From Hamadaea flava (GTDB lineage Bacteria; Actinomycetota; Actinomycetes; Mycobacteriales; Micromonosporaceae), in contig NZ_JAMZDZ010000001.1 in assembly GCF_024172085.1 (NCBI RefSeq), positions 8,618,001 through 8,682,000 on the forward strand: DNA of 64,000 nucleotides, given 5' to 3'. Of this stretch, positions 1 to 64,000 are shown piece after piece. The notes beneath the pieces were generated by a model. The model had not been told where the DNA came from, made no database searches, and was given only the letters and a program-made list of their open reading frames with translations. Both the position numbers and the translations under genes were made by a program. The first letter of the stretch is position 1. Every line of letters begins with the position of its first letter.

Positions 1-165
1 GCGATCCGGGTTGGCGCGGGTCTCCTCGACCGTGTCCGCGTCGCCGGGCCAGCCCGGCGCGGTCGGTTCGTAGCCCGCTTCGCGGAACAGGTCGATCCAC
101 GGCGTCCAAGACGTGGCGTGCAGCCACAGTCCGTGGATGAAGACGACCGGTGTCGGTGTACTCAT
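1..165 (-). CDS. alpha/beta hydrolase, N-terminal 55 residues (cut by window edge)
   Basis: The gene starts at ATG 163-165 on the minus strand, behind a GAGGAG ribosome site, and runs off the left edge. The visible N-terminus carries the first beta strand and oxyanion loop of an alpha/beta hydrolase (VVFIHGLWLHATSW, residues 7-20), followed by a strand that ends in a Pro-Gly-Trp-Pro-Gly turn. The nucleophile and the rest of the triad lie outside the window, so the substrate cannot be guessed. It is the last visible member of a minus-strand run holding two further hydrolases and a cupin remnant. The fold call is firm and the specific function is unknown. Confidence 0.75.
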   Translation of the reverse strand, partial: MSTPTPVVFIHGLWLHATSWTPWIDLFREAGYEPTAPGWPGDADTVEETRANPDR

Positions 166-174
166 GATGGCTCC

Positions 175-312
175 TCAGATCTGTTGGGGTGGCGGGCCGA
201 CGACCCGCAGGTTGAACGCTTCGGCGGACGCGATGATCGCGCCGACGTCGAACGACGGCGGCGCGTCGTCCACGTGCGCGACAGGCGCACCGATGGAACC
301 GAACCACTCCTG
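175..312 (-). pseudogene. cupin-type protein, 3' remnant (45 codons) without a start
   Basis: Between the TGA of the Tat-exported hydrolase (313-315) and a TGA at 175-177 the minus strand stays open for 45 codons with strongly G/C third positions. It reads as the tail of a protein: EWFGSIGAPVAH near its beginning, then a helix and FNLRVVGPPPQ at its end. Tails of this kind close many quercetin-dioxygenase-like cupins (family knowledge recalled, not searched). No start codon with a ribosome site exists, and the reading frame is the same one the hydrolase uses. I infer that an upstream deletion removed the cupin body and brought its tail next to the hydrolase. Confidence 0.45.
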
Positions 313-1158
313 TCAGGCGGCCGTCGCGTGGGCGGCCGCACGGACGAGACCGACGACGAGGTTCGGGTGCGTGACGAAGTAGGCGTGTGAGGCGCCCGCG
401 ACCTCGACGGTGCGCGAACCGGCCCGCTTGGCCATCGCCCGCTGCGAGGCAGGCGGGATCGCCTGGTCCGCACCGGACACCGCATACCACGACGGGATGC
501 TCCGCCACGCGGGGGTGCCGGACGGGGAGGCCAGCGCGGTCAGCGTGATCGGGCGCTGCGTCGCCGCCATCGCCAGCGCCGTTGCTGGGCCGACCTCGCT
601 GATGAACGCCTTGCGGAACTCCTGCGGCCGGATCGAAAGTTCCACGTCGGTACCGCCACCCGCGATCGGGATCTGAACGCTGGTCACGACGTCCTGCAGA
701 GTGCCCCCGGCACTGAGCGCGAAAGCGGACTCGCCCTCGTCAGGAGCGAACGCCGCGATGTACACCAGCGCCTTGACGTTCAGGTTCCCGGTCGCGGCAT
801 TGGTGATCACCGCACCGCCGTACGAGTGTCCGACCAGGATGATCGGACCGGTGATCGAGGCGAGCACGGCCGCGAGGTATTCGGCGTCGCCGGCCAATGC
901 GCGCAACGGATTGGCCACTGCGACAACCGGGAAGCCGTCGTCCTGCATTCGCTGGACCACACCGGTCCAGCCGGATGCGTCGGCGAACGCGCCGTGGACC
1001 AAGACGACGGTCGGCCGGTTGACGCCGGCGGGCCAGGTGGAGGTACTGGATGCGGCCTGCGCGGCCGCCGCCGGCGTGACGATGCCGAGGCCGGCGGCGG
1101 CCGACACGGTGGCCAGGCCCGTCAGGACGGTGCGACGGGAGGTGCGGTGGATGTTCAT
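313..1158 (-). CDS. Tat-exported alpha/beta hydrolase
   Basis: This 281-residue protein begins at ATG 1156-1158, with AAAGGAGT just upstream. The N-terminus has a twin-arginine signal (TSRRTVLTG, residues 6-14), a hydrophobic stretch and an Ala-rich cleavage region ending near AQA 35, so folded export is expected. The mature part is an esterase-like alpha/beta hydrolase. His55-Gly56 lies in the oxyanion strand, Ser112 is the nucleophile in GHSYGG, and Asp231 and His258 are probable triad partners. It is closely related over its length to the cytoplasmic hydrolase encoded 14 bp upstream, so the two probably arose by duplication, one copy gaining a signal peptide. The substrate is unknown. Confidence 0.85.
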   Translation of the reverse strand: MNIHRTSRRTVLTGLATVSAAAGLGIVTPAAAAQAASSTSTWPAGVNRPTVVLVHGAFADASGWTGVVQRMQDDGFPVVAVANPLRALAGDAEYLAAVLASITGPIILVGHSYGGAVITNAATGNLNVKALVYIAAFAPDEGESAFALSAGGTLQDVVTSVQIPIAGGGTDVELSIRPQEFRKAFISEVGPATALAMAATQRPITLTALASPSGTPAWRSIPSWYAVSGADQAIPPASQRAMAKRAGSRTVEVAGASHAYFVTHPNLVVGLVRAAAHATAA

Positions 1159-1172
1159 GAGCGGAACTCCTT

Positions 1173-1907
1173 TCAACGGAGGGTGCGCGCGGCCGTGAGG
1201 ATCACGTCGGCAACTGCGGTGGGCTGGGAGACCATGACGGCGTGAGAACCAGCCGTCTCGGCGATGTGCGATCCGGCGCGTTGCGCCATGGAACGCTGCG
1301 CATCCACGTGGATGGCCTGATCGTCGGCAGCCACGAGGTACCAGGACGGCAGCACCCGCCACGCCGGCTCGGCGGACGCCTCAGTGAAACCGGCCAACGC
1401 GATCGGCCGCTGGCTGGCCGCCATGATCGCGGCGTCGGCCGCAGGCACGTCGGCGGCGAAGACCGCCGGGAACTGGGACCGGTCGATGCTCAACTCGGCC
1501 GCCTTGTCGCCGTGCTCGGTTCGAACAGCGGTCTGGCGCAGCGCCGACCCCATGAGCGTGGCCGGAAACTGCTCCACGATCGCCGTCAGGCTCTCGCCCT
1601 CCTTCGGGGCGAACGCGGTGATGAACACCAGCCCGACCGCATTGGCGAGTTCACCGGCGGCGTTGGTGATCACCGCGCCGCCATAGCTGTGCCCGACCAG
1701 CAGCACCCGGCCCTCAATCTCGGAAGCCACGTCCGCCACATAGCGCGCGTCCGTGGCCAGCCCTCGCAGCGGGTTCGCCACCGCCCGCACGTCCAGGCCC
1801 GCCGCTAGCAACTGCCCGAGGACGGCCGACCAACTTGACGCATCCGCGAACGCGCCGTGTACGAGAAGAACCGTCAGGTCGTTTTCGGCACTCTCAAACT
1901 CTGTCAT
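1173..1907 (-). CDS. alpha/beta hydrolase (cytoplasmic paralogue)
   Basis: This 244-residue alpha/beta hydrolase has no signal peptide. An in-frame start exists at 1952, but the ATG at 1905-1907 is preferred because a GGCAGGAAG ribosome site lies directly before it and the fold starts soon after (LLVHGAFADASSW, residues 14-26). The triad is probably Ser74 (GHSYGG), Asp196 and His222. It heads a minus-strand unit, with the Tat-exported paralogue 14 bp downstream. The shared GAFADAS and VANPLR segments show common descent. Such proteins are usually annotated as salicylate-esterase-like hydrolases, but nothing here fixes a substrate. Confidence 0.85.
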   Translation of the reverse strand: MTEFESAENDLTVLLVHGAFADASSWSAVLGQLLAAGLDVRAVANPLRGLATDARYVADVASEIEGRVLLVGHSYGGAVITNAAGELANAVGLVFITAFAPKEGESLTAIVEQFPATLMGSALRQTAVRTEHGDKAAELSIDRSQFPAVFAADVPAADAAIMAASQRPIALAGFTEASAEPAWRVLPSWYLVAADDQAIHVDAQRSMAQRAGSHIAETAGSHAVMVSQPTAVADVILTAARTLR

Positions 1908-2229
1908 CACTTCCTGCCTCCGTATCGATGTCGGCTGACCGTAATCCGGCACCGATGCAAGATCAGTGATAAAAGAGTGACGACGCAGTGAGCAGCACCG
2001 GAGGGCCGATCACAGCGATCACCGCTGGTTAGGCCTGGCGGGCGGCAAAGGGCCGCCACCCGGGGTCGAGCTCCCAGGCCCTCATCTCGCTCGGCAGGAG
2101 CCGAGGCAGCCGGGCAGCGTACCGAAGCGCAACCGTGCCGACCCTTCGTCGCATGAGACTCGTGGCGGCGCGCTGGCGATGATCGGCTCGCTCAACCGTC
2201 ACATGTGGACGCAGACTGAGGAAACGGGG
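1908..2229. other. intergenic stretch without a convincing gene
   Basis: These 322 bases separate the hydrolase pair from the upstream NAD-binding gene on the same strand. No open frame with a ribosome site and sensible composition was found. The one clear element is a GC hairpin at 2041-2057, listed separately. Confidence 0.5.
2041..2057 (-). terminator. GC hairpin, candidate terminator of the NAD-binding gene
   Basis: GGCGGC (2041-2046) and GCCGCC (2052-2057) form a six-pair stem with an AAAGG loop, about 170 bases past the stop of the minus-strand gene at 2230. There is no U-tract, as is common in actinobacteria. The call rests on position and symmetry only. Confidence 0.35.
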
Positions 2230-3267
2230 TCAGGGGAGGACCTCGACGGTCAGGTAGGGAGACATGGCGTCCAGGAAGTCGGCGGCGTCGAAGATCTCGC
2301 CGGCCGACGCGACACCGGTCGTGCGGATCCGGCCGGTCAGAATCCGTTCGATCGCCTCGACGGCCAGCGGGGCGCTCACGGCGTAGATGTCCTGGCCGCT
2401 GGCCACGACACGGCGTCGCTCGTCGCCGGAACGCACCACGACGTCGACGGTGAACGTCTGGTCCGACCGGCCGGAGTCGTCGACCGCGGTGGGTGCCTGC
2501 GCGTCCGGTGCGGCCAGATCCTGGGCCGCCTCCGTCGTCATGTAGGTGCGTACCTCGGGGATGGCCAGGTGGCTTGGGATGGTGACGACGTCGGCCATGG
2601 TGAACTCGCTGAACACGCTGCGTCGGCCCAGGGGAGCGGGGAAGTCCCAGTCCACCGTCGGCAGGTCGCCGTCGGCGGCGTAGTAGTCGAGGCGGCCGCC
2701 GGTGAACCGGACGCGCCGGCCGTCGCGCCGGTCGTGGGACACGACGCCGGAGGCGATGGTGCCGCCGGTGGGGTGCCAGCTGCTCAGCCCGTACGCGATC
2801 TGGGCTTCGTCGGCGGTCGTCCAGTCGCGCATCGCCAGGGTGACGAGCAGGTCGCCGAGGCCGCCGTAGAACGCCATCGCTGGGACCACGGCGACGTCCG
2901 CTTCGCGAGCCCGGTCGGCGAGGTTCGCGAACGTGTCGGCGTTGGCCTCGATCTCGGCTGCGACGTCCACGTACGGCAGGCCGGCTCGCAGGGCTGCCTC
3001 GATCACGGCCGTCGCCGTCGAGGCGAAGGGACCGGCGGTGTTGATCACCGCGGCGGCGTCGGTCAGTGCCTTGTCCAGCGCCGCCGGGCCGTCGGCGGAG
3101 GCGACTCGGTACGCCAGCCCCGGATGCGCGTACGCCATCGCCTGAAGCTTGTCGGCGTCGCGGCCGACGAGCAGTGGGACGAATCCGCGACCCAGCAACT
3201 CCGCCACCACGAACCGCCCGGTGTGCCCGTACGCACCGAACACCGCCACGGTCTGACCTGCACTCAT
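2230..3267 (-). CDS. saccharopine-dehydrogenase-like NAD(P)-binding protein
   Basis: The protein has 345 residues and starts at ATG 3265-3267 behind a GAGGAG site. The N-terminus is a Rossmann fold with the glycine signature FGAYGHTG (Gly11, Gly14, Gly17), followed by an Arg-Asp pair (GRD) that could contact the cofactor ribose or phosphate. The middle alternates strands and helices as in the saccharopine dehydrogenase NADP-binding family and related enoyl-reductase-like proteins. It is probably a cytoplasmic oxidoreductase with an unknown substrate. The AraC-type regulator transcribed divergently 111 bp away is the obvious candidate to control it. Confidence 0.75.
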   Translation of the reverse strand: MSAGQTVAVFGAYGHTGRFVVAELLGRGFVPLLVGRDADKLQAMAYAHPGLAYRVASADGPAALDKALTDAAAVINTAGPFASTATAVIEAALRAGLPYVDVAAEIEANADTFANLADRAREADVAVVPAMAFYGGLGDLLVTLAMRDWTTADEAQIAYGLSSWHPTGGTIASGVVSHDRRDGRRVRFTGGRLDYYAADGDLPTVDWDFPAPLGRRSVFSEFTMADVVTIPSHLAIPEVRTYMTTEAAQDLAAPDAQAPTAVDDSGRSDQTFTVDVVVRSGDERRRVVASGQDIYAVSAPLAVEAIERILTGRIRTTGVASAGEIFDAADFLDAMSPYLTVEVLP

Positions 3268-3272
3268 GGGAA

Positions 3273-3324
3273 CTCCTCAGGCTTGACAACGTCTCGAAAA
3301 GATCGACTGAGGAGATCCTGTCAA
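3273..3324. promoter_or_regulatory. interleaved inverted repeats between divergent reductase and AraC genes
   Basis: CTCCTCAG (3273-3280) is answered by CTGAGGAG (3307-3314), and TTGACA (3283-3288) by TGTCAA (3319-3324), giving the order A-B-A'-B'. Repeat A includes the ribosome site of the reductase, and TTGACA and TGTCAA are also -35-like boxes. An operator for the neighbouring AraC regulator is plausible but inferred. Confidence 0.35.
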
Positions 3325-3365
3325 CGGCGGGCCGACCCGACGAGTGTCTGGAACGACAACCCCCG

Positions 3366-3371
3366 TACAGT
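3366..3371 (+). promoter_or_regulatory. -10 box, probably leaderless, for AraC-family gene
   Basis: TACAGT matches the actinobacterial TANNNT -10 pattern and lies 7 nt before ATG 3379, where no ribosome site is present. This supports a leaderless transcript and the choice of that start. Confidence 0.4.
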
Positions 3372-3378
3372 TTCGGAC

Positions 3379-4317
3379 ATGAGCACGATCGCCCTCGCCG
3401 CCACCGACGGGATGCTGCACTTCGAGCTGGCCATGGCCTGCGAGGTGTTCGTCCGTGACCCATCCGGCCTGGCCGACCCGTGGTACGAGCTGGTGATCTG
3501 CGGCAGCGGCCCGGTCCGGGCCGGCAAGTTCCGGGTGGACCCCGAGGACGGCTGGGACCGGCTCGCCCGCGCGGACACCGTGATCGTCCCTTCGGTGGAG
3601 GACATCGACGCGGAACTGCCGGTCGACCTGCTCGACGCCGTACGCACCGCGCACCAAGCCGGCGCTCGGATGGTCTCGCTGTGCACCGGCGCGTTCGTGC
3701 TGGCCGCCGCCGGGGTGCTGGACGGCCTGACCGCCACGACGCACTGGGCGCACACCGAGGCGTTGGCCGCGCGCTATCCGCAGGTGACGGTCGACCCCGA
3801 TGTGCTCTACGTCGACAACGGGACCGTGCTCGCCTCGGCCGGCAAGGCCGCCGCGATCGACCTGTGCCTGCACCTGATCCGCCGCGACCACGGCTCGACG
3901 GTCGCCAACGCGGTCGCCCGGCGACTGGTCGTGCCGCCGCACCGAGCCGGCGGGCAAGCCCAGTTCGTCGCCACCCCGGTCCCCGCCCGCGAGGACCACC
4001 CCCTCGCCGCCTTGTTCCCCTGGGCGATGGCCCGCCTGGACCGGCCGCTCACCGTGGAAGACCTGGCCCGCCAGGCCAACATGAGTTCCCGCAACCTCGC
4101 CCGCCAGTTCAAGTCGGTGACCGGCACGACGCCGCTGATCTGGCTGTCGAACCAGCGGATCCGCCGGGCCCAGGAGTTGCTGGAGAACACCGACCGTAGC
4201 ATCGACGCCATCGCGGAGGCGGCGGGTCTGGGTACCGCCACGACGCTGCGGCGGCACTTCCATCGTGCGGTCGGGGTGCCGCCGGACGCCTACCGGCGGA
4301 CGTTCCGCGGGGTCTGA
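3379..4317 (+). CDS. GlxA/AraC-family transcriptional regulator
   Basis: This 312-residue regulator has two parts. Residues 1 to about 170 form a DJ-1/PfpI-like domain with the elbow SLCTGAF (Cys102), and residues about 210-308 form an AraC DNA-binding domain with two helix-turn-helix units (LTVEDLARQANMSSRNLARQ, then IDAIAEAAGLGTATTLRRHF). This is the layout of GlxA- and FtrA-type regulators. The frame is open far upstream, but the DJ-1 fold begins at MSTIALAATDG, which fixes the start. It is divergent from the NAD-binding reductase gene and probably regulates it. The ligand is unknown. Confidence 0.85.
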   Translation: MSTIALAATDGMLHFELAMACEVFVRDPSGLADPWYELVICGSGPVRAGKFRVDPEDGWDRLARADTVIVPSVEDIDAELPVDLLDAVRTAHQAGARMVSLCTGAFVLAAAGVLDGLTATTHWAHTEALAARYPQVTVDPDVLYVDNGTVLASAGKAAAIDLCLHLIRRDHGSTVANAVARRLVVPPHRAGGQAQFVATPVPAREDHPLAALFPWAMARLDRPLTVEDLARQANMSSRNLARQFKSVTGTTPLIWLSNQRIRRAQELLENTDRSIDAIAEAAGLGTATTLRRHFHRAVGVPPDAYRRTFRGV

Positions 4318-4389
4318 GCGGGGTCGCCCGCCGATCGTTGGTCGCACCGGTTTCGACGCAGGTCGCCGGGTCTTGCGGGCATCTGCACA

Positions 4390-4770
4390 ATGGTCGCCAT
4401 GATGGTCACGCGACGCGCCGGCTCGGGCGACTGGGAAACCTGGCGCGTCGGCCGTCGGCGGCTGGCGTTCCGTCCCTATATCACCGGTTTCGCCGACGCC
4501 CCCGACTCCTCGGAACTGAGTCTGATCATCGTCCTGCTGCAGGTCGTCCCGTTCGCGGTGGTGTGGTTGGCGGCGCTGGCCGCGACGATGGCGGTCTGGC
4601 CGTGGCGGGCACTGACCGGCCGCTGGCTCGTCGTGGCCTATCCGACGGCATCCCCGGGCAAGGCCCACCGCCGACGGGTGGATTCGGCCGCCGAGGCGAA
4701 GCAACTCGTCGCGCAATGGTCGGAGGCGATCACGTCGGGGCAGCTGGAGCCGCGGGTGGCCGCCTCCTGA
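4390..4770 (+). CDS. small membrane-associated protein of unknown function
   Basis: The frame encodes 126 residues. The start may be ATG 4390, 4399 or 4402, and no ribosome site decides between them. The N-terminal third is basic and hydrophilic (GDWETWRVGRRRL). Residues about 44-70 are hydrophobic (IIVLLQVVPFAVVWLAALAA) and could cross the membrane once or as a hairpin. The C-terminal part is a charged helix (AAEAKQLVAQWSEAI). Short actinobacterial proteins with this plan are common and uncharacterised. It stands alone between an AraC gene and a convergent DUF899 gene. Confidence 0.55.
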   Translation: MVAMMVTRRAGSGDWETWRVGRRRLAFRPYITGFADAPDSSELSLIIVLLQVVPFAVVWLAALAATMAVWPWRALTGRWLVVAYPTASPGKAHRRRVDSAAEAKQLVAQWSEAITSGQLEPRVAAS

Positions 4771-4857
4771 AACCGATCGGGAGCCCGACGCGGCCGACGC
4801 GCCGTCGACGCATGGCCGAACTGTAGGGGTTCCGGTGCCGGTCGCCGATCGGCGCGC

Positions 4858-5589
4858 CTACGCGGCGGGCTCGTCGGTGACGCCCCACTGCGCCAGCGGG
4901 CGGCCGTCGGTACGCCACTGGTGCTGACCGGCCGGGATCTTCGGCCAGCCGGCGGGGGAGTCCTCCCACGCCTCCTGACGTCCGAACACGGTCCGGTCCA
5001 GCAGACTGTAGGACCAGAAGCCCGCTTCGTTGCCGCGATCGGTCGTCCAGTAGGTCTCGTAAACGCGGCCATGATCGTCGCGTACGTAGCAGCCGAGCCA
5101 GCCGAAGTCCCGGTCGGCCAGCAGTCCGTGGCCCGCGTCGCGCGCCGAGTACCAAGGTGCCGCATAGCCCATGAAGTCCGCGTACGGCCGGCTCTCCTCG
5201 TACGTGCCCGCACAGAAGTAGGCCAGTGTCACGTCGCGCGCGTGCAGGTGCGCCAGCGGGCCCTGGACCTGGGACGCGAAGTAGGTGCAGCCGATGCACT
5301 GCCGCTCGGCCGGCTGGCCGTCGTGCCACATGTGGAAGTAACCGACGAGCATCCGCCGCCCCTCGAAGGCGTCCAGAAACGGAACCTCGCCCTTCGCGCC
5401 GACCACGGTGACGGACCCGGGGATCTCGATCATCGGCAGCCGCCGGCGCTCCGCGGCGATCACGTCGCCCGCGCGGCTGTGCGCCTTCTCCCTGACCAGC
5501 AGACTGGCTCGGGCGGCCTCGTACTCGTCGCGGCTGGTGACGGTCGGCAGGGCGGAGACCGCCAGCGGCTCGGTGGGCAGGTGGCGCAT
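4858..5589 (-). CDS. DUF899 thioredoxin-like family protein
   Basis: The protein has 243 residues, with ATG 5587-5589 preceded by GAAGGAG. It has the DUF899 plan: an N-terminal helix with Arg-Asp-Glu and a long basic stretch (AAERRRLPM, residues 46-54), then a thioredoxin-like strand (MLVGYFHMWH) leading to a CxxC (Cys98, Cys101), and conserved aromatic segments (YADFMGY, WYSARDAG). The family is annotated as thioredoxin-like, but its substrate is not established. It lies 53 bp downstream of an ArsR-type regulator on the same strand, so the two are probably co-transcribed. Confidence 0.8.
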   Translation of the reverse strand: MRHLPTEPLAVSALPTVTSRDEYEAARASLLVREKAHSRAGDVIAAERRRLPMIEIPGSVTVVGAKGEVPFLDAFEGRRMLVGYFHMWHDGQPAERQCIGCTYFASQVQGPLAHLHARDVTLAYFCAGTYEESRPYADFMGYAAPWYSARDAGHGLLADRDFGWLGCYVRDDHGRVYETYWTTDRGNEAGFWSYSLLDRTVFGRQEAWEDSPAGWPKIPAGQHQWRTDGRPLAQWGVTDEPAA

Positions 5590-5642
5590 AGTCGCTCCTT
5601 CTTTTCGAATGGTGCGCTGAGTTCGAAGTGTCGATTGGACGG

Positions 5643-6653
5643 CTACTCCCTGCGTGATCCCGCGGCCGACGGCTCTCGCGAGTCACCGCCGATGTAGGGC
5701 TCGAGCAGCGCCCTGCCCAGATCAGTGCGACTGTGGACGACCATGCCACCGTCCCGCACGCTGTCGATCAACCTCGTGTTGCGCAACGTCGCCAGGTGTT
5801 TGCTCGCCGCCGCTACCGAGATGCGAGTAAGGCGGGCGATGTCAGAGGTGTTGCGCCCTTCGGCACAGGCCAGGACCTCGGCACGGGTCCGGCCGATCAG
5901 ATCGGCGAGCGGCGTGTGCGCCGCGTCGGAGGCGAGCCGCGTGCCGGTGTCGATCGGATAGACGAGAACCGGCGGCATGTCGTTGTCGGCCAGCACCATC
6001 AGCTGGCGGGTCTCCTTGAAATACGAGGGCACCAGCACCAGACCACGACCGCCCAGGTGTAAGTCGCGGTTGCCGGTTCCGCCCCAGACCCTGATGCTCA
6101 GGACGCCGTCGTGATAGGACGCACAGGGGTGCAGCCGGTTCAGGACGGCACCGATCCCGCCGGCGCCCATCTGACGCAGCCGGTCGGCCCGGTCCGCGGC
6201 GACCGCGCCGGTCACCCGCGTCCAGATGGGAGTGAGCGCGGCCTCGCGATAGGCGCGCATCGCGGAGCCGAGGTCCACCATCGTGGACAGCCGGATGTGC
6301 CCCGCCGTGATCGGCTTGTCCATCAAGCCGATCTCCCGGAGAACGCGGCGGCTGGGGGTGGTCAGGACGCGTTCCAAAGATTCGTCGAAGCCAGCGTCGC
6401 CTCGCGTCGGCGTGAGGAAATCCGGAAAATATCCGCGTGGCGGATTCACGGCGAGGGCTAGATCGATCGATCGGCGCAGCGAGCCACCGGGATGCAGGCG
6501 GTCCAGGAGTCCGGCCCGCCATCCGCCGATGTGCGTCGGCACCTCTCGTAGCCGAAGCTGATGGATGCTCAACGACAACTCCCAGAGCCAGTCCGGCCCC
6601 GCGGCGATCCGGGGGTTGGCGAGATCAGAGAGACTGAAGTGGATGCGGAGCAT
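5643..6653 (-). CDS. ArsR-like winged-helix transcriptional regulator
   Basis: This 336-residue protein has a long N-terminal domain (residues 1 to about 245, unknown fold, starting IHFSLSDLANPRI) and a C-terminal winged helix of ArsR type (TSDIARLTRISVAAASKHLA, then a wing with RDGGMVVHSRTDLG). Actinobacterial regulators with this order often carry a DUF5937-type front end. It is the first gene of a probable two-gene unit with the DUF899 protein 53 bp downstream, suggesting that it controls that protein. The signal it senses is not apparent. Confidence 0.75.
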   Translation of the reverse strand: MLRIHFSLSDLANPRIAAGPDWLWELSLSIHQLRLREVPTHIGGWRAGLLDRLHPGGSLRRSIDLALAVNPPRGYFPDFLTPTRGDAGFDESLERVLTTPSRRVLREIGLMDKPITAGHIRLSTMVDLGSAMRAYREAALTPIWTRVTGAVAADRADRLRQMGAGGIGAVLNRLHPCASYHDGVLSIRVWGGTGNRDLHLGGRGLVLVPSYFKETRQLMVLADNDMPPVLVYPIDTGTRLASDAAHTPLADLIGRTRAEVLACAEGRNTSDIARLTRISVAAASKHLATLRNTRLIDSVRDGGMVVHSRTDLGRALLEPYIGGDSREPSAAGSRRE

Positions 6654-6855
6654 GGCGTCGATTATTACCGCGCTCCGGCAGGTTTTCCGTACGGGTTAAA
6701 GCCTTGCGGCTCGCGTTCGGGGTACTCAAAGCCTCTGGCCGCGACGGGGTTTTCCGCTCAGGGAAAAGACTGTGAGGTTCATCGGTCCGAAAGAGAGCAT
6801 GACAGCCGCTGAACAAGCGACCGCAAAGTGCGCTCATCCACGCTAGGAGGATCCG

Positions 6856-7248
6856 ATGAAGCAGACAATGATGTCCATGGCAAGGGCTGCGCTGGTCGTC
6901 GCCACCGCTGTCGCCATGTTTACCGTCTCCCCTGTGCCTGCGGCTCAGGCGGCAGACAACTGTTCCGGATACACCCAGTTCCCGAACGGCGAGGGCGCGG
7001 GCACCATGGAGGTCACGGCGAATCTCAAGGTCGGTCCATACGCCTCCTGCGGCAACGTCCGATCCGTGGCCGCCGGCACCAGGCTCTACTTCTATTGCGA
7101 GGTGATGAACTCGTACGGGAACATCTGGGACTACGTTCGTGTCGCGGGCACCTCCACTTATGGGTGGATGTCCCGGCAGAACATGACCAACATTACTGCC
7201 TCGGATGACAACGGCAACGGGGTCATCGACACGTACGCCTGCCTGTAA
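6856..7248 (+). CDS. small secreted cysteine-containing protein
   Basis: The protein has 130 residues, starting at ATG 6856 with an AGGAGG ribosome site 6 bases upstream. A Sec signal peptide is clear: a short basic start, a hydrophobic core (AALVVATAVAMFTV) and AQA before Ala33. The mature part of about 98 residues has four cysteines (two probable disulfides) and short strands such as NLKVGPYASCG and STYGWMSR, which resemble bacterial SH3-like modules. The end, DDNGNGVID, resembles a calcium-loop sequence. It is followed by a strong hairpin, so it is probably monocistronic. Function unknown. Confidence 0.75.
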   Translation: MKQTMMSMARAALVVATAVAMFTVSPVPAAQAADNCSGYTQFPNGEGAGTMEVTANLKVGPYASCGNVRSVAAGTRLYFYCEVMNSYGNIWDYVRVAGTSTYGWMSRQNMTNITASDDNGNGVIDTYACL

Positions 7249-7297
7249 AGGCTTGTCTCCACCTCGTTCCCGCACGAGGTTGCCTCGACGGCGAGAG

Positions 7298-7340
7298 GTC
7301 TGCGGTGGGCGGCCGCATAACGGGGGCGACCACCGCAGAC
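7298..7340 (+). terminator. hairpin terminator after the secreted protein gene
   Basis: GTCTGCGGTGG (7298-7308) and CCACCGCAGAC (7330-7340) form an 11-pair perfect stem with a 21-nt loop, 50 bases after the stop codon of the secreted protein. It lacks a long U-tract. Confidence 0.6.
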
Positions 7341-7515
7341 TTCTGTGCCGGTCAGTTTCGGTATCGGCCGAGTGCTTCGACGAACTGGCGTTTTGAAGCC
7401 GTTCGTGAAGGCGTACCCGATCGCCGCGACCGCTCCGCCGCTCCATGATGAGCCGGTCACTGGGAGTGGACCAGGTGAGCACTACGACGGCTGTGACGAG
7501 CAGATTGATCCGCAG

Positions 7516-7533
7516 GCCGGGCACGAGCCCGGC
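7516..7533. terminator. second GC hairpin before the TPR gene
   Basis: GCCGGGC (7516-7522) and GCCCGGC (7527-7533) give a 7-pair perfect stem with an ACGA loop. It lies 40 bases before the TPR promoter box and may insulate the next transcription unit. Confidence 0.4.
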
Positions 7534-7574
7534 CCCGGCCACCTGGTGATGTTCCGCCCTGGGCGGCCAGCCCG

Positions 7575-7580
7575 TACGAT
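7575..7580 (+). promoter_or_regulatory. -10 box for leaderless TPR gene
   Basis: TACGAT (TANNNT) ends 6 nt before ATG 7587 and no ribosome site is present. The spacing fits a leaderless mRNA and favours ATG 7587 over the GTG at 7584. Confidence 0.45.
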
Positions 7581-7586
7581 CCGGTG

Positions 7587-8084
7587 ATGTCGCAAGATCG
7601 AGACCGCCTGCTGGCCGAGGCCGTCGGCCTGCGGGAGAGCGACCGGACCGAGGAGGCGCGGGAGCTTCTCCTGACGCTGTCGGACCGGTACCCGCAGGAT
7701 GCCGAGGTGGCGTACCAGGCCGCCTGGGCGCATGACAAGCTGGGCCTGGAAGCCGAGGCGGTCCCGTTCTACGAGCGCTCGCTGGCGACTGCCGGGCTTT
7801 CGCCCGAGGATCGGGCCGGCGCGTTCCTCGGACTGGGCAGCACACTGCGCGCCCTGGGCCGCTACGAGGACGCGGTGACGACCCTGCGGCGGGGGCTGGC
7901 CGAATTCCCGGACGACGCGGCGTTGCAGACCTTCCTCGCCATGGCCATGTACAACGTCGGCCAAGCCCGCGAGTCGGTGTCGCTGCTACTGAAGCTCCTG
8001 GCCGAGACGAGCGGCGACGAGCGAGTGCGGCGATATCGTCGGGCGATCGAGTTCTACGCCCAGGACCTCGACGCGATCGGCTAG
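7587..8084 (+). CDS. tetratricopeptide repeat protein
   Basis: This 165-residue soluble protein is built almost wholly of TPR-type helical hairpins. Recognisable units include EEARELLLTLSDRYPQDAEV, then a pair starting YQAAWAHDKLGLEAEAVPFY, and LGLGSTLRALGRYEDAVTTL. The last hairpin covers the QTFLAMAMYNVGQARESVSL region. Such proteins are scaffolds for protein-protein contact. It has its own promoter but is the last gene before the STM4015-4011 operon, 106 bp away and on the same strand, so a functional link is possible but unproven. Confidence 0.8.
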   Translation: MSQDRDRLLAEAVGLRESDRTEEARELLLTLSDRYPQDAEVAYQAAWAHDKLGLEAEAVPFYERSLATAGLSPEDRAGAFLGLGSTLRALGRYEDAVTTLRRGLAEFPDDAALQTFLAMAMYNVGQARESVSLLLKLLAETSGDERVRRYRRAIEFYAQDLDAIG

Positions 8085-8190
8085 ATGCCGCGACGGCGTT
8101 TCCGGGATCGGTCCCGCGCGGTCGGGGAGTGTCGGCGTCCACTGTTATGGTCCGTGCACTTGCGGGACGACCGACAGCCTGGAGGCAGCC

Positions 8191-9114
8191 GTGGCAATCT
8201 CCGATCACATCACGACGTACGCCGGCCTGCCGATCGTCGAGTATCCCGAGGGAAGCCCGGTCGCTGATCCCGCTCTGGTCGCCTGGCGCGTCGACGACCC
8301 GGAGTACGAGGGCGGCGAGATCTTCGAGGAGCGCCTGTCGGGCCTGCTCGCCGAACCGTGGGCCGGGCAGGTCACCACCTTGGTCATCGGCAACTGGGGC
8401 AGCGCGTACGACACGGCGGCTCCGGTCGAGCGGATCGCTGAGGCGGCGACGAGTCTGCCGTCGTTGCGGGCGCTGTTCCTCGGCGAGCTGACGTTCGAGG
8501 AGTGCGAGATCTCCTGGATCCGGCACACCGACATCACGCCGTTGTTCGAGGCGTACCCGGAGCTGACGACGCTCACGGTGCGCGGTGCGGAAGGCTTGTC
8601 GTTCAAACCGTTGCGGCACACGGCATTGCGGAGCCTGACCTTCCAGTCGGGCGGGCTGGACGCCGGAATCGTGCGCGCGGTGGCGGACAGCGACTTCCCT
8701 CAGCTCAACCATTTGGAGCTGTGGCTGGGCGTCGAGAACTACGGCGGTGACGCCACAGTGGATGATCTGAGCCAGATCCTCGCGGGCGGCCGCCTGCCCC
8801 GGCTCACGTCGCTCGGGTTGAAGGATGCGGATATCGCCGACGAGGTGGCGGCCGCTGTCGCGGCCGCGCCGATCGTGGCGCGGCTGGAGGAACTGGACCT
8901 GTCGATGGGCGTACTCACCGACGTCGGGGCAGCCGCGTTGCTGGCCGGGCAGCCGTTGACCCACCTGCGACGGCTGGATCTGCATCACCACTACCTCACC
9001 GAACCCCTGGTTGCTCGGATCACCGCCGAACTGGGCGAGGCCGGTGTCGACGTGGATCTGTCCGAACCGGAGGAGCCGGACGGCACCTGGCGCTACGTCT
9101 CGGTCGCCGAGTGA
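8191..9114 (+). CDS. STM4015 family leucine-rich-repeat protein
   Basis: This 307-residue protein starts at GTG 8191 behind GGAGGCA. After an N-terminal strand-rich part (ADPALVAWRVDDPEYEGGEIFEERL) it becomes a ladder of leucine-rich repeats (LRALFLGELTF, LTTLTVRGAEGL, LRSLTFQSGGL, LNHLELWLGV, LTSLGLKDADI, LEELDLSMGVL, LRRLDLHHHYL). It is the first gene of a five-gene overlapping operon whose order matches the family names taken from Salmonella STM4011-STM4015. As the non-enzymatic member it may be the scaffold or the substrate on which the four enzyme-like partners act. That is inference, since no function is established. Confidence 0.88.
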   Translation: MAISDHITTYAGLPIVEYPEGSPVADPALVAWRVDDPEYEGGEIFEERLSGLLAEPWAGQVTTLVIGNWGSAYDTAAPVERIAEAATSLPSLRALFLGELTFEECEISWIRHTDITPLFEAYPELTTLTVRGAEGLSFKPLRHTALRSLTFQSGGLDAGIVRAVADSDFPQLNHLELWLGVENYGGDATVDDLSQILAGGRLPRLTSLGLKDADIADEVAAAVAAAPIVARLEELDLSMGVLTDVGAAALLAGQPLTHLRRLDLHHHYLTEPLVARITAELGEAGVDVDLSEPEEPDGTWRYVSVAE

Positions 9115-9115
9115 G

Positions 9116-10312
9116 ATGCGGCTGACGGTCGTAGCCAATCCCGGCAGCCGCCGGTTGGCGCTGTTCTCGGCGGCGATTCAGCGCGCCGGGCTGGCCACTC
9201 CGGAGGTCGTCGCCTGGCGCGACGTGGCGGCGGGCGCACCGCTCCGGCTGACGCCCGGTTCGTTGGTACGCCTGGAGTCTCCCGGCGAGGACACCGAGGT
9301 GGATCGCCTGCTGCGCGGGGCCGACTCCGAACTCGATCACGGTGAGCTCGCCGGTGGCCGGGCGTGGTACGACGGGTTCTGCCGGGCGGTGCGCCGGATC
9401 GCCGACGCCGCGGCCGACCAGCGAGCGCGGCTGCTGGCCGATCCGGACGAGGTCGCGACGATGTTCGACAAGGCGGCCTGCCACGCTCGGCTTTCCGCTG
9501 CGGGCGTGCCGGTTCCGGCGGCGTTGCCGGGATCCCCGGCGAACTGGGCGGATCTTCGTGAACGCCTCGCCGGGGTGGGCTGGCGGCGGGTCTTCGTCAA
9601 GCCTCGGCACGGGTCATCGGCCTCAGGGGTACTCGCGGTGGAATTCGGGCGTGCGGGGCGGTTGGCCGCTACGACCTCGGTGGAGTGGAGCGGCGGCCGG
9701 ATGTACAACTCGCTTCGGGTACGCCGATATCAGGACGAGCCGACGATCGCCGCGACGGTCGATCGGCTGGCGCCCGACGGGCTGCACGTCGAACGATGGT
9801 TCCCCAAGGCGGGCCTGGCCGGGCGCGTACTCGATCTGCGGGTGGTCGTGATCGCGGGGGAGCCGACCCACGTCGTGGTTCGCAGCAGCAAGTCACCGAT
9901 GACCAACCTGCACCTCGGCGGCGTACGCGGTGACCTCGCGGCGGTCCGAGCCGCCGCGGGCGACGAATACGACGCCGCCATGCAGACGTGCCGGCGGGTG
10001 GCCGCGGCGTTTCCCAGGAGCCCGCATGTCGGCGTGGACCTGATGATCGGCTCCGGCTGGCGGTCGCACGCGGTGGCCGAGGTGAACGCGTTCGGTGATC
10101 TGCTGCCCGGCCTGCTGGCCGACGGCCGGGACACCTACGACGCACAGCTTTCGGCGTTGCAAGCCGCGCCCGCAGCCTCACCTTCCGCGTCCTCGAACGG
10201 GCGATCAGCGCCTTCGGGCGGGCGGCACCCGGGCGTGCCGGATGACTCGGGCGTGCGGGACAGCTCCGGCGTGGCGGCCGGGCACGGACCCGGGTCCAGG
10301 GTGGCGGCGTGA
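9116..10312 (+). CDS. STM4014 family ATP-grasp-like protein
   Basis: The protein has 398 residues; ATG 9116 lies 1 bp after the previous stop. The central and C-terminal parts look like an ATP-grasp ligase: a Lys and glycine-rich loop (FVKPRHGSSASGVLAVEF), a strand with LDLRVVVIAGEPTHVVVR, and a final metal/ATP-binding segment (HVGVDLMI, then AEVNAFGDLLPG, where Glu and Asn would bind metal). ATP-grasp enzymes join a carboxylate to an amine or thiol through an acyl phosphate, so a peptide or protein tagging role is possible. The last 45 or so residues are a disordered Ser/Gly/Pro tail. It overlaps the next gene by 4 bp. Confidence 0.85.
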   Translation: MRLTVVANPGSRRLALFSAAIQRAGLATPEVVAWRDVAAGAPLRLTPGSLVRLESPGEDTEVDRLLRGADSELDHGELAGGRAWYDGFCRAVRRIADAAADQRARLLADPDEVATMFDKAACHARLSAAGVPVPAALPGSPANWADLRERLAGVGWRRVFVKPRHGSSASGVLAVEFGRAGRLAATTSVEWSGGRMYNSLRVRRYQDEPTIAATVDRLAPDGLHVERWFPKAGLAGRVLDLRVVVIAGEPTHVVVRSSKSPMTNLHLGGVRGDLAAVRAAAGDEYDAAMQTCRRVAAAFPRSPHVGVDLMIGSGWRSHAVAEVNAFGDLLPGLLADGRDTYDAQLSALQAAPAASPSASSNGRSAPSGGRHPGVPDDSGVRDSSGVAAGHGPGSRVAA

Positions 10313-11127
10313 ATCCGGTCGACATGACGGCAGTGGTCGGCTCGCACGACATCGCGCTGATCACGCTGGACACCCTGCGGTACGACGTGGCCGCGAACGA
10401 GGCCGCGGCAGGCCGGACGCCGCATCTCGCGGGCGTCCTGCCCGGCGGCGCGTGGGAGCGACGGCATTCGCCGGCCAGCTTCACCTACGCGGCGCATCAC
10501 GCGTTCTTCGCCGGGTTCCTGCCCACACCGACCGGGGCCGGGCCGCACCCGCGGCTGTTCGCGGCACGGTTCCCCGGCAGCGAGACCACCGCCGACGGCA
10601 CCTGGGTGTTCGATACCCCGGATGTCGTCGGCGGATTGGCCGCCGCCGGTTATCACACGGTGTGCCTGGGCGGCGTCGGCTTCTTCAACCGGCGGTCCGC
10701 GCTGGGCAGTGTGCTGCCGGGGTTGTTCGCCGAGGACCATTGGCGTCCGGAGTTCGGCGTCACCGAGCCTGATTCGCTGCGGCACCAGCTCGACCAGCTC
10801 CAGGACAGCTTGACCGGGATGACGCCGGATCGGCCGTTGTTCACCTTCCTCAACGTGTCGGCCCTGCACCAACCGAACCGGCACTACCTGGACGGCTGCG
10901 CCGAGGACGGCCTCGACAGCCATGCCGCCGCACTGCGCTATGTGGACGGCCACCTGCCGCGGTTGTTCGAGTTGCTGACGTCGCGGGGACGGCCGTGCTT
11001 CGTCATCATGTGCGCCGACCATGGGACGGCGTACGGGGAGGACGGTCACCACGGCCATCGGATCGGTCACGACGTCGTCTGGACCGTGCCGTACGCCCAT
11101 TTCACGTTGCGTCCCGGAGAGTGGTGA
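10309..11127 (+). CDS. STM4013/SEN4013 family alkaline-phosphatase-superfamily protein
   Basis: The start is GTG 10309 (GTGA overlap with the preceding stop), giving 272 residues. The fold signature of the sulfatase/alkaline phosphatase superfamily is visible at both ends: Asp21-Thr22 in ALITLDTLRYD (metal ligand and probable nucleophile), and CADHGTAYGEDG (Asp237, His238) with a further His cluster near the C-terminus. Members are metal-dependent phosphomonoesterases, phosphodiesterases or sulfatases. The short length and lack of a signal peptide indicate a cytoplasmic enzyme. Its substrate is unknown but is presumably made or used by the radical SAM partners. Confidence 0.85.
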   Translation: MNPVDMTAVVGSHDIALITLDTLRYDVAANEAAAGRTPHLAGVLPGGAWERRHSPASFTYAAHHAFFAGFLPTPTGAGPHPRLFAARFPGSETTADGTWVFDTPDVVGGLAAAGYHTVCLGGVGFFNRRSALGSVLPGLFAEDHWRPEFGVTEPDSLRHQLDQLQDSLTGMTPDRPLFTFLNVSALHQPNRHYLDGCAEDGLDSHAAALRYVDGHLPRLFELLTSRGRPCFVIMCADHGTAYGEDGHHGHRIGHDVVWTVPYAHFTLRPGEW

Positions 11128-12449
11128 CGGTGCTCGACGGCTCGCCGTACCAGGGATACCTTTACGCGTACCCGCATAAGACGGCCTATCGGAGACTTGA
11201 ACCGCGACCGCCGCTGCGGGAGGTGTGGCAGGCCGAGCCGCGCGACAGGCTCTTCCTGTATGTGCACGTGCCGTTCTGTGAGATGCGCTGTGGGTTCTGC
11301 AACCTGTTCACCCGGGCGAGGCCGCCGGCCGAGCAGGTCTCGGACTACTTGCGTCAGCTGCGGGTCCAAGCCGAGCAGGTCGCCGCGGCGATCGGACCGG
11401 CCCGGTACGCCCGCGCCGCCTTCGGCGGCGGAACGCCCACCTATCTGACCGCAGCCGAACTGGACGAGCTGTACGCCGTGACGCGTGACGTGATGGGGCT
11501 GCGTCCCGGTGAGGCGGGCCTGTCGGTGGAGACCTCGCCTGCGACGGCGACCGACGATCGGCTGGCCGTGCTCGCCGCGCACGGCACCCATCGGGTGAGC
11601 ATGGGGGTGCAGAGTTTCCTCGACGCCGAGGCACACGCCGCGGGACGCCCGCAGAATCGGGTCGAGGTCGACCGGGCGCTCGACGCATTGCGGGCGGCTC
11701 GATTCCCGGTGCTCAATCTCGATCTCATCTACGGGATCCCCGGGCAGACGTCGCGGACGTGGGAATACTCCCTGGAGACCGCATTGCAGTGGCGACCGGA
11801 GGAGATCTTCCTCTATCCGCTCTACGTACGCCCGCTGACCGGGCTGGGCCGTCGCGGCGATCCGGACGCGCCGGACGACGACTGGGATCGTCAGCGGCTC
11901 GAGCTGTACCGGCAGGGCCGGGACCGGCTCCTCGCGGCGGGCTATCGGCAACTGTCCATGCGGCAGTTCCGCCGCCGGGAGCTGCCTGATCCGGACGGGC
12001 CGGACTACAGCTGTCAGGACGACGGCATGGTCGGGCTCGGCTGCGGCGCACGCTCGTACACCCGGCAGTTGCACTATTCCTTCGACTACGCAGTCAGCGT
12101 CCGGGAAGTCCGTGGCATCATCGACGACTACGTTCGCCGGCCCGCTGGGGATTTCGCGTACGCCGAGGTGGGGTTCGCCCTCGACGGTGCCGAGCAGCGC
12201 CTGCGCTGGCTGGTGAAGTCGCTGTTGCGTGCCGACGGCGCCGACGCGGACGCCTACCAGGCGCAGTTCGGCACCGAGCTGGCCACGGATCATCCGCATC
12301 TGACCGCGATCGAGGCACGCGGATGGGTCGGTTGGGACGGACCCATCCTCAAACTCACGCCGGAAGGGCTCGGCCGCAGCGACCTGATCGGCCCGTGGCT
12401 GATCTCCGACACCGTCCGAGCCGCGATGGCGCAGGCGGTGCTGCGATGA
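11124..12449 (+). CDS. STM4012 family radical SAM protein (HemW-like)
   Basis: GTG 11124 overlaps the previous TGA by 4 bp, and the protein has 441 residues. The radical SAM cluster is formed by Cys52, Cys56 and Cys59 in CEMRCGFCN, followed by a glycine motif (FGGGTPTYL) and a barrel with LDLIYGIPGQT. This sequence style is typical of the coproporphyrinogen-dehydrogenase-like (HemW) group, which can act as methyltransferases, haem-handling proteins or C-C bond formers. No auxiliary cysteine cluster is obvious. It is one of two radical SAM enzymes in the operon, and the radical chemistry is inferred from the family. Confidence 0.88.
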   Translation: MTVLDGSPYQGYLYAYPHKTAYRRLEPRPPLREVWQAEPRDRLFLYVHVPFCEMRCGFCNLFTRARPPAEQVSDYLRQLRVQAEQVAAAIGPARYARAAFGGGTPTYLTAAELDELYAVTRDVMGLRPGEAGLSVETSPATATDDRLAVLAAHGTHRVSMGVQSFLDAEAHAAGRPQNRVEVDRALDALRAARFPVLNLDLIYGIPGQTSRTWEYSLETALQWRPEEIFLYPLYVRPLTGLGRRGDPDAPDDDWDRQRLELYRQGRDRLLAAGYRQLSMRQFRRRELPDPDGPDYSCQDDGMVGLGCGARSYTRQLHYSFDYAVSVREVRGIIDDYVRRPAGDFAYAEVGFALDGAEQRLRWLVKSLLRADGADADAYQAQFGTELATDHPHLTAIEARGWVGWDGPILKLTPEGLGRSDLIGPWLISDTVRAAMAQAVLR

Positions 12450-13360
12450 ACCTGCTGATGCTCTACCGGGGGCCGCTGGCCAGCTGCAATTACGACTGCC
12501 CTTACTGTCCCTTCGCCAAACGACGCGACACCCCGGCCCAGCTACGCGAGGATCGGGCGGCGCTCTCCCGATTCGTCGAATGGGTCGTCGCGAACCCGCA
12601 CGGCGACACGCTGTCGGTGCTGTTCACGCCCTGGGGCGAGGGACTGACCCGATCCTGGTACCGGCAAGCCCTCGTCCGGTTGTCGCACCTGCCGCACGTC
12701 GAACGGGTCGCCATCCAGACGAACCTGGCAGGCCGACTGGCGTGGACGGCTGACGCCGACCCGGAACGGCTCGCGCTGTGGGCCACCTACCATCCCGGGC
12801 AGACGAGCCGGGACCGGTTCCTCACCGCGTGCGCGACCCTGCGACGGCACGGCATCCGGCACTCGGTGGGCATGGTCGGGCTGCCCGAGCACCACGCCGA
12901 GGCGGTGACCATGCGAGACGCGCTCCCGGCCCAGACCTACCTCTGGATCAACGCCGCCGACGGGCATGTCTACTCCGCCGACGAAGAGGCCCGGTGGACG
13001 GCGGTCGACCCGCTGTTCGGCTACAGCGTCCGTCCGCACGCGTCGGCCGGGCACGAATGCTGGGCCGGTGAGACCGCGATCTCGGTCAACGGCGACGGGC
13101 TCGTCCGGCGCTGTCACTTCCTGCCCGAAGCCATCGGCAACCTGTACGACGACACCTTCCGTACGGCGCTGACCGCCCGCGCATGCCCGGCAGCCAGCTG
13201 CGACTGCCACATCGGCTACGTCCATCTGAAACGGCTCGGCCTGCACCAGGTCTTCGCCGGGGGGATCGCCGAACGCATCCCGGCCGGTCCGCCGCCGGCC
13301 TGGGGTGCGCCCGGTCCGCACGTCAGGTCTGCTGCTGCGGCGCGTACTGCTCCTCGGTGA
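12446..13360 (+). CDS. STM4011 family radical SAM protein with SPASM/twitch-like tail
   Basis: ATG 12446 overlaps the preceding stop by 4 bp, and the protein has 304 residues. The radical SAM motif is Cys14-x3-Cys18-x2-Cys21 (CNYDCPYCPF). Towards the C-terminus the sequence GDGLVRRCHFLPEAIGN and a further ACPAASCDC supply four cysteines in a spacing reminiscent of SPASM or twitch domains, which hold a second iron-sulfur cluster in many peptide-modifying enzymes. This hints at a protein or peptide substrate. The last 38 bp overlap the end of the convergent DUF6745 gene. Confidence 0.88.
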   Translation: MNLLMLYRGPLASCNYDCPYCPFAKRRDTPAQLREDRAALSRFVEWVVANPHGDTLSVLFTPWGEGLTRSWYRQALVRLSHLPHVERVAIQTNLAGRLAWTADADPERLALWATYHPGQTSRDRFLTACATLRRHGIRHSVGMVGLPEHHAEAVTMRDALPAQTYLWINAADGHVYSADEEARWTAVDPLFGYSVRPHASAGHECWAGETAISVNGDGLVRRCHFLPEAIGNLYDDTFRTALTARACPAASCDCHIGYVHLKRLGLHQVFAGGIAERIPAGPPPAWGAPGPHVRSAAAARTAPR

Positions 13361-14450
13361 GGTCGAACGTCCACGCCACCCCGGCGCGGGCGGTCCGCAC
13401 GGTCGGCGGCACCCGCAGGAAATAGGTGCGGCGGGTGCCGTCCGGCTCCGGCGTGGCGTTGACGACCTCGACCATCACGAGCGGCTCGTCGCCGGGCAGG
13501 TCCAGCCGCCACAGCACGCCGAAGTCGTCGGACTGGACCCGAGTGGCCTCGGACTCGCTCAGGTAGCGGTCGAACCCGAAGTATTCGAGCATCACCCGGC
13601 GTACCTCGGCGTTGCTCTCGGACCGGATGCGGTCGGCCGTCAGCTCGGGCAGCTGGGCGGCCACGTCGTCCGGGACCGGCATGCCGCGCCACGCGTACAT
13701 GCCGAAGCCGTCCGGGTAGGACAACGCCGGACCGCCCGCATGGTGCAGCCGGCCCAGATTGTCGCGGTGCACCTGGTCGGGGCGCTCGGTCAGCACGGCG
13801 ATCCGCTCGAACGCCCACCACCAGCCCGCCGACCGGGCGACCCGGGCCAACCCGGCCAGCTCGGGAGAGTCGTCGCCGTACGCAGCCAGCCAAGCCGCGT
13901 CGTGCTGGCCGAGGATCGCGTCGAGCAGAGCGCCTTGCGCCGCTGCGCCGACCTCGTCGGCGTCGGCCGCGAACTGCTCGGTCAGTCGCGTCCGCAGGGG
14001 TGTGACGATCCGGTCGGCGAGCTGCTGCCAGCAACGACGCGTCGTCGCTACGCTGTGCCGCGCGTAGCCGACCGGACCGAGTTCGGCGACCAGCGCCGAC
14101 CGCGCCCGAGCCCACGGGCCCGTCCGCACCTTCGACCGGACGCTCGCGCCGAGTTCCGCCCGGCCCGGCACACAGTCCTGCTCGGCCAGCCACTCCCAGA
14201 CGTAGGGATCGCCGTCGGTTCCCGTCGACAGCATCGCGACCGCCGCCGCGCCGGCCGCCGGCGAACCGAGCCAAATGATCCGGTCAGGCGCGGCCAGCCC
14301 GGCGACCGCGTACGCCGCGCGCACGCCGGCCTCGGCGGCGGCCCGATCGGCCGGCTCCGCGCACAGACCGGCGGCGAGCCAGCTCTCCGCCCGCTCGGCC
14401 AAACCGATGTCGTCCATAGTGGAGAATGCGTCAGGGGTGAAGACGTCCAT
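13323..14450 (-). CDS. DUF6745 domain protein
   Basis: This 375-residue soluble protein has a family-typical course: Trp-rich helices (AGWWWAFERIAVLTERP), a central YPDGFGMYAWRGMPVP segment and a C-terminal strand block with RRTYFLRVPP. Proteins of this kind are annotated DUF6745 and have no known activity. It follows a 106-residue gene with an overlapping stop/start (TGATG at 14450), so they are co-expressed. Its 3' end overlaps the last 38 bp of the STM4011 gene on the other strand. Confidence 0.75.
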   Translation of the reverse strand: MDVFTPDAFSTMDDIGLAERAESWLAAGLCAEPADRAAAEAGVRAAYAVAGLAAPDRIIWLGSPAAGAAAVAMLSTGTDGDPYVWEWLAEQDCVPGRAELGASVRSKVRTGPWARARSALVAELGPVGYARHSVATTRRCWQQLADRIVTPLRTRLTEQFAADADEVGAAAQGALLDAILGQHDAAWLAAYGDDSPELAGLARVARSAGWWWAFERIAVLTERPDQVHRDNLGRLHHAGGPALSYPDGFGMYAWRGMPVPDDVAAQLPELTADRIRSESNAEVRRVMLEYFGFDRYLSESEATRVQSDDFGVLWRLDLPGDEPLVMVEVVNATPEPDGTRRTYFLRVPPTVRTARAGVAWTFDLTEEQYAPQQQT

Positions 14451-14770
14451 CAGTCGGCCACGAACCGGATCGCGCCGGGGAAGTACTCCCGCTGCCGCAC
14501 CACGCGGTAGGCGCCCGGCGTCAGCGAGATCGGGCCGTGCTCCTCGTGCACGAGCCGCCCGTAGCCCTCGACCAGCAGGTAGAGCCGGTCGGGCTCCTCC
14601 GGCGGGCTCAGCAACGCCACTCGCTCGCCGGTCAGGACGTGCGCGTGCCCGGTCGCCTCGCCGAGCGCGAGCACCATCCGATGACGACGGTCGCGGGGCG
14701 CGTCGATCAGGCCGGGCGGCAGGTCCGCCGGGGCGATGGGGACTACCAGGACGTCGCCTTGCCGATGCAT
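14450..14770 (-). CDS. small partner protein of DUF6745 gene
   Basis: ATG 14768-14770 has an AAGGAG ribosome site 8 bases before it, and the product has 106 residues. The sequence opens with MHRQGDVLVVPI and contains GEATGHAHVLTG followed by LLVEGYGRLVHEEHGPISL, a small beta-rich fold. Genes of this type regularly sit beside DUF6745 genes in actinobacteria (recalled). The stop overlaps the start of the DUF6745 gene by one base, so the pair is translationally coupled. No catalytic motif is recognised. Confidence 0.7.
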   Translation of the reverse strand: MHRQGDVLVVPIAPADLPPGLIDAPRDRRHRMVLALGEATGHAHVLTGERVALLSPPEEPDRLYLLVEGYGRLVHEEHGPISLTPGAYRVVRQREYFPGAIRFVAD

Positions 14771-14806
14771 GAAGCGCTCCTTCGCCGAATCGCTGACGCG
14801 TGCAGG

Positions 14807-15622
14807 CTACGCGGACGGTACGACATCCGGCTCAGCCGCGAACATCTCCTCCAGGACGATCGCCACGCCGTCGTCGTCGTTGCTCGCGGTGACCCGGCCG
14901 GCCCGCTCCAGGACGAGCGGATGCGCGTTCGCCACCGCCACCGAGGTGCCTGCCCACTCCAGCACCGGCAGGTCGTTGGGCATGTCGCCGAAGGCCACCA
15001 CGTCGGCCGGGACGGCGCCCCATCGCTCGCACAACCGGGCCACCGCCGCCGCCTTCGACACACCCGCCGCCGCGATCTCCACCATCCCCGCTGCGCCTGA
15101 GTAGGTGACCGACAGCTCGGGAAGCCTGCGCCGCAAGCGATCCAGCACCGCGTCGGTCACTGCGGCCGGTGTCCACGCGAGCAGCTTCACGCAGCTGCCG
15201 TCGCGCGCCCAGAGATCGTCGAGGCTCCTCGCCTCCTGCCGAGCCGTCTCGCGGCTGGCCCGGCGCAGCCACCCCGGTCCGGTCACCGCCCACTCACCGG
15301 TCTCCACCGCGAACGCGACGCCCGGCATCGTCTCCGCCACGACCTTGGCCGCCGCGGCGGCCAAGGGCATCGTCAGCGCGGCCAGGACTTCGACGTCGCC
15401 GGTGCCCAGGTCGAGCACGACCGCCCCGTTTGCACACACCGCCACGCCGGTCAGTCCCGCCTCCGCCGCCAGCACGCGGGTGAAACGAGGCGGGCGTCCG
15501 GTCGCGATCACGACCCGGGCACCTTGCGCGCGGGTCATCGCCAAGGCTGCTTTGGTACGCGTAGAGATGGTCGCATCGGTGCGTAGCAGGGTTCCGTCGA
15601 GATCCACGACGACGACGATCAT
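14807..15622 (-). CDS. Cof-type HAD-superfamily phosphatase
   Basis: The protein has 271 residues and the full set of HAD motifs: DLDGTLL (Asp7 nucleophile, Asp9), VIATGRPP (motif II), a lysine in VSKAAAV (motif III) and FGDMPNDLPVLEWAG (motif IV). The cap insert between motifs II and III places it in the Cof/C2B subfamily, which hydrolyses sugar phosphates or phosphorylated cofactors. The start at 15620-15622 is preceded by TAGGCT five bases upstream and by no ribosome site, suggesting a leaderless message. Confidence 0.85.
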   Translation of the reverse strand: MIVVVVDLDGTLLRTDATISTRTKAALAMTRAQGARVVIATGRPPRFTRVLAAEAGLTGVAVCANGAVVLDLGTGDVEVLAALTMPLAAAAAKVVAETMPGVAFAVETGEWAVTGPGWLRRASRETARQEARSLDDLWARDGSCVKLLAWTPAAVTDAVLDRLRRRLPELSVTYSGAAGMVEIAAAGVSKAAAVARLCERWGAVPADVVAFGDMPNDLPVLEWAGTSVAVANAHPLVLERAGRVTASNDDDGVAIVLEEMFAAEPDVVPSA

Positions 15623-15627
15623 GTCCG

Positions 15628-15633
15628 AGCCTA
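15628..15633 (-). promoter_or_regulatory. -10 box for leaderless HAD gene
   Basis: Read on the minus strand, TAGGCT lies 5 nt before the HAD start codon at 15622. There is no purine-rich ribosome site between them. Confidence 0.35.
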
Positions 15634-15747
15634 ACCTGTTCCGGTTGCCGTCCGATCAGCTGTCGGGCCTGGTCGGTGGATTCGCGGTGGACGACGCCCG
15701 TAAGGTTTGGGCGCGAATTCTCGTGAAGTGCGATGGAGAGTATTCCG

Positions 15748-16857
15748 ATGGATCTGACCACGGCCTACACCGATGCCTGGCACCGGCAGCCCGATCCGGT
15801 GGAGCGGGCGGGCGACCGCCGGCCGACGAACGAGCAGTGGGTGCTGGTGGCGGCGGTGTGGCTGCTGGCGATGTGGTCGCCGGACCAGGTCCCCGGCTGG
15901 GCGTCCACTCTGGTGCCCGGGAGGACCAAGGCGCGCCAGGATCAACAGTGGCTGGAGCCGCCGCCGCTGTCGGAGATCGCGGACGTCGGCGACCTGGCGG
16001 AGGTCACTGATGCGGCAGTGCTGACCAGCCGGGTGTCCATCGGCCCGGGGCGGCCGTACGAGCCGGCCCGCGCCGACGAGGAGGTGGCAGCCGAACTCGT
16101 GGCGTTGATCTCGGACGTGGTCGCGGCGCGCGACCAGCGCGGGCAGGCGCTCGTGCAGTTCCTCGCCGACAAGGTCGCCGGCCCATACTCCGACGTACTC
16201 CGCCTGACGGGTGCCGAAGCGGCGCCGGGAGTGCCGGAGGCGCTGCACCTGCTGCACCGCGATACCTGGGGCAGCACGCTGCGGGCCTCGCTGACTCCGG
16301 CCGCAGAGGTCCAGCCGCCACCCGTCATCGCCGCCGACGGCACCGACGCGGGTCTGGGTACCCGGATCGCCTGCAGCATGACGTTGCTGAGCGACCTGCT
16401 CTGGGTGAACAACAACACCCCGGTCACTTTCAGGTTCCGGATCGGTCGGCTTGATCAAGGCGCCGGCGACTGGATGACCACGGCGGCCCGATGGTGGGCC
16501 GAGAACCGCGAAGACGCGGACGAATACGACCTGGAAGAGTTTCGTGCCGTCTCAGCCACCGATCTTCGGACCGGCCTGCGCAACGAGGTGCGGCTGCATC
16601 TGATCGAGCTGCTCGACGACGAGTCCGGCGGCCTCGACGAGATCCCCGAAGTGCCGGCCGACCACCTCGCGAGGTTCCTCCTCGACGACCTGCTAGACGT
16701 CATCCTGACGCGCATGGGGGACGACGTACGCATCGCCTGTGCGGGCCTCCTGCCGGTGACGTGGCCCCCGAGCGAGGAAGACGACTCCATGGCGACCACC
16801 GTCCTGCTGGTCACCGCGGACGAGGTCGCGGTTCTCGAGGTCGACCTGTCCGACTGA
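15748..16857 (+). CDS. protein of unknown function, 369 residues
   Basis: An in-frame ATG exists at 15733, but GGAGAG at 15735-15740 is well placed for ATG 15748, which is therefore preferred (MDLTTAYTDAW). The protein is acidic, soluble and mostly helical, with a Trp-rich front (EQWVLVAAVWLLAMWSPDQV) and an Asp/Glu-rich tail region (SEEDDSMA). No catalytic or binding motif is recognised and no family is claimed. Codon use matches the neighbours, so it is very likely a real gene. It converges on the MerR gene with 16 bp between the stops. Confidence 0.6.
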   Translation: MDLTTAYTDAWHRQPDPVERAGDRRPTNEQWVLVAAVWLLAMWSPDQVPGWASTLVPGRTKARQDQQWLEPPPLSEIADVGDLAEVTDAAVLTSRVSIGPGRPYEPARADEEVAAELVALISDVVAARDQRGQALVQFLADKVAGPYSDVLRLTGAEAAPGVPEALHLLHRDTWGSTLRASLTPAAEVQPPPVIAADGTDAGLGTRIACSMTLLSDLLWVNNNTPVTFRFRIGRLDQGAGDWMTTAARWWAENREDADEYDLEEFRAVSATDLRTGLRNEVRLHLIELLDDESGGLDEIPEVPADHLARFLLDDLLDVILTRMGDDVRIACAGLLPVTWPPSEEDDSMATTVLLVTADEVAVLEVDLSD

Positions 16858-16873
16858 GGCCGGATCCGGTGAG

Positions 16874-17263
16874 TCAGTCCCGGCCGGTCTCCTTGGTTTC
16901 GCCCGGCCGGCTGGGGATGGCGGCGAGCAAGCCGTCGAGCACCCGTTGCTCCGCTGTCATGTGCGCGATCGCGTCGGCGATGCGGGCGCGTTGCCGTTCG
17001 AGGTGCTGGACCATGCCTGGGCACGCCGACGGGGTCAGGCGTCCGCCGTCGTCGTGTACGCAGTGCAGCACCTGCGCGATGACGGTCGTGGGAAGTCCGG
17101 CGGCGAGCAGGGACCGGATGTGGGACACCGCCGTGACATCCGATCGGGCGTATTCGCGGTAGCCGTTGGCGAGCCGCGTCGGCTGAAGAAGCCCCTGCTC
17201 CTCGTAGTAGCGCAAGAGTCGCTCGCTGACCCCCGTCTCGCGGGCCAAGGCGCCGATCCGCAT
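16874..17263 (-). CDS. MerR family transcriptional regulator
   Basis: The protein has 129 residues, with ATG 17261-17263 behind GAGGAGG. The MerR helix-turn-helix is at the start (MRIGALARETGVSERLLRYY, residues 1-20), followed by the second recognition element (NGYREYARSDVTAV) and a long dimerisation helix (MVQHLERQRARIADAIAHM). Only one cysteine (SACPGM) is in the effector region, so metal sensing is unlikely. The regulator is divergent from an SDR gene, and the shared gap contains a typical MerR operator, so it should control that SDR and itself. Confidence 0.88.
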   Translation of the reverse strand: MRIGALARETGVSERLLRYYEEQGLLQPTRLANGYREYARSDVTAVSHIRSLLAAGLPTTVIAQVLHCVHDDGGRLTPSACPGMVQHLERQRARIADAIAHMTAEQRVLDGLLAAIPSRPGETKETGRD

Positions 17264-17283
17264 GCGAGCCTCCTCACGTCCGG

Positions 17284-17314
17284 TTGACCTTCACACTGAT
17301 GTGAAAGCCTAGCT
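17284..17314 (+). promoter_or_regulatory. MerR-type promoter/operator with 19-bp spacer
   Basis: TTGACC (17284-17289) and CTAGCT (17309-17314) are separated by 19 bp. The spacer contains a perfect 6+6 inverted repeat, TTCACA (17290-17295) and TGTGAA (17300-17305), around CTGA. An over-long spacer filled by a dyad is the hallmark of MerR-regulated promoters, which the protein untwists to activate. It reads towards the SDR gene. Confidence 0.75.
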
Positions 17315-17353
17315 TTGCCTTCGTCAGTGGCGCTGTGGACGAGGGAGCAGAAC

Positions 17354-18001
17354 GTGTCAGGCGCGGTCATCATCGGGGCAGGACCGGGGATCGGTCGATC
17401 GGTTGCCATGCGGTTCGCCCGGGAGGGCATGCCGGTTGCCGTCGTCGCGCGTACCGGTGCGGCGGTAGCGGAGATTGCTGATGCCGTGGGCGAGGTGGGC
17501 GTACAAGTCGTTGCCTTGACCGCCGACAGCACGGACGAGACAGGGCTGTGGGCCGCACTGGACGCGGCTGCCGACGAGCTGGGCCCGCCGGAGGTCGTGG
17601 TGTACAACGCCGCCGTCATCCAGGCGGACGCGCTCGGCGAGCTGTCCGTACGCGCCCAGCAGGACGCCTGGGCGGTCAACGTGGTCGGCGCGCTGAGCAC
17701 CGCCGCGCACGTCCTGCCCGGCATGGCCCGGCGCGGTCACGGTTCGTTCATCGTCACCGGAGGAATGCCGGAGCCCAAGCCCCAGTACATGTCCCTCTCG
17801 CTGGGCAAGGCCGGGGTGCGGACGCTGGTGGCCCTGCTCGATCAGCAGTACGGGCCGTCCGGCGTCCACGTGGCCACGGTCACCGTGGCCGGCGCGGTCG
17901 CCCCAGGCACCGCCTTCGACCCGGACGACATCGCCGAACACTACTGGCGGTTGCACACCCAGCCACGACAGCGATGGGAACGGGAAGTCGTCCACGGTTA
18001 G
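17354..18001 (+). CDS. atypical short-chain dehydrogenase/reductase
   Basis: GTG 17354 is preferred over the in-frame start at 17315 because a GGGAG site precedes it and the Rossmann fold begins at once (AVIIGAGPGIGRS). The protein has 215 residues, with NAA in place of the usual NNAG and a lysine in SLSLGKAGVRTL. The canonical YxxxK is absent: Leu occupies the position four before Lys, and the nearest Tyr is seven before it. SDRs with this degenerate active site form their own group and may bind NAD(P) without standard catalysis. The gene is driven by the MerR-type promoter. Confidence 0.8.
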   Translation: MSGAVIIGAGPGIGRSVAMRFAREGMPVAVVARTGAAVAEIADAVGEVGVQVVALTADSTDETGLWAALDAAADELGPPEVVVYNAAVIQADALGELSVRAQQDAWAVNVVGALSTAAHVLPGMARRGHGSFIVTGGMPEPKPQYMSLSLGKAGVRTLVALLDQQYGPSGVHVATVTVAGAVAPGTAFDPDDIAEHYWRLHTQPRQRWEREVVHG

Positions 18002-18087
18002 CCGGCCTCGCCGTCGGCGACTGCGGTTCGCTCGACGCCGCCGGCGGCATGGTCGACGAGGCAGTCGTACGCGCAGCCCGCCGTCTT

Positions 18088-19128
18088 CTACGCGCCGCCG
18101 ATGTCCGCTCGGGGTGAGCCTTCGGCAGGGTTGGCCGCCGCGAGCTGTGCGGCGTTGACGATCGACAGCAGCAGTAGATCGACCGCGAGTGCCGGAACGG
18201 CCGCGAACTGGTTCAGGGTGAACTTGAAGACCTGGCCGACCATCAGGTCGATGCTCAGGGCCAAACCGAACCATCGCATAGCGGCGGCCCGATCACGACG
18301 CAGCCGGTACGCGCCCGCGATTCCCAACGCGGTCATCACGAGCGTCACCAGAACCGCCACCACTGTCGGGCCGGTTTCGAGGCGTCCGGCGTCGATGGCG
18401 ACACCGATCACCGGGAACAGCACCGGCTGAGCGATGATCCAGCCCGCCGCGACGTTGATGGCCCACTGCCGTTGGGCGAGCCGGTCGCGCGTCGCGCCGG
18501 CCCAGTCGGCCGGGCGGCGCCACCACGGCCGGCCGGCGGTCTCGTCGCGTGCGGGCAACGCTTCGAGCAGGTGCAGCACCGCGCGGTCCAGCTCATCATC
18601 CGGTACGCCGACCGACCGAATCGCGTCCGCCCGCTGGCGTTCGGTCACCCCGACGACGATCCCGCCGAGGGCCAGGTCCACCGCGTCCGCCCGGCGTTGG
18701 TCGCGAGTCGGCACGGCCCGGTTCCGCCACCGGCGGTCGAGCAGGAGCAGAATAGCGAAAACCAGGTAGATGATGCTCGCCGCCGGGCGGTAGAAGTAGT
18801 CGTTGTCCTGGGTGATGAACTTGCCGACCTCGTCGACGAACAGCCCGAAGCCCACACCGCCCACCACCGCTGCGGCGAACCGGGCGCTTCGCCCGTAGAG
18901 AATCGTGGCCGCACCGATGGCCACGACCATCAGCAGACCGCCCCACAACATGTGCGCGATGTGCAGGTTGCCGCCGCCCAGCTTCGGGTAACCGGTCATG
19001 CCCAGGTAGACGCGGATCAGCAGGACGGTCCCGATGCCGGCGAAGACGAAAGCGCGCAGGTATCGCGCTGCGTTGCCGGCGCGTACGGCTCGCCAGGGGG
19101 CTGCTGCTTGACCAAGATCCAATGCCAC
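18088..19128 (-). CDS. multi-pass membrane protein of unknown function
   Basis: This frame encodes 346 residues from GTG 19126-19128. The start is uncertain because GGAAAG is very close to the codon. About eight hydrophobic segments are visible in two groups: four in residues 25-135 (for example FVFAGIGTVLLIRVYLGM and SIIYLVFAILLLL) and four in residues 225-335. The loop between them is about 90 residues, charged, and contains a DDELDRAVLHLLEAL helix. No transport or enzyme motif is recognised. Proteins of this plan are annotated as hypothetical membrane proteins across actinobacteria. Confidence 0.65.
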   Translation of the reverse strand: MALDLGQAAAPWRAVRAGNAARYLRAFVFAGIGTVLLIRVYLGMTGYPKLGGGNLHIAHMLWGGLLMVVAIGAATILYGRSARFAAAVVGGVGFGLFVDEVGKFITQDNDYFYRPAASIIYLVFAILLLLDRRWRNRAVPTRDQRRADAVDLALGGIVVGVTERQRADAIRSVGVPDDELDRAVLHLLEALPARDETAGRPWWRRPADWAGATRDRLAQRQWAINVAAGWIIAQPVLFPVIGVAIDAGRLETGPTVVAVLVTLVMTALGIAGAYRLRRDRAAAMRWFGLALSIDLMVGQVFKFTLNQFAAVPALAVDLLLLSIVNAAQLAAANPAEGSPRADIGGA

Positions 19129-19200
19129 CTTTCCAGCATTGTCCGGCTCGGCGTCGCGTACATCGGGAAGTTACCCTGATCACGCCACCAGGGCTTTCCC

Positions 19201-19353
19201 CTAATCCCCGTCGCGGAGCGAGCGCTGCAAGGAGCGGAACTTCCGGGCGGCTTCCGGCAGGTTCGGCACGTAGACGTCGACCAGCGCGAGGACCCCGACG
19301 AGGGCGCTGATATCCGGGTGGCCAGGGCGAGCATCGCCCAGCGTGACAACCAT
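19201..19353 (-). CDS. possible 50-residue protein or gene fragment
   Basis: ATG 19351-19353 opens a 50-codon frame with strongly G/C third positions, unlike the other frames here. It encodes a hydrophobic central strand (SALVGVLALVDVYV) and a basic C-terminal helix (AARKFRSLQRSLRDG). No ribosome site is clear. It could be a small membrane-associated peptide co-transcribed with the membrane protein downstream, or the remnant of a longer gene. Confidence 0.3.
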   Translation of the reverse strand: MVVTLGDARPGHPDISALVGVLALVDVYVPNLPEAARKFRSLQRSLRDGD

Positions 19354-19438
19354 CTCGAACCCCCCAAGCGTGTGTACACCATGGACAGAGCGGCCGATCG
19401 CCGACTCGCCATCCGTCGCAGCGCATTGGAGAGCAGAC

Positions 19439-19978
19439 ATGCACGCAGCACGACGAACTCTCGTCGGAGCCGTCCTCACCGTCCTGGCCGTCCTCGGGTC
19501 ACTCCTGGTGGTTCCGTCACCGGCTCAGGCGTACGGCACTCTCACGGTGAAGTTCGCCGTCGTCGACACCGGCAACTGCGCTCGTGTGCGCGGCAACCTG
19601 CCGGTCACCAAGGTCACCGGGGGCTGCATGCTCTACGACAGCTTCGACGACACCTACTTCAAGACCGACCCGGGCGGCGTGGCCGTCAAGATCGAGATGT
19701 ACGACAGCTCCGGCATGGTCGCGAAGGTGGAGTTCCACCCGGACGACGAGCTGCTCTGGATCTACGACACCCGTAACGACGGCGACACCGTCTACGTCTA
19801 TGTCGACTCCTATTGGAACAACTGGATCTACGGACCGTTCCACGCCGAAGGCACGGACAACGTGCTGGACTACGAGGTGGTCGACCTCAGCTTCGACGAA
19901 GGGACCTCGCTCGGCATCGGGGTGAAGGACAGCGAGAACATCTACGACCCGATCTTCAGCGAAAGCGCCGTCGCGTAA
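19439..19978 (+). CDS. secreted beta-rich protein of unknown function
   Basis: The protein has 179 residues. ATG 19439 follows GGAGAG and starts a Sec signal peptide (MHAARRTLVGAVLTVLAVLG) ending in AQA before Tyr33. The mature domain alternates strands with acidic turns, is rich in Asp and Tyr (DTVYVYVDSYWNNW, DSFDDTYFKTDPGG) and contains two cysteines (GNCARV, GGCMLY) that may pair. The abundance of Asp suggests calcium binding or extracellular adhesion, but no family is recognised. A long palindrome lies between it and the convergent DUF2330 gene. Confidence 0.7.
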   Translation: MHAARRTLVGAVLTVLAVLGSLLVVPSPAQAYGTLTVKFAVVDTGNCARVRGNLPVTKVTGGCMLYDSFDDTYFKTDPGGVAVKIEMYDSSGMVAKVEFHPDDELLWIYDTRNDGDTVYVYVDSYWNNWIYGPFHAEGTDNVLDYEVVDLSFDEGTSLGIGVKDSENIYDPIFSESAVA

Positions 19979-20052
19979 TACCTGCCGCCATCCGCACATG
20001 CGGCTCGCACTCGGGCGTGGCACCCCCCGCTGCGCCCGTCGCGTCCGCCGCC

Positions 20053-20128
20053 TTTGGGCGCTGGATCAGGATTCCGTGTCGAATCTTGGAGCATGATTCG
20101 ACCGAGATCCGTGATCCAGCGCCCCAAA
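20053..20128. repeat. 76-bp nested palindrome between convergent genes
   Basis: The outer arms TTTGGGCGCTGGATCA (20053-20068) and TGATCCAGCGCCCCAAA (20112-20128) pair with a single extra C. An inner pair, CGAATC (20080-20085) and GATTCG (20095-20100), adds a second stem. The element lies between the stops of two convergent genes, so it may act as a bidirectional terminator. Its length and nested symmetry also suit a small dispersed palindromic repeat. It shares the string GATCACGG (bottom strand) with the palindrome at 21286. Confidence 0.65.
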
Positions 20129-20170
20129 CGGGGCGCGCAAGAGTGGCGGTGCAGGCGTTGACGACCTGAG

Positions 20171-21226
20171 TCAGACCCGCGCCTTGAGGCGGCGTACGAG
20201 CATCGTGACCGCGACGGCCACCGCCGCCAGGACGATCAATGCCAGCAAAAGCAGCGGCACCCCCGGCATCGGCCACGGCGACTGGACGTACTTCGTGACA
20301 GTCACGACCGCCCGATAGTGCTCATCGGACGCCGACTGCGTCAGCCGGATGTCCTCGGTGATCTGCTTCGGATTGAACACCGCGTCGTAGCGCGTCAGAA
20401 AGCGCGGGCCGGTCAACAACGCGGACACCGTCGGATGCTGCGGGTCCGCCGTCACCTCGTCGGCGTACGTGAGATCCGGTGCGCTGCCCTTCGGGGCCGG
20501 ATTGCTCATGTCCATCCGGTGATCCGCCAGCACATACAGGCGCAGCGGTTGCCTGAACTCCGCCGTCGCCGACAGCCGCATCGGGTAGACCGGCGACTCC
20601 GTCTCGAACGCCACGCGCATCGGCGGCAGCCCGTCGGAAAGGCTGCCGGAGGTCGGCGCCAGGCGTACCGCGACGACGAGCCAACCCTCGGCGAGGTAAG
20701 GCCGCAGCGCCCCGCCGAGCGCCTCAGGCAAGGTGAAGCCGTTGTCGGTCAGCCATCGCGACACCGCGCTTGCGTCCGTGCCGCTGAGCTGAGCGACCTC
20801 GTACGGGCCGACCTCGACGTGGTCGACGACGGTCACATCATCGGCAGACTGCCCTGGAGGCGCGCCCGCGCCGTCCCCGCTGACGACCACGCGCCGCACC
20901 TTCACCTCGGGACGGCTGATCTCATCCAGCTCGGCGAACACCTTCGCATCAGCGATCTCGAACCGGGCACGCGCCGGAACCGGCATCAGAAACGCCGCCT
21001 GATTCGCTTGCGAACTGGTCTGCACAGACAACGTGATCGACTCGGAACGGCCCGACAACTCCACCAACGCGGTCTCCCGCTGCGGATACAGCTTGTCGTT
21101 GGCCACAAACGCCCCGCAGGCGCACGCGCCGGAAGTCGCGGGATCGGCCGCCAGCATCGTCACGCCCAGCGCGAGCACCACAGCGAAACGGGTCACGAAC
21201 CGGCGGGCTGTCGCGGTCACAGTCAC
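20171..21226 (-). CDS. DUF2330 domain membrane-anchored protein
   Basis: This 351-residue protein has an N-terminal signal segment (FVTRFAVVLALGVTMLAADP), then the invariant DUF2330 opening CACGAFV, where two cysteines lie at the start of the mature domain. A long extracytoplasmic beta-rich domain follows (FLMPVPARARFEIADAK, GPYEVAQLSGTDAS, LYVLADHRMD), then one C-terminal transmembrane helix (PLLLLALIVLAAVAVAVTML) and a basic tail. It should be a type I membrane protein with its domain outside the cell. The family has no known activity. It is divergent from the RHS gene across a palindrome. Confidence 0.8.
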   Translation of the reverse strand: MTVTATARRFVTRFAVVLALGVTMLAADPATSGACACGAFVANDKLYPQRETALVELSGRSESITLSVQTSSQANQAAFLMPVPARARFEIADAKVFAELDEISRPEVKVRRVVVSGDGAGAPPGQSADDVTVVDHVEVGPYEVAQLSGTDASAVSRWLTDNGFTLPEALGGALRPYLAEGWLVVAVRLAPTSGSLSDGLPPMRVAFETESPVYPMRLSATAEFRQPLRLYVLADHRMDMSNPAPKGSAPDLTYADEVTADPQHPTVSALLTGPRFLTRYDAVFNPKQITEDIRLTQSASDEHYRAVVTVTKYVQSPWPMPGVPLLLLALIVLAAVAVAVTMLVRRLKARV

Positions 21227-21562
21227 GGCCTACTCCTGTCACGTCGAAGCCATTAGTGTGCCGCAACCCGCGCGCCCTTCGGGAAGCAGATCACGGTTAT
21301 GTATGCCTCCCGCGGCGTCGGAAGCATGCATAACCGTGATCTGCAGCCACGGCGGACCGAGCGCGAGCGCGGAGGGCCGACCAGTCCGGCGGCGGGTGTC
21401 TGTCCCTGAGAAGAGTGATCGCCGTCGGCCGATCGCCGGCCATCCTCGGTATCTACAAGCGGCGATGCCTTTCCGGTACATACAGGTATTGCTAAATGGA
21501 AACCTTCGCAGGAGACTCTCAGTCAGCTCCGACCCGGAGTGCGCGCTCGAGAGGAGTCCAGC
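21227..21562. other. 336-bp divergent intergenic region upstream of the RHS gene
   Basis: The gap separates the starts of the DUF2330 and RHS genes. It holds the palindrome at 21286-21344 and an AT-richer patch around 21470-21500. No unambiguous -35/-10 pair and no additional gene were found. Confidence 0.45.
21286..21344. repeat. 59-bp palindrome with 21-nt arms in a divergent promoter region
   Basis: The left arm (21286-21306, beginning GCAGATCACGG) and right arm (21324-21344, ending CCGTGATCTGC) are reverse complements with one mismatch and a 17-nt loop. Because it lies between two divergent gene starts it is not a normal terminator. It could be a dispersed palindromic repeat or a large operator. 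Confidence 0.65.
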
Positions 21563-24500
21563 ATGGACGGCCGTCGCCCTCGAATCCTCATCGGATTCGC
21601 CATGACGCTGGTGATGTTGCTGGTCACAGCCACTCCGCAGCCGGTGACGGTCTTCGGTCCGGTGGACCTGAAGGTGAGTTGGTTGTGGTCGTGGTTGGGG
21701 GCGCCGTCGGCGTTCGCGGGTGGGCGGCCGATCGGTCCGGTGCAGGAGTCTGGTTCTGCGGCGGGCCGGGGTCATTACGTCGGGTATGCGGAGACGAAGG
21801 CGGCTGGTGGGGCGGGCCGGGCTCCGGACAAGACGGTGGCGGAGCGGCTGGATGGTAAGACGCAGCGGTTGACGACGCCGGGGGTTCAGGGGTTCGCGCC
21901 GGGTAAGAGCACGCGTAAGGCGGATGGGTCGACGGCGGGTTCGGATCTGTTCGCGAATCCGGATGGCAGTTATACGCGTGAGGTGTCGCAGGGCACGGTC
22001 AACTTTCAGGATGGCAAGGGTGCCTGGCAGAAGATCGATGCGCAGGTGACGCCGGCGGGGGATCGGCTGGCGCAGCGGGCGAATCGGTTGGGGTTGCAGT
22101 TCGCGAACCGGGCTGATGATCGCAATCTGGTGTCGGCGTCGTTCGACGGTTTGGGGTTCGGTTACTCGTTGCAGGGTGCGGCTGGGGTTGCGGCGCGGTC
22201 GGGGGCGTACGCGGTGACGTATCCGGGGGTGTTGCCGGGTACGGATCTGGTTTTGGAGTCGCGGGAGAGTGGGGTCAAGGAGTCGATCGTTCTGCGGGAG
22301 CGGGGTACGCGGACGGAGTGGGTGTTTCCGCTCCGGCTCAATGGTTTGACGCCGGTGGTGGACGCCGGTGGTGGTGTGGTGCTGGCGGATGCGAAGGGGG
22401 TGGTGAAGGGCCGGATTCCGCCGGGGTTGATGCACGACTCGAGGTTCGACGGGTCGACCGGTGAGTTCACGACGTCCACTGCGGTCGCGTATTCGCTGGT
22501 CGAGGCCGATGGCGGGATCGGGTTGAAGGTCAGCGTCGACGAGCGGTGGCTGAATGCGCCCGAGCGGGTCTACCCGGTCACGATCGACCCGACGACCGAG
22601 CTGACCTCGGACGGCGACACGTATGTGTACTACGGGAACGACATCGACCACTCCGCTGAAGACGACTTCGCCATCGGCACCTGGGATGCGGGCGTACATC
22701 GTGGCAAGGGTCTGCTGACGTTCACCAACTATTCCAGCGCCTTCGCCGGGCTGCGGATCACCTCGGCCAGCGTCAAGCTGTTCCTCACCTGGCAGGGCAA
22801 CTGTTCCGCCCGGCCGTTCACCGTGCACCCGATCACCCAGTCGTGGGACTTCAGCACGGTCCGCTACGGCGGCGTCAACTACACGGGACCGGCATTCGGC
22901 TCGCAGATCGGGACGCTGAGCCCGACGAACTACGCCGAAGCCTGCGCCAACACGGGCAGCGACCGGACGATCGGCTCCTGGGTCACGGTGCCCTTGGACA
23001 AGGCGACCCTCGACGGCTGGCTCAACGGCACGGTCTCGAACTATGGCCTCGGCCTGAACGCCTCGCAGACGGCGACGACTGATTTCAAGCGGTTCACGTC
23101 GCGCAATGGTCCGGCGGGGGCGGTGTGTGATGGTCACACGTGTGCGCCGTATCTGTCGGTGACGTATACGCCGAATGTGGCGCCGCAGATCGATTCGCAG
23201 TATCCGCCGCGGGATTATCAGGCGACGTCGTTGACGCCGGAGTTGCTGGCCAAGGGTCATGATCCGGATGTGTGGCCGAAGCCTGCGGTGCAGTACAACT
23301 ACAAGGTCAACGACTCGACCGGTGCGCTGGTGGCCACCTCGGGGTGGACGTCGTCGTCGAGCTGGACGGTTCCGGACGGCAAGTTGCAGTGGTCGAAGAC
23401 CTACTACTGGTGGGTCGTGTCGTATGACGGGTGGGCGACCAGTCCGGACCCGTTGAACGTGGCGTACTACTACCCGTTGTCGACTCCGCCGCCGCAGCCG
23501 TTGGTGACTTCGGGCTTGTCGCAGGACGGTGGTGGGCGTGGGTTCGAACCGGCTGCGGGCAATTACACGACTGAGGCGATGGACGCCCAGGTCGCCACGG
23601 TCGGTCCGGCGTTGGCGATCCAGCGGTCGTACAACAGCCGGGATCCGCGTACGGGGTTGGCGTTCGGGGCGGGCTGGTCGACGATGGTCGACGCGAACGT
23701 CACCGAGCGGATGGCCAGCAGCAGCGGTAAGACGGCGGTGATCACGTATCCGACCGGTACGGAGGTGGCGTTCGGCCGTAACGCGGACGGTAGTTTCAAC
23801 CCGCCGCCGGGCCGCTATTCGGTGTTCACCACGGTCACCGGCGGCTACTCCCTGGTGGATAAGGACGGCACGACGTATCTGTTCACTCGGCAGGTCGCGG
23901 GCACGGTGGGCACGGATGCGGTGTATGCGATCACGTCGATCAGGGACGCGGCCGGGCGTACGTTGACGTTCGCCTATAACGCGTCGGGTCTGGTGGAGAC
24001 GATCACGTCGGCGTCCGGTCGGGCGTTGCACTTGACGTGGTCCACGCCTGCGGGTGCGAGCAAGGCGCATGTGGCGACGGTGTACACCGACCCGGCCACC
24101 GCCGGGGATGCGAGCACGGTGGCGACGTGGGTGTACGCGTACAGCGGTGACCAGCTGACCAAGGTGTGTCCGCCGACCGATGCCACCCACTGCACCGTCT
24201 ACGAATACGGCACCGGATCGCAGTACCCGACGGCGTTGCTGGATGCGGGTCCGCACTCGTATTGGCGGTTGGCGGAACCGGCCGGCACCGTGAAGGCCAA
24301 CAGCGATGTGCTCGACAACGGTGGCACCGATGCCGCCACGTACAGCAACGTGCAGCTCGGTCAACCGGGTCCGCTGCCGGGGTCGGCGGCCACCGCCGCG
24401 AGCTTCAACGGGACGTCGTCGTATGTGGAGGTGCCGGGCAAGCTGGTCAGTGCGGCCAGCTACCAGTCGGTGAGCATGTGGTTCAAGACGACCACCCCTG

Positions 24501-27500
24501 ACTCGGTGCTGTTCAGCTATCAGAAGGATCCGATCACCGGCGGGACGACGGCCGGGAACTACACGCCGGGGATCTACATCGGCAGCAGCGGCAAACTGCG
24601 CGCCGCGTTCTGGACGAACAACGTCAACGCGGGGATCGTGTCGGCGAACCCGGTGACCGACGGCGCCTGGCACCACCTCGTCCTCGCAGCGGCAGGCAAC
24701 ACGCAGACGCTCTATCTGGATGGGCAAGTCGTCGGGACCCGTACCGGGCTGATCACCCTGGTGGACGCGTACAGCACCACGCATGAATATGTGGGAGCGG
24801 GCTTCCTGGGTGGGGCCTGGCCGGACCAGTCGCACTTCTCCGCGACCGACAACACCGGCTACGCCGACTACTTCACCGGTTCGATCTCGGACGTGGCGTT
24901 GTTCGACCGGACGCTGACGGCGGCGGATGTGGCGAGCCTGCGTGGTGCGTCTGCTGCGGCGGCGCATCCGTTGACGAAGATCGTGCGCCCGTCGGGGGCG
25001 ACGGCGGCGCAGATCACCTATGACCCGGTCAGCGGGATCGTGACGCAGGTGATCGATGAGCACAACGGGACGTGGAAGATCAGCCCGTCGGCGGTCGCCG
25101 GTTCGTCGCAGGTGTACGCCGCGTCCGTGCTCTCGGGTGGTCCGGCAGACTATCTGCGGATGAACGAATCCGGGGTGACCGAGGCGGTCAACGAGGTCAA
25201 CGGCGGGATCGGCACCTACAACACGGTGACCCTCGGCTCGCCCGGCCCGTTCACCGACGCCACCGCTGCGGCGTTCGACGGAACGACGTCCTACCTGAGT
25301 CTCCCGACCGCCGACATCCCGACCACTGGGCCGAACTCCGTCTCGATGTGGTTCAAGATGCCGTCGGGGTCCACTGCGGGCGGCGTGCTGTACGCGTACC
25401 AAGGCATGCCTTTGAATGATCTGACGGGGAGCTGGTGGACCCCGGCGCTGTATGTGGGCACGGACGGCAAGCTACGCGGCGGCCTGTGGACCGGGGCCGC
25501 CACGACCCGGATCACCACCGCGACGTCGGTGGCCGACGGCAAGTGGCACCACGTGGCTCTCGCCGCGGGTGTCAATACGCAGACGATGTATCTGGACGGC
25601 GTGGCGGTCGGGACGCTGAACACCACGATCGTGACCACCGGTGCGGCCTACGCCTATGTCGGTGCGGGCCGGTGGGAAGGGAACTGGCCGGCGCACAGCG
25701 CTGCGAGCGTCGGGTATTTCCCGGGTTCGATCGGGGAGTTCGCGTTCTACAAGTCGCAGCTGACAGCGGCGCAGGTCGCCGATCAGGTGGCGGCGAGCAA
25801 GAACGCGTCGGCGGACGCGGTGGGTGCGGCGTTGGCGAAGAAGATCGTGGTGACCGATCCGGCGAACGCCACCACGACCTACCTGTACGACGTGAACAAC
25901 GGCAACCGGCAGGTCGCCGAGATCTGGACCGACGGTACGCAGCAGCGGCAGACGGCCTACGGGTACAAGGACGGCTATCTGCGTACGGTGACCGACCCGA
26001 ACGGCAACGTGACCACGAGCGAGTACGACGCGCGGGGCAACACGATCTCGGAGCAGACCTGCCAGGACCGGTCTGCGGGCAAGTGCTCGACGGTCTACTA
26101 CACGTACTACCTGAACGCGACGTCGCCGGGTGACCTGCGCAATGATCAGATCACCGAGATCCGTGACGGCCGGTCGGCCAGCGCGACGGACAACACGTAT
26201 TTGACGAAGTTCGAGTACGACGCGCTGGGCAACAAGATCAAGACCACCGACGCGCTGGGCCGGGTGGCGTCCACGCAGTACACCGACGGTACGACGGTCG
26301 CGGCGGCGAACGGCGGGTTCGCCCCAGCCGGGCTGCCGTGGCGGGTCACCTCACCGGGCGGCCAAATCCAGACCACGACGTACTTCGGCAACGGCGACGT
26401 GGCACAGGTGACCGACCCGGCCGGGTTGATCACGAAGCTGGGATATGACGGGTTGGGCCGGGTCGTCACCAAGACCGAGGTGTCGGACGGCTATCCGGCC
26501 GGACTCGTGACGAAGGTCGTGTACGACAAGTTGGGCCGGATCGCTCAGCAGACCGATCCGGCGACGACGAACCGGGTGACCGGCGCGGTGCATACGCCGG
26601 TGACGACGACGGTCTACAACTTCGATGGGCAGATCACGCAGCAGACGGTCAGCGACGCGACCGGTGGAGATGCGGCGCGGACCCTGAAGAACACCTATGA
26701 CTCCCTCGGGCACGTCGCGACGGCGACCGACTCCGACGGCGACCTCACCTCGTTCGGCTATGACCAGTACGGGAATCTGACCAGGGAGGTCGACGAGACC
26801 GGATCGGAGACCCGGTATGCGTACGACGCGAACGGGCATCTGCTGACCACCACGTTGATCGGCTATACGGGTGATCCGAACAATCCGATCACCGCGCGGG
26901 ATCTGGTGACCGAGTCGCGGGCGTACGACCCGGCGGGCCGGCTGGCCTCGATCACCGACGCGATGGGGTTCGTGACGGCGTTCACCTACACCGACAACAA
27001 TCTCGAAGTCGCGGTGATCAAGAAGAACGCCGACGGCAGCCAGACCTATGTGGCCGAGCAGAACGAGTACGACGCGGCCGGCAACGTGATCCGGGAGTTG
27101 AGCAACAACAACGTCACCGACACCCGGTACACGGTGGACGCGGTCGGCCGGGTGACCGGCGAGACCCTCGATCCGAACGGTGTGGCGCGTAAGACCAGCT
27201 ACACCTACAACAACGATGATCTGGTCACGGCGAAGTACTTCTCCGACAACTCCGGCTACGCCTCGGCGGTGGGCAGCACCTACGACTCCGCCGGACGGGT
27301 GACGTCGGACTGGGCGCGTACGCTCGGCGCCGGTAAGCCGGATGGTTGGTGGCGGTTGAACCCGGCTAGCGGCACCGAGGTCGTCGACAACTCCGGCGGC
27401 GACAACACCGCCACCGCCACGAGCGGCGTGACCTGGTCCGGCGGCGCGGGCGTCTTCAACGGAACGACCGGCTGGGTGACCGCTGCGAAGCCGGCGCTCG

Positions 27501-30500
27501 ACACGACGAAGAGCTTCAGCGTCTCCGCCTGGGTCAAACTGGCCGGCAACACGATCGGGCAGACGGCGGTGTCCCAGGACGCGTCGGTGAACTCCGGCTT
27601 CAACTTGATGTACATGAGGGGCTCGAACCGCTGGTCGTTCACGAGGAACCTGACTGACACGACGAACTCGGGTTCGGCGACCGCACTGTCCACTGCCGCG
27701 CCCACGCTGAACACGTGGACGCATCTCGTCGGCGTCTACAACGCCGCGAACGGCCAGATGACGTTGTACGCCAACGGAACCGCGCAAGGAACCGCGACCG
27801 ACACCACGCCGATCGCCGCGAACGGACCGCTGGTCATCGGCCGGGAGCGCTACAACGGTGCGAACGACCTGCCGTTCAACGGCTCGATCGGCAACGTGCA
27901 GACCTACCAGCGAGCGCTGAGCGCTGCCGATGTGTCCAGCCTCTACGGCAACGGCCAGGCCGGTCGGCCGCTCGGCGACGTGAACAACACGACGACGTAC
28001 ACCTACGACCAGCGTGGCCTGAAACTGTCCGAGACCGATCCGCTGGGCAACACCGAGTACTACGAGTACGACGAGTCCGACAACCTCGTCGTCACCACCA
28101 GCGCCCCGGTCAACGCCGAGTCCAACGGCGGCACCCCCGTCTCCTCCCGACCGGTCACCACCACCGGCTTCGACACCTTCGGCGACGAGGTCGAACTCCA
28201 CGACCCCGACGGCAACACCACCGTCATCACCCGCGACGCCTCCGGCCGACCGGTCACCACCCGCCTCCCGGACTACACCCCACCCGGCGGCACAAAGATC
28301 ACCGCCACCGTGTCCAAGACCTACAACGGCTCGGGCAACATCGCCTCCACCACCGACCCGCTCGGCAAGGTCACGACCTACCTGTACGACCAGCAAGGCC
28401 GCCTGTCCAAGGCCACCGAGGCCAACGGGGCGGTCACGACCTACGCGTACGACCTCAACGACGACCTGCTGCGCACGGTCAATCCGCTCGGCGCAGCCAC
28501 CGAAGCCACCTACGACTATCTGGGGCGCAAGGTCACCGGGTCGGTCTTCGAACGTGCGACCTCCAGCACGATGACCACCTTGTACGCGTACAGCAGTGCC
28601 GGGTTCCTGCAGAAGGTGACGCAGCCGTCCGGGTCGTACAACACCTACACGACGAACTCGGCGGGTGACACGACGGCGGCGACCGACGCGGCCGGTAACG
28701 CCACCCAGTACCGGTATGACTATCTGGGGCGCCCGGTGGCGGTGATCGCACCGGACGGGTCGCGGCGTACCACGGTGTATGACGAGCCGGGCAACAACAT
28801 CACCGCCAAGGCGTACGACTCGACGGGTGCGTTGATCTCGAAGATCTCCGCGGCATACGACGGCAACGGCAACCAGGTGTCCACCACGGACGCGTTGGGG
28901 CACACGACATCGTTCACCTATGACGCGACGGGGATGGTGACCGGGGAGACTCAGCCGATCTCGGCGACGGCGTCGATCACCACCTCGTTCGGCTACGACC
29001 TGCAAGGGCATCGGACCCGGTACACCGACGGGCGCGGCAACAAGCACCTGTCGACCTACAACGCGTGGGGTTTGCCGGAGTCGCAGATCGAACCGGCGAC
29101 CACCGCCAACCCCGACGACCGCACCTGGACGATCTCCTACGACGCGGCCGGGCGGGCGGTCAAACAGACCCAGCCCGGTGGGGTGGTCGTGGTCAACGGC
29201 TACGACACGGTCGGCAACCTCACCTCGCAGACCGGTTCCGGTGCGGAGGCGGTCACCGCGGACCGGGCGTTCGGCTACGACCTGGCCGGCCAGCTGACCT
29301 CGATGAAGGCCGGCACCGGCACGGACACGTTCGCCTACAACGACCGTGGGCTGCTGACGACCGCTGCGGGTCCGTCGGGTGGGTCGTCGTTCGGCTACAC
29401 CCCCGACGGCCTGGTCGCCTCGCGTACGGATGCGGGCGGGACGAGCACGTATTCCTATGACACGGTGGATCGGCTGTCCGGGGTGACGGATGCGTCGACG
29501 GGGCAGACGGTCGCGTACACGTATGACGGGTTGTCGCGGGTCACGAAGGCGACCTACGCCACCGGCGACACTCGCAATTTCGGCTATGACAATGCCAGCC
29601 GGTTGACGTCGGACACGCTGAAGACCTCGGCGGGCACGGTGGTGGCGTCGATCGGCTACGGCTACGACCTGGACGGCCGGGAGACGTCGAAGACCACGAC
29701 CGGGTTCGCCGGGTCGGCGGCGCACACCTACGGCTATGACTGGGCCGGCCGGTTGACCTCGTGGAACAACGGCACCACCACGACCCCGTACGCCTACGAC
29801 AACGCCGGCAACCGTACCCAGCTGGGTGCCAAGGCGATGGTGTACGACGAACGCGATCAGCTGGTCGGGGACGGGTCGACCACCTACACCTACACGGCGC
29901 GGGGAACCCTGAAGTCCACCGTCGCCGGGTCCACGACGCAGAACCTGACCAGCGACGCGTACGGGCAGCAGGTCGCGATCGGCGGTGAGGCGTACACCTA
30001 CGACAGCCTCGGCCGTGTCCTGACCGCGGGGCCGACGACGCTGACCTATTCGGGTCTGGCCAACGATGTGGCCGGTGACGGGACGGCGACCTACAGCCGG
30101 GACGCCGATGGCGACGTCATGGGGGTCAAGCCGGGCAGCGGGACGGGGGTGTTCGCCTGGACCGATCAGCACACTGACTTGGTCGGGCAGTTCACCTCGA
30201 CCGGCAGCACGTTGTCGGGGTCGGTGACCTACGACCCGTTCGGCAACGTCACCGCCAACGTCGGCAAGGTCGGCAACCTGGGTTACCAGTCGGAGTGGAC
30301 CGACAACGTCGCCAACCGGGTCAACATGCACGCCCGCTGGTACAACCCGGCGACCGGGCAGTTCGACAACCGCGACACCGCCGACAACGACCCGGTCCCG
30401 GACTCGATCGACGCCAACCACTACCAGTACGGCGACGGCAACCCGCTCCAGACCACCGACTCCACCGGCCACTGGGGCTGGAACCCGTTCAAAGCCGCGA

Positions 30501-32197
30501 AGAAGGCCGTATCGAGCGTCGTCCACACGGTGACCAGCTACGCCTCGTCGGCCTTCAGCTACGCCTACTCCTACGCCTCGTCCTACGCCTCCTCGTACTG
30601 GCACGCCGCGACCAGCGTCGCCAAGAAGGTCGTCCACACCGTCAAGAAGGCGGCGCACACCGTCCGCAAGGCGGTCCACAAGGCGAAACGTGCGATCAAA
30701 CACACGGTTCACCGCGCGGTCCACTACGTCAAGAAGACCTACAAGAAGGCCGTCAACCGGGTCAAGAAGACCTATCACCGGGTGAAGCACTCGGTGGCCA
30801 AGACGATCAACCACGTCAAACACAAGGTGAAGAACACCTACCACCGGATCAAGCAGGCCGGTTCCCGGGTCGTCCACAAGGTCACCAAGACCGTCAAAGC
30901 CACCGTCAACAAGGTCAAGGACGCCTATCACGCAACCGCGAAATGGGTGAAGGAGCACAAGGACACCCTGATCCAGATCGGCGCGATCGTCGCCGGCGTG
31001 GCCGCCGGGCTGGCCTGCACGGCCGTGACCGCCGGAGTCGGTGCGGCTGCCTGTGCCATCGGCGCGGCCGCGCTGATCAACCTCGGCAAGGACGCCGCGC
31101 AAGGCAATGTCCACGGCTTCAAGGACGCCCTCGGCTCCTTGGGACAGGGCGCCCTCCAAGGCGGCATCGGCGTCGTCACGGGCGGTGTCGGCGGGATCGT
31201 CGCCGGCAAGGCCGCGGCCGCGATGGGCGGCTTCGCGACCAAGGTCGGCGGCCGGATGGTCAGCGAGTTCGCGGTCGGGGCGGTCAGCGACACCGCCTCC
31301 CAGGTGGTCACGACCGGGCGGGTGAACTGGTCCGGCGTCGCGATCTCCGGCGGCATCGGAGCGGTCACCGGCACGGTCGGTGGCCGGGGCGGCAAGAGCT
31401 GTCACAGCTTCCAGCCGAATACGCGGGTCGTGATGGCGGACGGGTCGACCCGGGAGATCAAGGACGTCAAGGTCGGCGACACGGTGCTCGCCACCGATCC
31501 CGCCACCGGTCAGACCAGTGCTAAGCCGGTCACGACACTGCACAAGAACACCGACAGCGATCTGGCCGACGTGACCGTACGCGACACGAAGACCGGCAAA
31601 ACGTCGACGGTGCACACGACACAGCACCACCCGTTCTGGAGCGTGACCGCGAAGGACTGGGTCGACGCGTCGGCCCTGAAGCCGCAAGACCGCCTACGGG
31701 ACGTCGCCGGGCGTACCACTCAGATCGTCGTGGCGGTCAAGACCTGGACCGGCTTGGCGGACATGCGCGACCTCACGGTCGCCGACGTCCACACCTACTA
31801 CGTCCTCGCCGGGGCCACGCCGGTCCTGGTCCACAACTGCAACGGTCCCGCGAACCCCGCGCCCGAGGCGCCGTCGATCTCGGCCGACAACCACCGCGGT
31901 CGTTACAATGCGAACCAGGCGCGCAACGGACTGGCGCGGTTGCCCAAGGACTGGGACGCCCACCACGCCGTTCCGCAGTACTACCGAGACCACCCCGAGT
32001 TCGAGGATTTCGACTTCGACGCGCCGAGCAACATCCGCGGCGTGCAGGGGTCCCGGGCCGGGCCCGGCAACAACGTTCATCAGCAGATCACGAACATGTG
32101 GGCGGACTTCCAACGAGCGGCGCCGAATGCCTCACGGTCGTCGATCGAGATGTACGCCGGACACATCGACAACCTATTCGGACAGCATTACTGGTAG
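21563..32197 (+). CDS. RHS-repeat polymorphic toxin with Hint domain and nuclease tip
   Basis: The protein has 3,544 residues; ATG 21563 follows GAGAGGAG. An N-terminal hydrophobic segment (residues 8-28) allows export. A DNRLRE-like region follows, then two related LamG-like modules (near 24.23-24.96 and 25.12-25.80 kb) and a third around 27.3-27.96 kb, set among long runs of YD repeats. The RHS core (ARWYNPATGQFDNRD) is near 30.33 kb. Next come a very basic His/Lys helical tract (30.49-30.95 kb), a Gly/Ala hydrophobic tract and a Hint domain (Cys3280 to His-Asn-Cys3426). The last 118 residues carry DWDAHHAVPQ (His3467, His3468), typical of HNH/endonuclease-VII-like toxins. The Hint domain should cut the tip free. 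The following gene is the expected immunity protein. Confidence 0.88.
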   Translation: MDGRRPRILIGFAMTLVMLLVTATPQPVTVFGPVDLKVSWLWSWLGAPSAFAGGRPIGPVQESGSAAGRGHYVGYAETKAAGGAGRAPDKTVAERLDGKTQRLTTPGVQGFAPGKSTRKADGSTAGSDLFANPDGSYTREVSQGTVNFQDGKGAWQKIDAQVTPAGDRLAQRANRLGLQFANRADDRNLVSASFDGLGFGYSLQGAAGVAARSGAYAVTYPGVLPGTDLVLESRESGVKESIVLRERGTRTEWVFPLRLNGLTPVVDAGGGVVLADAKGVVKGRIPPGLMHDSRFDGSTGEFTTSTAVAYSLVEADGGIGLKVSVDERWLNAPERVYPVTIDPTTELTSDGDTYVYYGNDIDHSAEDDFAIGTWDAGVHRGKGLLTFTNYSSAFAGLRITSASVKLFLTWQGNCSARPFTVHPITQSWDFSTVRYGGVNYTGPAFGSQIGTLSPTNYAEACANTGSDRTIGSWVTVPLDKATLDGWLNGTVSNYGLGLNASQTATTDFKRFTSRNGPAGAVCDGHTCAPYLSVTYTPNVAPQIDSQYPPRDYQATSLTPELLAKGHDPDVWPKPAVQYNYKVNDSTGALVATSGWTSSSSWTVPDGKLQWSKTYYWWVVSYDGWATSPDPLNVAYYYPLSTPPPQPLVTSGLSQDGGGRGFEPAAGNYTTEAMDAQVATVGPALAIQRSYNSRDPRTGLAFGAGWSTMVDANVTERMASSSGKTAVITYPTGTEVAFGRNADGSFNPPPGRYSVFTTVTGGYSLVDKDGTTYLFTRQVAGTVGTDAVYAITSIRDAAGRTLTFAYNASGLVETITSASGRALHLTWSTPAGASKAHVATVYTDPATAGDASTVATWVYAYSGDQLTKVCPPTDATHCTVYEYGTGSQYPTALLDAGPHSYWRLAEPAGTVKANSDVLDNGGTDAATYSNVQLGQPGPLPGSAATAASFNGTSSYVEVPGKLVSAASYQSVSMWFKTTTPDSVLFSYQKDPITGGTTAGNYTPGIYIGSSGKLRAAFWTNNVNAGIVSANPVTDGAWHHLVLAAAGNTQTLYLDGQVVGTRTGLITLVDAYSTTHEYVGAGFLGGAWPDQSHFSATDNTGYADYFTGSISDVALFDRTLTAADVASLRGASAAAAHPLTKIVRPSGATAAQITYDPVSGIVTQVIDEHNGTWKISPSAVAGSSQVYAASVLSGGPADYLRMNESGVTEAVNEVNGGIGTYNTVTLGSPGPFTDATAAAFDGTTSYLSLPTADIPTTGPNSVSMWFKMPSGSTAGGVLYAYQGMPLNDLTGSWWTPALYVGTDGKLRGGLWTGAATTRITTATSVADGKWHHVALAAGVNTQTMYLDGVAVGTLNTTIVTTGAAYAYVGAGRWEGNWPAHSAASVGYFPGSIGEFAFYKSQLTAAQVADQVAASKNASADAVGAALAKKIVVTDPANATTTYLYDVNNGNRQVAEIWTDGTQQRQTAYGYKDGYLRTVTDPNGNVTTSEYDARGNTISEQTCQDRSAGKCSTVYYTYYLNATSPGDLRNDQITEIRDGRSASATDNTYLTKFEYDALGNKIKTTDALGRVASTQYTDGTTVAAANGGFAPAGLPWRVTSPGGQIQTTTYFGNGDVAQVTDPAGLITKLGYDGLGRVVTKTEVSDGYPAGLVTKVVYDKLGRIAQQTDPATTNRVTGAVHTPVTTTVYNFDGQITQQTVSDATGGDAARTLKNTYDSLGHVATATDSDGDLTSFGYDQYGNLTREVDETGSETRYAYDANGHLLTTTLIGYTGDPNNPITARDLVTESRAYDPAGRLASITDAMGFVTAFTYTDNNLEVAVIKKNADGSQTYVAEQNEYDAAGNVIRELSNNNVTDTRYTVDAVGRVTGETLDPNGVARKTSYTYNNDDLVTAKYFSDNSGYASAVGSTYDSAGRVTSDWARTLGAGKPDGWWRLNPASGTEVVDNSGGDNTATATSGVTWSGGAGVFNGTTGWVTAAKPALDTTKSFSVSAWVKLAGNTIGQTAVSQDASVNSGFNLMYMRGSNRWSFTRNLTDTTNSGSATALSTAAPTLNTWTHLVGVYNAANGQMTLYANGTAQGTATDTTPIAANGPLVIGRERYNGANDLPFNGSIGNVQTYQRALSAADVSSLYGNGQAGRPLGDVNNTTTYTYDQRGLKLSETDPLGNTEYYEYDESDNLVVTTSAPVNAESNGGTPVSSRPVTTTGFDTFGDEVELHDPDGNTTVITRDASGRPVTTRLPDYTPPGGTKITATVSKTYNGSGNIASTTDPLGKVTTYLYDQQGRLSKATEANGAVTTYAYDLNDDLLRTVNPLGAATEATYDYLGRKVTGSVFERATSSTMTTLYAYSSAGFLQKVTQPSGSYNTYTTNSAGDTTAATDAAGNATQYRYDYLGRPVAVIAPDGSRRTTVYDEPGNNITAKAYDSTGALISKISAAYDGNGNQVSTTDALGHTTSFTYDATGMVTGETQPISATASITTSFGYDLQGHRTRYTDGRGNKHLSTYNAWGLPESQIEPATTANPDDRTWTISYDAAGRAVKQTQPGGVVVVNGYDTVGNLTSQTGSGAEAVTADRAFGYDLAGQLTSMKAGTGTDTFAYNDRGLLTTAAGPSGGSSFGYTPDGLVASRTDAGGTSTYSYDTVDRLSGVTDASTGQTVAYTYDGLSRVTKATYATGDTRNFGYDNASRLTSDTLKTSAGTVVASIGYGYDLDGRETSKTTTGFAGSAAHTYGYDWAGRLTSWNNGTTTTPYAYDNAGNRTQLGAKAMVYDERDQLVGDGSTTYTYTARGTLKSTVAGSTTQNLTSDAYGQQVAIGGEAYTYDSLGRVLTAGPTTLTYSGLANDVAGDGTATYSRDADGDVMGVKPGSGTGVFAWTDQHTDLVGQFTSTGSTLSGSVTYDPFGNVTANVGKVGNLGYQSEWTDNVANRVNMHARWYNPATGQFDNRDTADNDPVPDSIDANHYQYGDGNPLQTTDSTGHWGWNPFKAAKKAVSSVVHTVTSYASSAFSYAYSYASSYASSYWHAATSVAKKVVHTVKKAAHTVRKAVHKAKRAIKHTVHRAVHYVKKTYKKAVNRVKKTYHRVKHSVAKTINHVKHKVKNTYHRIKQAGSRVVHKVTKTVKATVNKVKDAYHATAKWVKEHKDTLIQIGAIVAGVAAGLACTAVTAGVGAAACAIGAAALINLGKDAAQGNVHGFKDALGSLGQGALQGGIGVVTGGVGGIVAGKAAAAMGGFATKVGGRMVSEFAVGAVSDTASQVVTTGRVNWSGVAISGGIGAVTGTVGGRGGKSCHSFQPNTRVVMADGSTREIKDVKVGDTVLATDPATGQTSAKPVTTLHKNTDSDLADVTVRDTKTGKTSTVHTTQHHPFWSVTAKDWVDASALKPQDRLRDVAGRTTQIVVAVKTWTGLADMRDLTVADVHTYYVLAGATPVLVHNCNGPANPAPEAPSISADNHRGRYNANQARNGLARLPKDWDAHHAVPQYYRDHPEFEDFDFDAPSNIRGVQGSRAGPGNNVHQQITNMWADFQRAAPNASRSSIEMYAGHIDNLFGQHYW

Positions 32198-32206
32198 GGG
32201 GACCAG

Positions 32207-32734
32207 GTGACCGGTGTGGCCGACTGGAAGGCTGCCCTCAGAACTCACCTCGATCAGCTGGCGGTGGTGTTCGAACAGCGCTTCGGCTACCCGTTCGACG
32301 AGGAGTCCAACTTCGTCAGTGACGCCGATCAGGAATTGCCGACCGGCGGGGACGCGACCGCGTTCCCGCCGGCTCTGGCCGACTTCTACGCGGAGGTCGG
32401 CGAGGTGTCGCTGCCGGACGTCAACAACGGCTACTTCATCCATCCGGCGGACCGGCTTCCAGTCGCTGCCGACTGGGGCCTTCCCACTCGGGTCGATGTC
32501 GGGTCGATCGGCGAGGTCGCGACGTTCGGATCGGACGGCGGGGGCGGGTTCTTCTGTCTGGCCCGGCACCGTGGCGTGATCTTCCACCTGCCGCCGGGCC
32601 GGGTGGATGACGGTGTCTACACCGGCGGGCTGGGCGACCCGCGGTTGATCGCCGACGACTTCGAAGGCTTCCTTGCGCGGATTCTGGTCGTCATCGGAGA
32701 GTTCGTCGCGTCCGGGGCCACGGTCGAGCTGTAG
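32207..32734 (+). CDS. SUKH-like (SMI1/KNR4) immunity protein
   Basis: GTG 32207 lies 9 bp after the toxin stop, and the product has 175 residues. The layout resembles the SUKH superfamily: an N-terminal helix (ALRTHLDQLAVVFEQRFGY), then FPPALADFYAEVGEVSLPD, the usual polar loop, a strand with GFFCLARHRGVIFHL and a C-terminal helix (DDFEGFLARILVVIGEFV). SUKH proteins are the commonest immunity family for nuclease tips of polymorphic toxins. Position directly behind the toxin tip is the strongest support. It is expected to bind and block the HH-nuclease domain in the producer's cytoplasm. Confidence 0.7.
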   Translation: MTGVADWKAALRTHLDQLAVVFEQRFGYPFDEESNFVSDADQELPTGGDATAFPPALADFYAEVGEVSLPDVNNGYFIHPADRLPVAADWGLPTRVDVGSIGEVATFGSDGGGGFFCLARHRGVIFHLPPGRVDDGVYTGGLGDPRLIADDFEGFLARILVVIGEFVASGATVEL

Positions 32735-32822
32735 ACCCCGCCGTGCCCGCTGAGTCGACGGGCGGGGAGAAAGTCGGCCGGAGACTGAACCGGAGGACGC
32801 CGCCGGCGCAACAGAGAAAGTG

Positions 32823-33374
32823 ATGGACGACGACGAGCTGATCACAGCGATGGCGCGCGGCGACGATGTGGCGCTGCGGCAGTTGTTCGCGCGGCACGCG
32901 CCGTGGCTGGCCGCCCGGCTGCGTGCCGTGCTGCCGGCCGCCGACGTCGAGGACGTCCTCCAGGAGACGTTCCTGGCGGTGTGGCGTGGCGCCGGTGCCT
33001 ATCGGGGCGACGGTGTCGGCGGCTGGATCTGGGGGATCGGCCGCCGCCAGGCCGCATTGTGGCTTCGGAGGCGGGGCCGAGCCGACACGCTGCCGATCGA
33101 TGCGCTGCCCGATGACGTCGCACCTGCCGACGATCCGGCGGAGTCGGCGGTGACCAAGGCACAGCTGATCGACGTCCTGGACGCCCTCGGCCCAGCCGGG
33201 AGCCCGCACCGTGAGACGTGGCGGCTGATGTATGTCGAGGACCGCAGCGTGGCCGAGGTCGCCGAGCTCACCGGCGTGCCGGCCGGCACGGTGAAAAGCC
33301 GTGCGCATCAAGCCCGGCGGATGATCCGGGCCGCGATGCGGCGCGAAGGACCGTTGCCCGAGGGAGGGCTGTGA
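32823..33374 (+). CDS. ECF-type RNA polymerase sigma factor
   Basis: This 183-residue protein has sigma region 2 (RQLFARHAPWLAARLRAVL, then VEDVLQETFLAVWRGAGAY) and region 4 (WRLMYVEDRSVAEVAELTGV with PAGTVKSRAHQARRMIR) joined by a short linker, as in group 4 (ECF) factors. A GTG lies directly before the ATG at 32823 and either could be used. It is the first of five overlapping genes, with a membrane protein next (1-bp overlap) and an ABC transporter after that. It probably autoregulates the operon in response to an envelope or export signal. Confidence 0.88.
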   Translation: MDDDELITAMARGDDVALRQLFARHAPWLAARLRAVLPAADVEDVLQETFLAVWRGAGAYRGDGVGGWIWGIGRRQAALWLRRRGRADTLPIDALPDDVAPADDPAESAVTKAQLIDVLDALGPAGSPHRETWRLMYVEDRSVAEVAELTGVPAGTVKSRAHQARRMIRAAMRREGPLPEGGL

Positions 33375-34081
33375 TGAACACACCGAACCCGCCTGGCCGG
33401 GTGGACGACGTCGATCTCGATCGGGTCTGGATCTCGGTCGCCGGGGAGGTCTGGCGTCGCCGCCGTGGACGTGCCGAACTCGGGCTGGCGAAACTGCTGC
33501 GCTCGCCGGGTCTGGCTCGGGCGCTGCTGGCCACGCCGTCGCTGCTGCCCGGGTGGCTCATCGCCACGGCGATCGTGCTGGCCGTCGGGGCGTTCGCCGC
33601 CCGCGAGACCGGTACGCCGTACGTGGCGTTGTGCGCGCCCGCTGTCGCGGCTGCCGGGATCGCGTACACATATGGTCCGGGAGCCGATCCCGCGTGGGAG
33701 CTGATCCGGACCGTGGCCGTCAGCGACCGGATGATCCTGCTGGCGCGGGCGTCGGCGGTGTTCGGTGTCAACGCGGTCCTGGGGCTGGCGGCTTCGGTCG
33801 CTTCCGGCGCGGCCGCCGTGGTGACCTTCGGCTGGCTGTTGCCGATGACGGCGGTGTGCGCCGTGGCTCTGGCCACGGCGACGCTGGCCCGCTCGGCCGC
33901 CGTGGGGCTGGCGGCCGGGATGACCGGATGGTTCGTCACCGTCGCGGCACAGCGGATGAGCAGCGGCCGGATCGCGGCGGCGGTCACCGAGTCCGCGCTG
34001 ACTGTTCCCTATCTGATCGTGGTGGTCGGCTGCGTCGCGGCGATCGGCTACGCGACCCGTGCACAGGGGAGAGTGGGATGA
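33374..34081 (+). CDS. membrane protein, candidate anti-sigma or ABC subunit
   Basis: The start overlaps the sigma stop by one base (TGATG), and the protein has 235 residues. The first 60 are cytoplasmic and charged (DDVDLDRVWISVAGEVWRRR). Six hydrophobic helices follow (for example LPGWLIATAIVLAVGAFAA and AVLGLAASVASGAAAVV). The position behind an ECF factor and the cytoplasmic front suggest an anti-sigma role, but no zinc HxxxCxxC motif is present. It could instead be a membrane subunit of the ABC transporter encoded next. Confidence 0.65.
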   Translation: MNTPNPPGRVDDVDLDRVWISVAGEVWRRRRGRAELGLAKLLRSPGLARALLATPSLLPGWLIATAIVLAVGAFAARETGTPYVALCAPAVAAAGIAYTYGPGADPAWELIRTVAVSDRMILLARASAVFGVNAVLGLAASVASGAAAVVTFGWLLPMTAVCAVALATATLARSAAVGLAAGMTGWFVTVAAQRMSSGRIAAAVTESALTVPYLIVVVGCVAAIGYATRAQGRVG

Positions 34082-34824
34082 ACGTCGAAGCGACCGAGCT
34101 GACGCGGCGGCTGGGCCGCACGCAAGCCGTCAGCGGCGTCACCTTGTCGGTCGGCCCAGGGGTGTACGGGCTGCTCGGCCCGAACGGCGCGGGCAAGACC
34201 TCGCTGCTGCGGATGCTGGCCACCGCATTGCCGCCGTCCTCCGGTGTTTTGCGCCTGCTCGACAGCGATCCGGCCGACCACCGCCAACGCCGCTACATCC
34301 GTCAGCGGCTGGGGTATCTGCCGCAGCACCTCGGCTATTACCCGCGGTTCACCGTCGCCGACTTCGTCGAGTACTTCGCGCTGCTCAAGGAGATACCTCC
34401 CACGAGGGTGCCGCGTGCCGTGGCCGCCGCCGTCGAGCGGGTCGGCCTGGGGGATCGGGCTAAAGCGCGACTGCGAACGTTGTCCGGCGGGATGCTGCGC
34501 CGTGTCGGTGTCGCGCAAGCCATCGTCAACGATCCGCAGCTGCTGCTGCTCGACGAGCCCACCGCAGGTCTTGATCCCGAGCAGCGGGTGGCGTTCCGGG
34601 CGCTCCTGCGGGACCTGGGCCAGACCGCGACCGTGGTCGTCAGCACCCATCTGGTCGAAGACGTCGGCGCAGCGTGTTCGCAGGTCGGGCTCATGGATCA
34701 GGGGAAGATCGTCTTCTCGGGGACGCCGGAGGAGCTGATCCGCCGGGGCGATGGTGACGGCGCCGTCGGTGACGCCCCGCTGGAGCGTGGATACACCACC
34801 GTTCTGTCGCAGGCCCGGTCATGA
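34078..34824 (+). CDS. ABC transporter ATP-binding protein
   Basis: ATG 34078 overlaps the previous stop (ATGA), and the product has 248 residues. All nucleotide-binding motifs are present: Walker A (GPNGAGKT), Q-loop (LGYLPQHLGYYP), signature (LSGGMLRRVGVAQ), Walker B (LLLLDEPTAGLD) and the H-loop (VVSTHLVEDV). The YYPRFTVADFVEYFALLKE segment is typical of ABC-2 type exporters. It should pair with the permease that begins 4 bp before its end. The substrate is unknown. Confidence 0.9.
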   Translation: MNVEATELTRRLGRTQAVSGVTLSVGPGVYGLLGPNGAGKTSLLRMLATALPPSSGVLRLLDSDPADHRQRRYIRQRLGYLPQHLGYYPRFTVADFVEYFALLKEIPPTRVPRAVAAAVERVGLGDRAKARLRTLSGGMLRRVGVAQAIVNDPQLLLLDEPTAGLDPEQRVAFRALLRDLGQTATVVVSTHLVEDVGAACSQVGLMDQGKIVFSGTPEELIRRGDGDGAVGDAPLERGYTTVLSQARS

Positions 34825-36257
34825 CCGCCGACGCCCGCACCCGACCCACGACGTTCAGCGGTGGCCGGCTGGTACGACTGGAACTGCGCCGGAACGCGAT
34901 GCTGTGGATGTCGCCCGCCATGGCGGTGCTGTTCTTTCTCGTCGTCTATCGCCGGAGCCAGGCGCTGCCACCACTGTGGAGTCTGCGGGCGATGGACATG
35001 CAGACCGCCATCGTCTCGATCTTCGTGCCGGTCGTGGTCGGCGTGGCCGCGTGGGTCGGTGGCCGCGAGGCCCGGCACGGCTTGACCGATCTGCTGTCGA
35101 CCACGGCCCGGTCCCGCTGGGCACGCCAATGCGTGGCATGGGCGGCCACCACCGGCTGGGCCGTCGCGGCGTACGCGGCATGCGTGACGATCTTGTATGT
35201 CGACATCGGACGCCACACCACCTGGGGCGGGCCGCTGTGGTGGCCCGCCGCCGTGGGAGCGGCATCGCTGCCGGCGTTCACCGCAATCGGCTTCGTCGCC
35301 GGGGCCCTGGTGCCCGGCCGGTTCACCGCGCCGCTCGCGGCCGTCGCAGCCTTCCTGGCGCTGGAGATCAGCGCCAACTTCATCCACGGCGACCATTCGC
35401 CGTGGCAGATCTCCCCGCTGGTCCCCGGATTGTGGAACATGGGCCCGAACCCGGACCTGGCCACGTTCTATCCGTACCTGCCCGACCTGGCGCGGGTGCA
35501 ACTGGTGTTCCTCGTGGGCGTAGCCGTGATGCTGCTGGGCACGCTCGGGGTGACCGGATCGGGCAGCCACCGGCAACGCCGGGTCGCCGCCGTGCTCACC
35601 GCAGGCGGGCTGCTGGCCGGCACGGTCGCCGTCGCCCTGGCGGGCACGGCCCGGCTCGACGCCCACGGCATGATCGCCATCGCCGCCGTGCACGACAGCT
35701 CCGATGACCGGCCCGTGGCGTACACGCCGGTGTGCAGCGCATCGGAGATCCCGGTCTGCCTTCACCCGGCGTTCGCCGCCGACCTGCGCACTGTGACCGC
35801 CGCGCTGGGACCCGTGCTTCGGGACCTGGCCGGCGTGCCGGGCGCGCCGTCGCGCATCGGGCAGGCGACCGTGGTCTACCGCCAGGGGATCGGCAACGGG
35901 TTCACCGTACGCGCGGCGGATCCGCAGGTGAGCGGCGACCCGACGGTGCTGTGGCTGCTCCTGCGGAACCAGGTCCCCGGTCCGTCGATGACGAACGACG
36001 AACTGCTTGCCGAGCTGCGTACGCAGACCGTGCGCGCCATCGTGTCCCGCGTCGTCACCGACGGCGAGGTGTCCACCCGGGCTCAGCAGGCTGTCATCGA
36101 CGCGTACGCCGGGACGGCCGATGCGGAGCCGGGCAGTCCGGCGGCGCAGGCGGCCCAGCGGTTCGCCGCCCTGACCCCGGACACCCGGCACGCATGGCTG
36201 GTCGCGAACGTCGCGGCGTTGCGAGCCGGATCGCTCGACCTGGATCAGCTGCCATGA
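34821..36257 (+). CDS. ABC-2-like membrane permease with C-terminal domain
   Basis: The 478-residue protein begins at ATG 34821 with a 4-bp overlap. The first 290 residues contain six to seven transmembrane helices (MLWMSPAMAVLFFLVV, TAIVSIFVPVVVGVAAWV, VFLVGVAVMLLGTLGV). A further hydrophobic helix near 275 (GGLLAGTVAVALAGTA) leads into a soluble C-terminal domain of about 190 residues with a Cys pair (TPVCSASEIPVCLHPAF), probably outside the cell. It is presumably the membrane partner of the ATPase. The extracytoplasmic domain is unusual for a simple exporter. Confidence 0.75.
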   Translation: MTADARTRPTTFSGGRLVRLELRRNAMLWMSPAMAVLFFLVVYRRSQALPPLWSLRAMDMQTAIVSIFVPVVVGVAAWVGGREARHGLTDLLSTTARSRWARQCVAWAATTGWAVAAYAACVTILYVDIGRHTTWGGPLWWPAAVGAASLPAFTAIGFVAGALVPGRFTAPLAAVAAFLALEISANFIHGDHSPWQISPLVPGLWNMGPNPDLATFYPYLPDLARVQLVFLVGVAVMLLGTLGVTGSGSHRQRRVAAVLTAGGLLAGTVAVALAGTARLDAHGMIAIAAVHDSSDDRPVAYTPVCSASEIPVCLHPAFAADLRTVTAALGPVLRDLAGVPGAPSRIGQATVVYRQGIGNGFTVRAADPQVSGDPTVLWLLLRNQVPGPSMTNDELLAELRTQTVRAIVSRVVTDGEVSTRAQQAVIDAYAGTADAEPGSPAAQAAQRFAALTPDTRHAWLVANVAALRAGSLDLDQLP

Positions 36258-36901
36258 CCGTCCACACCCGAACCGCACAGCCGGTGACAGTGCGCCCGAA
36301 TGCGTGGGTGAGGCTGGCTCGGCTGCACGCCGCCAGCCGTCGCGTACCTGTGGCACTCGCGGCGCTGGCCGCCTGCGCGATCGGACTGCGGGTGGCCCTG
36401 TACGCGAGCTGGAACACCTACGGCGCGTTGCAGATGCCGCTCATGGTCGAAGCCGGCTGCGCCGCCGCGGTGGTGGTGACCCTGGCCGGCCCGTTCGGCG
36501 AGCCCGAACGAGTCACCGGCCGGGCGTTGGCCTGGCTGCGGCTGGGCACCGTCGGCCTGCTGACCGTGGCCGCAGTCGTGGCGTTGGCCGTCGCCGCGAC
36601 CGGGATGGAGCTGGCCGGTGGGTTCCCGGCGATGGTGCGTAACGTCGTCGGGCTGATCGGCATCGGCTTGCTGTGCGGCGTCGTCCTCGGCGGAGCGCTC
36701 GCGTGGACCGGGCCCGTCGTCTACCTGATCGTCGGCGTCTATGGGCTCTACACCCAGTGGCATGACCCGGCGGTGACCACGCCGTGGCTCTGGCCCAGCC
36801 GGCCGAGCCATGATCTTGGCGGTGCCTTGTGCGCCGGTCTGGTGTTCCTCGTCGGGCTGGTGCTGTTCGTCCGCCGCGGAGCACGCGACCCGATCGACTG
36901 A
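36254..36901 (+). CDS. integral membrane protein, last gene of sigma-ABC operon
   Basis: ATG 36254 overlaps the permease stop by 4 bp, giving 215 residues. Five to six helices are predicted by eye (PVALAALAACAIGLRVAL, MVEAGCAAAVVVTLAG, VGLLTVAAVVALAVAAT, LIGIGLLCGVVLGGALAW, LVFLVGLVLFV). No conserved motif is recognised. It is best regarded as another membrane component of the same transporter or its accessory. Confidence 0.7.
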   Translation: MTVHTRTAQPVTVRPNAWVRLARLHAASRRVPVALAALAACAIGLRVALYASWNTYGALQMPLMVEAGCAAAVVVTLAGPFGEPERVTGRALAWLRLGTVGLLTVAAVVALAVAATGMELAGGFPAMVRNVVGLIGIGLLCGVVLGGALAWTGPVVYLIVGVYGLYTQWHDPAVTTPWLWPSRPSHDLGGALCAGLVFLVGLVLFVRRGARDPID

Positions 36902-36938
36902 CCCGCGCACGTAAACGCGCCGGGCTCGGCGCACGCCT

Positions 36939-36944
36939 TATGAT
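36939..36944 (+). promoter_or_regulatory. -10 box for leaderless amidohydrolase gene
   Basis: TATGAT, close to the consensus TATAAT, ends 6 nt before ATG 36951. There is no ribosome site, which fits a leaderless transcript starting at the A of ATG. Confidence 0.5.
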
Positions 36945-36950
36945 CTTGGT

Positions 36951-38102
36951 ATGACGTCGCTCAGGATCACCGATGTCCGACCGTGGGGCGGACCGGCCAC
37001 CGACCTTCATGTCGTCGACGGCGTGTTCGTGGCGACCGCGTCGAGCCCGGACGCCGAGGTGGTGCCCGGCGGCGGCCGGATCGCACTGCCGGGTCTGGTC
37101 GACGCGCACGCGCACCTGGACAAGACCTCATGGGGTACGCCGTATCGCCCGCACTCGGCCGGACCCAGCCTCGCCTCCCTGATCGACAACGAGCGCGCCC
37201 ACCGGGGTGACCTCGGCCCGGTCCGCGAACGGGTCGGCGCATTGCTCGACCGGCACATCGACCGGGGCGTCCTGCACGTGCGCAGCCACGTCGACGTCGA
37301 CCCGCAGATCGGCCTGGATTCGGTGACCGGCGTACTGGCGGCGGCGGCCGAGCGGGCCGGACGCGTCACGGTCGAGGTCGTCGCGTTCCCGCAGAGCGGA
37401 TTGCTGACCCGTGCCGGGACCGCGGAACTCATGGCTGACGCGATCGACGCGGGCGCGCAGCTGATCGGCGGCCTCGACCCGGCCGGGTTCGACGGCGACC
37501 CGATCCGCCACCTGGACACCATCTTCGGCATCGCGGCGGACAAGCACGTGGGACTCGACATCCATCTGCACGACCGGGGGACGCTCGGGGCGTGGCAGAT
37601 CGAGCGGATCGCCGAGCGTACCGAGGCGCTCGGAGTGCGGGGCAAGGTCACCATCGCCCACTGCTACGCGTTGAGCACCGTCGACGACGTACGCCAGGGC
37701 GCCCTGATCGAGCTGTTGGCGGCGGCCGACATCGCGCTCACCACAACGGTGCCGGGCACGACGCCGCAGCTGCCGTTGGCCCGGCTGGCCGCGGCGGGCG
37801 TACGCGTCGGGCTCGGCCATGACGGCGTACGCGATCTGTGGAGCCCCTACGGCACCGGCGATCTGCTCGACAAGGCGCTCGCGCTCGCCGTCGCCTCCGG
37901 CTACCGGCAGGACGACGACATCGAGCGTACGGCGCGCATCGCGACCGAAGGCGGAGCCCGCGTCCTCGGCCTGCCCGACTACGGCCTGGAGCCGGGATGC
38001 CGGGCGAACCTGCTGCTCATCCCGGCCGAGAGCCTCGTCGAAGCGGTGACGCAGCGTCCCGTCGACCGGACCGTCATCGCCGGTGGAACGGTCGTGCGAT
38101 GA
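36951..38102 (+). CDS. amidohydrolase-superfamily protein (cytosine-deaminase-like)
   Basis: This 383-residue enzyme has the metal-binding pattern of the amidohydrolase barrel: LVDAHAHLDK (HxH on strand 1), the strand HVRSHVDVD, a further ligand in LDIHLHD, VTIAHCYAL (histidine of strand 6) and GHDGVRDLWSPYG (catalytic Asp of strand 8). The order and spacing resemble cytosine deaminase and related N-acyl or triazine hydrolases. The likely chemistry is metal-dependent deamination or C-N hydrolysis of a small heterocycle. The start overlaps nothing upstream, and the stop overlaps the PIG-L gene by 4 bp. Confidence 0.85.
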   Translation: MTSLRITDVRPWGGPATDLHVVDGVFVATASSPDAEVVPGGGRIALPGLVDAHAHLDKTSWGTPYRPHSAGPSLASLIDNERAHRGDLGPVRERVGALLDRHIDRGVLHVRSHVDVDPQIGLDSVTGVLAAAAERAGRVTVEVVAFPQSGLLTRAGTAELMADAIDAGAQLIGGLDPAGFDGDPIRHLDTIFGIAADKHVGLDIHLHDRGTLGAWQIERIAERTEALGVRGKVTIAHCYALSTVDDVRQGALIELLAAADIALTTTVPGTTPQLPLARLAAAGVRVGLGHDGVRDLWSPYGTGDLLDKALALAVASGYRQDDDIERTARIATEGGARVLGLPDYGLEPGCRANLLLIPAESLVEAVTQRPVDRTVIAGGTVVR

Positions 38103-38827
38103 GCACGCCGTCGGCCATCCTCGTCTCGCCGCATCTCGACGACGCGGCGTTCTCCGCGGCGTCGCGGGCGATGACACCGGGAACGCAGGTGGTCACCGTC
38201 TACGCCGGTGACCCGCCGCCGCACATCGGGCTCACCGACTACGACCGGTTCACTCGCGCGGAATCGTCCACAGCGCGGCACGCCGAGCGGCTCGCGGAGG
38301 ACGAGGCGGGCATGGCACTGCTGGGCTGCGACGTGGTGCGCCTGGACGAACTGGACCAGCAGTACCGCGGCGGGCCACCCGACCATGATCGTCTGGTGGA
38401 GCGGCTGCGCGGATACTGCGACGGAGTGGGGGAGATCTGGGCGCCGGCCGCGCTGGGCTCGGCCGTCGACCATGCCTCGGTCCGGGACGCGGCGATCGTG
38501 GCGGCCACGCAGGACGCCGACGTCTACTTGTACGCAGACATCCCGCGTGCGGTGACCTTCGGCTGGCCGACCTGGGTGACCGGGCGACCGGAGCCGCAGT
38601 ACGTGGACGTCGAATGGTGGCTGGAACGCGAGCTGGAAGCCTGTGGTCTGGACCCGTCGCGACTGACGCGGCACGCCGTCGCGCTGACCGACGCCCAGCG
38701 CGACCGCAAGCAGCGCGCGGTGGCCTGCTATCGGACCCAGCTTCCGGCGCTGTGCCTGAGCACCGACGGCCCGAACCGGTGGGACGCTTTCCTGGACTTC
38801 GAGGTCGCCTGGCGCTACCGGCGGTGA
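38099..38827 (+). CDS. PIG-L family (LmbE-like) deacetylase
   Basis: ATG 38099 overlaps the amidohydrolase stop (ATGA), and the protein has 242 residues. It opens with ILVSPHLDDAAFSA, the zinc-binding PHxDD signature, and has a later histidine in AVDHASVRDAA that fits the third metal ligand. PIG-L enzymes remove acetyl groups from N-acetylglucosamine-type substrates in mycothiol and glycolipid synthesis and in antibiotic pathways. Coupling to an amidohydrolase suggests that both act on one amino-sugar or amide compound. The exact substrate is not visible. Confidence 0.82.
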   Translation: MSTPSAILVSPHLDDAAFSAASRAMTPGTQVVTVYAGDPPPHIGLTDYDRFTRAESSTARHAERLAEDEAGMALLGCDVVRLDELDQQYRGGPPDHDRLVERLRGYCDGVGEIWAPAALGSAVDHASVRDAAIVAATQDADVYLYADIPRAVTFGWPTWVTGRPEPQYVDVEWWLERELEACGLDPSRLTRHAVALTDAQRDRKQRAVACYRTQLPALCLSTDGPNRWDAFLDFEVAWRYRR

Positions 38828-38835
38828 GCTGAGAG

Positions 38836-39735
<900 letters not shown>

Positions 39736-41007
39736 TCAGCGGGTCGCGTCGGAGCGTCGTAGCCAGGCGTGTGTCGCCGCGGTCAGGGCTTGGATCCCGG
39801 TGGGCAGGGCGAGCGCGGCGTAGGGCGCGAACTGCGGCGAGTGGTTGCCGGGTAGACGGGCGATTCGGGTGGCGGGGTCCCCGGAGACGGAACGCCATTG
39901 GGCTGGCCCGATCACGCCGAGCATCCAATACCCCGTCGGGACTCCGTCCGTGGTGTAGTGCGGGAAGTCTTCGGTGGCCAGTGACGGCGGCCAGTCGGCT
40001 ACGCGTGCGTTGCCGAACGCCTGCCGGTGCGCGTCGCGTAGGCGGGCGGTGACCGCGGGGTCGGGCGTGTTGGACGGGGACTGCGCGACGACGCGTATGC
40101 GGGGTTCGCCGGGGGACTCGGCGGCCGCGCAGGCGGCGCGGGTGATCCGCTCGACCGCTTCGCGCATGCGGGTCAGGGCCGCGGGCGAATAGGCCCGCAT
40201 GGTGACTCCGAGGGTGGCGCTGTCGGCGACGACGTTGGGGCTGGTGCCGGCCGTCAGCTGTCCGACGGTGAGCCCGGCGGGCTCGGTCGGGTCGGTGTGC
40301 TGTGCGCGGACGGTCTGTAGCTGCATGACGATCAGCGCGGCGGTGACGACTGGGTCGTCGCAATGGCGCGGGGTGGCGATGTGACCACCTCGGCCGGAGA
40401 TGGTGATCTCCAGGGTGATGGAACTCGCCGTCATCAATGGGCCGTGGGCCACCATGCCGGCCGGCAGCGGCGCGCAGTGCTGGGCGAGGGCGACGTCGGG
40501 GCGGCCCCACCGGGTGTACAGCCCGTCGTCGAGCATGGCGGTCGCCCCGTGCAGCGTCTCCTCGGCCGGCTGGCCGACCGCCAGCACCGTGCCGCGCCAC
40601 CCGTCCCGGTCCTCGGACAGTACGCGGGCGGCTCCTGCCAGGGACGCCAGGTGCAGGTCGTGGCCGCACGCGTGCATGACCGGGACCGCGTCGCCCCGAG
40701 GGCCGGGGGCGACGGCAGTGCTGGCATAGGGCAGCCCAGTCTGCTCGGCTACGGCAAGCGCGTCGAGTTCGGCGCGGAGCAACACCGTCGGGCCATCGCC
40801 GTTGGTGAGCCGGCCGACGACGCCATGCCCGCCGACGCCGGTGGTCACGGTGAAGCCCGCATGCCGCAGTCCGTCGGCGAAGGCTGCGGCGGTGCGCTCC
40901 TCCGCGCCCGACAGTTCGGGGTTGGCGTGCAACTGCCGGTACAGCTCGAGTGCCTCGCGCAGCGTATCGGCGGGCACGGCCGGCGCGGACTGCACGACAT
41001 CCTGCAT
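39736..41007 (-). CDS. M20 family metallopeptidase/amidohydrolase
   Basis: The start is placed at ATG 41005-41007 (MQDVVQSAPAVPADTL), just before the first conserved helix; the frame extends upstream without a ribosome site. The product has 423 residues with the M20D signatures: LHANPELSGAEERTA (27-41), a metal-binding His-Ala-Cys-Gly-His-Asp (112-117), PAEETLHGA (glutamate pair) and a His near the C-terminus. Enzymes of this group hydrolyse N-acyl amino acids, indole-acetyl conjugates or hippurate. It is divergent from the RiPP precursor genes; a pathway role is not implied. Confidence 0.85.
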   Translation of the reverse strand: MQDVVQSAPAVPADTLREALELYRQLHANPELSGAEERTAAAFADGLRHAGFTVTTGVGGHGVVGRLTNGDGPTVLLRAELDALAVAEQTGLPYASTAVAPGPRGDAVPVMHACGHDLHLASLAGAARVLSEDRDGWRGTVLAVGQPAEETLHGATAMLDDGLYTRWGRPDVALAQHCAPLPAGMVAHGPLMTASSITLEITISGRGGHIATPRHCDDPVVTAALIVMQLQTVRAQHTDPTEPAGLTVGQLTAGTSPNVVADSATLGVTMRAYSPAALTRMREAVERITRAACAAAESPGEPRIRVVAQSPSNTPDPAVTARLRDAHRQAFGNARVADWPPSLATEDFPHYTTDGVPTGYWMLGVIGPAQWRSVSGDPATRIARLPGNHSPQFAPYAALALPTGIQALTAATHAWLRRSDATR

Positions 41008-41075
41008 GGGCGCAGTCTGGCAGGCCGCGCTCACAGATCGCTGACATCGGGTGTCGCCGCAGTGAGGCCGGTTCG

Positions 41076-41089
41076 TGACGGCCTGACGG
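41076..41089 (+). promoter_or_regulatory. direct TGACGG repeats upstream of precursor genes
   Basis: TGACGG occurs at 41076-41081 and 41084-41089, about 70 bp before the first precursor start. The 8-bp period does not match the 11-bp period usual for SARP binding. The region must hold the precursor promoter, but no clean -35/-10 pair is visible. Confidence 0.25.
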
Positions 41090-41155
41090 TGAACTGAGGA
41101 CGCCTGGAAATCCTGGGCTCCCCCCGATAAGGCGGAACGACACAAGGAGTACGCC

Positions 41156-41350
41156 ATGAACGGTCAGACGGACCTCGACGCCATCGCGCAGGAGATTCTG
41201 GCGCTGGAGTCGGAGACGTTCGCGATCTCGGACTACACCGATGTCACGGAGGCGGTGCTCGCCTCGACGTCGTGTTCGGCGACCACCTCGTGCTGCAGCA
41301 GCACCACCTCGAGCACCAGCTCGGCCTCGTCCACCTCCTGCTGCGGCTGA
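41156..41350 (+). CDS. thiopeptide-type RiPP precursor peptide, copy 1
   Basis: The peptide has 64 residues, with AAGGAG seven bases before ATG. The leader (about 1-36) is acidic and contains LESETFAISDYTDVTEAV, the style of thiopeptide/TOMM leaders. The inferred core (37-64) starts STSCSATTSCC and ends SSTSCCG. It has 13 Ser, 7 Thr and 5 Cys (Cys40, 46, 47, 62, 63), so 25 of 28 residues can be cyclised or dehydrated. Residue 57 is Ala. The second copy follows after 34 bp. The exact cleavage site is inferred. The downstream YcaO, SagB and LanB genes make the assignment strong. Confidence 0.9.
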   Translation: MNGQTDLDAIAQEILALESETFAISDYTDVTEAVLASTSCSATTSCCSSTTSSTSSASSTSCCG

Positions 41351-41384
41351 CCTCAGCTCGCACAGCCACCCCAAGGAGTACGCC

Positions 41385-41579
41385 ATGAACGGTCAGACGG
41401 ACCTCGACGCCATCGCGCAGGAGATTCTGGCGCTGGAGTCGGAGACGTTCGCGATCTCGGACTACACCGATGTCACGGAGGCGGTGCTCGCCTCGACGTC
41501 GTGTTCGGCGACCACCTCGTGCTGCAGCAGCACCACGTCGAGCACGAGCAGCCAGTCCTCGACGTCGTGCTGCGGCTGA
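41385..41579 (+). CDS. thiopeptide-type RiPP precursor peptide, copy 2
   Basis: The 64-residue peptide is identical to copy 1 except Gln instead of Ala at position 57. The first 50 codons, and the 13 bases before ATG that include the AAGGAG site, are identical in DNA to copy 1. Codons 51, 54, 56, 58, 59, 60 and 61 carry only synonymous differences. Both copies should be processed by the same enzymes, giving two congeners. A GC hairpin follows the stop. Confidence 0.9.
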   Translation: MNGQTDLDAIAQEILALESETFAISDYTDVTEAVLASTSCSATTSCCSSTTSSTSSQSSTSCCG

Positions 41580-41595
41580 TTCAGCACGATACGCG

Positions 41596-41629
41596 GTGGC
41601 CCCGCCGGTGACTCCGGTGGCGGCCACCG
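41596..41629 (+). terminator. strong hairpin after precursor genes
   Basis: GGTGG (41596-41600) and CCACC (41625-41629) close a hairpin whose inner arms (CCGCCGG and CCGG-T-GGCGG) extend the stem almost to a short loop. It lies 17 bases after the second precursor. It may end most transcripts so that the abundant precursor mRNA exceeds the enzyme mRNA. Confidence 0.6.
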
Positions 41630-41717
41630 CTCTCCGAACCGGCCGAGCGGACGCGGTCAGCGGGTAGACGGTTCTGCGTACTTGACCGTTGATCACGTTG
41701 TTAAGAGTATGAAAAAC

Positions 41718-41954
41718 ATGAATAGCTCGATCACTGTGCGTGAGGCGGCCCGCAACAGCGACGCCTTTTTCGTGCGGCTGTGGAAGCTACCCGGAAACGG
41801 CGTCGCGAGTGTGGACAAGACCTGTTCGCCTCCTGTCAAGCGCTGTGGCAAGACGATGTCGACGGGTATCTGCGTCCGTTGCTGTGCTGCTTCTGGCCTG
41901 GTCCGAAGCGCCCTGAATGCGGCGTCGCGGCACGACCGAAGAGCGCGGTGGTGA
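41718..41954 (+). CDS. doubtful 78-residue Cys-containing ORF
   Basis: The frame starts MNSSITVREAARNSDAFFVR and later has five cysteines (DKTCSPPVKRCGK, GICVRCCAAS). It could be expressed from the leaderless-type box GAGTAT 7 nt upstream. Codon third positions are less biased than in neighbouring genes, which argues against a real protein. It is listed because of its place inside a RiPP cluster. Confidence 0.2.
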   Translation: MNSSITVREAARNSDAFFVRLWKLPGNGVASVDKTCSPPVKRCGKTMSTGICVRCCAASGLVRSALNAASRHDRRARW

Positions 41955-42105
41955 CAGTGACCGCATGGTTGTGCCAGCGCGGTGCACTGTCCAGTCAGCG
42001 GACCGTGGAAAGACGATTAGCGGTGATCTCCAACGCCTATTCGGGGCGCTGGAGGAATCCAATTTCGGCGAATTGCCGAGGCTTCGGCCCGCGCGGCGGC
42101 CATCG

Positions 42106-43869
42106 ATGATCTTCCGGGTGCTGGGCCCGCTGGCGCTTGCCCATGGACCGGACTCGGTGGTGTTGCCGCCCTCTCGAGTCGCCAGCATGCTCGCGGCCCT
42201 GCTGCTGCGGCCCAACGAGATCGTCCCGGTGCCCTCCCTTCAGGAGGCGATCTGGGGAGACGACCAGCCGGCTGCCGCCAAGTCCGCACTGCAGACCTGC
42301 GCGATGCGGCTGCGCCAACTGTTCGTCCGGCACGCGATCATCGCCTCGGCCATCGAGACCGTGCCCGGTGGCTACCGGTTCTCCGCGACCGAGGAAACAC
42401 TCGACCTGGTCCGCTTCCGGGAGATGGCGTCGGCCGCGCAGGCCGAGCCGCAGTCCGACCGGCAGCTGGTGCTGTTGGAGGGAGCCCTGGCCCTCTGGCG
42501 TGGCCCGTTGCTGGCCAACGTGCCGTCAGTGAGCCTGCATCGCGACGCGGTGCCCCGGCTCAACGAGGAGCGGCTGCGGGTTCTCGAACGGCTTTGCGAG
42601 CTGAAGATCCAGCTCGGCCTGGCACCTTCGGCGCTGGTGCAGCTGTGGGAGGAGACCCGAGCCTATCCGGGTAACGAACGGCTGGCCGAGCTGCTCATCG
42701 AGGCGCTCTACCGGACCGGTCGCCAGCCCGAGGCGCTGGCCGAGCACCGGCGAGTGAAGCGGTTCCTCGCCGAGGAACTAGGCGTGGACTTGGGGCCGCG
42801 GTTACGCCGGCTGGAACTCAGCATCCTCAACGGTGAGGAACGTGGTGACCTGGACAAGTCCGCAGGCGCCGACGCGGCACCGGCCGATCGAGGCCCACGG
42901 GTCGACTCGCCACAGGGTTTCGTCGGTCGCGCGGGCATCGTCGACAGCGTCAGCGCGTACCTGCGCGACGGTGCCGGCGTGGTGGTGCTGACCGGGCTGC
43001 CCGGGGTCGGCAAGACCGCATTGGCCCGGCGGGTCGCCGGCGGGATGGACGACGTGTTCCCGGCGGGGCAGCTGCTGGTGTCCATGCGCGGCGCCGACGC
43101 GACGCCGTTGGACGCCGCCAGACTGGCCGACCGGCTCGCGCGCTGGCCACGCGGCGCCACGACCCAGCGCGGCCTGTTGATCCTCGACGACGTGGACGAC
43201 GTGCCGCAGGTCCTGGCCGGTGCGCACCTCTGGGCACCCGGTGACGCCGTCCTGCTCACCAGCCAGTTCAGCCTGGCCGGGGTGGTCGCCCGATTCGGCG
43301 GGCGGATCGAACGCGTCGGCGGTCTCAGCCCCGCCGAATCGGTGGCGTTGCTGGCCGCGCTCATCGGAGGAGAACGCGCCGATGCCGAGCCAGCCGCGGT
43401 CGCGGCGCTGGCCGAGCTGTGCGGCCATCTACCGCTGGCGTTGCGTGTCGCCGCCGCGCGGCTGATGACCAGGGCGACCGGCGTCGCCGAGTTCGTCGCC
43501 TGGGTACGCGAGAACCCGATCAGCCGGCTGACCCTGCCGGGCGACCCTGACATGGCGCTGCACGGCCGCCTGGAAACCGCGGTGAACCGGCTGCCACCAC
43601 CGTTGGCCGACGCCGTGCTGCGGCTGCACGAGCTGGACCGGCTCGACCCGCGCACGGTGGCCGAGCGGCTGGCGATCACCCCTGACGCCGCCGAGGCGAT
43701 CCTCGACCAGCTCGCCGACGCAAGCCTGCTCGACGCGTACGCCGGTCAATACCGGATGCGTGATCTGTTGCGCCTCTACTCGCGTGGCGCGCTGGACGGA
43801 AGGCGGCCGACCGGCGTCACGACCACCCTTCGGCCGCCGGAACGGAGCTCTGATGAGGAACGTGTTTGA
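42106..43869 (+). CDS. SARP-type regulator with BTAD and NB-ARC domains
   Basis: The protein has 587 residues, with the start placed at ATG 42106 because the OmpR-like winged helix begins there (MIFRVLGPLALAHGPDSVVL). Domains: winged helix (1-93), bacterial transcriptional activation domain (about 100-243), a linker, and an NB-ARC ATPase with P-loop GLPGVGKT (297-304) and LILDDVDDV as Walker B. There is no long TPR sensor at the end. AfsR/SARP proteins activate antibiotic gene clusters, so this is the probable pathway activator. Its 3' end overlaps the start of the leader-binding protein gene. Confidence 0.88.
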   Translation: MIFRVLGPLALAHGPDSVVLPPSRVASMLAALLLRPNEIVPVPSLQEAIWGDDQPAAAKSALQTCAMRLRQLFVRHAIIASAIETVPGGYRFSATEETLDLVRFREMASAAQAEPQSDRQLVLLEGALALWRGPLLANVPSVSLHRDAVPRLNEERLRVLERLCELKIQLGLAPSALVQLWEETRAYPGNERLAELLIEALYRTGRQPEALAEHRRVKRFLAEELGVDLGPRLRRLELSILNGEERGDLDKSAGADAAPADRGPRVDSPQGFVGRAGIVDSVSAYLRDGAGVVVLTGLPGVGKTALARRVAGGMDDVFPAGQLLVSMRGADATPLDAARLADRLARWPRGATTQRGLLILDDVDDVPQVLAGAHLWAPGDAVLLTSQFSLAGVVARFGGRIERVGGLSPAESVALLAALIGGERADAEPAAVAALAELCGHLPLALRVAAARLMTRATGVAEFVAWVRENPISRLTLPGDPDMALHGRLETAVNRLPPPLADAVLRLHELDRLDPRTVAERLAITPDAAEAILDQLADASLLDAYAGQYRMRDLLRLYSRGALDGRRPTGVTTTLRPPERSSDEERV

Positions 43870-45925
43870 GTCGGTCGCCGCCACCCGGCCACGGATCCGC
43901 CGGGACGTGCTGTTCACCGCCGCCTACGACGGCGTGCTGTTCCACAACTCATCGGGCGGCTTCAAAATCAGCGCTGCCAGTGGATACCGACTCGCCACGC
44001 TGATCGTGCCGCTGCTCGACGGGCGTCGAACCGTCGCGGAGATCTGCGCGAAGCTGCCGGACCCGCAACGTGCCATGGTCGGCGAGCTGGTCGGCGCGCT
44101 GCTGCAGCGCGACTTCGCGCGCGACGTCCCAGCCGATGAGGTGGACCCCGCCGAGCTGCTCGGCGCCGCGGTGGCCAAACAGTTCGCCAGCCAGCTCGGC
44201 TACCTCGACCACTATGCCAGCGGTGCGCCGCAGCGCTTCGCCGCCTTCCGCGACAGCACGGCAGCGGTCATCGGCAGCGGCCCGGTCGCGAGCACCTGCG
44301 CGCTGAGCCTGATCCGCAACGGCATGGCTCAGGTCGCCCTCGTCGGCGACAGCGACGGCGCAGCCGAGGCCGAGGCCGCCGAGCTGTCCGCGGGCGGCGT
44401 ACCGGCAGCCGTGGTCGGCATCGACCCCGCAGACGGTGAGCCCACCTGGACCGACCTCAAGGGCGTCGACGTCGTCCTGCTCGCCGACGAGGGCGCCGCG
44501 CGCCGCGCACACGCCCTGTTGGCGACCGGGATCCCAGCGGGCCGCACGGTCGTGCCCATGTGGATGTTCGGTTCGCGGGCGATCATCGGCCCGGCATGCG
44601 GTGCGGGCCGTACCGGGTGCTGGTACTGCGCGATGCTCCGGTTGACGAGCAACGACTCCGGCACGGCGGCGGCCGAGATCTGGCGTGGCATCGCCGTGCC
44701 TGCGACGTCGCCGACCATTACGGGCCCGCAGGGCCCGCCGGCGGCGATGATCGGCAACCTGCTGGCGTTCGAGGCGTTCCGGCTGCTCACCGGCGCGTTG
44801 CCCGCCGAGACCGACGGCAAGGTGATCATCCAGGAACTGGAGTCCCTCGACGTGGTCAGCGAACGACTGCTGCCGCATCCCGCGTGCGTGTACTGCGTCC
44901 AGGAACCGCCGCAGCTCACGCCCGTGCCCCTCGACGTGGCCCCGGCGGATCAGGACGTCGATGCGCAGGCCGCCGAGCTGTCGGCCCGCGACGGGCTCCT
45001 GCAACCCTCGGCTGGGGTGTTCCAGCGTTATCAGGACGAGGAGTGGGAGCAGACACCGGTCAAGATCGGCACAGTCCGGTTCACCGACCCGGCCGGTACG
45101 CCGCGGATGGTCAGCGCATTCGACGTTCATCACCTCGTCGGCGCGCGGACTCGGGCGCTGGCCGCGGCTGCGGTCGCGTACGCCGATCGGTTGACCACGC
45201 GATCTGACGCGGCCCCCGTCATCGGACGTTCGCTGGTGGACGGAACCGCCGTCGAGGTGCCGCGCGCGCTCGTGGAGCCGTTCGGCCCGGCCAACGCCGA
45301 TCGTCAGGTCGAACCCAGCCGAGCCGGAGCTGGAGCCGGGTTCACCGCCGCCGCCGCGATCCGGGACGCGCTCGCCTCGGCGCTCGCGTTCACCGCGCTG
45401 CAGAACGCCATCGCCGGCACGGCACCGCTGCTCGTGCCGCTGGACACCCTCGGCGACGATGCTGAGCTGCGCTTCCTGGTGAGGTCCGCGGCCAACCTGG
45501 ACGTCGCGGTGCAGCTGCTCGACCTTGGCTCGGCGACGCCCGGCGGTGCGTACACGTTGCTTGCCCGCTGCACGCAGGCGCACAACGACGGGAGACTGTG
45601 GACACTCGCGGCCGCGCCGTCCTGGCGAGACGCGGCCGTCCGTGCCTTGTGCGACCTGGTCGGGCAGGTGCAGCTGCGACAGCAGGCCGAGGCGGCGTCG
45701 ATGACCGGCGACGACCCGATCCTCACCGACTTCGACGCCGACACCCTCGTCGTCGACGGCGAGGTGCCGGCGCGGCTCGACGCCCACGGCACCTGGCAGG
45801 CCGTCCTGGACCGGCTGGCGCAGACCGGCGCCGCCGCGGTGGCCGTGCCGCTCGGCGGTGCGGATCTGCCGACCGGCGGCCTGGTCGTGACCCGGGTGGC
45901 GCTGCTGGACAGAGCCCGCGGATGA
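43853..45925 (+). CDS. TOMM leader-peptide-binding protein (Ocin-ThiF type)
   Basis: ATG 43853 follows CGGAGCTC and overlaps the regulator gene by 17 bp; the protein has 690 residues. Residues about 15-95 form a PqqD-like winged helix, the RiPP recognition element that binds leaders. An E1/ThiF-like Rossmann domain follows (AAVIGSGPVAS, 138-147) with a structural zinc site from Cys256, Cys259, Cys345 and Cys348. The C-terminal 280 residues look like a degenerate YcaO-related or dimerisation domain. In thiopeptide pathways such proteins (TbtF type) deliver the precursor to a separate YcaO. Confidence 0.87.
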   Translation: MRNVFESVAATRPRIRRDVLFTAAYDGVLFHNSSGGFKISAASGYRLATLIVPLLDGRRTVAEICAKLPDPQRAMVGELVGALLQRDFARDVPADEVDPAELLGAAVAKQFASQLGYLDHYASGAPQRFAAFRDSTAAVIGSGPVASTCALSLIRNGMAQVALVGDSDGAAEAEAAELSAGGVPAAVVGIDPADGEPTWTDLKGVDVVLLADEGAARRAHALLATGIPAGRTVVPMWMFGSRAIIGPACGAGRTGCWYCAMLRLTSNDSGTAAAEIWRGIAVPATSPTITGPQGPPAAMIGNLLAFEAFRLLTGALPAETDGKVIIQELESLDVVSERLLPHPACVYCVQEPPQLTPVPLDVAPADQDVDAQAAELSARDGLLQPSAGVFQRYQDEEWEQTPVKIGTVRFTDPAGTPRMVSAFDVHHLVGARTRALAAAAVAYADRLTTRSDAAPVIGRSLVDGTAVEVPRALVEPFGPANADRQVEPSRAGAGAGFTAAAAIRDALASALAFTALQNAIAGTAPLLVPLDTLGDDAELRFLVRSAANLDVAVQLLDLGSATPGGAYTLLARCTQAHNDGRLWTLAAAPSWRDAAVRALCDLVGQVQLRQQAEAASMTGDDPILTDFDADTLVVDGEVPARLDAHGTWQAVLDRLAQTGAAAVAVPLGGADLPTGGLVVTRVALLDRARG

Positions 45926-47760
45926 GTTCGCCCGTTCTGGACCACGGCCGCCGGATCATCGCGGCGATGAGCGACCTGCTGCCCGCCGAGGACGCGGATT
46001 GCGCAGTGCACCCACTGGGCCTGCGTGACGAGCGGGCCGACGGGGCGGTGCCGCCGGCCGCGTGGGTGCTGCTCTACGGCAGGCATGCCCTGCTCGCGGG
46101 GCGCACCGGCTGCACCGGCTGCCTGGCCCGCCGATGGCAGGCGGTACGCCCGCCAGAGCTGCGCGAGGCGCTGGAGTCCGGCGGCCAGACGTCGGCCGCC
46201 GGCGACTGGCCGTATGCCACGCCGTTCGTCACCGACGCACTGCGGGCGCTCCGGGCTGCCACGGCCACCACGACCGCCGTCTACGACCTGGACGTCGAGA
46301 CATTGCGAGTCGTCAGCGTGCCGTTGATTCCCGACGCGGACTGCCCGACCTGCGGCGGGGCGCCGCCGGACGCGCCCATCCCGCCTGAGCTGGGATCGAT
46401 ACCCAAAAGCGCGCCGGACTCCTTTCGCAGCCGCGAGGTGGCGAGCTATCCGCTGGACCCGGCGGCTCTGGTCAACCCGGTCTGCGGACCGCTCGGCGCG
46501 GCGCTGTGGCCCGACCTGGCCTCGACCACGACCGCCCCGGTCCACGGGATGTTCCACCCCCGCGCGGCCGACCATCTCCGCGAGATGCTGTTCGGCGGAC
46601 ACGCCGACGGGTACGCCCGCAGCACTCGCCTGGGCCTGCTGGAGGGCTTGGAACGGCACGCCGGCCTGCGGCCCCGGGCACGGCGTACCACCGTCGTGGC
46701 GGCCCTGGACGAACTCGGCGCGGATGCGCTCGACCCACGGGCATGCGGAACCTATGACGACCGGTTCTACGAGCTCAACCCCCACATCAGACGGTTCACC
46801 GCCGACCGGCCGATCCCGTGGGTGTGGGGATGGTCGCTGCGTGACACGCGGCCGGTCCTGGTCCCCGAAGTCGTCGCCTACTACCACTGCGCGCCGCTGG
46901 CCGAGCGATTCGTGCAGGAGAACTCCAGCGGCTGTGCGTCCGGCGGCAGCCTGGTCGAAGCCGTCTACCACGGGCTGATGGAGGCCGTCGAACGCGACGC
47001 GTTCGTGCTGGCCTGGTACACCGCACGCGGCCTGCCCGAGATAGACCCCGCCACCAGCACCCGCGCCCGGACCAGGATCATGGTCGACCGCCTGGCGATG
47101 TACGGCTACCGGGCCCGGTTCTTCGACGCCCGGTGCACCTTCGACATCCCGGTCGTCACCGCGGTCGCCGAACGCGTGGACGGCGGCTTCGGCGCACTGG
47201 CCTTCGGCGGCGGCGCGAGCCTGGATCCGGAGACCGCGATGGCCGCCGCCCTGTGCGAGATCGCGTCGGACGCACCCCTGGCCGGTGCCCGCGCCATCAC
47301 CGACGAGCCCCGGCTGCGGGAGATGGTCGACGACTACGACAAAGTGTGGCGGTTGCACGACCACCCGCTCCTGTACGCGCTGCCGCAGATGCGCCGGCAC
47401 GCCGCGTTCCTGCTCGACGGCGGCGACCCGCCGCGGCCGATGCGCGAGATCTACGCCGATCCGAGGCCGGCCCCGCCGCTGGCCGATGACCTGCACGAGG
47501 ACCTCGAGCGGTGTGTGCGGGCCGTCACCGGCCACGGCTTCGACGTGATCGTCGTCGACCAGACCACGCCCGAGCAGCGCCCTCTCGGCCTGCACACCGC
47601 CTGCGTGCTGGTGCCCGGACTGCTGCCGATCGACTTCGGCTGGAGCCGCCAGCGCGCCCTGACCATGCCCCGCCTGCGCACCGCCCATCGGCTCGCCGGG
47701 CTGACCGAGCACGACCTCAGCGACGACGACATCCACCCCGTCCCGCACCCCTACCCGTGA
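45922..47760 (+). CDS. YcaO cyclodehydratase 1
   Basis: ATG 45922 overlaps the previous stop by 4 bp, and the protein has 612 residues. An N-terminal region binds zinc through Cys64/Cys67 and Cys141/Cys144. The YcaO domain follows with ATP-binding segments LGLLEGLERH and GLMEAVERDAF, and the protein ends in the proline-rich PVPHPYP typical of azoline-forming YcaO enzymes. It should use ATP to cyclise Cys, Ser or Thr of the core into thiazoline or oxazoline, guided by the leader-binding protein next door. A second complete homologue lies at the end of the cluster. Confidence 0.9.
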   Translation: MSSPVLDHGRRIIAAMSDLLPAEDADCAVHPLGLRDERADGAVPPAAWVLLYGRHALLAGRTGCTGCLARRWQAVRPPELREALESGGQTSAAGDWPYATPFVTDALRALRAATATTTAVYDLDVETLRVVSVPLIPDADCPTCGGAPPDAPIPPELGSIPKSAPDSFRSREVASYPLDPAALVNPVCGPLGAALWPDLASTTTAPVHGMFHPRAADHLREMLFGGHADGYARSTRLGLLEGLERHAGLRPRARRTTVVAALDELGADALDPRACGTYDDRFYELNPHIRRFTADRPIPWVWGWSLRDTRPVLVPEVVAYYHCAPLAERFVQENSSGCASGGSLVEAVYHGLMEAVERDAFVLAWYTARGLPEIDPATSTRARTRIMVDRLAMYGYRARFFDARCTFDIPVVTAVAERVDGGFGALAFGGGASLDPETAMAAALCEIASDAPLAGARAITDEPRLREMVDDYDKVWRLHDHPLLYALPQMRRHAAFLLDGGDPPRPMREIYADPRPAPPLADDLHEDLERCVRAVTGHGFDVIVVDQTTPEQRPLGLHTACVLVPGLLPIDFGWSRQRALTMPRLRTAHRLAGLTEHDLSDDDIHPVPHPYP

Positions 47761-47769
47761 GGTGAGGCG

Positions 47770-49365
47770 ATGACCACCAGCCACGACGGTTACGCATACC
47801 AGTACGCGACCATGGTCCTGCAACGAAACCGCGTACCCATGGAGCCGGTCGGGTTCGAGCCGAACTGGCCCGACAAGCCGAGGCCGACCAAGCACTACCC
47901 GGGCGCCCTGGCCATTCCGCTACCCGATGCGCCTCCGCCCGCCTCCGCCACCGTCGACGCCGGCCTCGATCCGGATCCGGCGGACGGCCGGTTCACCCTG
48001 CCGGTGCTGGGCGCGATGTTGCGCGACTCGTACGGTCTGCTCGGTCGCCGCCTGGCGATCCAGGCCAACACCGACGTGCACGGCTACCCGTGGTACGCAC
48101 GCGCCAACTGGCACCGGGGCACCGCGTCCGGCGGCGGGCTCTACCCGTGCAGCATCTATTGGGTCGCCGGTCCGGGCGCCGGCCCCTGTCCCGGCATCTA
48201 CCACTATGGCTGCCGGCCGCACGCCATGCAGCGGCTGCTCGCCGGCGACGTCACCCCGGCGGTGCGGGCAGCCCTGGGCGACTCGACCGACGCCACCCAG
48301 TTCCTCGTCGTGGGGGTCAAGTACTGGGCGAACGCGTTCAAATACAACAGCTTCGCGTACCACGCGGTGTCGATGGACGTCGGGACGCTACTGCAGACCT
48401 GGCGGATGTGGGCCGCCAGCGACGGCCGGCGCATCGAACCACGGTTCTGGTTCGACCAGGCCGCCCTCGGCCGCCTGCTCGGCCTGCCGGCCGACGAGGA
48501 AGGACTGTTCGCCGTGGTGCCGCTGACCTGGGCGCCCACCCGTGGCGGCACGATCCGGCCTGCTGCGGCGGTGCCCGGCACGGTCGCGGTGCACCGGCGT
48601 GACCAGGAGAAATCTCGGGTGGTGCACAGCTTCGAGGCGACCGAGCGTCTGCACCGCGAGACCGCGCTGGCCGCTCCGGACCGGCCCGTTGCAGGGGCGC
48701 TGGCCGCCGCGGCGGCCAGCGCAGCACCCGATGGCGACCGCGTTCCGCTGCCTCCGCCGAGCCCGCTGAACACCCCGATCCGTGCCGCGCTACGTCGGCG
48801 CCGCAGCAGCTTCGGCCGGTTCGACGCCACCGTGCCGATGACGCAAGCGGATCTCGCCGCCCTGCTCACCGCCGCGTCGGCCGGGCAGCCGCCGACCGAG
48901 TCGGCGGCCAAGGGTGACGGGCGGCTCGCCAAGTTCTACCTGTTCGCCAACCACGTGCAGGGCCTGCCGGCGGGCAGCTACGAGTACGACCCGGCGGGCC
49001 ACGGGCTGCGGCCGGTGCAACTGGGGCCGCAAGGCGCGTTCCTGCAGCGCAACTACTTCCTGCCGAACTACAACCTGGAGCAGGCGGCGGTCGTGCTGGT
49101 GCCCACGATCCGCGCCGGCGCGGTCCTCGACGAGGTCGGCGCACGGGGCTACAACGTCGTCAACGCCACGATCGGCGCGATCGCGCAGACCTGCTACACC
49201 GCAGCGGCGTCGCTGAATCTCGGCTGCGGCGTCGCGCTCGGCTTCGACGGCGTGTCCTACCTGGAGCAACTCGGCTTGACCGGCACGGACGAGATGCCCC
49301 TGCTCATCATGCTCGCCGGGCACGAGCGGGCGCAGGGCAGCGACTACCGGTACGAGCTGCGGTGA
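47770..49365 (+). CDS. SagB-type azoline dehydrogenase with two nitroreductase-like domains
   Basis: The protein has 531 residues starting 9 bp after the YcaO stop. Two nitroreductase-like halves are visible. The first contains HRGTASGGGLYPCSIYWV, the arginine/serine FMN-binding turn of SagB proteins; the second contains RRRRSSFGRFDATVPMTQAD and NATIGAIAQTCYTAAASL. Many actinobacterial SagB homologues have this doubled form. It should oxidise azolines to aromatic azoles with FMN. Its presence predicts thiazoles or oxazoles rather than azolines in the product. Confidence 0.87.
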   Translation: MTTSHDGYAYQYATMVLQRNRVPMEPVGFEPNWPDKPRPTKHYPGALAIPLPDAPPPASATVDAGLDPDPADGRFTLPVLGAMLRDSYGLLGRRLAIQANTDVHGYPWYARANWHRGTASGGGLYPCSIYWVAGPGAGPCPGIYHYGCRPHAMQRLLAGDVTPAVRAALGDSTDATQFLVVGVKYWANAFKYNSFAYHAVSMDVGTLLQTWRMWAASDGRRIEPRFWFDQAALGRLLGLPADEEGLFAVVPLTWAPTRGGTIRPAAAVPGTVAVHRRDQEKSRVVHSFEATERLHRETALAAPDRPVAGALAAAAASAAPDGDRVPLPPPSPLNTPIRAALRRRRSSFGRFDATVPMTQADLAALLTAASAGQPPTESAAKGDGRLAKFYLFANHVQGLPAGSYEYDPAGHGLRPVQLGPQGAFLQRNYFLPNYNLEQAAVVLVPTIRAGAVLDEVGARGYNVVNATIGAIAQTCYTAAASLNLGCGVALGFDGVSYLEQLGLTGTDEMPLLIMLAGHERAQGSDYRYELR

Positions 49366-49372
49366 GGCGGCG

Positions 49373-52087
49373 ATGACGATCCTGCACGACACCACCGCGC
49401 TGGCCGTGCCGCCGGCCCGCCAGCTCGGCCGGTATTTCGCGGTCCGCGTCGGCGGCCTGCCCTACGGCACCGTGTCGGTCCTGGCCTGCCCGCGTGCGGC
49501 TGGGCACGCGCAGGCACTGCTCGATCTGGAGGCCGAGCTGTCCGACCTGGCCGGGCCGCTCGGGGACCTGTTGCACCAGATCATCGGCGCTGACGACGAC
49601 AACCTGTCCCGGCGGCGGCTACTGGCACTGCGCCGGCAGGTGTTCCACGGGACCATGCCCACGGACCCGCAGGCCGCGTTGGCCGCTGTCGCCGCCCATC
49701 CCGACGCGATCGGCCCCGTGCGTGAGTGGCTGGCCCGGCGCGAGCAAGCCGACGTCCAACTGCGTGAGCTGGACACCGTGCTGGCGGACGAGGTGGCTGC
49801 CGCGCGCGACGGACTGTGGCGGCTGTCCGGCGACCCGCGGTTACGGGCGGGCATCCAGATCGCCTCGCCCGCGCTGGACGAGCAGTTGGTGGCGTTGGCC
49901 GGCCGCGACGGTGCGCCGCCGCCGGCCAAGAAGCTGCGCCGGGTCGAACGCTCGATCGTGTCCTACCTCTACCGGGCCGCCTGCAAGACCAGCCCGTTCA
50001 GCTCGTTCACCGCGGTCGGGGCGGGCGTCTTCGACGACACGGCGACTGGGCCTGAGCCTTCGATCGCGACGTCGCCGCGGTCGTACGCCCGGCTCAACGT
50101 CGTGGCGCTGGCCAGGATCGTGGACGCGGTCTGCGCCGATCCGGGCCGCCGGGGCGACTTGCCGGTGGTGCTGAGCCCCGGCCTCCGGCAGGATCCCGGC
50201 CGCGTGCGCTACGTCCGGCATTGGGTCACCACCGGCGACGACAGCGCCGCGGTCAGCTTCGACTCCATTCAGGACGGCCTGTTCTACCTCCGCCGGAGCG
50301 GCCTGCTCGACGCGCTGACCGCGTTGTTGACCGACGGCCGCGCGGTGCGCTGCGCCGAACTGTCCGCCTGGCTGCAGGAACGGACCGCGGCCGGGCCGCA
50401 GCGCTGCGAGGAATACCTCTCGATCCTGTTGCGCCTGGGCATTCTGCAGCTCGCCGGGCTCACCATCGACGTGCACGCGCCAGACCCGCTCACCCAGCTC
50501 CGCGACTTCCTCGCCGAGCTCCGCGAACCGTGGGCCGTCGACCTGGCCCATCGGCTCGCCGAGCCGATCGCGTTGCTGACCGCGTTCCGAGACGAGGATC
50601 TGGCCGGGCGTCGCCTGACCCTGCGCCGCCTGCGGGAGGCACTGCGCGAAGTCCAGGCCGAGCTGGGTACGCAGGACGCGTCGTTGCCGCAGTCCCTCGT
50701 CTACGAGGACTGCCGGGTTCCCGGCGAGGCGGCGATGCCGGCCGGCTCCTGGCAGCGGCTGGCCGCGACGGACCTCGCCGCCGTCGAGGCCGTGCTGCCC
50801 ACGTTCGACCTGACGCTGCCGCACCGGATCACCTTCCACGGGTTCTTCCTGGCCCGCTACGGCGCCGGTGGCCGCTGCGACGATCTGCTGCGGCTGGTCG
50901 AGGACTTCCACGAGGACTTGTACGACCAGTACGTGTCGAGCACCGCGGAGCTGCGGCCGTTCACCGAGGACGGGACGTACCGGCCGGAGGAGAACTGGCT
51001 CGGCCGGCCGGAGCTGGACCGGCTGGACCAGGCCCGGAAGGACCTGGTGGCGTACGTGCGGGGGGCTGTGCAGGCCGACGCCGGGGCGGCGGAGATCCGG
51101 CTGGACCCGGCCCGGCTGCACACGATCGGCGGCGGCCTGCGGGACCTGTTCGGCGGATTCCGGCCGCAGTCCCATCTCGTCCAGCCGGCTCAGGGCCCCG
51201 CCGGCCCGCTGGTGGTGCTGAACCAGTCGCTGGGCGGGCTGTCGTTCCCGTTCAGCCGGTTCACCCACTGCTTCGACGACGCCACACCGCCGCTGTCGCC
51301 GCGCCTGCGTACGGCCGCCACGGAAGCGGCCCCGCCCGGCGCGGTGTTCGCCGAGGTGACCGGTGGCCCGGCGACCACCAACCTGAACCTGCACGCGCAG
51401 TTGACCGACTACGTCGTCGTCTGTCCGGGAGACAGCAGCGTCGTCCCGCCGGCGGCCCGCCTGCCCCTCGACGACCTCTACCTGTGCCACGACATCGGCG
51501 CCGACCGGGTCGTGCTGCGCTCGCGTCGGCTCGACCGGGAGGTGATCCCGGTGTACCTGGGCTATCTCGTCCCGATGGCGTTGCCGCAGCTGCACCGCAC
51601 ACTTCTGCTGCTGTCGCCGACGTCGCTGGCCCCGCTGGACATCTGGCGCGGGGTGCCCGCGACCCCGGATGCCGACGGCGTCACCCGGCGTCCGCGAGTC
51701 CGCGCCGGACAGGTGGTGCTCAGCCGCCGCAGCTGGTCGGTGGACGCGTCCGCACTGCCGGTACGCCGTGACGGCGACACCGACGCCGACTGGTTCCTGG
51801 GCTGGCAGCGGTGGCGGCGCGCACACGGCCTGCCGGCCGAGTTGTTCGCGACCGTCCATCCGGCCGGGGGCCGAGCCGGGCAGCGCCCCAAGCCGCAGTA
51901 CGTCGACTGCTCGGCCTATCTGTCGCTGGTCGCCCTGGAAGCGCTGATCGCCGGCGGTGCCGGCCGTGTCGTGTTCCGCGAGATGCTGCCGGGCCGCGAC
52001 GACCTCCACGGCATCGGCGGGCACGTCACCGAGTACGTCATCGAGACCTTCCCCATCGCCCCCACCTCCGGAGCCGACCGTGACTGA
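49373..52087 (+). CDS. LanB-type dehydratase, glutamylation domain
   Basis: ATG 49373 lies 7 bp after the SagB stop with GAGGCG before it; the protein has 904 residues. It matches the N-terminal lantibiotic dehydratase domain: RRVERSIVSYLYRAACKTSP followed by FSSFTAVGAG, and a late segment SRFTHCFDDATPPL leading into FAEVTGGPATTNLNLH. In split LanB systems this part transfers glutamate from glutamyl-tRNA to Ser/Thr of the core. The elimination domain is encoded separately by the next gene, overlapping by 8 bp. This matches thiopeptide (TbtB) and goadsporin (GodF) enzymes. Confidence 0.9.
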   Translation: MTILHDTTALAVPPARQLGRYFAVRVGGLPYGTVSVLACPRAAGHAQALLDLEAELSDLAGPLGDLLHQIIGADDDNLSRRRLLALRRQVFHGTMPTDPQAALAAVAAHPDAIGPVREWLARREQADVQLRELDTVLADEVAAARDGLWRLSGDPRLRAGIQIASPALDEQLVALAGRDGAPPPAKKLRRVERSIVSYLYRAACKTSPFSSFTAVGAGVFDDTATGPEPSIATSPRSYARLNVVALARIVDAVCADPGRRGDLPVVLSPGLRQDPGRVRYVRHWVTTGDDSAAVSFDSIQDGLFYLRRSGLLDALTALLTDGRAVRCAELSAWLQERTAAGPQRCEEYLSILLRLGILQLAGLTIDVHAPDPLTQLRDFLAELREPWAVDLAHRLAEPIALLTAFRDEDLAGRRLTLRRLREALREVQAELGTQDASLPQSLVYEDCRVPGEAAMPAGSWQRLAATDLAAVEAVLPTFDLTLPHRITFHGFFLARYGAGGRCDDLLRLVEDFHEDLYDQYVSSTAELRPFTEDGTYRPEENWLGRPELDRLDQARKDLVAYVRGAVQADAGAAEIRLDPARLHTIGGGLRDLFGGFRPQSHLVQPAQGPAGPLVVLNQSLGGLSFPFSRFTHCFDDATPPLSPRLRTAATEAAPPGAVFAEVTGGPATTNLNLHAQLTDYVVVCPGDSSVVPPAARLPLDDLYLCHDIGADRVVLRSRRLDREVIPVYLGYLVPMALPQLHRTLLLLSPTSLAPLDIWRGVPATPDADGVTRRPRVRAGQVVLSRRSWSVDASALPVRRDGDTDADWFLGWQRWRRAHGLPAELFATVHPAGGRAGQRPKPQYVDCSAYLSLVALEALIAGGAGRVVFREMLPGRDDLHGIGGHVTEYVIETFPIAPTSGADRD

Positions 52088-53123
52088 ACAACCCTCCGCC
52101 GATGCCGGGTCGTGGCTCGGCATCCACATCTTCTACGGCGCCAACGCCCGCCCCATGGTGGTCGACTGCATCCGGCCGCTGGTCGACGAGCTGACGGCGC
52201 AGGGCCTGCTGGATCGCTACTTCTTTCTGAACTACTGGATGGAGGGGCCGCATGTGCGCTTGCGGCTCAAACCCAGCTCAGCCGCGGCCGAGCCCGCAGT
52301 ACGCGCTGCCGCCGACGCGGCCGTGCAGCGATTCCTGACCGCCCGGCCGGCCTTGTACGAAATGGACGGTGGCTTCCGCGGGGAGCTGCACGACATGCTC
52401 TTCAAGCTGGAGTATCCGCAGGGCGGGCCGGAGACGCTGCTGGGCGCGGACGGGCGGCCCGCCATGCAGCCCAACAACTCGTTCGCCTACCGCCCCTATG
52501 AGCCCGAGTACGGCAAGTACGGCGGCGCGAGCGGTGTGGAGCTGGCCGAGTGGCACTTCCAGTACTCCAGCGACGTGGTCATCGACATGGTCGCCACGAT
52601 GAACCTGCATCTGCGGCCGGTGACGCTGGGCTCCGCGGCCCAGCTGATGGTCGTCACCGCGGCCACGTTCCTGCCTGGCCGGGAAGACCTGGTCGCGTTC
52701 TTCGACTCCTACCACGACTTCTGGCATCAGGCGTTCGGCGGCACCGGTTTCGTCGACGACATCGACTACGAGCGCATGTACGACCGGATGTCCGCCGAGT
52801 TGGGGCGTCGCTTCGAACCCACCCTTGCCGCATTGGAATGTGGTCAGCTGCACCGCCTGCCGGAGTTCCTGCGCGGCTGGGCGGTGCATGTCGCTCAGCT
52901 GCGCGACCGGGTGGCGGAGCTGGCGGTGGCAGGCGAGCTGACGTTCGCCTTCCCCGAGGGCGCGGCACCGGTCACCGTCACCGACCCGCACGCGGCGAAG
53001 GTCCGGCTGTTGTCGCCGTACGTGCACATGACCAACAACCGGCTGTACGTGACGCTGCGCGATGAGGCGTACCTGGCGTACCTGGTCGGCAGGTCGCTGC
53101 GGGAGACGGCGGCGGCACGGTGA
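52080..53123 (+). CDS. SpaB_C-type glutamate elimination protein
   Basis: GTG 52080 (preceded by GGAG) overlaps the LanB stop; the protein has 347 residues. Conserved features of the elimination fold are WMEGPHVRLRLK (Arg60, Arg62), PYEPEYGKYGG (139-149) and the histidine in YVHMTNNRL (His316). These resemble the elimination domain of NisB-type enzymes and TbtC/GodG rather than the pyridine synthases TbtD/TclM, which have lost such residues. It should remove glutamate to leave dehydroalanine or dehydrobutyrine. It is the only SpaB_C-like gene in the cluster. Confidence 0.85.
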   Translation: MTEQPSADAGSWLGIHIFYGANARPMVVDCIRPLVDELTAQGLLDRYFFLNYWMEGPHVRLRLKPSSAAAEPAVRAAADAAVQRFLTARPALYEMDGGFRGELHDMLFKLEYPQGGPETLLGADGRPAMQPNNSFAYRPYEPEYGKYGGASGVELAEWHFQYSSDVVIDMVATMNLHLRPVTLGSAAQLMVVTAATFLPGREDLVAFFDSYHDFWHQAFGGTGFVDDIDYERMYDRMSAELGRRFEPTLAALECGQLHRLPEFLRGWAVHVAQLRDRVAELAVAGELTFAFPEGAAPVTVTDPHAAKVRLLSPYVHMTNNRLYVTLRDEAYLAYLVGRSLRETAAAR

Positions 53124-54274
53124 CCGCGACGGAGCTGCCCAAGACCCAGCAGCCGCGCGTACGACCGGACTTGCTGATCTCGCGGGAGCTGGGCCGCGGA
53201 CCGGACCGGATCCACCTGCTGAAGGCGCCCGGCGGCGCGACGTTCGAGGTGTCGCCCAAGGAGCGGTTCGTGATCAGCCGGCTGAACGGGCTGCTGAGCA
53301 TGGCGGAGATCGGCGACCAGTACGCGGCGCGGTTCGCCCGGCGGCTCGGCCCGGCCCAATGGTCGCAGCTGTTGTGGGCGCTGGGCCAGCGAGAGCTGCT
53401 GGACACCGGCGGCCCACCAGTGGCGCCGATCAGGCAGCGGCCCGCCCTGCGGCGGCTGGCCGAGGTGAGCAGGTGGATCTTCACCGGTCCAACCGGCGTG
53501 GTCCTGGCCGCCGGGCTGCTGGCGATGTACGCCTGCCTGGCACCCGCGGTCCCGCGACTGTGGCGCGATGCGACCGGAGCGTTCGGCGACTGGCGGTCGA
53601 TGCTGATGATGGGCGCGTTGACCTACCTCAGCGCGATGCTGCACGAGTTGGCGCATGCCGTCGCGGCAACCCGGTTCGGCTGCGCCGCGGTGCGGATCAA
53701 CCTGGTGGCGTTGAGCTGCAAGGTCGAGGACTATCCGTTCCTGCCTTCGCGCGTACAGCAGGTCGTCGTGGCTGCGGCCGGGGGTGTGCTCAACAGCGTT
53801 CTGGTGGTGCCGTTCGCAGTGGCGTGGCCGCTGCTGCCGCCGGGTTCGGCCGGACGCTCTTTCGCTGCCGCGGCGGTGCTCTGCGGCGCGGTGCAAAGCC
53901 TGGTCAACTTCGTGCCGGTGGCTCCGCTGGACGGCTACAAGATGCTCAGCCACCTGCTCGGCCTGGTGTCGCTCGGCCCGGAGAGCCGCCGCTACCTGTG
54001 GTCGCGTCCGCGTAAGTGGCTTACCGGGCGGGGCCTGCCCTACCCCCGATCCGCCCGGATCGCGCTCGGGCTGTACGGCCTGGCCTGGCATACGGCGACG
54101 GCAGCAGCCGCCACCCTCGTCGTGTACGCCGCCGGGAGCCTGCTGGCGCCGTTCCTCGGCCCGGCCGGGTACGCCGGGTCGGCGGCGGTCGTCGTGCTCA
54201 CGCTCACCCTGTGGCTCACCGCCCGGCCGCCGCGCCCGGTGCGAGCCGGATCGACCCAACAACCAGTTATGTGA
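53120..54274 (+). CDS. M50-like membrane metalloprotease with PqqD-like N-domain
   Basis: GTG 53120 overlaps the previous stop by 4 bp, and the protein has 384 residues. The first 95 residues resemble a PqqD-type winged helix (FEVSPKERFVISRLNGLLSM). Four to five transmembrane helices follow. The zinc site is HELAH (175-179), with Asp271 in PVAPLDGYK as probable third ligand, as in site-2 proteases. A cytoplasmic leader-recognition domain fused to an intramembrane protease makes this the best candidate to remove the leader. It may instead be a YydH-like immunity or maturation factor. Confidence 0.8.
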   Translation: MTATELPKTQQPRVRPDLLISRELGRGPDRIHLLKAPGGATFEVSPKERFVISRLNGLLSMAEIGDQYAARFARRLGPAQWSQLLWALGQRELLDTGGPPVAPIRQRPALRRLAEVSRWIFTGPTGVVLAAGLLAMYACLAPAVPRLWRDATGAFGDWRSMLMMGALTYLSAMLHELAHAVAATRFGCAAVRINLVALSCKVEDYPFLPSRVQQVVVAAAGGVLNSVLVVPFAVAWPLLPPGSAGRSFAAAAVLCGAVQSLVNFVPVAPLDGYKMLSHLLGLVSLGPESRRYLWSRPRKWLTGRGLPYPRSARIALGLYGLAWHTATAAAATLVVYAAGSLLAPFLGPAGYAGSAAVVVLTLTLWLTARPPRPVRAGSTQQPVM

Positions 54275-54285
54275 GAGGCGAGGAG

Positions 54286-55194
54286 ATGCCAGCAACCGCA
54301 GAACCAGCGATCGAGGTCGTCGGGCTCGGCAAGGCGTACGGGAAGGTGCGTGCCGTCGACGACGTGTCGCTCACCGTCCCACGCGGGGAGTTCATCGGCC
54401 TGCTCGGGCCCAACGGCGCGGGAAAGACCACCCTCATCGAGATCGTCGAAGGGCTTCGGGTGCCGGATACCGGCACCGTGACCGTACTGGGTCACCGCCC
54501 ACACCCGCGCAACCTGGCGCTGCTGCCGCTCATCGGCGTGCAGACGCAGCAGTCGGCGTTCTTTCCGCATCTGACCGCCCGCGAACATGTCGAGACGGTC
54601 GCCGCGTTCTACGGCCGCGGCCGCGCCGACGCCGAGCGGGCGTTGGCACAGGTGGGCCTGACGGATTCGGCCGACGCACGGGTGGCCAGGGTGTCCGGTG
54701 GCCAACGCCAGCGGCTGGCCGTCGCCTCGGCGCTGGTGCACCAGCCTGAAGTGATCTTCCTGGACGAGCCGACCGGCGCGCTGGATCCGCAGGCGCGCCG
54801 CGACCTGTGGTCGATGCTGCGCGAGCTGAAGGGCGAGGGCAAGACCATCGTCTACACGACCCACCATCTGGAGGAGGCCGAGGCGCTGTGCGACCGGGTG
54901 GCCATCCTGCACCAGGGGAGGGTCGTGGCGCTGGACTCGCCGCGTGACCTGATCAATCGGGCCGAGCTGGGCAGCCAGGTACTGGTGCCGGCTGGGCGGA
55001 TCGCACCGGAGCTGGCCGGTCGGCTCGACGGGGTGGACGCGGTCACCGTCGCCGACGGCACCGTGACCCTGCACACCCAGCAGCTGACCCGGGTGCTGGC
55101 GGCGCTGGGCGCCAGCACCGAACTGGACGGTGTGCAGACCCGGGCGGCCACGCTCGAGGACGTCTACCTGGACCTGATCGGAGCGCAATCATGA
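54286..55194 (+). CDS. ABC exporter ATP-binding protein of the RiPP cluster
   Basis: The protein has 302 residues from ATG 54286. Walker A is GPNGAGKT (41-48), the signature VSGGQRQRL begins at 136, Walker B is IFLDEPT (157-163) and the H-loop is YTTHHLEE. The last 80 residues form the small C-terminal domain common in ABC-2 antibiotic exporters (DrrA-like). It pairs with the permease that overlaps its stop by 4 bp. Likely roles are export of the mature peptide and self-protection. Confidence 0.9.
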   Translation: MPATAEPAIEVVGLGKAYGKVRAVDDVSLTVPRGEFIGLLGPNGAGKTTLIEIVEGLRVPDTGTVTVLGHRPHPRNLALLPLIGVQTQQSAFFPHLTAREHVETVAAFYGRGRADAERALAQVGLTDSADARVARVSGGQRQRLAVASALVHQPEVIFLDEPTGALDPQARRDLWSMLRELKGEGKTIVYTTHHLEEAEALCDRVAILHQGRVVALDSPRDLINRAELGSQVLVPAGRIAPELAGRLDGVDAVTVADGTVTLHTQQLTRVLAALGASTELDGVQTRAATLEDVYLDLIGAQS

Positions 55195-55946
55195 CCGTCT
55201 TCGCCGCCCTGACCCGGGCCTCGATCAAGGCGAACACCCGCGACGCGGTGACGATCTTCTTCACCTTCGCGTTCCCCCTGGTGTTCCTCGTCATCTTCGG
55301 CCTCATCTTCCGTGGCCAGAAGGTCGTGGAGACCGGCAACGGTTATATCGACTTCATCGCCCCCGGTCTGCTGTCGTGGGGCCTGGCCAACGCGGCGTCG
55401 TTCGGGGTCTCGTTCACGTTGATGCAGTGGCGCCGCGACGACCTGCTGCGCCTGATCCGGCTCACCCCGGCCCGGCTGTCCGAGGTGGTGCTGTCGCGAC
55501 TGGTCATCGCCGCCATCATCGGCCTGGCTCAGTGTCTGCTGTTCATCGGTGTGGCGACCATCCCGCTGTTCGGCATGCACGTCTCGGGTCGCTGGCCGCT
55601 CGCGTTGCCGATGATGCTGCTGGGGGTCACCACCTTCCTGGGGCTCGGCCTGATCATCGGGGCGGTCTCGAACACCCCGGAGGCGGTCAGCGCCATCGGC
55701 AACTGCGTCGTCATCCCCATGGCGTTCCTGTCCGGCTCGTTCATCCCCGTCGAGCTGATGCCCGAATGGCTGCGCACCGTGTCGAACGCGATGCCCATGC
55801 GCCATCTGCTCGACGGCCTGGTCTACGCGCTGGCCGGGGCCGGCGAGGCGCGGGACTACGGCATCGCCTGCCTGGTCCTGGCCGGGTTCACGATCGTGTT
55901 CACCGGCATCGGACTGCGGATGTTCCGGTGGAGCAACAACGTATGA
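55191..55946 (+). CDS. ABC-2 type permease of the RiPP cluster
   Basis: The 251-residue membrane protein has six helices (FFTFAFPLVFLVIFGLIF, LVIAAIIGLAQCLLFIGV, MMLLGVTTFLGLGLIIGAV, CVVIPMAFLSGSFIPVELMP and others). The segment FLSGSFIPVELMPEWLRTVS is characteristic of DrrB/ABC-2 permeases. Its start overlaps the ATPase stop, and its stop overlaps the second YcaO gene, so it is an integral part of the operon. Together with the ATPase it should move the finished peptide out of the cell. Confidence 0.9.
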   Translation: MTVFAALTRASIKANTRDAVTIFFTFAFPLVFLVIFGLIFRGQKVVETGNGYIDFIAPGLLSWGLANAASFGVSFTLMQWRRDDLLRLIRLTPARLSEVVLSRLVIAAIIGLAQCLLFIGVATIPLFGMHVSGRWPLALPMMLLGVTTFLGLGLIIGAVSNTPEAVSAIGNCVVIPMAFLSGSFIPVELMPEWLRTVSNAMPMRHLLDGLVYALAGAGEARDYGIACLVLAGFTIVFTGIGLRMFRWSNNV

Positions 55947-57859
55947 GCGGCGCGAAGGCGACCGTGGCCGGGCCCGGCGCACCCCTGGGTGCGGCCGTGG
56001 CCCGGCTCCAGCTCGCACTCGACGAGCGCTGGTCGGCCCGCCCGCCGACGGACATGGCCGCCCCGGCGGTGGTGGCGCTGGGAGCCGGCGACCTCAGACA
56101 CGGAGCCGACCCGGCCCGCCGCCACGCCAACGTGCATCTGTCCGCCGGCGCGGTGTACCTCGGGCCGTGGGGCGACGGCGGCCAGACTCCGGCGTGCGGG
56201 CATTGCTTCGGCATCCGCTGGCAGCGGCTGCGCGGACGGACCGAACGCGATGCGCTGGAGATCGGCACCGGCGGAACATCGGTCGGCGACTGGCCTGACC
56301 TGATGCCGTACCACGTGGATTCGGTGTGGCAGCTGTTCACCATGCTCGCTGGGGGAGCGCCGACCGTCGGCGCGTACCTCGATCCTGACAGCGACGGGCT
56401 GAGCCGGGTGACCGCGCTGGATTTGGACAGCCTGCGCACTGTCACCGCGCCGCTGCTGGCCGAGCCCCTGTGCCCCGGCTGCGGGACCGCGCCGGCCGAC
56501 GGCCCGCCCGCGTTCGAACCGGTGCGGCCTCGCCCCAAGCCGGACCCCACCCGCTACCGGTTGCACGAGGTACGCGACTACCGCCTGCCCACCGGTGCGC
56601 TGGTCAACCCGGTGTGCGGGGCCATCGGAGCCGGGGCCTTGATGGACCCGACCATGCCGACCACCGCCGCGGTGACCGGTGGTGTCTTCGTCCGCGGCTA
56701 CGCCGGGTTGCTCGACGTCGCCTGGAGCGGGCACGCCAACTCCTACGCGGACAGCCTGCGCCTGGCGTACCTGGAAGGGCTGGAGCGCTACGCCGGGACA
56801 CACCGGCGACGCTTCGGCCCGCCGCTGGTCGCAGCGTACGCCGACGTCGTCGACCAGGCACTGGATCCGGTCTCCTGCGGGGTCTACACCGCACAGACCT
56901 ACGACACCGATCCGCTCGTGCAGCGCTTCGATCCGAGCCGGCCGATTCCGTGGGTCTGGGGCCACGTCGTGCGTACCGGCGCGCCGATCCTGGTGCCCCG
57001 GCGGTTCTGCTACTACAGCTCCGGCGCGCCCGGGGACAACTTCGTGCTGTCGTCCTCCAGCGGCTGCGCCACCGGCGGCTGTCTGGAGGAGGCCGTCCTC
57101 TACGGGCTGCTGGAGCTCATCGAACGGGACGCGTTCGTGCTCGGCTGGTACGCCGGGAGCCGCCCGCCGCGTATCGATCTCGACTCGTGCGCCAGCACGC
57201 CGATCCGCACCATGGTCGACCGTGGCAGGCTGTCCGGCTACGACGTGTTGGCCTTCGACAGCCGGACGGACCTCACCGTGCCGGTGGTGACGACGCTGGC
57301 GGTACGCCGCGACGGCGGCCCCGGTCTGCTGGCGTTCGCGGCAGGGGCGCACCTTTCCCCGGAACGGGCGGTCGCCGCTGCCCTGTGCGAAACGCTGACC
57401 TACATTCCGGTGAAGGCGGTCACCACCCGGCGCAGGCGCGCCGAACTGGAAGCCATGGCCGAGGACTATTCGCTGGTCCAGACCGTGCACGACCACGCCG
57501 ACCTGTTCGGGTTGCCGCGTATGCGCGAGCACGCCGAGGACTATGTGGCCGAACGCCCGGCGCTGCCGATGGCCGAGTGCTACGGACCGCCCGCGGCGGC
57601 CGCCCCCGATCTGAGCCAGGACCTGCAGCGCGTGCTCGACGAGCTGTTCGCCCGAGGACTCGAGGTGATCGTCGTCGACCAGACCACCCCCGAGCAACTG
57701 GCCATGGGCCTGCGCACGGTGTGCACCATCGTGCCGGGCCTGCTGCCGATCGACTTCGGCTGGCGACGCCAGCGCGCCCTCACCATGCCCCGGCTGGGCG
57801 CGTACATCGAGGCTTTGGGCGGGACCGGACCCCGGCTGGTGCCCCATCCGTTTCCATAG
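55943..57859 (+). CDS. YcaO cyclodehydratase 2
   Basis: ATG 55943 overlaps the permease stop by 4 bp; the protein has 638 residues. It has the same plan as YcaO 1: zinc pairs Cys85/Cys88 and Cys177/Cys180, ATP-site segments LAYLEGLERY and GLLELIERDAF, and a proline-rich end LVPHPFP. The key residues appear intact, so it is unlikely to be inactive. Two azoline-forming YcaO enzymes in one cluster may divide the work, for example Cys versus Ser/Thr, or different core positions. That division is inference. Confidence 0.9.
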   Translation: MSGAKATVAGPGAPLGAAVARLQLALDERWSARPPTDMAAPAVVALGAGDLRHGADPARRHANVHLSAGAVYLGPWGDGGQTPACGHCFGIRWQRLRGRTERDALEIGTGGTSVGDWPDLMPYHVDSVWQLFTMLAGGAPTVGAYLDPDSDGLSRVTALDLDSLRTVTAPLLAEPLCPGCGTAPADGPPAFEPVRPRPKPDPTRYRLHEVRDYRLPTGALVNPVCGAIGAGALMDPTMPTTAAVTGGVFVRGYAGLLDVAWSGHANSYADSLRLAYLEGLERYAGTHRRRFGPPLVAAYADVVDQALDPVSCGVYTAQTYDTDPLVQRFDPSRPIPWVWGHVVRTGAPILVPRRFCYYSSGAPGDNFVLSSSSGCATGGCLEEAVLYGLLELIERDAFVLGWYAGSRPPRIDLDSCASTPIRTMVDRGRLSGYDVLAFDSRTDLTVPVVTTLAVRRDGGPGLLAFAAGAHLSPERAVAAALCETLTYIPVKAVTTRRRRAELEAMAEDYSLVQTVHDHADLFGLPRMREHAEDYVAERPALPMAECYGPPAAAAPDLSQDLQRVLDELFARGLEVIVVDQTTPEQLAMGLRTVCTIVPGLLPIDFGWRRQRALTMPRLGAYIEALGGTGPRLVPHPFP

Positions 57860-57870
57860 ACAGATGCCGG

Positions 57871-57876
57871 TATGCT
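57871..57876 (+). promoter_or_regulatory. -10 box for leaderless membrane protein gene
   Basis: TATGCT ends 6 nt before GTG 57883, with no ribosome site, only 11 bases after the end of the YcaO 2 gene. It suggests that the next gene has its own leaderless transcript and marks the end of the RiPP operon. Confidence 0.45.
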
Positions 57877-57882
57877 GCTGCG

Positions 57883-58416
57883 GTGACCGCAGACCACCTT
57901 CGTGACGTCGTCATGACCGGGGCGATCTTCGCATTAGCGACCGCGGTCTGGTTCGGCTGGGCCTTGGAGCACCCGCCGCGATCCTGGCGACCGTGGCTCT
58001 TCGCCGGGGTGGGCCTCGGCTACGCGTTGCTTGCCGTCGGCATCGTCCTGGCCGTGCGGCACTGGCACGACGGCACGGTCTTCGACGCAGCCACGGGCAA
58101 GCGGACCGGCGTCGTCGTCGGTGTCGAGTTCGCGGCCTGCGGCATAGGCGCGGCAGTGCTCGCCATCCGGCGTCGCCGTGAACTGATCCCCGTCTGGATC
58201 GCCTTCGTGGTCGGCGTGCACTTCTTCCCGCTCGCCGCGATCATCGGTTATCCCCTGATCTACGCCGTCGGCGCGGCGACCACCGCCGTGGCGCTGGCCG
58301 CGGTCCCGGTGGCCCGTCGGCGTACGCTGCCGGTCAGCGCCCTCAACGGTGCGGGCATGGGATTGGCGCTGCTACTCGGGTCCACGGTGGCGCTGACCAC
58401 CGCACTGCTCTGGTGA
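57883..58416 (+). CDS. small polytopic membrane protein
   Basis: GTG 57883 starts a 177-residue protein with about five hydrophobic helices (MTGAIFALATAVWFGWAL, WLFAGVGLGYALLAVGIVLAV, VGVEFAACGIGAAVLAI, WIAFVVGVHFFPLAAIIGY, LLLGSTVALTTALLW). No family motif is recognised. It lies directly behind the RiPP operon but has its own promoter, so a role in immunity is possible and unproven. Confidence 0.7.
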   Translation: MTADHLRDVVMTGAIFALATAVWFGWALEHPPRSWRPWLFAGVGLGYALLAVGIVLAVRHWHDGTVFDAATGKRTGVVVGVEFAACGIGAAVLAIRRRRELIPVWIAFVVGVHFFPLAAIIGYPLIYAVGAATTAVALAAVPVARRRTLPVSALNGAGMGLALLLGSTVALTTALLW

Positions 58417-58510
58417 CCCGTCGACCTGCCGCGCGGTAGGTAGGGCGCTCTTGCGCCGGGCACGGGAATCGCCTTGCTCGTCGGAGTTCCGCGGTGAAGA
58501 CTCGTCCCTC

Positions 58511-59191
58511 ATGGTGATCATGGGCATGGACGCCGAGATGCCAGTTGGCGGGGTCGTCATCGTCATCGATGTCATTCGCGCCTTCACGACGGCCGCGGTC
58601 GCCTTTGAACGAGGCGTCACTGAGATCGCCTGTGCCCGGTCTGTCGAGGTCGGCCGGACTCTGTGCCAGCGGTACCCGGATCGGCTGCTGGTCGGCGAGG
58701 CCAACGGGATCAAACCCCCGGACTTCGACCTCGGGAACTCTCCGATGGAGTTGGCGACGGCACAGCTGGACGGTCGCGCGCTGATCCAGGCGACTTCGAA
58801 CGGCACGCTGGGGCTTGCCCGGTGCCCGGATCCGGTGGCGTTGCTCGCGGTGTCGGCGCGCAACGTCGGCGCCGCAGCTCGATGGATCGCGAGCAATCAC
58901 GCGGATGCGCCACGGGTCATCCTCTGCACGGGGAGGACTGCCGAGGACTGGGCCTGTGCGCGGTACCTGGCCGGGCTCCTGGACGGGGCGGAGCCGGACC
59001 GGGCCGATTTGGTCGCGGGCATCCTGGACGGTGCCGCCGAGCACGCCCGCTCGTACGCCAGACGCCCCGTGGCCGAGCGGGTTGATCTATCCGAGGACCT
59101 CCGCTACTGCTGCGATGTCGACCGGTCCGCATTCGCCATGGTCGGCGACGTCCGCGAAGACCACGTCGTGCTCACGCCCGTGCCCTGCTGA
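58511..59191 (+). CDS. 2-phosphosulfolactate phosphatase family (ComB-like) protein
   Basis: The protein has about 226 residues; the start may be ATG 58511 or 58520. It carries the ComB signatures: VIVIDVIRAFTTAAVAFERG, then LVGEANGIKPPDFDLGNSP and LIQATSNGTLGL, where acidic and Asn residues bind magnesium. ComB removes phosphate from 2-phosphosulfolactate in coenzyme M synthesis of archaea, but many bacteria without coenzyme M carry homologues, so the true substrate here is uncertain. The gene converges on a small S1-like gene across a large hairpin. Confidence 0.8.
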   Translation: MVIMGMDAEMPVGGVVIVIDVIRAFTTAAVAFERGVTEIACARSVEVGRTLCQRYPDRLLVGEANGIKPPDFDLGNSPMELATAQLDGRALIQATSNGTLGLARCPDPVALLAVSARNVGAAARWIASNHADAPRVILCTGRTAEDWACARYLAGLLDGAEPDRADLVAGILDGAAEHARSYARRPVAERVDLSEDLRYCCDVDRSAFAMVGDVREDHVVLTPVPC

Positions 59192-59231
59192 ACAGGAGTG
59201 CCTGCCGGGGCGGCGTCAGCCGGGTGGGTCC

Positions 59232-59293
59232 GGTCCGGCTGGCCGGGTCGGCGATCGGCCCGGCCGAGCAGCAGCGCCCGGCCGGGCCGGACC
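59232..59293. terminator. bidirectional hairpin between convergent genes
   Basis: GGTCCGGCTGGCCGGG (59232-59247) and CCCGGCCGGGCCGGACC (59277-59293) pair almost completely, with a 29-nt loop. The element starts 40 bases after the ComB-like stop and ends one base before the S1-like stop. Confidence 0.6.
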
Positions 59294-59294
59294 G

Positions 59295-59495
59295 TCAGTC
59301 GACCACCGTCGCGCTGAATCGGGACTCGGCTGCGTCGAACTCGATCACGCGTACGCGCAACGTCGCGCCGACCACGGCTCGACCGCCGCGGACGAGCCCG
59401 CGCAGGCCGGAAGCGGTTTCGACGAGTAGCCCAAAGGGCTTGCAGGACAAGACGACGACAGCCGTCTCGTCGCCATGACTCAGGAGGGTTTCCAT
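59295..59495 (-). CDS. S1-like RNA-binding mini-protein
   Basis: ATG 59493-59495 (an in-frame GTG lies at 59502-59504) begins a 66-residue protein with GGGGGTGA a few bases upstream. The sequence has the strand pattern of a single S1/OB fold: ETAVVVLSCKPFGLLVETAS, a glycine turn (GLRGLVRGGR), then VGATLRVRVIEFDAAESRF, where the VRVIEFD segment is diagnostic of S1 domains. Single-domain S1 proteins bind RNA or single-stranded DNA. No operon partner is evident. Confidence 0.6.
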   Translation of the reverse strand: METLLSHGDETAVVVLSCKPFGLLVETASGLRGLVRGGRAVVGATLRVRVIEFDAAESRFSATVVD

Positions 59496-59657
59496 GCGGC
59501 TCACCCCCTCTCAGGACCTCAGGGTGAGTCGGACAGCGGGCGTTCGCCGCCCCTGTCTCTTCCTGTCGCGGGTGGCGTTCGCGCCGGGCTCTGCCCGGAC
59601 GTCACAAGGCGTGATGGTACCAATCCCCAGCGCTGACCGGCAGGGCCGGCGCAGCCG

Positions 59658-60566
59658 TCAAACCGATGCGACGGCGCGCGGTCGGCGTCGCACGGCCTTC
59701 GGCGGGCTGAGGTGCGGCAGCGCCAGCCCGGCCATCACGACCAAAACTCCGATCGTCGCTGCCGACCCGGGCAGTCGGCCGTCCATGACGGCGGAGACCG
59801 CGAGGGTGGCGAGCGGCAGCACGCCGACGAGGACGCCCGCGCGCTCGACGCCCAGCTGCTGGATGCCCAGGAACCAGGCGATGAAGGCGACCACCGTCAC
59901 CACGACGGCCAGGTACGCCAATCCGGCGGCTTCGGCGACGGTGGGCAGCCGCACGGCGGCGGCTTCGCCGGTGACGATCGCACCGACGGCGAGCAGCGGG
60001 ACGGCGAGCAGGCAAGCGTACGCGGAGACGCGTACCGCGCCGAGTCCTGGCAGCAGGGGAGCGGCGAGCACGGAGAACCCCGCCTCGCAGGCGAGCGCCC
60101 CCAGTGCGGCCGCCAAGCCGATGGCGTCGGTCTGGCCGAACCCTTCGACCAGGGCGGTCCCGGCGACCACCACAGTGGACGCGATGACCAGCCGGGCCGC
60201 CGGTCGCCGTCGGGCCATCAGCGGTCCGAGCAACGCCAGGATCAGCGGGGCTGCCCCGATCGCGGTGCCGATGACGGCTGGTTCGGCGTGCCGCAGCCCG
60301 ATGAGCACGCACGCGTTGAACGCGGCCAGCCCGACCGCGCCGAGCGCAATCAGCAGGATCAGGTCGCGCCGGGTGGGCCGCGTACGCACGGGTGCGGGGA
60401 AGAAGCGGGCGACGCCGAACAGGAGGACGGCGGCGACGGCGTACCGCAGTGCCTGTCCGGTCAGCATCGGGTAGGCGGTGATCAGCCGGCTCACCGCCAC
60501 CGAGCTGCCGACGATGATCATGCCGAGGATGCACAACGCGTACGCCGCGCGGCTGGAAATGTTCAT
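59658..60566 (-). CDS. EamA/DMT family transporter
   Basis: The start is placed at ATG 60564-60566 (MNISSRAAY) rather than seven codons upstream, because TACGGT lies 7 nt before it as a leaderless -10 box. The protein has about 302 residues with ten predicted helices in two EamA repeats (for example ALCILGMIIVGSSVAVSRL and YLAVVVTVVAFIAWFLGIQQ). The repeat feature RYAVAAVLLF with a following charged loop is typical. Members export metabolites or amino acids. It is divergent from a MocR regulator and is probably its target. Confidence 0.85.
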   Translation of the reverse strand: MNISSRAAYALCILGMIIVGSSVAVSRLITAYPMLTGQALRYAVAAVLLFGVARFFPAPVRTRPTRRDLILLIALGAVGLAAFNACVLIGLRHAEPAVIGTAIGAAPLILALLGPLMARRRPAARLVIASTVVVAGTALVEGFGQTDAIGLAAALGALACEAGFSVLAAPLLPGLGAVRVSAYACLLAVPLLAVGAIVTGEAAAVRLPTVAEAAGLAYLAVVVTVVAFIAWFLGIQQLGVERAGVLVGVLPLATLAVSAVMDGRLPGSAATIGVLVVMAGLALPHLSPPKAVRRRPRAVASV

Positions 60567-60573
60567 GATCTCG

Positions 60574-60579
60574 ACCGTA
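60574..60579 (-). promoter_or_regulatory. -10 box for leaderless EamA gene
   Basis: On the minus strand TACGGT lies 7 nt before the EamA start. The remaining 54 bases to the MocR start contain GGTACTGGAA and GGTCCAAT, which could be half-sites for the regulator. Confidence 0.35.
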
Positions 60580-60633
60580 GAGTGCAAGTGGTACTGGAAT
60601 CAGGTCCAATCGAGCGGCAAATAGGAGGACCAC

Positions 60634-62001
60634 TTGGGGGCGCTGCTGCCGTTCGACCGGACCGGGCGCGGCGTCGCGGGCCGGCTGACCGAGGCGCTGC
60701 GTACGGCCATTGAGCAGGAACGGCTCGCACCGGGCACCCGGCTGCCGTCCAGCCGAGAGCTGGCTGCCGAACTCGGTCTGTCCCGGGGCGTCGTCGTGGA
60801 GGCGTACGAGCAGCTGATCGCGGAGGGCTGGCTGACCGGGCGGCGCGGGTCGGGCACGACCGTCGCGACCGCGGCCCACCCGCACGGTGCCACCACGCGG
60901 GATCCGTTCGCGCCGCTGGGACTGCGACCGCTGCGGCCCGGTGTTCCCGACCTCGGGCTGTTCCCCCGAAGCACCTGGCGGCGTGCGTACGAGCAGGTGA
61001 TCACGAACATGCCCGACGCGGATCTGGACTATGGCGATCCGGCCGGACCGGCGTCCGTGCGCGAGCAGCTCGCGGCCTATCTGCGCCGGGTGCGCGCGGC
61101 CCGCCTGCCCGCGACGGACCTGATGCTGACGGCGGGCGCGGCGCAAGCGTTCTCGCTGCTCGTCCGCGCGTTGCGCGGCGCGGGCCACCGGGTGGTGGCG
61201 CTGGAGGATCCGGGCAGCAAGGGCGTTCGCGAGCAGCTGGAGTATTCGCTGACCGTGCTGCCGGTGCGGGTCGACGAGGAGGGCCTCGACGTCGACGCCC
61301 TCGCCCGCACCACCGCGCGCGCCGTCGTGGTCACTCCCGCGCACCAGTTCCCGACCGGCGTCGTCCTGTCACCAGCGCGCCGCGCGGCGCTGATCGCCTG
61401 GGCGCGCCGGTGCGGCGGCGTCATCGTCGAGGACGACTACGACGCCGAGTTCCGCTACGACCGCGACCCCGTCGGCTGTCTCCAGGGCGTCGCGCCTGAC
61501 GTCACCATCTACATCGGATCGGCCAGCAAGGCGCTGGCTCCGGCGCTGCGTCTCGGCTGGCTGTCCGCGCCGCCCACGCATCTAGCAGCGGTACGCACCC
61601 AGCGGCAGGCGGTCGACCTCGGTGGTCCGGCGCTGGAACAGCACGCGTTCGCCACCCTGTTGGGCAGTGGCGGTTACGACCGCCACCTGCGCCGAGCCCG
61701 CCGCGCCTACCGTACGCGCCGCGACGCTGTGATGGCGGCACTGGCCGCGCACCTGCCCGGCCTGCGGGTCCACGGCGTGGCCGCCGGCCTGCACCTGGTC
61801 CTCGAACTGCCCGCCGGAACTGACGACGTAGCCGTCGCCGCCGCCGCGAACCGAGCCGGGCTGGGTCCGGTCGCGCTGTCGGCGTGCCGGCTCGACGACG
61901 GCCCGCCCGGCCTCGTCCTCGGATACGCCGCCCACACGCCCGACGAGCTGACCGCGGCCATCGCCACCCTGGCGACCATCATCGCGGAGGCTCGCGCTTA
62001 G
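60634..62001 (+). CDS. MocR-type GntR/aminotransferase transcriptional regulator
   Basis: The start is a TTG at 60634 supported by AGGAGG at 60623-60628 and by the winged helix beginning soon after. The protein has 455 residues. A GntR DNA-binding domain (LTEALRTAIEQERLAPGTRL, then LAAELGLSRGVVVEAYEQL) is joined to a type I PLP aminotransferase domain with the Schiff-base lysine in IGSASKALAPALRLGW and the Asp of VEDDYDAEF. MocR proteins sense PLP or amino acids and control a neighbouring gene. The divergent EamA transporter is the likely target. Confidence 0.88.
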   Translation: MGALLPFDRTGRGVAGRLTEALRTAIEQERLAPGTRLPSSRELAAELGLSRGVVVEAYEQLIAEGWLTGRRGSGTTVATAAHPHGATTRDPFAPLGLRPLRPGVPDLGLFPRSTWRRAYEQVITNMPDADLDYGDPAGPASVREQLAAYLRRVRAARLPATDLMLTAGAAQAFSLLVRALRGAGHRVVALEDPGSKGVREQLEYSLTVLPVRVDEEGLDVDALARTTARAVVVTPAHQFPTGVVLSPARRAALIAWARRCGGVIVEDDYDAEFRYDRDPVGCLQGVAPDVTIYIGSASKALAPALRLGWLSAPPTHLAAVRTQRQAVDLGGPALEQHAFATLLGSGGYDRHLRRARRAYRTRRDAVMAALAAHLPGLRVHGVAAGLHLVLELPAGTDDVAVAAAANRAGLGPVALSACRLDDGPPGLVLGYAAHTPDELTAAIATLATIIAEARA

Positions 62002-62008
62002 CGGTTCC

Positions 62009-62521
62009 TCAGGCGTCGGAGTGGGTGAAGCCCAGTTCGGTGTCGTGCGAGCCGTCTTGGGCGTACCAGGCCATCGGCTCGTCCTTGAGCGCTGTCTCGA
62101 CGCGCAGGCGTTCCCACGCCGGCATGTCGGGCAGGGCGTGCGGCGGGAACCAGCCGACTTCCAGGGATTCGTCGTCGTTCACCCGGGCCTCGCCACTGAC
62201 GGCCAGGCACCGGAACCAGATGTTGAGGTACTGGCATCGGTCGCCGTTCGGGTACGTGACCGGGTGCATTGCGGCGCCCACGAGGCGCTCGACGACGACA
62301 TGGACGCCCGTCTCCTCCTCGATCTCGCGGACGATGGCGTCGGCCGGCTGCTCGCCGGGGTCGATGGCGCCGGCGATCAGCGACCACTGGCCGGTGTCGC
62401 TGCGCCGGCCGAGCAGGATGTGCCCGGCGTCGTTGACGACGACGGCGCTGACCCCCGGCAGCATGAGCAGCTCAGGGCCGACGAGACGGCGCAGTCCGGC
62501 GACGTAGGGAGACATCGGCAT
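62009..62521 (-). CDS. Nudix hydrolase
   Basis: The protein has 170 residues with the Nudix box at 51-73, containing GEQPADAIVREIEEETG. The glutamates of REIEEE bind the catalytic divalent metal. It also has the substrate-side strand AVVVNDAGHILLGRRSDTGQ. Nudix enzymes split nucleoside diphosphates linked to another group, and MutT-like housecleaning is the usual assumption. The start at 62519-62521 has TAGACT six bases upstream, indicating a leaderless message. Confidence 0.88.
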   Translation of the reverse strand: MPMSPYVAGLRRLVGPELLMLPGVSAVVVNDAGHILLGRRSDTGQWSLIAGAIDPGEQPADAIVREIEEETGVHVVVERLVGAAMHPVTYPNGDRCQYLNIWFRCLAVSGEARVNDDESLEVGWFPPHALPDMPAWERLRVETALKDEPMAWYAQDGSHDTELGFTHSDA

Positions 62522-62527
62522 CGCGGC

Positions 62528-62533
62528 AGTCTA
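62528..62533 (-). promoter_or_regulatory. -10 box for leaderless Nudix gene
   Basis: On the minus strand TAGACT ends 6 nt before the Nudix start codon and no ribosome site is present. Confidence 0.45.
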
Positions 62534-62607
62534 ACGGCGATCGGCGGGGAACGGGAGGGGCGGATCAGCACGGACCGCAACGGTCCTGCACGGCAGAATA
62601 CGGTTAT

Positions 62608-62632
62608 TGCAAGATGTGGCATAGATCTTGCA
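62608..62632. promoter_or_regulatory. 8+8 palindrome, candidate operator upstream of StrR-like gene
   Basis: TGCAAGAT (62608-62615) and ATCTTGCA (62625-62632) are perfect reverse complements separated by 9 bp, about 100 bp before the StrR-like start. TTGACC follows at 62638-62643 as a possible -35 box. The arrangement recalls StrR-family operators (two arms around an 11-bp gap), but the arm sequence differs. Confidence 0.45.
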
Positions 62633-62731
62633 TCTGATTGACCGCCGCTGTAGTTTCCCAGTCATCGATACAACGGGGCCCGATCGATGCCCCATGGCAC
62701 GCGCGTCACCACGGCTTACGGGGAGAGCAGC

Positions 62732-63688
62732 ATGGGGTTGGATCCTGAGCCGGCGGCCGCCACGCGACCCACGGGTGCGGCAATCCCGCGGCCCGTCGTC
62801 TACTTGCCGCTCGACGCGCTGGCCGGTCCGGTCTGCCCCCGATTCGGCGGCGTCGACGAATCCCACGCCCGCCTGCTCGCCGAATCCATCGATGCGCTGC
62901 CGCCGATCGTCGTGCAGGCGCGTACCTATCGGATCATCGACGGCATGCATCGGCTGCGGGCCGTCGTCCTCGCCGGACAGTTCGAGATCGCCGCGGTGCT
63001 CTCCGATGAGGACGACGATCAGGCGTACCTGAGCGCCGTCGCCGCCAACATCTCGCACGGGCTGCCGTTGAGCCTGGCCGACCGGCGAGCGGCGGCCGCC
63101 CGGGTCGTGGCCAGGTACCCCGAATGGTCTGATCGCCGCGTCGCCAAAGCAGTCGGGTTGTCCGGCAAGACCGTCGGGGCGCTGCGGCGTACCGCCGCGG
63201 GGACGGAAGCCGCGGTCCGGATCGGCAGCGACGGGCGCGTACGCCCGATCGACTCGGCCCGTGGCCGTGAGGTTGCCCGGGAACTCCTCAGCCGCCGCCC
63301 CGAGGCGTCGCTGCGCGAGGTCGCCAGTGCGGCCGGCATCTCACCGGCGACCGTCCGCGACGTCCGCGATCGCATGAACCGTGGCGACCTCGCCGACGAC
63401 GTCCGGCCGGTGCCCGACAACGTACGCGCGATCAAACCGCGTACGCCTGACGAGGTCGACTGCGGTCGGCTGCTGCGGAACCTGTCCCACGATCCGTCGC
63501 TGCGCTACACCGAAGTCGGGCGTACGCTGCTGCGCCGGCTGCTCAACCAGCCCGCGACCGTGACCGTGGTCGAGGAGCTGCCGCCGCACTGCCTGCCGAT
63601 CGTCGCCCGGCTGACCCGCGAGTACGCCTCCCGCTGGGCCGACTTCGCCGAGCAGGCCGAACGCCGGGCCCGGGTCGAGGCGGCCTGA
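62732..63688 (+). CDS. StrR-family ParB-like transcriptional activator
   Basis: ATG 62732 is preferred over ATG 62687 because GGGGAGAG lies just before it; the product has 318 residues. The N-terminal half is a ParB/Srx-like domain (LPPIVVQARTYRIIDGMHRL, with the conserved His-Arg), then a helix-turn-helix (SDRRVAKAVGLSGKTVGALR) and a second one (ASLREVASAAGISPATVRDV). This is the layout of StrR, the streptomycin activator, and its glycopeptide relatives. Such genes usually lie in antibiotic clusters. Here the next gene is a GH13 glucosidase that runs out of the window. Confidence 0.82.
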   Translation: MGLDPEPAAATRPTGAAIPRPVVYLPLDALAGPVCPRFGGVDESHARLLAESIDALPPIVVQARTYRIIDGMHRLRAVVLAGQFEIAAVLSDEDDDQAYLSAVAANISHGLPLSLADRRAAAARVVARYPEWSDRRVAKAVGLSGKTVGALRRTAAGTEAAVRIGSDGRVRPIDSARGREVARELLSRRPEASLREVASAAGISPATVRDVRDRMNRGDLADDVRPVPDNVRAIKPRTPDEVDCGRLLRNLSHDPSLRYTEVGRTLLRRLLNQPATVTVVEELPPHCLPIVARLTREYASRWADFAEQAERRARVEAA

Positions 63689-63735
63689 CGCCTGCCGAAC
63701 CGACCGAAGCCGTCCCTCATCGCCGGAGGAAGTCC

Positions 63736-64000
63736 GTGTCCGACAACGCATCCGACTGGTGGCGCAATGCTGTCATCTACCAGGTGTACCCGCGCAGCTT
63801 CGCCGACGCCGACGGCGACGGGGTCGGCGATCTGAACGGCTTCCGGTCGCGGCTGCCGTACCTGCGCGATCTCGGGGTCGACGCCGTCTGGTTCAGCCCG
63901 TGGTACCGGTCGCCGATGGCCGACGGCGGCTACGACGTGGCCGACCACTGCGACATCGACCCCACCCTGGGTACGCTCGCCGACGCCGAGGCGCTGATCC
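63736..64000 (+). CDS. GH13 alpha-glucosidase/alpha-amylase, N-terminal part (cut by window edge)
   Basis: GTG 63736 follows GGAGGAAG, and 88 codons are visible before the edge. The sequence WWRNAVIYQVYPRSFADADG is the hallmark start of GH13 oligo-1,6-glucosidases, trehalose-forming and alpha-glucosidase enzymes. It continues with GDLNG, the first strand/loop (LPYLRDLGVDAVWFSPWY) and the catalytic-site entry motif GGYDVADHCDIDP. The catalytic Asp and Glu lie outside the window. No signal peptide is present, so the enzyme is cytoplasmic. It may be co-transcribed with the StrR-like regulator 47 bp upstream. Confidence 0.88.
   Translation, partial: MSDNASDWWRNAVIYQVYPRSFADADGDGVGDLNGFRSRLPYLRDLGVDAVWFSPWYRSPMADGGYDVADHCDIDPTLGTLADAEALI

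Follow-up and report, generated by a model that had tools for sequence, protein, structure and literature searches.

Gene content of the locus

The window, a stretch of 64,000 nucleotides (positions 8,618,001-8,682,000) from the 8.86 Mb, single-contig genome of Hamadaea flava, contains a biosynthetic gene set comprised of two precursors, a SARP regulator, an F protein, two YcaO proteins that are both fused to a C-protein domain, a SagB protein, a split LanB, an M50 protease and an ABC exporter (Table 1). The cluster is real and intact. All of the families named in the original prediction (SARP, Ocin-ThiF, two YcaOs, SagB, split LanB, M50 and an ABC pair) were matched, the Ocin-ThiF model (TIGR03693) below its 562-bit cutoff. 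The predicted co-orientation of the genes also held, but their number did not: 12 genes, all open, lie within 41156-57859, and the thirteenth, also co-oriented, lies just 3' of that span and encodes a protein with no match in Pfam or NCBIfam. The unassigned region that had been placed between the genes was not seen; with the chosen starts, neighboring genes overlap or lie no more than 34 nt apart, the sole exception being the 526 nt that separate precursor 2 from the SARP gene. A promoter and terminator scan of 40900-42200 found nothing.

The YcaO family matches of the two YcaO proteins (266 and 263 bits) are the only two in the whole genome. Among solved structures, the LanB N-terminal protein matched PDB 6ec7 (E 4.8e-35) and the goadsporin protein 9jhq (E 8.9e-15), which we take to be TbtB and GodF, respectively. 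The two precursors differ by a single residue (A/Q) and scored just under the 30-bit cutoff of the thiazolylpeptide precursor model NF033400 (26.7 and 26.8 bits) and under the 25-bit cutoff of a second such model, TIGR03892 (23.3 and 20.4 bits).

Table 1. Features of the cluster, with positions numbered from the first nucleotide of the window.
Feature	Position	Strand	Remarks
Precursor peptide 1, 64 aa	41156..41350	+	Core predicted as approximately the last 26 aa (41270-41347); AAGGAG upstream
Precursor peptide 2, 64 aa	41385..41579	+	Predicted core 41499-41576; A to Q relative to precursor 1
SARP-family regulator, 587 aa	42106..43869	+	Start inferred; BTAD 117.5 bits, scored on the longer ORF 41917-43869
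F protein (Ocin-ThiF-like leader binder)	43853..45925	+	TIGR03882 50 bits, above cutoff; TIGR03693 86 bits
YcaO cyclodehydratase 1 with C-protein domain (YcaO1)	45922..47760	+	TIGR03604 298 bits; TIGR03882 79 bits; C-terminus PHPYP
SagB-type azoline dehydrogenase	47770..49365	+	TIGR03605 122 bits, above cutoff
LanB N-terminal glutamylation protein (TbtB/GodF-like)	49373..52087	+	PF04738 (Lant_dehydr_N) 156 bits
Stand-alone SpaB_C protein, glutamate-elimination type	52080..53123	+	PF14028 (Lant_dehydr_C) 141 bits; GTG start at 52080
M50 metalloprotease with RRE-like N-terminal domain, proposed leader peptidase	53120..54274	+	PF02163 27.8 bits (cutoff 27.2); HELAH
ABC transporter ATPase, DrrA-like	54286..55194	+	PF00005 (ABC_tran) 111 bits; TIGR01188 236 bits, below cutoff of 312
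ABC-2 permease	55191..55946	+	PF01061 (ABC2_membrane) 102 bits
YcaO cyclodehydratase 2 with C-protein domain (YcaO2)	55943..57859	+	TIGR03604 308 bits; TIGR03882 75 bits; C-terminus PHPFP
Membrane-type protein, co-oriented	57883..58416	+	Cluster membership uncertain

Precursor cores and the two YcaO proteins

The core encoded in the window (26 aa with five Cys, many Ser and no Ile) is a longer form of a core that is often near-invariant among relatives of the cluster carrying two YcaO genes, most of which also share the leader motif L-E-[ST]-E-T-F-x-I-[SA]-D-Y. The pattern [A/G/S]TTST[C/T]SSTTSTTSCSA was found in many loci of the host's bacterial family and additionally in L201, a locus from another family of the same taxonomic order; close forms occur in L079-L081, which belong to a genus of the same class, and in L202, whereas the cores of L043, L052 and L055 diverge more.

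Alignment of five distinct window-type cores revealed six triads, in a register that was picked by eye after the alignment had been viewed. The first position of each triad is invariantly Ser, with the Ser codon varying in four of the triads; the second position interchanges between Ser, Thr and Cys in four; and the third is occupied by T, C, A, Q or N. Because a near-invariant Ser precedes positions at which Ser, Thr and Cys are interchangeable, the S-[S/T/C]-X triads suggest a product built of Dha-azole-X units. Counting against this assignment, residues 1-6 and 10 of the window-type cores fall outside the register, and among the shorter-type cores, one of seven distinct sequences opens a triad with Ala. 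The triad pattern agrees with goadsporin, for which azole-dependent Dha formation is described (PMC5303826), and with the tripeptide pattern of nostatin, described as very similar to those of phazolicin, goadsporin and the spongiicolazolicins (PMC11583998).

Both YcaO proteins contain the C-protein domain (TIGR03882) within the same chain. They also have in common the motif SxxLxxLEGLER, which presumably plays a role in ATP binding; patterns for a second YcaO motif and for a LanB motif gave no matches and carry no weight here. Across the cluster family, the number of YcaO genes separates cores by their Cys content: with Cys expressed as a share of S/T/C over the final 22 residues, 32 two-YcaO loci gave 0.10-0.20 and 24 one-YcaO loci gave 0.23-0.36, with no overlap. 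This count took in 56 of 63 cluster-family loci: L008, which duplicates L085, was set aside, a single antisense ORF was removed from L074, and L051, L082, L087, L092 and L100 fell outside for want of a precursor; L007 was scored as a two-YcaO locus though its contig ends ahead of YcaO2, and the comparison becomes 31 vs. 24 loci when it is omitted. Four further loci outside the count (L201-L204) agree with it by eye. L077 and L078 were left out of the count because they encode a TbtD-type protein and other precursors, but were included in the pair test; with one YcaO each and Cys shares of 0.08 and 0.17, they break the separation. On the tree, YcaO number changed only once, leaving one independent pair (sign test p of 1, at a Cys-share threshold of 0.22 that was set after the values had been seen). 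The simplest reading of the Cys-poor cores in two-YcaO loci would be that YcaO2 serves Ser and Thr, but the association was rejected as proof, given the single evolutionary change and the contrary L077 and L078.

It appears unlikely that YcaO2 instead forms no azolines and catalyzes another backbone reaction (thioamide or amidine formation, or peptide hydrolysis) or acts as a scaffold. Such departures have precedents, since the second YcaO of the bottromycin pathway has another role. The same is described for the second YcaOs of YcaO-TfuA systems (PMC8120280), and MusD is described as hydrolyzing a peptide bond (PMC10885120). However, the fused C domain, the PHPFP terminus and the SxxLxxLEGLER motif of YcaO2 all correspond to those of YcaO1, and no TfuA match was found among the cluster proteins scanned. 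The five Cys and many Ser of the core would allow unmodified Cys to add to Dha, yielding a lanthionine-like rather than a linear product; this later cyclization is very unlikely, as Cys swaps with Ser and Thr at azole-type positions and the cluster proteins scanned include no match to a LanC-type cyclase.

Elimination residues and a proposed leader protease

The original prediction had assigned the SpaB_C protein to elimination from residues that included Arg60 and His316. In a comparison of 21 of the 64 cluster-family rows with 11 TbtC and 13 TbtD proteins (the latter being true pyridine synthases), R62, E143, Y147 and H316 were all kept in 21/21 cluster-family proteins. The TbtC proteins retained R62, E143 and H316 in 11/11 cases and Y147 in 10/11, whereas none of the four residues was kept in any TbtD protein (0/13), all 13 of which carry Tyr at the H316 position, the site altered in two PbtD variants, Y293F and F293A by title. 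The diagnostic residues are thus R62, E143, Y147 and H316; counted from the GTG at 52080, R60 and H316 had both been numbered correctly, but R60 is not diagnostic, being found in 13/13 pyridine synthases too. An HMM built from the cluster family scored TbtC above TbtD in each of 11 pairs, and the cluster family, TbtC and TbtD formed three separate clades (SH-aLRT 99/99/100) in a tree from a quick search that returned long-branch warnings. The structure model of the SpaB_C protein (pLDDT 89) has a predicted fold nearest to TbtD.

The SpaB_C family is present at three places in the genome, two of them at 3.97 Mb and one in a LanB that is nearest to MibB among solved structures. The cluster protein is the sole match in its own genome to the TbtD model NF045556, reaching approximately 105 of 325 bits. 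Searches of the genome for a TbtD homolog elsewhere, as had been proposed, found none. The candidacy of the SpaB_C protein as a pyridine synthase was rejected on its retained elimination residues and its separation from the TbtD clade. With these residues kept and no TbtD-type protein found in the genome, no pyridine ring is expected, and the lack of a ring-forming enzyme points to a product that is probably linear and composed of heterocycles and dehydrated serines.

Over its first ~90 residues, the M50 protein aligns with the N-terminal domain of the F protein (hhalign probability 90, pairwise E 1.5e-6), compared with probabilities below 3 for five other domains. A profile of the M50 protein matched in 63 of 67 cluster-family loci, with HExxH present in 63/63, and in 0/14 thiopeptide loci that were picked for carrying TbtD (one of which, L213, spans only 4 kb); as the profile was built from the cluster family, this result concerns only this kind of M50. 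No hydrophobic HExxH stretch was seen in the 14 TbtD-bearing loci. Conversely, an HMM built from TbtD detected a TbtD-type protein in only 2/67 cluster-family loci, L077 and L078, and the M50 is missing from both, so that the two proteins are reciprocal across these loci, although the 67 share descent and the counts are not independent events. The TbtD-type protein of L077 and L078 adjoins LanB_N; it retains R62 but carries Tyr in place of H316 and Ala in place of E143. Neither protein was found in L051, which lies at a contig end, or in L082.

In thiopeptides, the pyridine synthase is described as expelling the leader (PMC7210931, for lactazole; PMC10885120). Based on the distribution of the M50 between the cluster family (63/67) and the thiopeptide loci (0/14), this task probably falls here to the M50, which we propose to be an RRE-guided leader protease. 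That the SpaB_C protein is instead bifunctional, performing both elimination and [4+2] cycloaddition to yield a true thiopeptide, is highly improbable, since it has His at the PbtD Y293 position together with the other elimination residues in 21/21 proteins, 65/67 cluster-family loci lack a TbtD-type protein and the 14 TbtD-selected thiopeptide loci lack the M50. Residues, tree, genome searches and M50 distribution thus support the predicted absence of a pyridine synthase and, at the level of sequence, a linear azole and dehydroamino-acid peptide from a thiopeptide-style leader.

Proposed pathway and related systems

Combined, these results make it quite likely that the locus is a RiPP cluster whose product is a linear peptide containing azoles and dehydroalanine, made from a thiopeptide-style precursor. 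The sequence itself shows the gene content, the retained elimination residues, the lack of a TbtD match in the genome, the clade placement and the M50/TbtD reciprocity. From these we infer the individual enzyme activities, the modification sites, the role of the protease, any division of labor between the YcaOs and the linearity of the product, as follows. The F protein would hold the leader while the two C-D-fused YcaOs cyclize Cys, Ser and Thr, and SagB would oxidize the resulting azoline rings. The LanB N-terminal protein would glutamylate Ser, from which the SpaB_C protein would eliminate glutamate to give Dha, mostly at Ser residues just ahead of an azole. The M50 with its RRE-like domain would then cut off the leader, and the ABC transporter would export the product.

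A broader reading, which is tentative and could well be wrong, is that thiopeptide machinery has been rewired in a widespread actinomycete peptide class. The ring-closing, leader-ejecting pyridine synthase would be absent and an RRE-guided M50 would take over leader removal, with L077 and L078 keeping a Tyr-type cyclase and lacking the M50; a second fused YcaO for Ser/Thr oxazoles would lead to the Dha-azole-X repeat, and the near-invariant core in many relatives would imply a conserved target or signal. The findings point to a class of products that would be common within a single actinomycete family and certain of its neighbors, of which no description was found in the literature searched. 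They also offer a simple residue test, His vs. Tyr at PbtD position 293, for separating elimination from pyridine-forming SpaB_C proteins, and make leader exit from thiopeptide-like precursors and the coexistence of two cyclodehydratases directly testable questions.

The closest precedents are goadsporin and the uncharacterized coryneazolisins. No paper describing this gene set or its product was found in a search that mainly covered open-access literature. The expectation that the combination had not been described must nevertheless be qualified, as the coryneazolisins, named by Cox, Doroghazi and Mitchell in 2015, already combine two YcaO (D) proteins with lanthipeptide-like dehydratases, no [4+2] enzyme and a non-macrocyclic prediction (PMC4603692). 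In contrast to the window, one of their D proteins is discrete and one fused, and their core is described as ten C/S/T residues, Ile and a further 5-7 C/S/T residues (PMC4603692).

The product type is goadsporin-like, with azoles and Dha in the chain, and goadsporin also shares the YcaO, dehydrogenase and split LanB and the formation of Dha beside azoles (PMC5303826). The goadsporin cluster, however, has a peptidase-ABC exporter and an N-acetyltransferase (PMC5303826), neither of which was found as a family among the cluster proteins scanned, where an F protein, two YcaOs, an M50 and an ABC exporter occur instead. As far as the available descriptions go, the F protein, the two fused YcaOs, the RRE-like M50 and the repeated core set the cluster apart from both precedents. 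Thiopeptides of the thiomuracin/lactazole type share the acidic leader type, F protein, YcaO, SagB and split dehydratase, but use a TbtD-type pyridine synthase where the window cluster has a dedicated M50. The spongiicolazolicins A and B of Streptomyces sp. CWH03, azole peptides of 28-29 residues (PMC8838263, PMC11583998), have a pattern reported as very similar to triads of Dha/Dhb, heterocycle and residue (PMC11583998); likened here by product description, they could prove closely related, perhaps through the one-YcaO branch. The dehydrazoles, including carnazolamide, also combine azoles with Ser dehydration ahead of azoles but rely on a DUF4135 dehydratase rather than a split LanB (PMC10676384), and Pfam scans of the cluster proteins gave no DUF4135 match.

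Of 354 genomes from the host's family, 59, or approximately 1 in 6, encode relatives of the SpaB_C protein (E ≤ 1e-30), as do 5 of 396 genomes in a phylum-wide sample; both counts include the window genome. Among plasmid records, the best 2 of 18 belong to Streptomyces sp. NBC_00316 and Actinomyces oris. A search with the LanB N-terminal protein gave matches at E ≤ 1e-25 in 31 of 397 genomes from the order. In total, the 63 loci placed on the tree include 33 with two YcaOs, 27 with one and 3 that were not classed because of contig ends. Within surroundings of up to 20 kb, the complete order ThiF-YcaO1-SagB-LanB_N-SpaB_C-M50-ABC-permease-YcaO2 was observed in 31 of 65 loci (among which L083 is outside the cluster family and L008 duplicates L085), as well as in L201 and L202.

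Relatives of the cluster

Among the compared loci, L077 and L078 (with L223) are relatives in which a SpaB_C protein of the cyclase-like type, carrying Tyr at the position of the elimination His, adjoins LanB_N. In these loci the F-protein and SagB profiles both match one and the same ORF, no M50 protease was found, and the precursors are quite different. Additionally, a relative with two YcaO enzymes (L043) lies on a plasmid of an oral Actinomyces (Actinomyces oris), where four precursors in tandem are annotated as thiazolylpeptide-type bacteriocins.

A second SpaB_C locus in the same genome

At 3.97 Mb of the Hamadaea flava genome (L002, L003, L083), a 304-aa SpaB_C protein, with the elimination His replaced by Ile, adjoins a LanB whose nearest solved structure is MibB. 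This locus probably represents a class I lanthipeptide cluster in which SpaB_C has been repurposed.

Surroundings of the cluster

The right border of the cluster is likely marked by a phosphatase-like gene (see table). Elsewhere in the window, a single ORF combines RHS repeats with laminin-G-like domains and, at its C-terminus, a pretoxin HINT domain, an architecture resembling that of polymorphic secreted proteins. The stretch at 26-32 kb shows elevated AT skew.

Features in the window outside the cluster
Feature	Position	Strand	Remark
ORF with RHS repeats	21539-32197	+	3,552 aa
2-phosphosulfolactate phosphatase-like gene	58451-59191	+	immediately past the cluster
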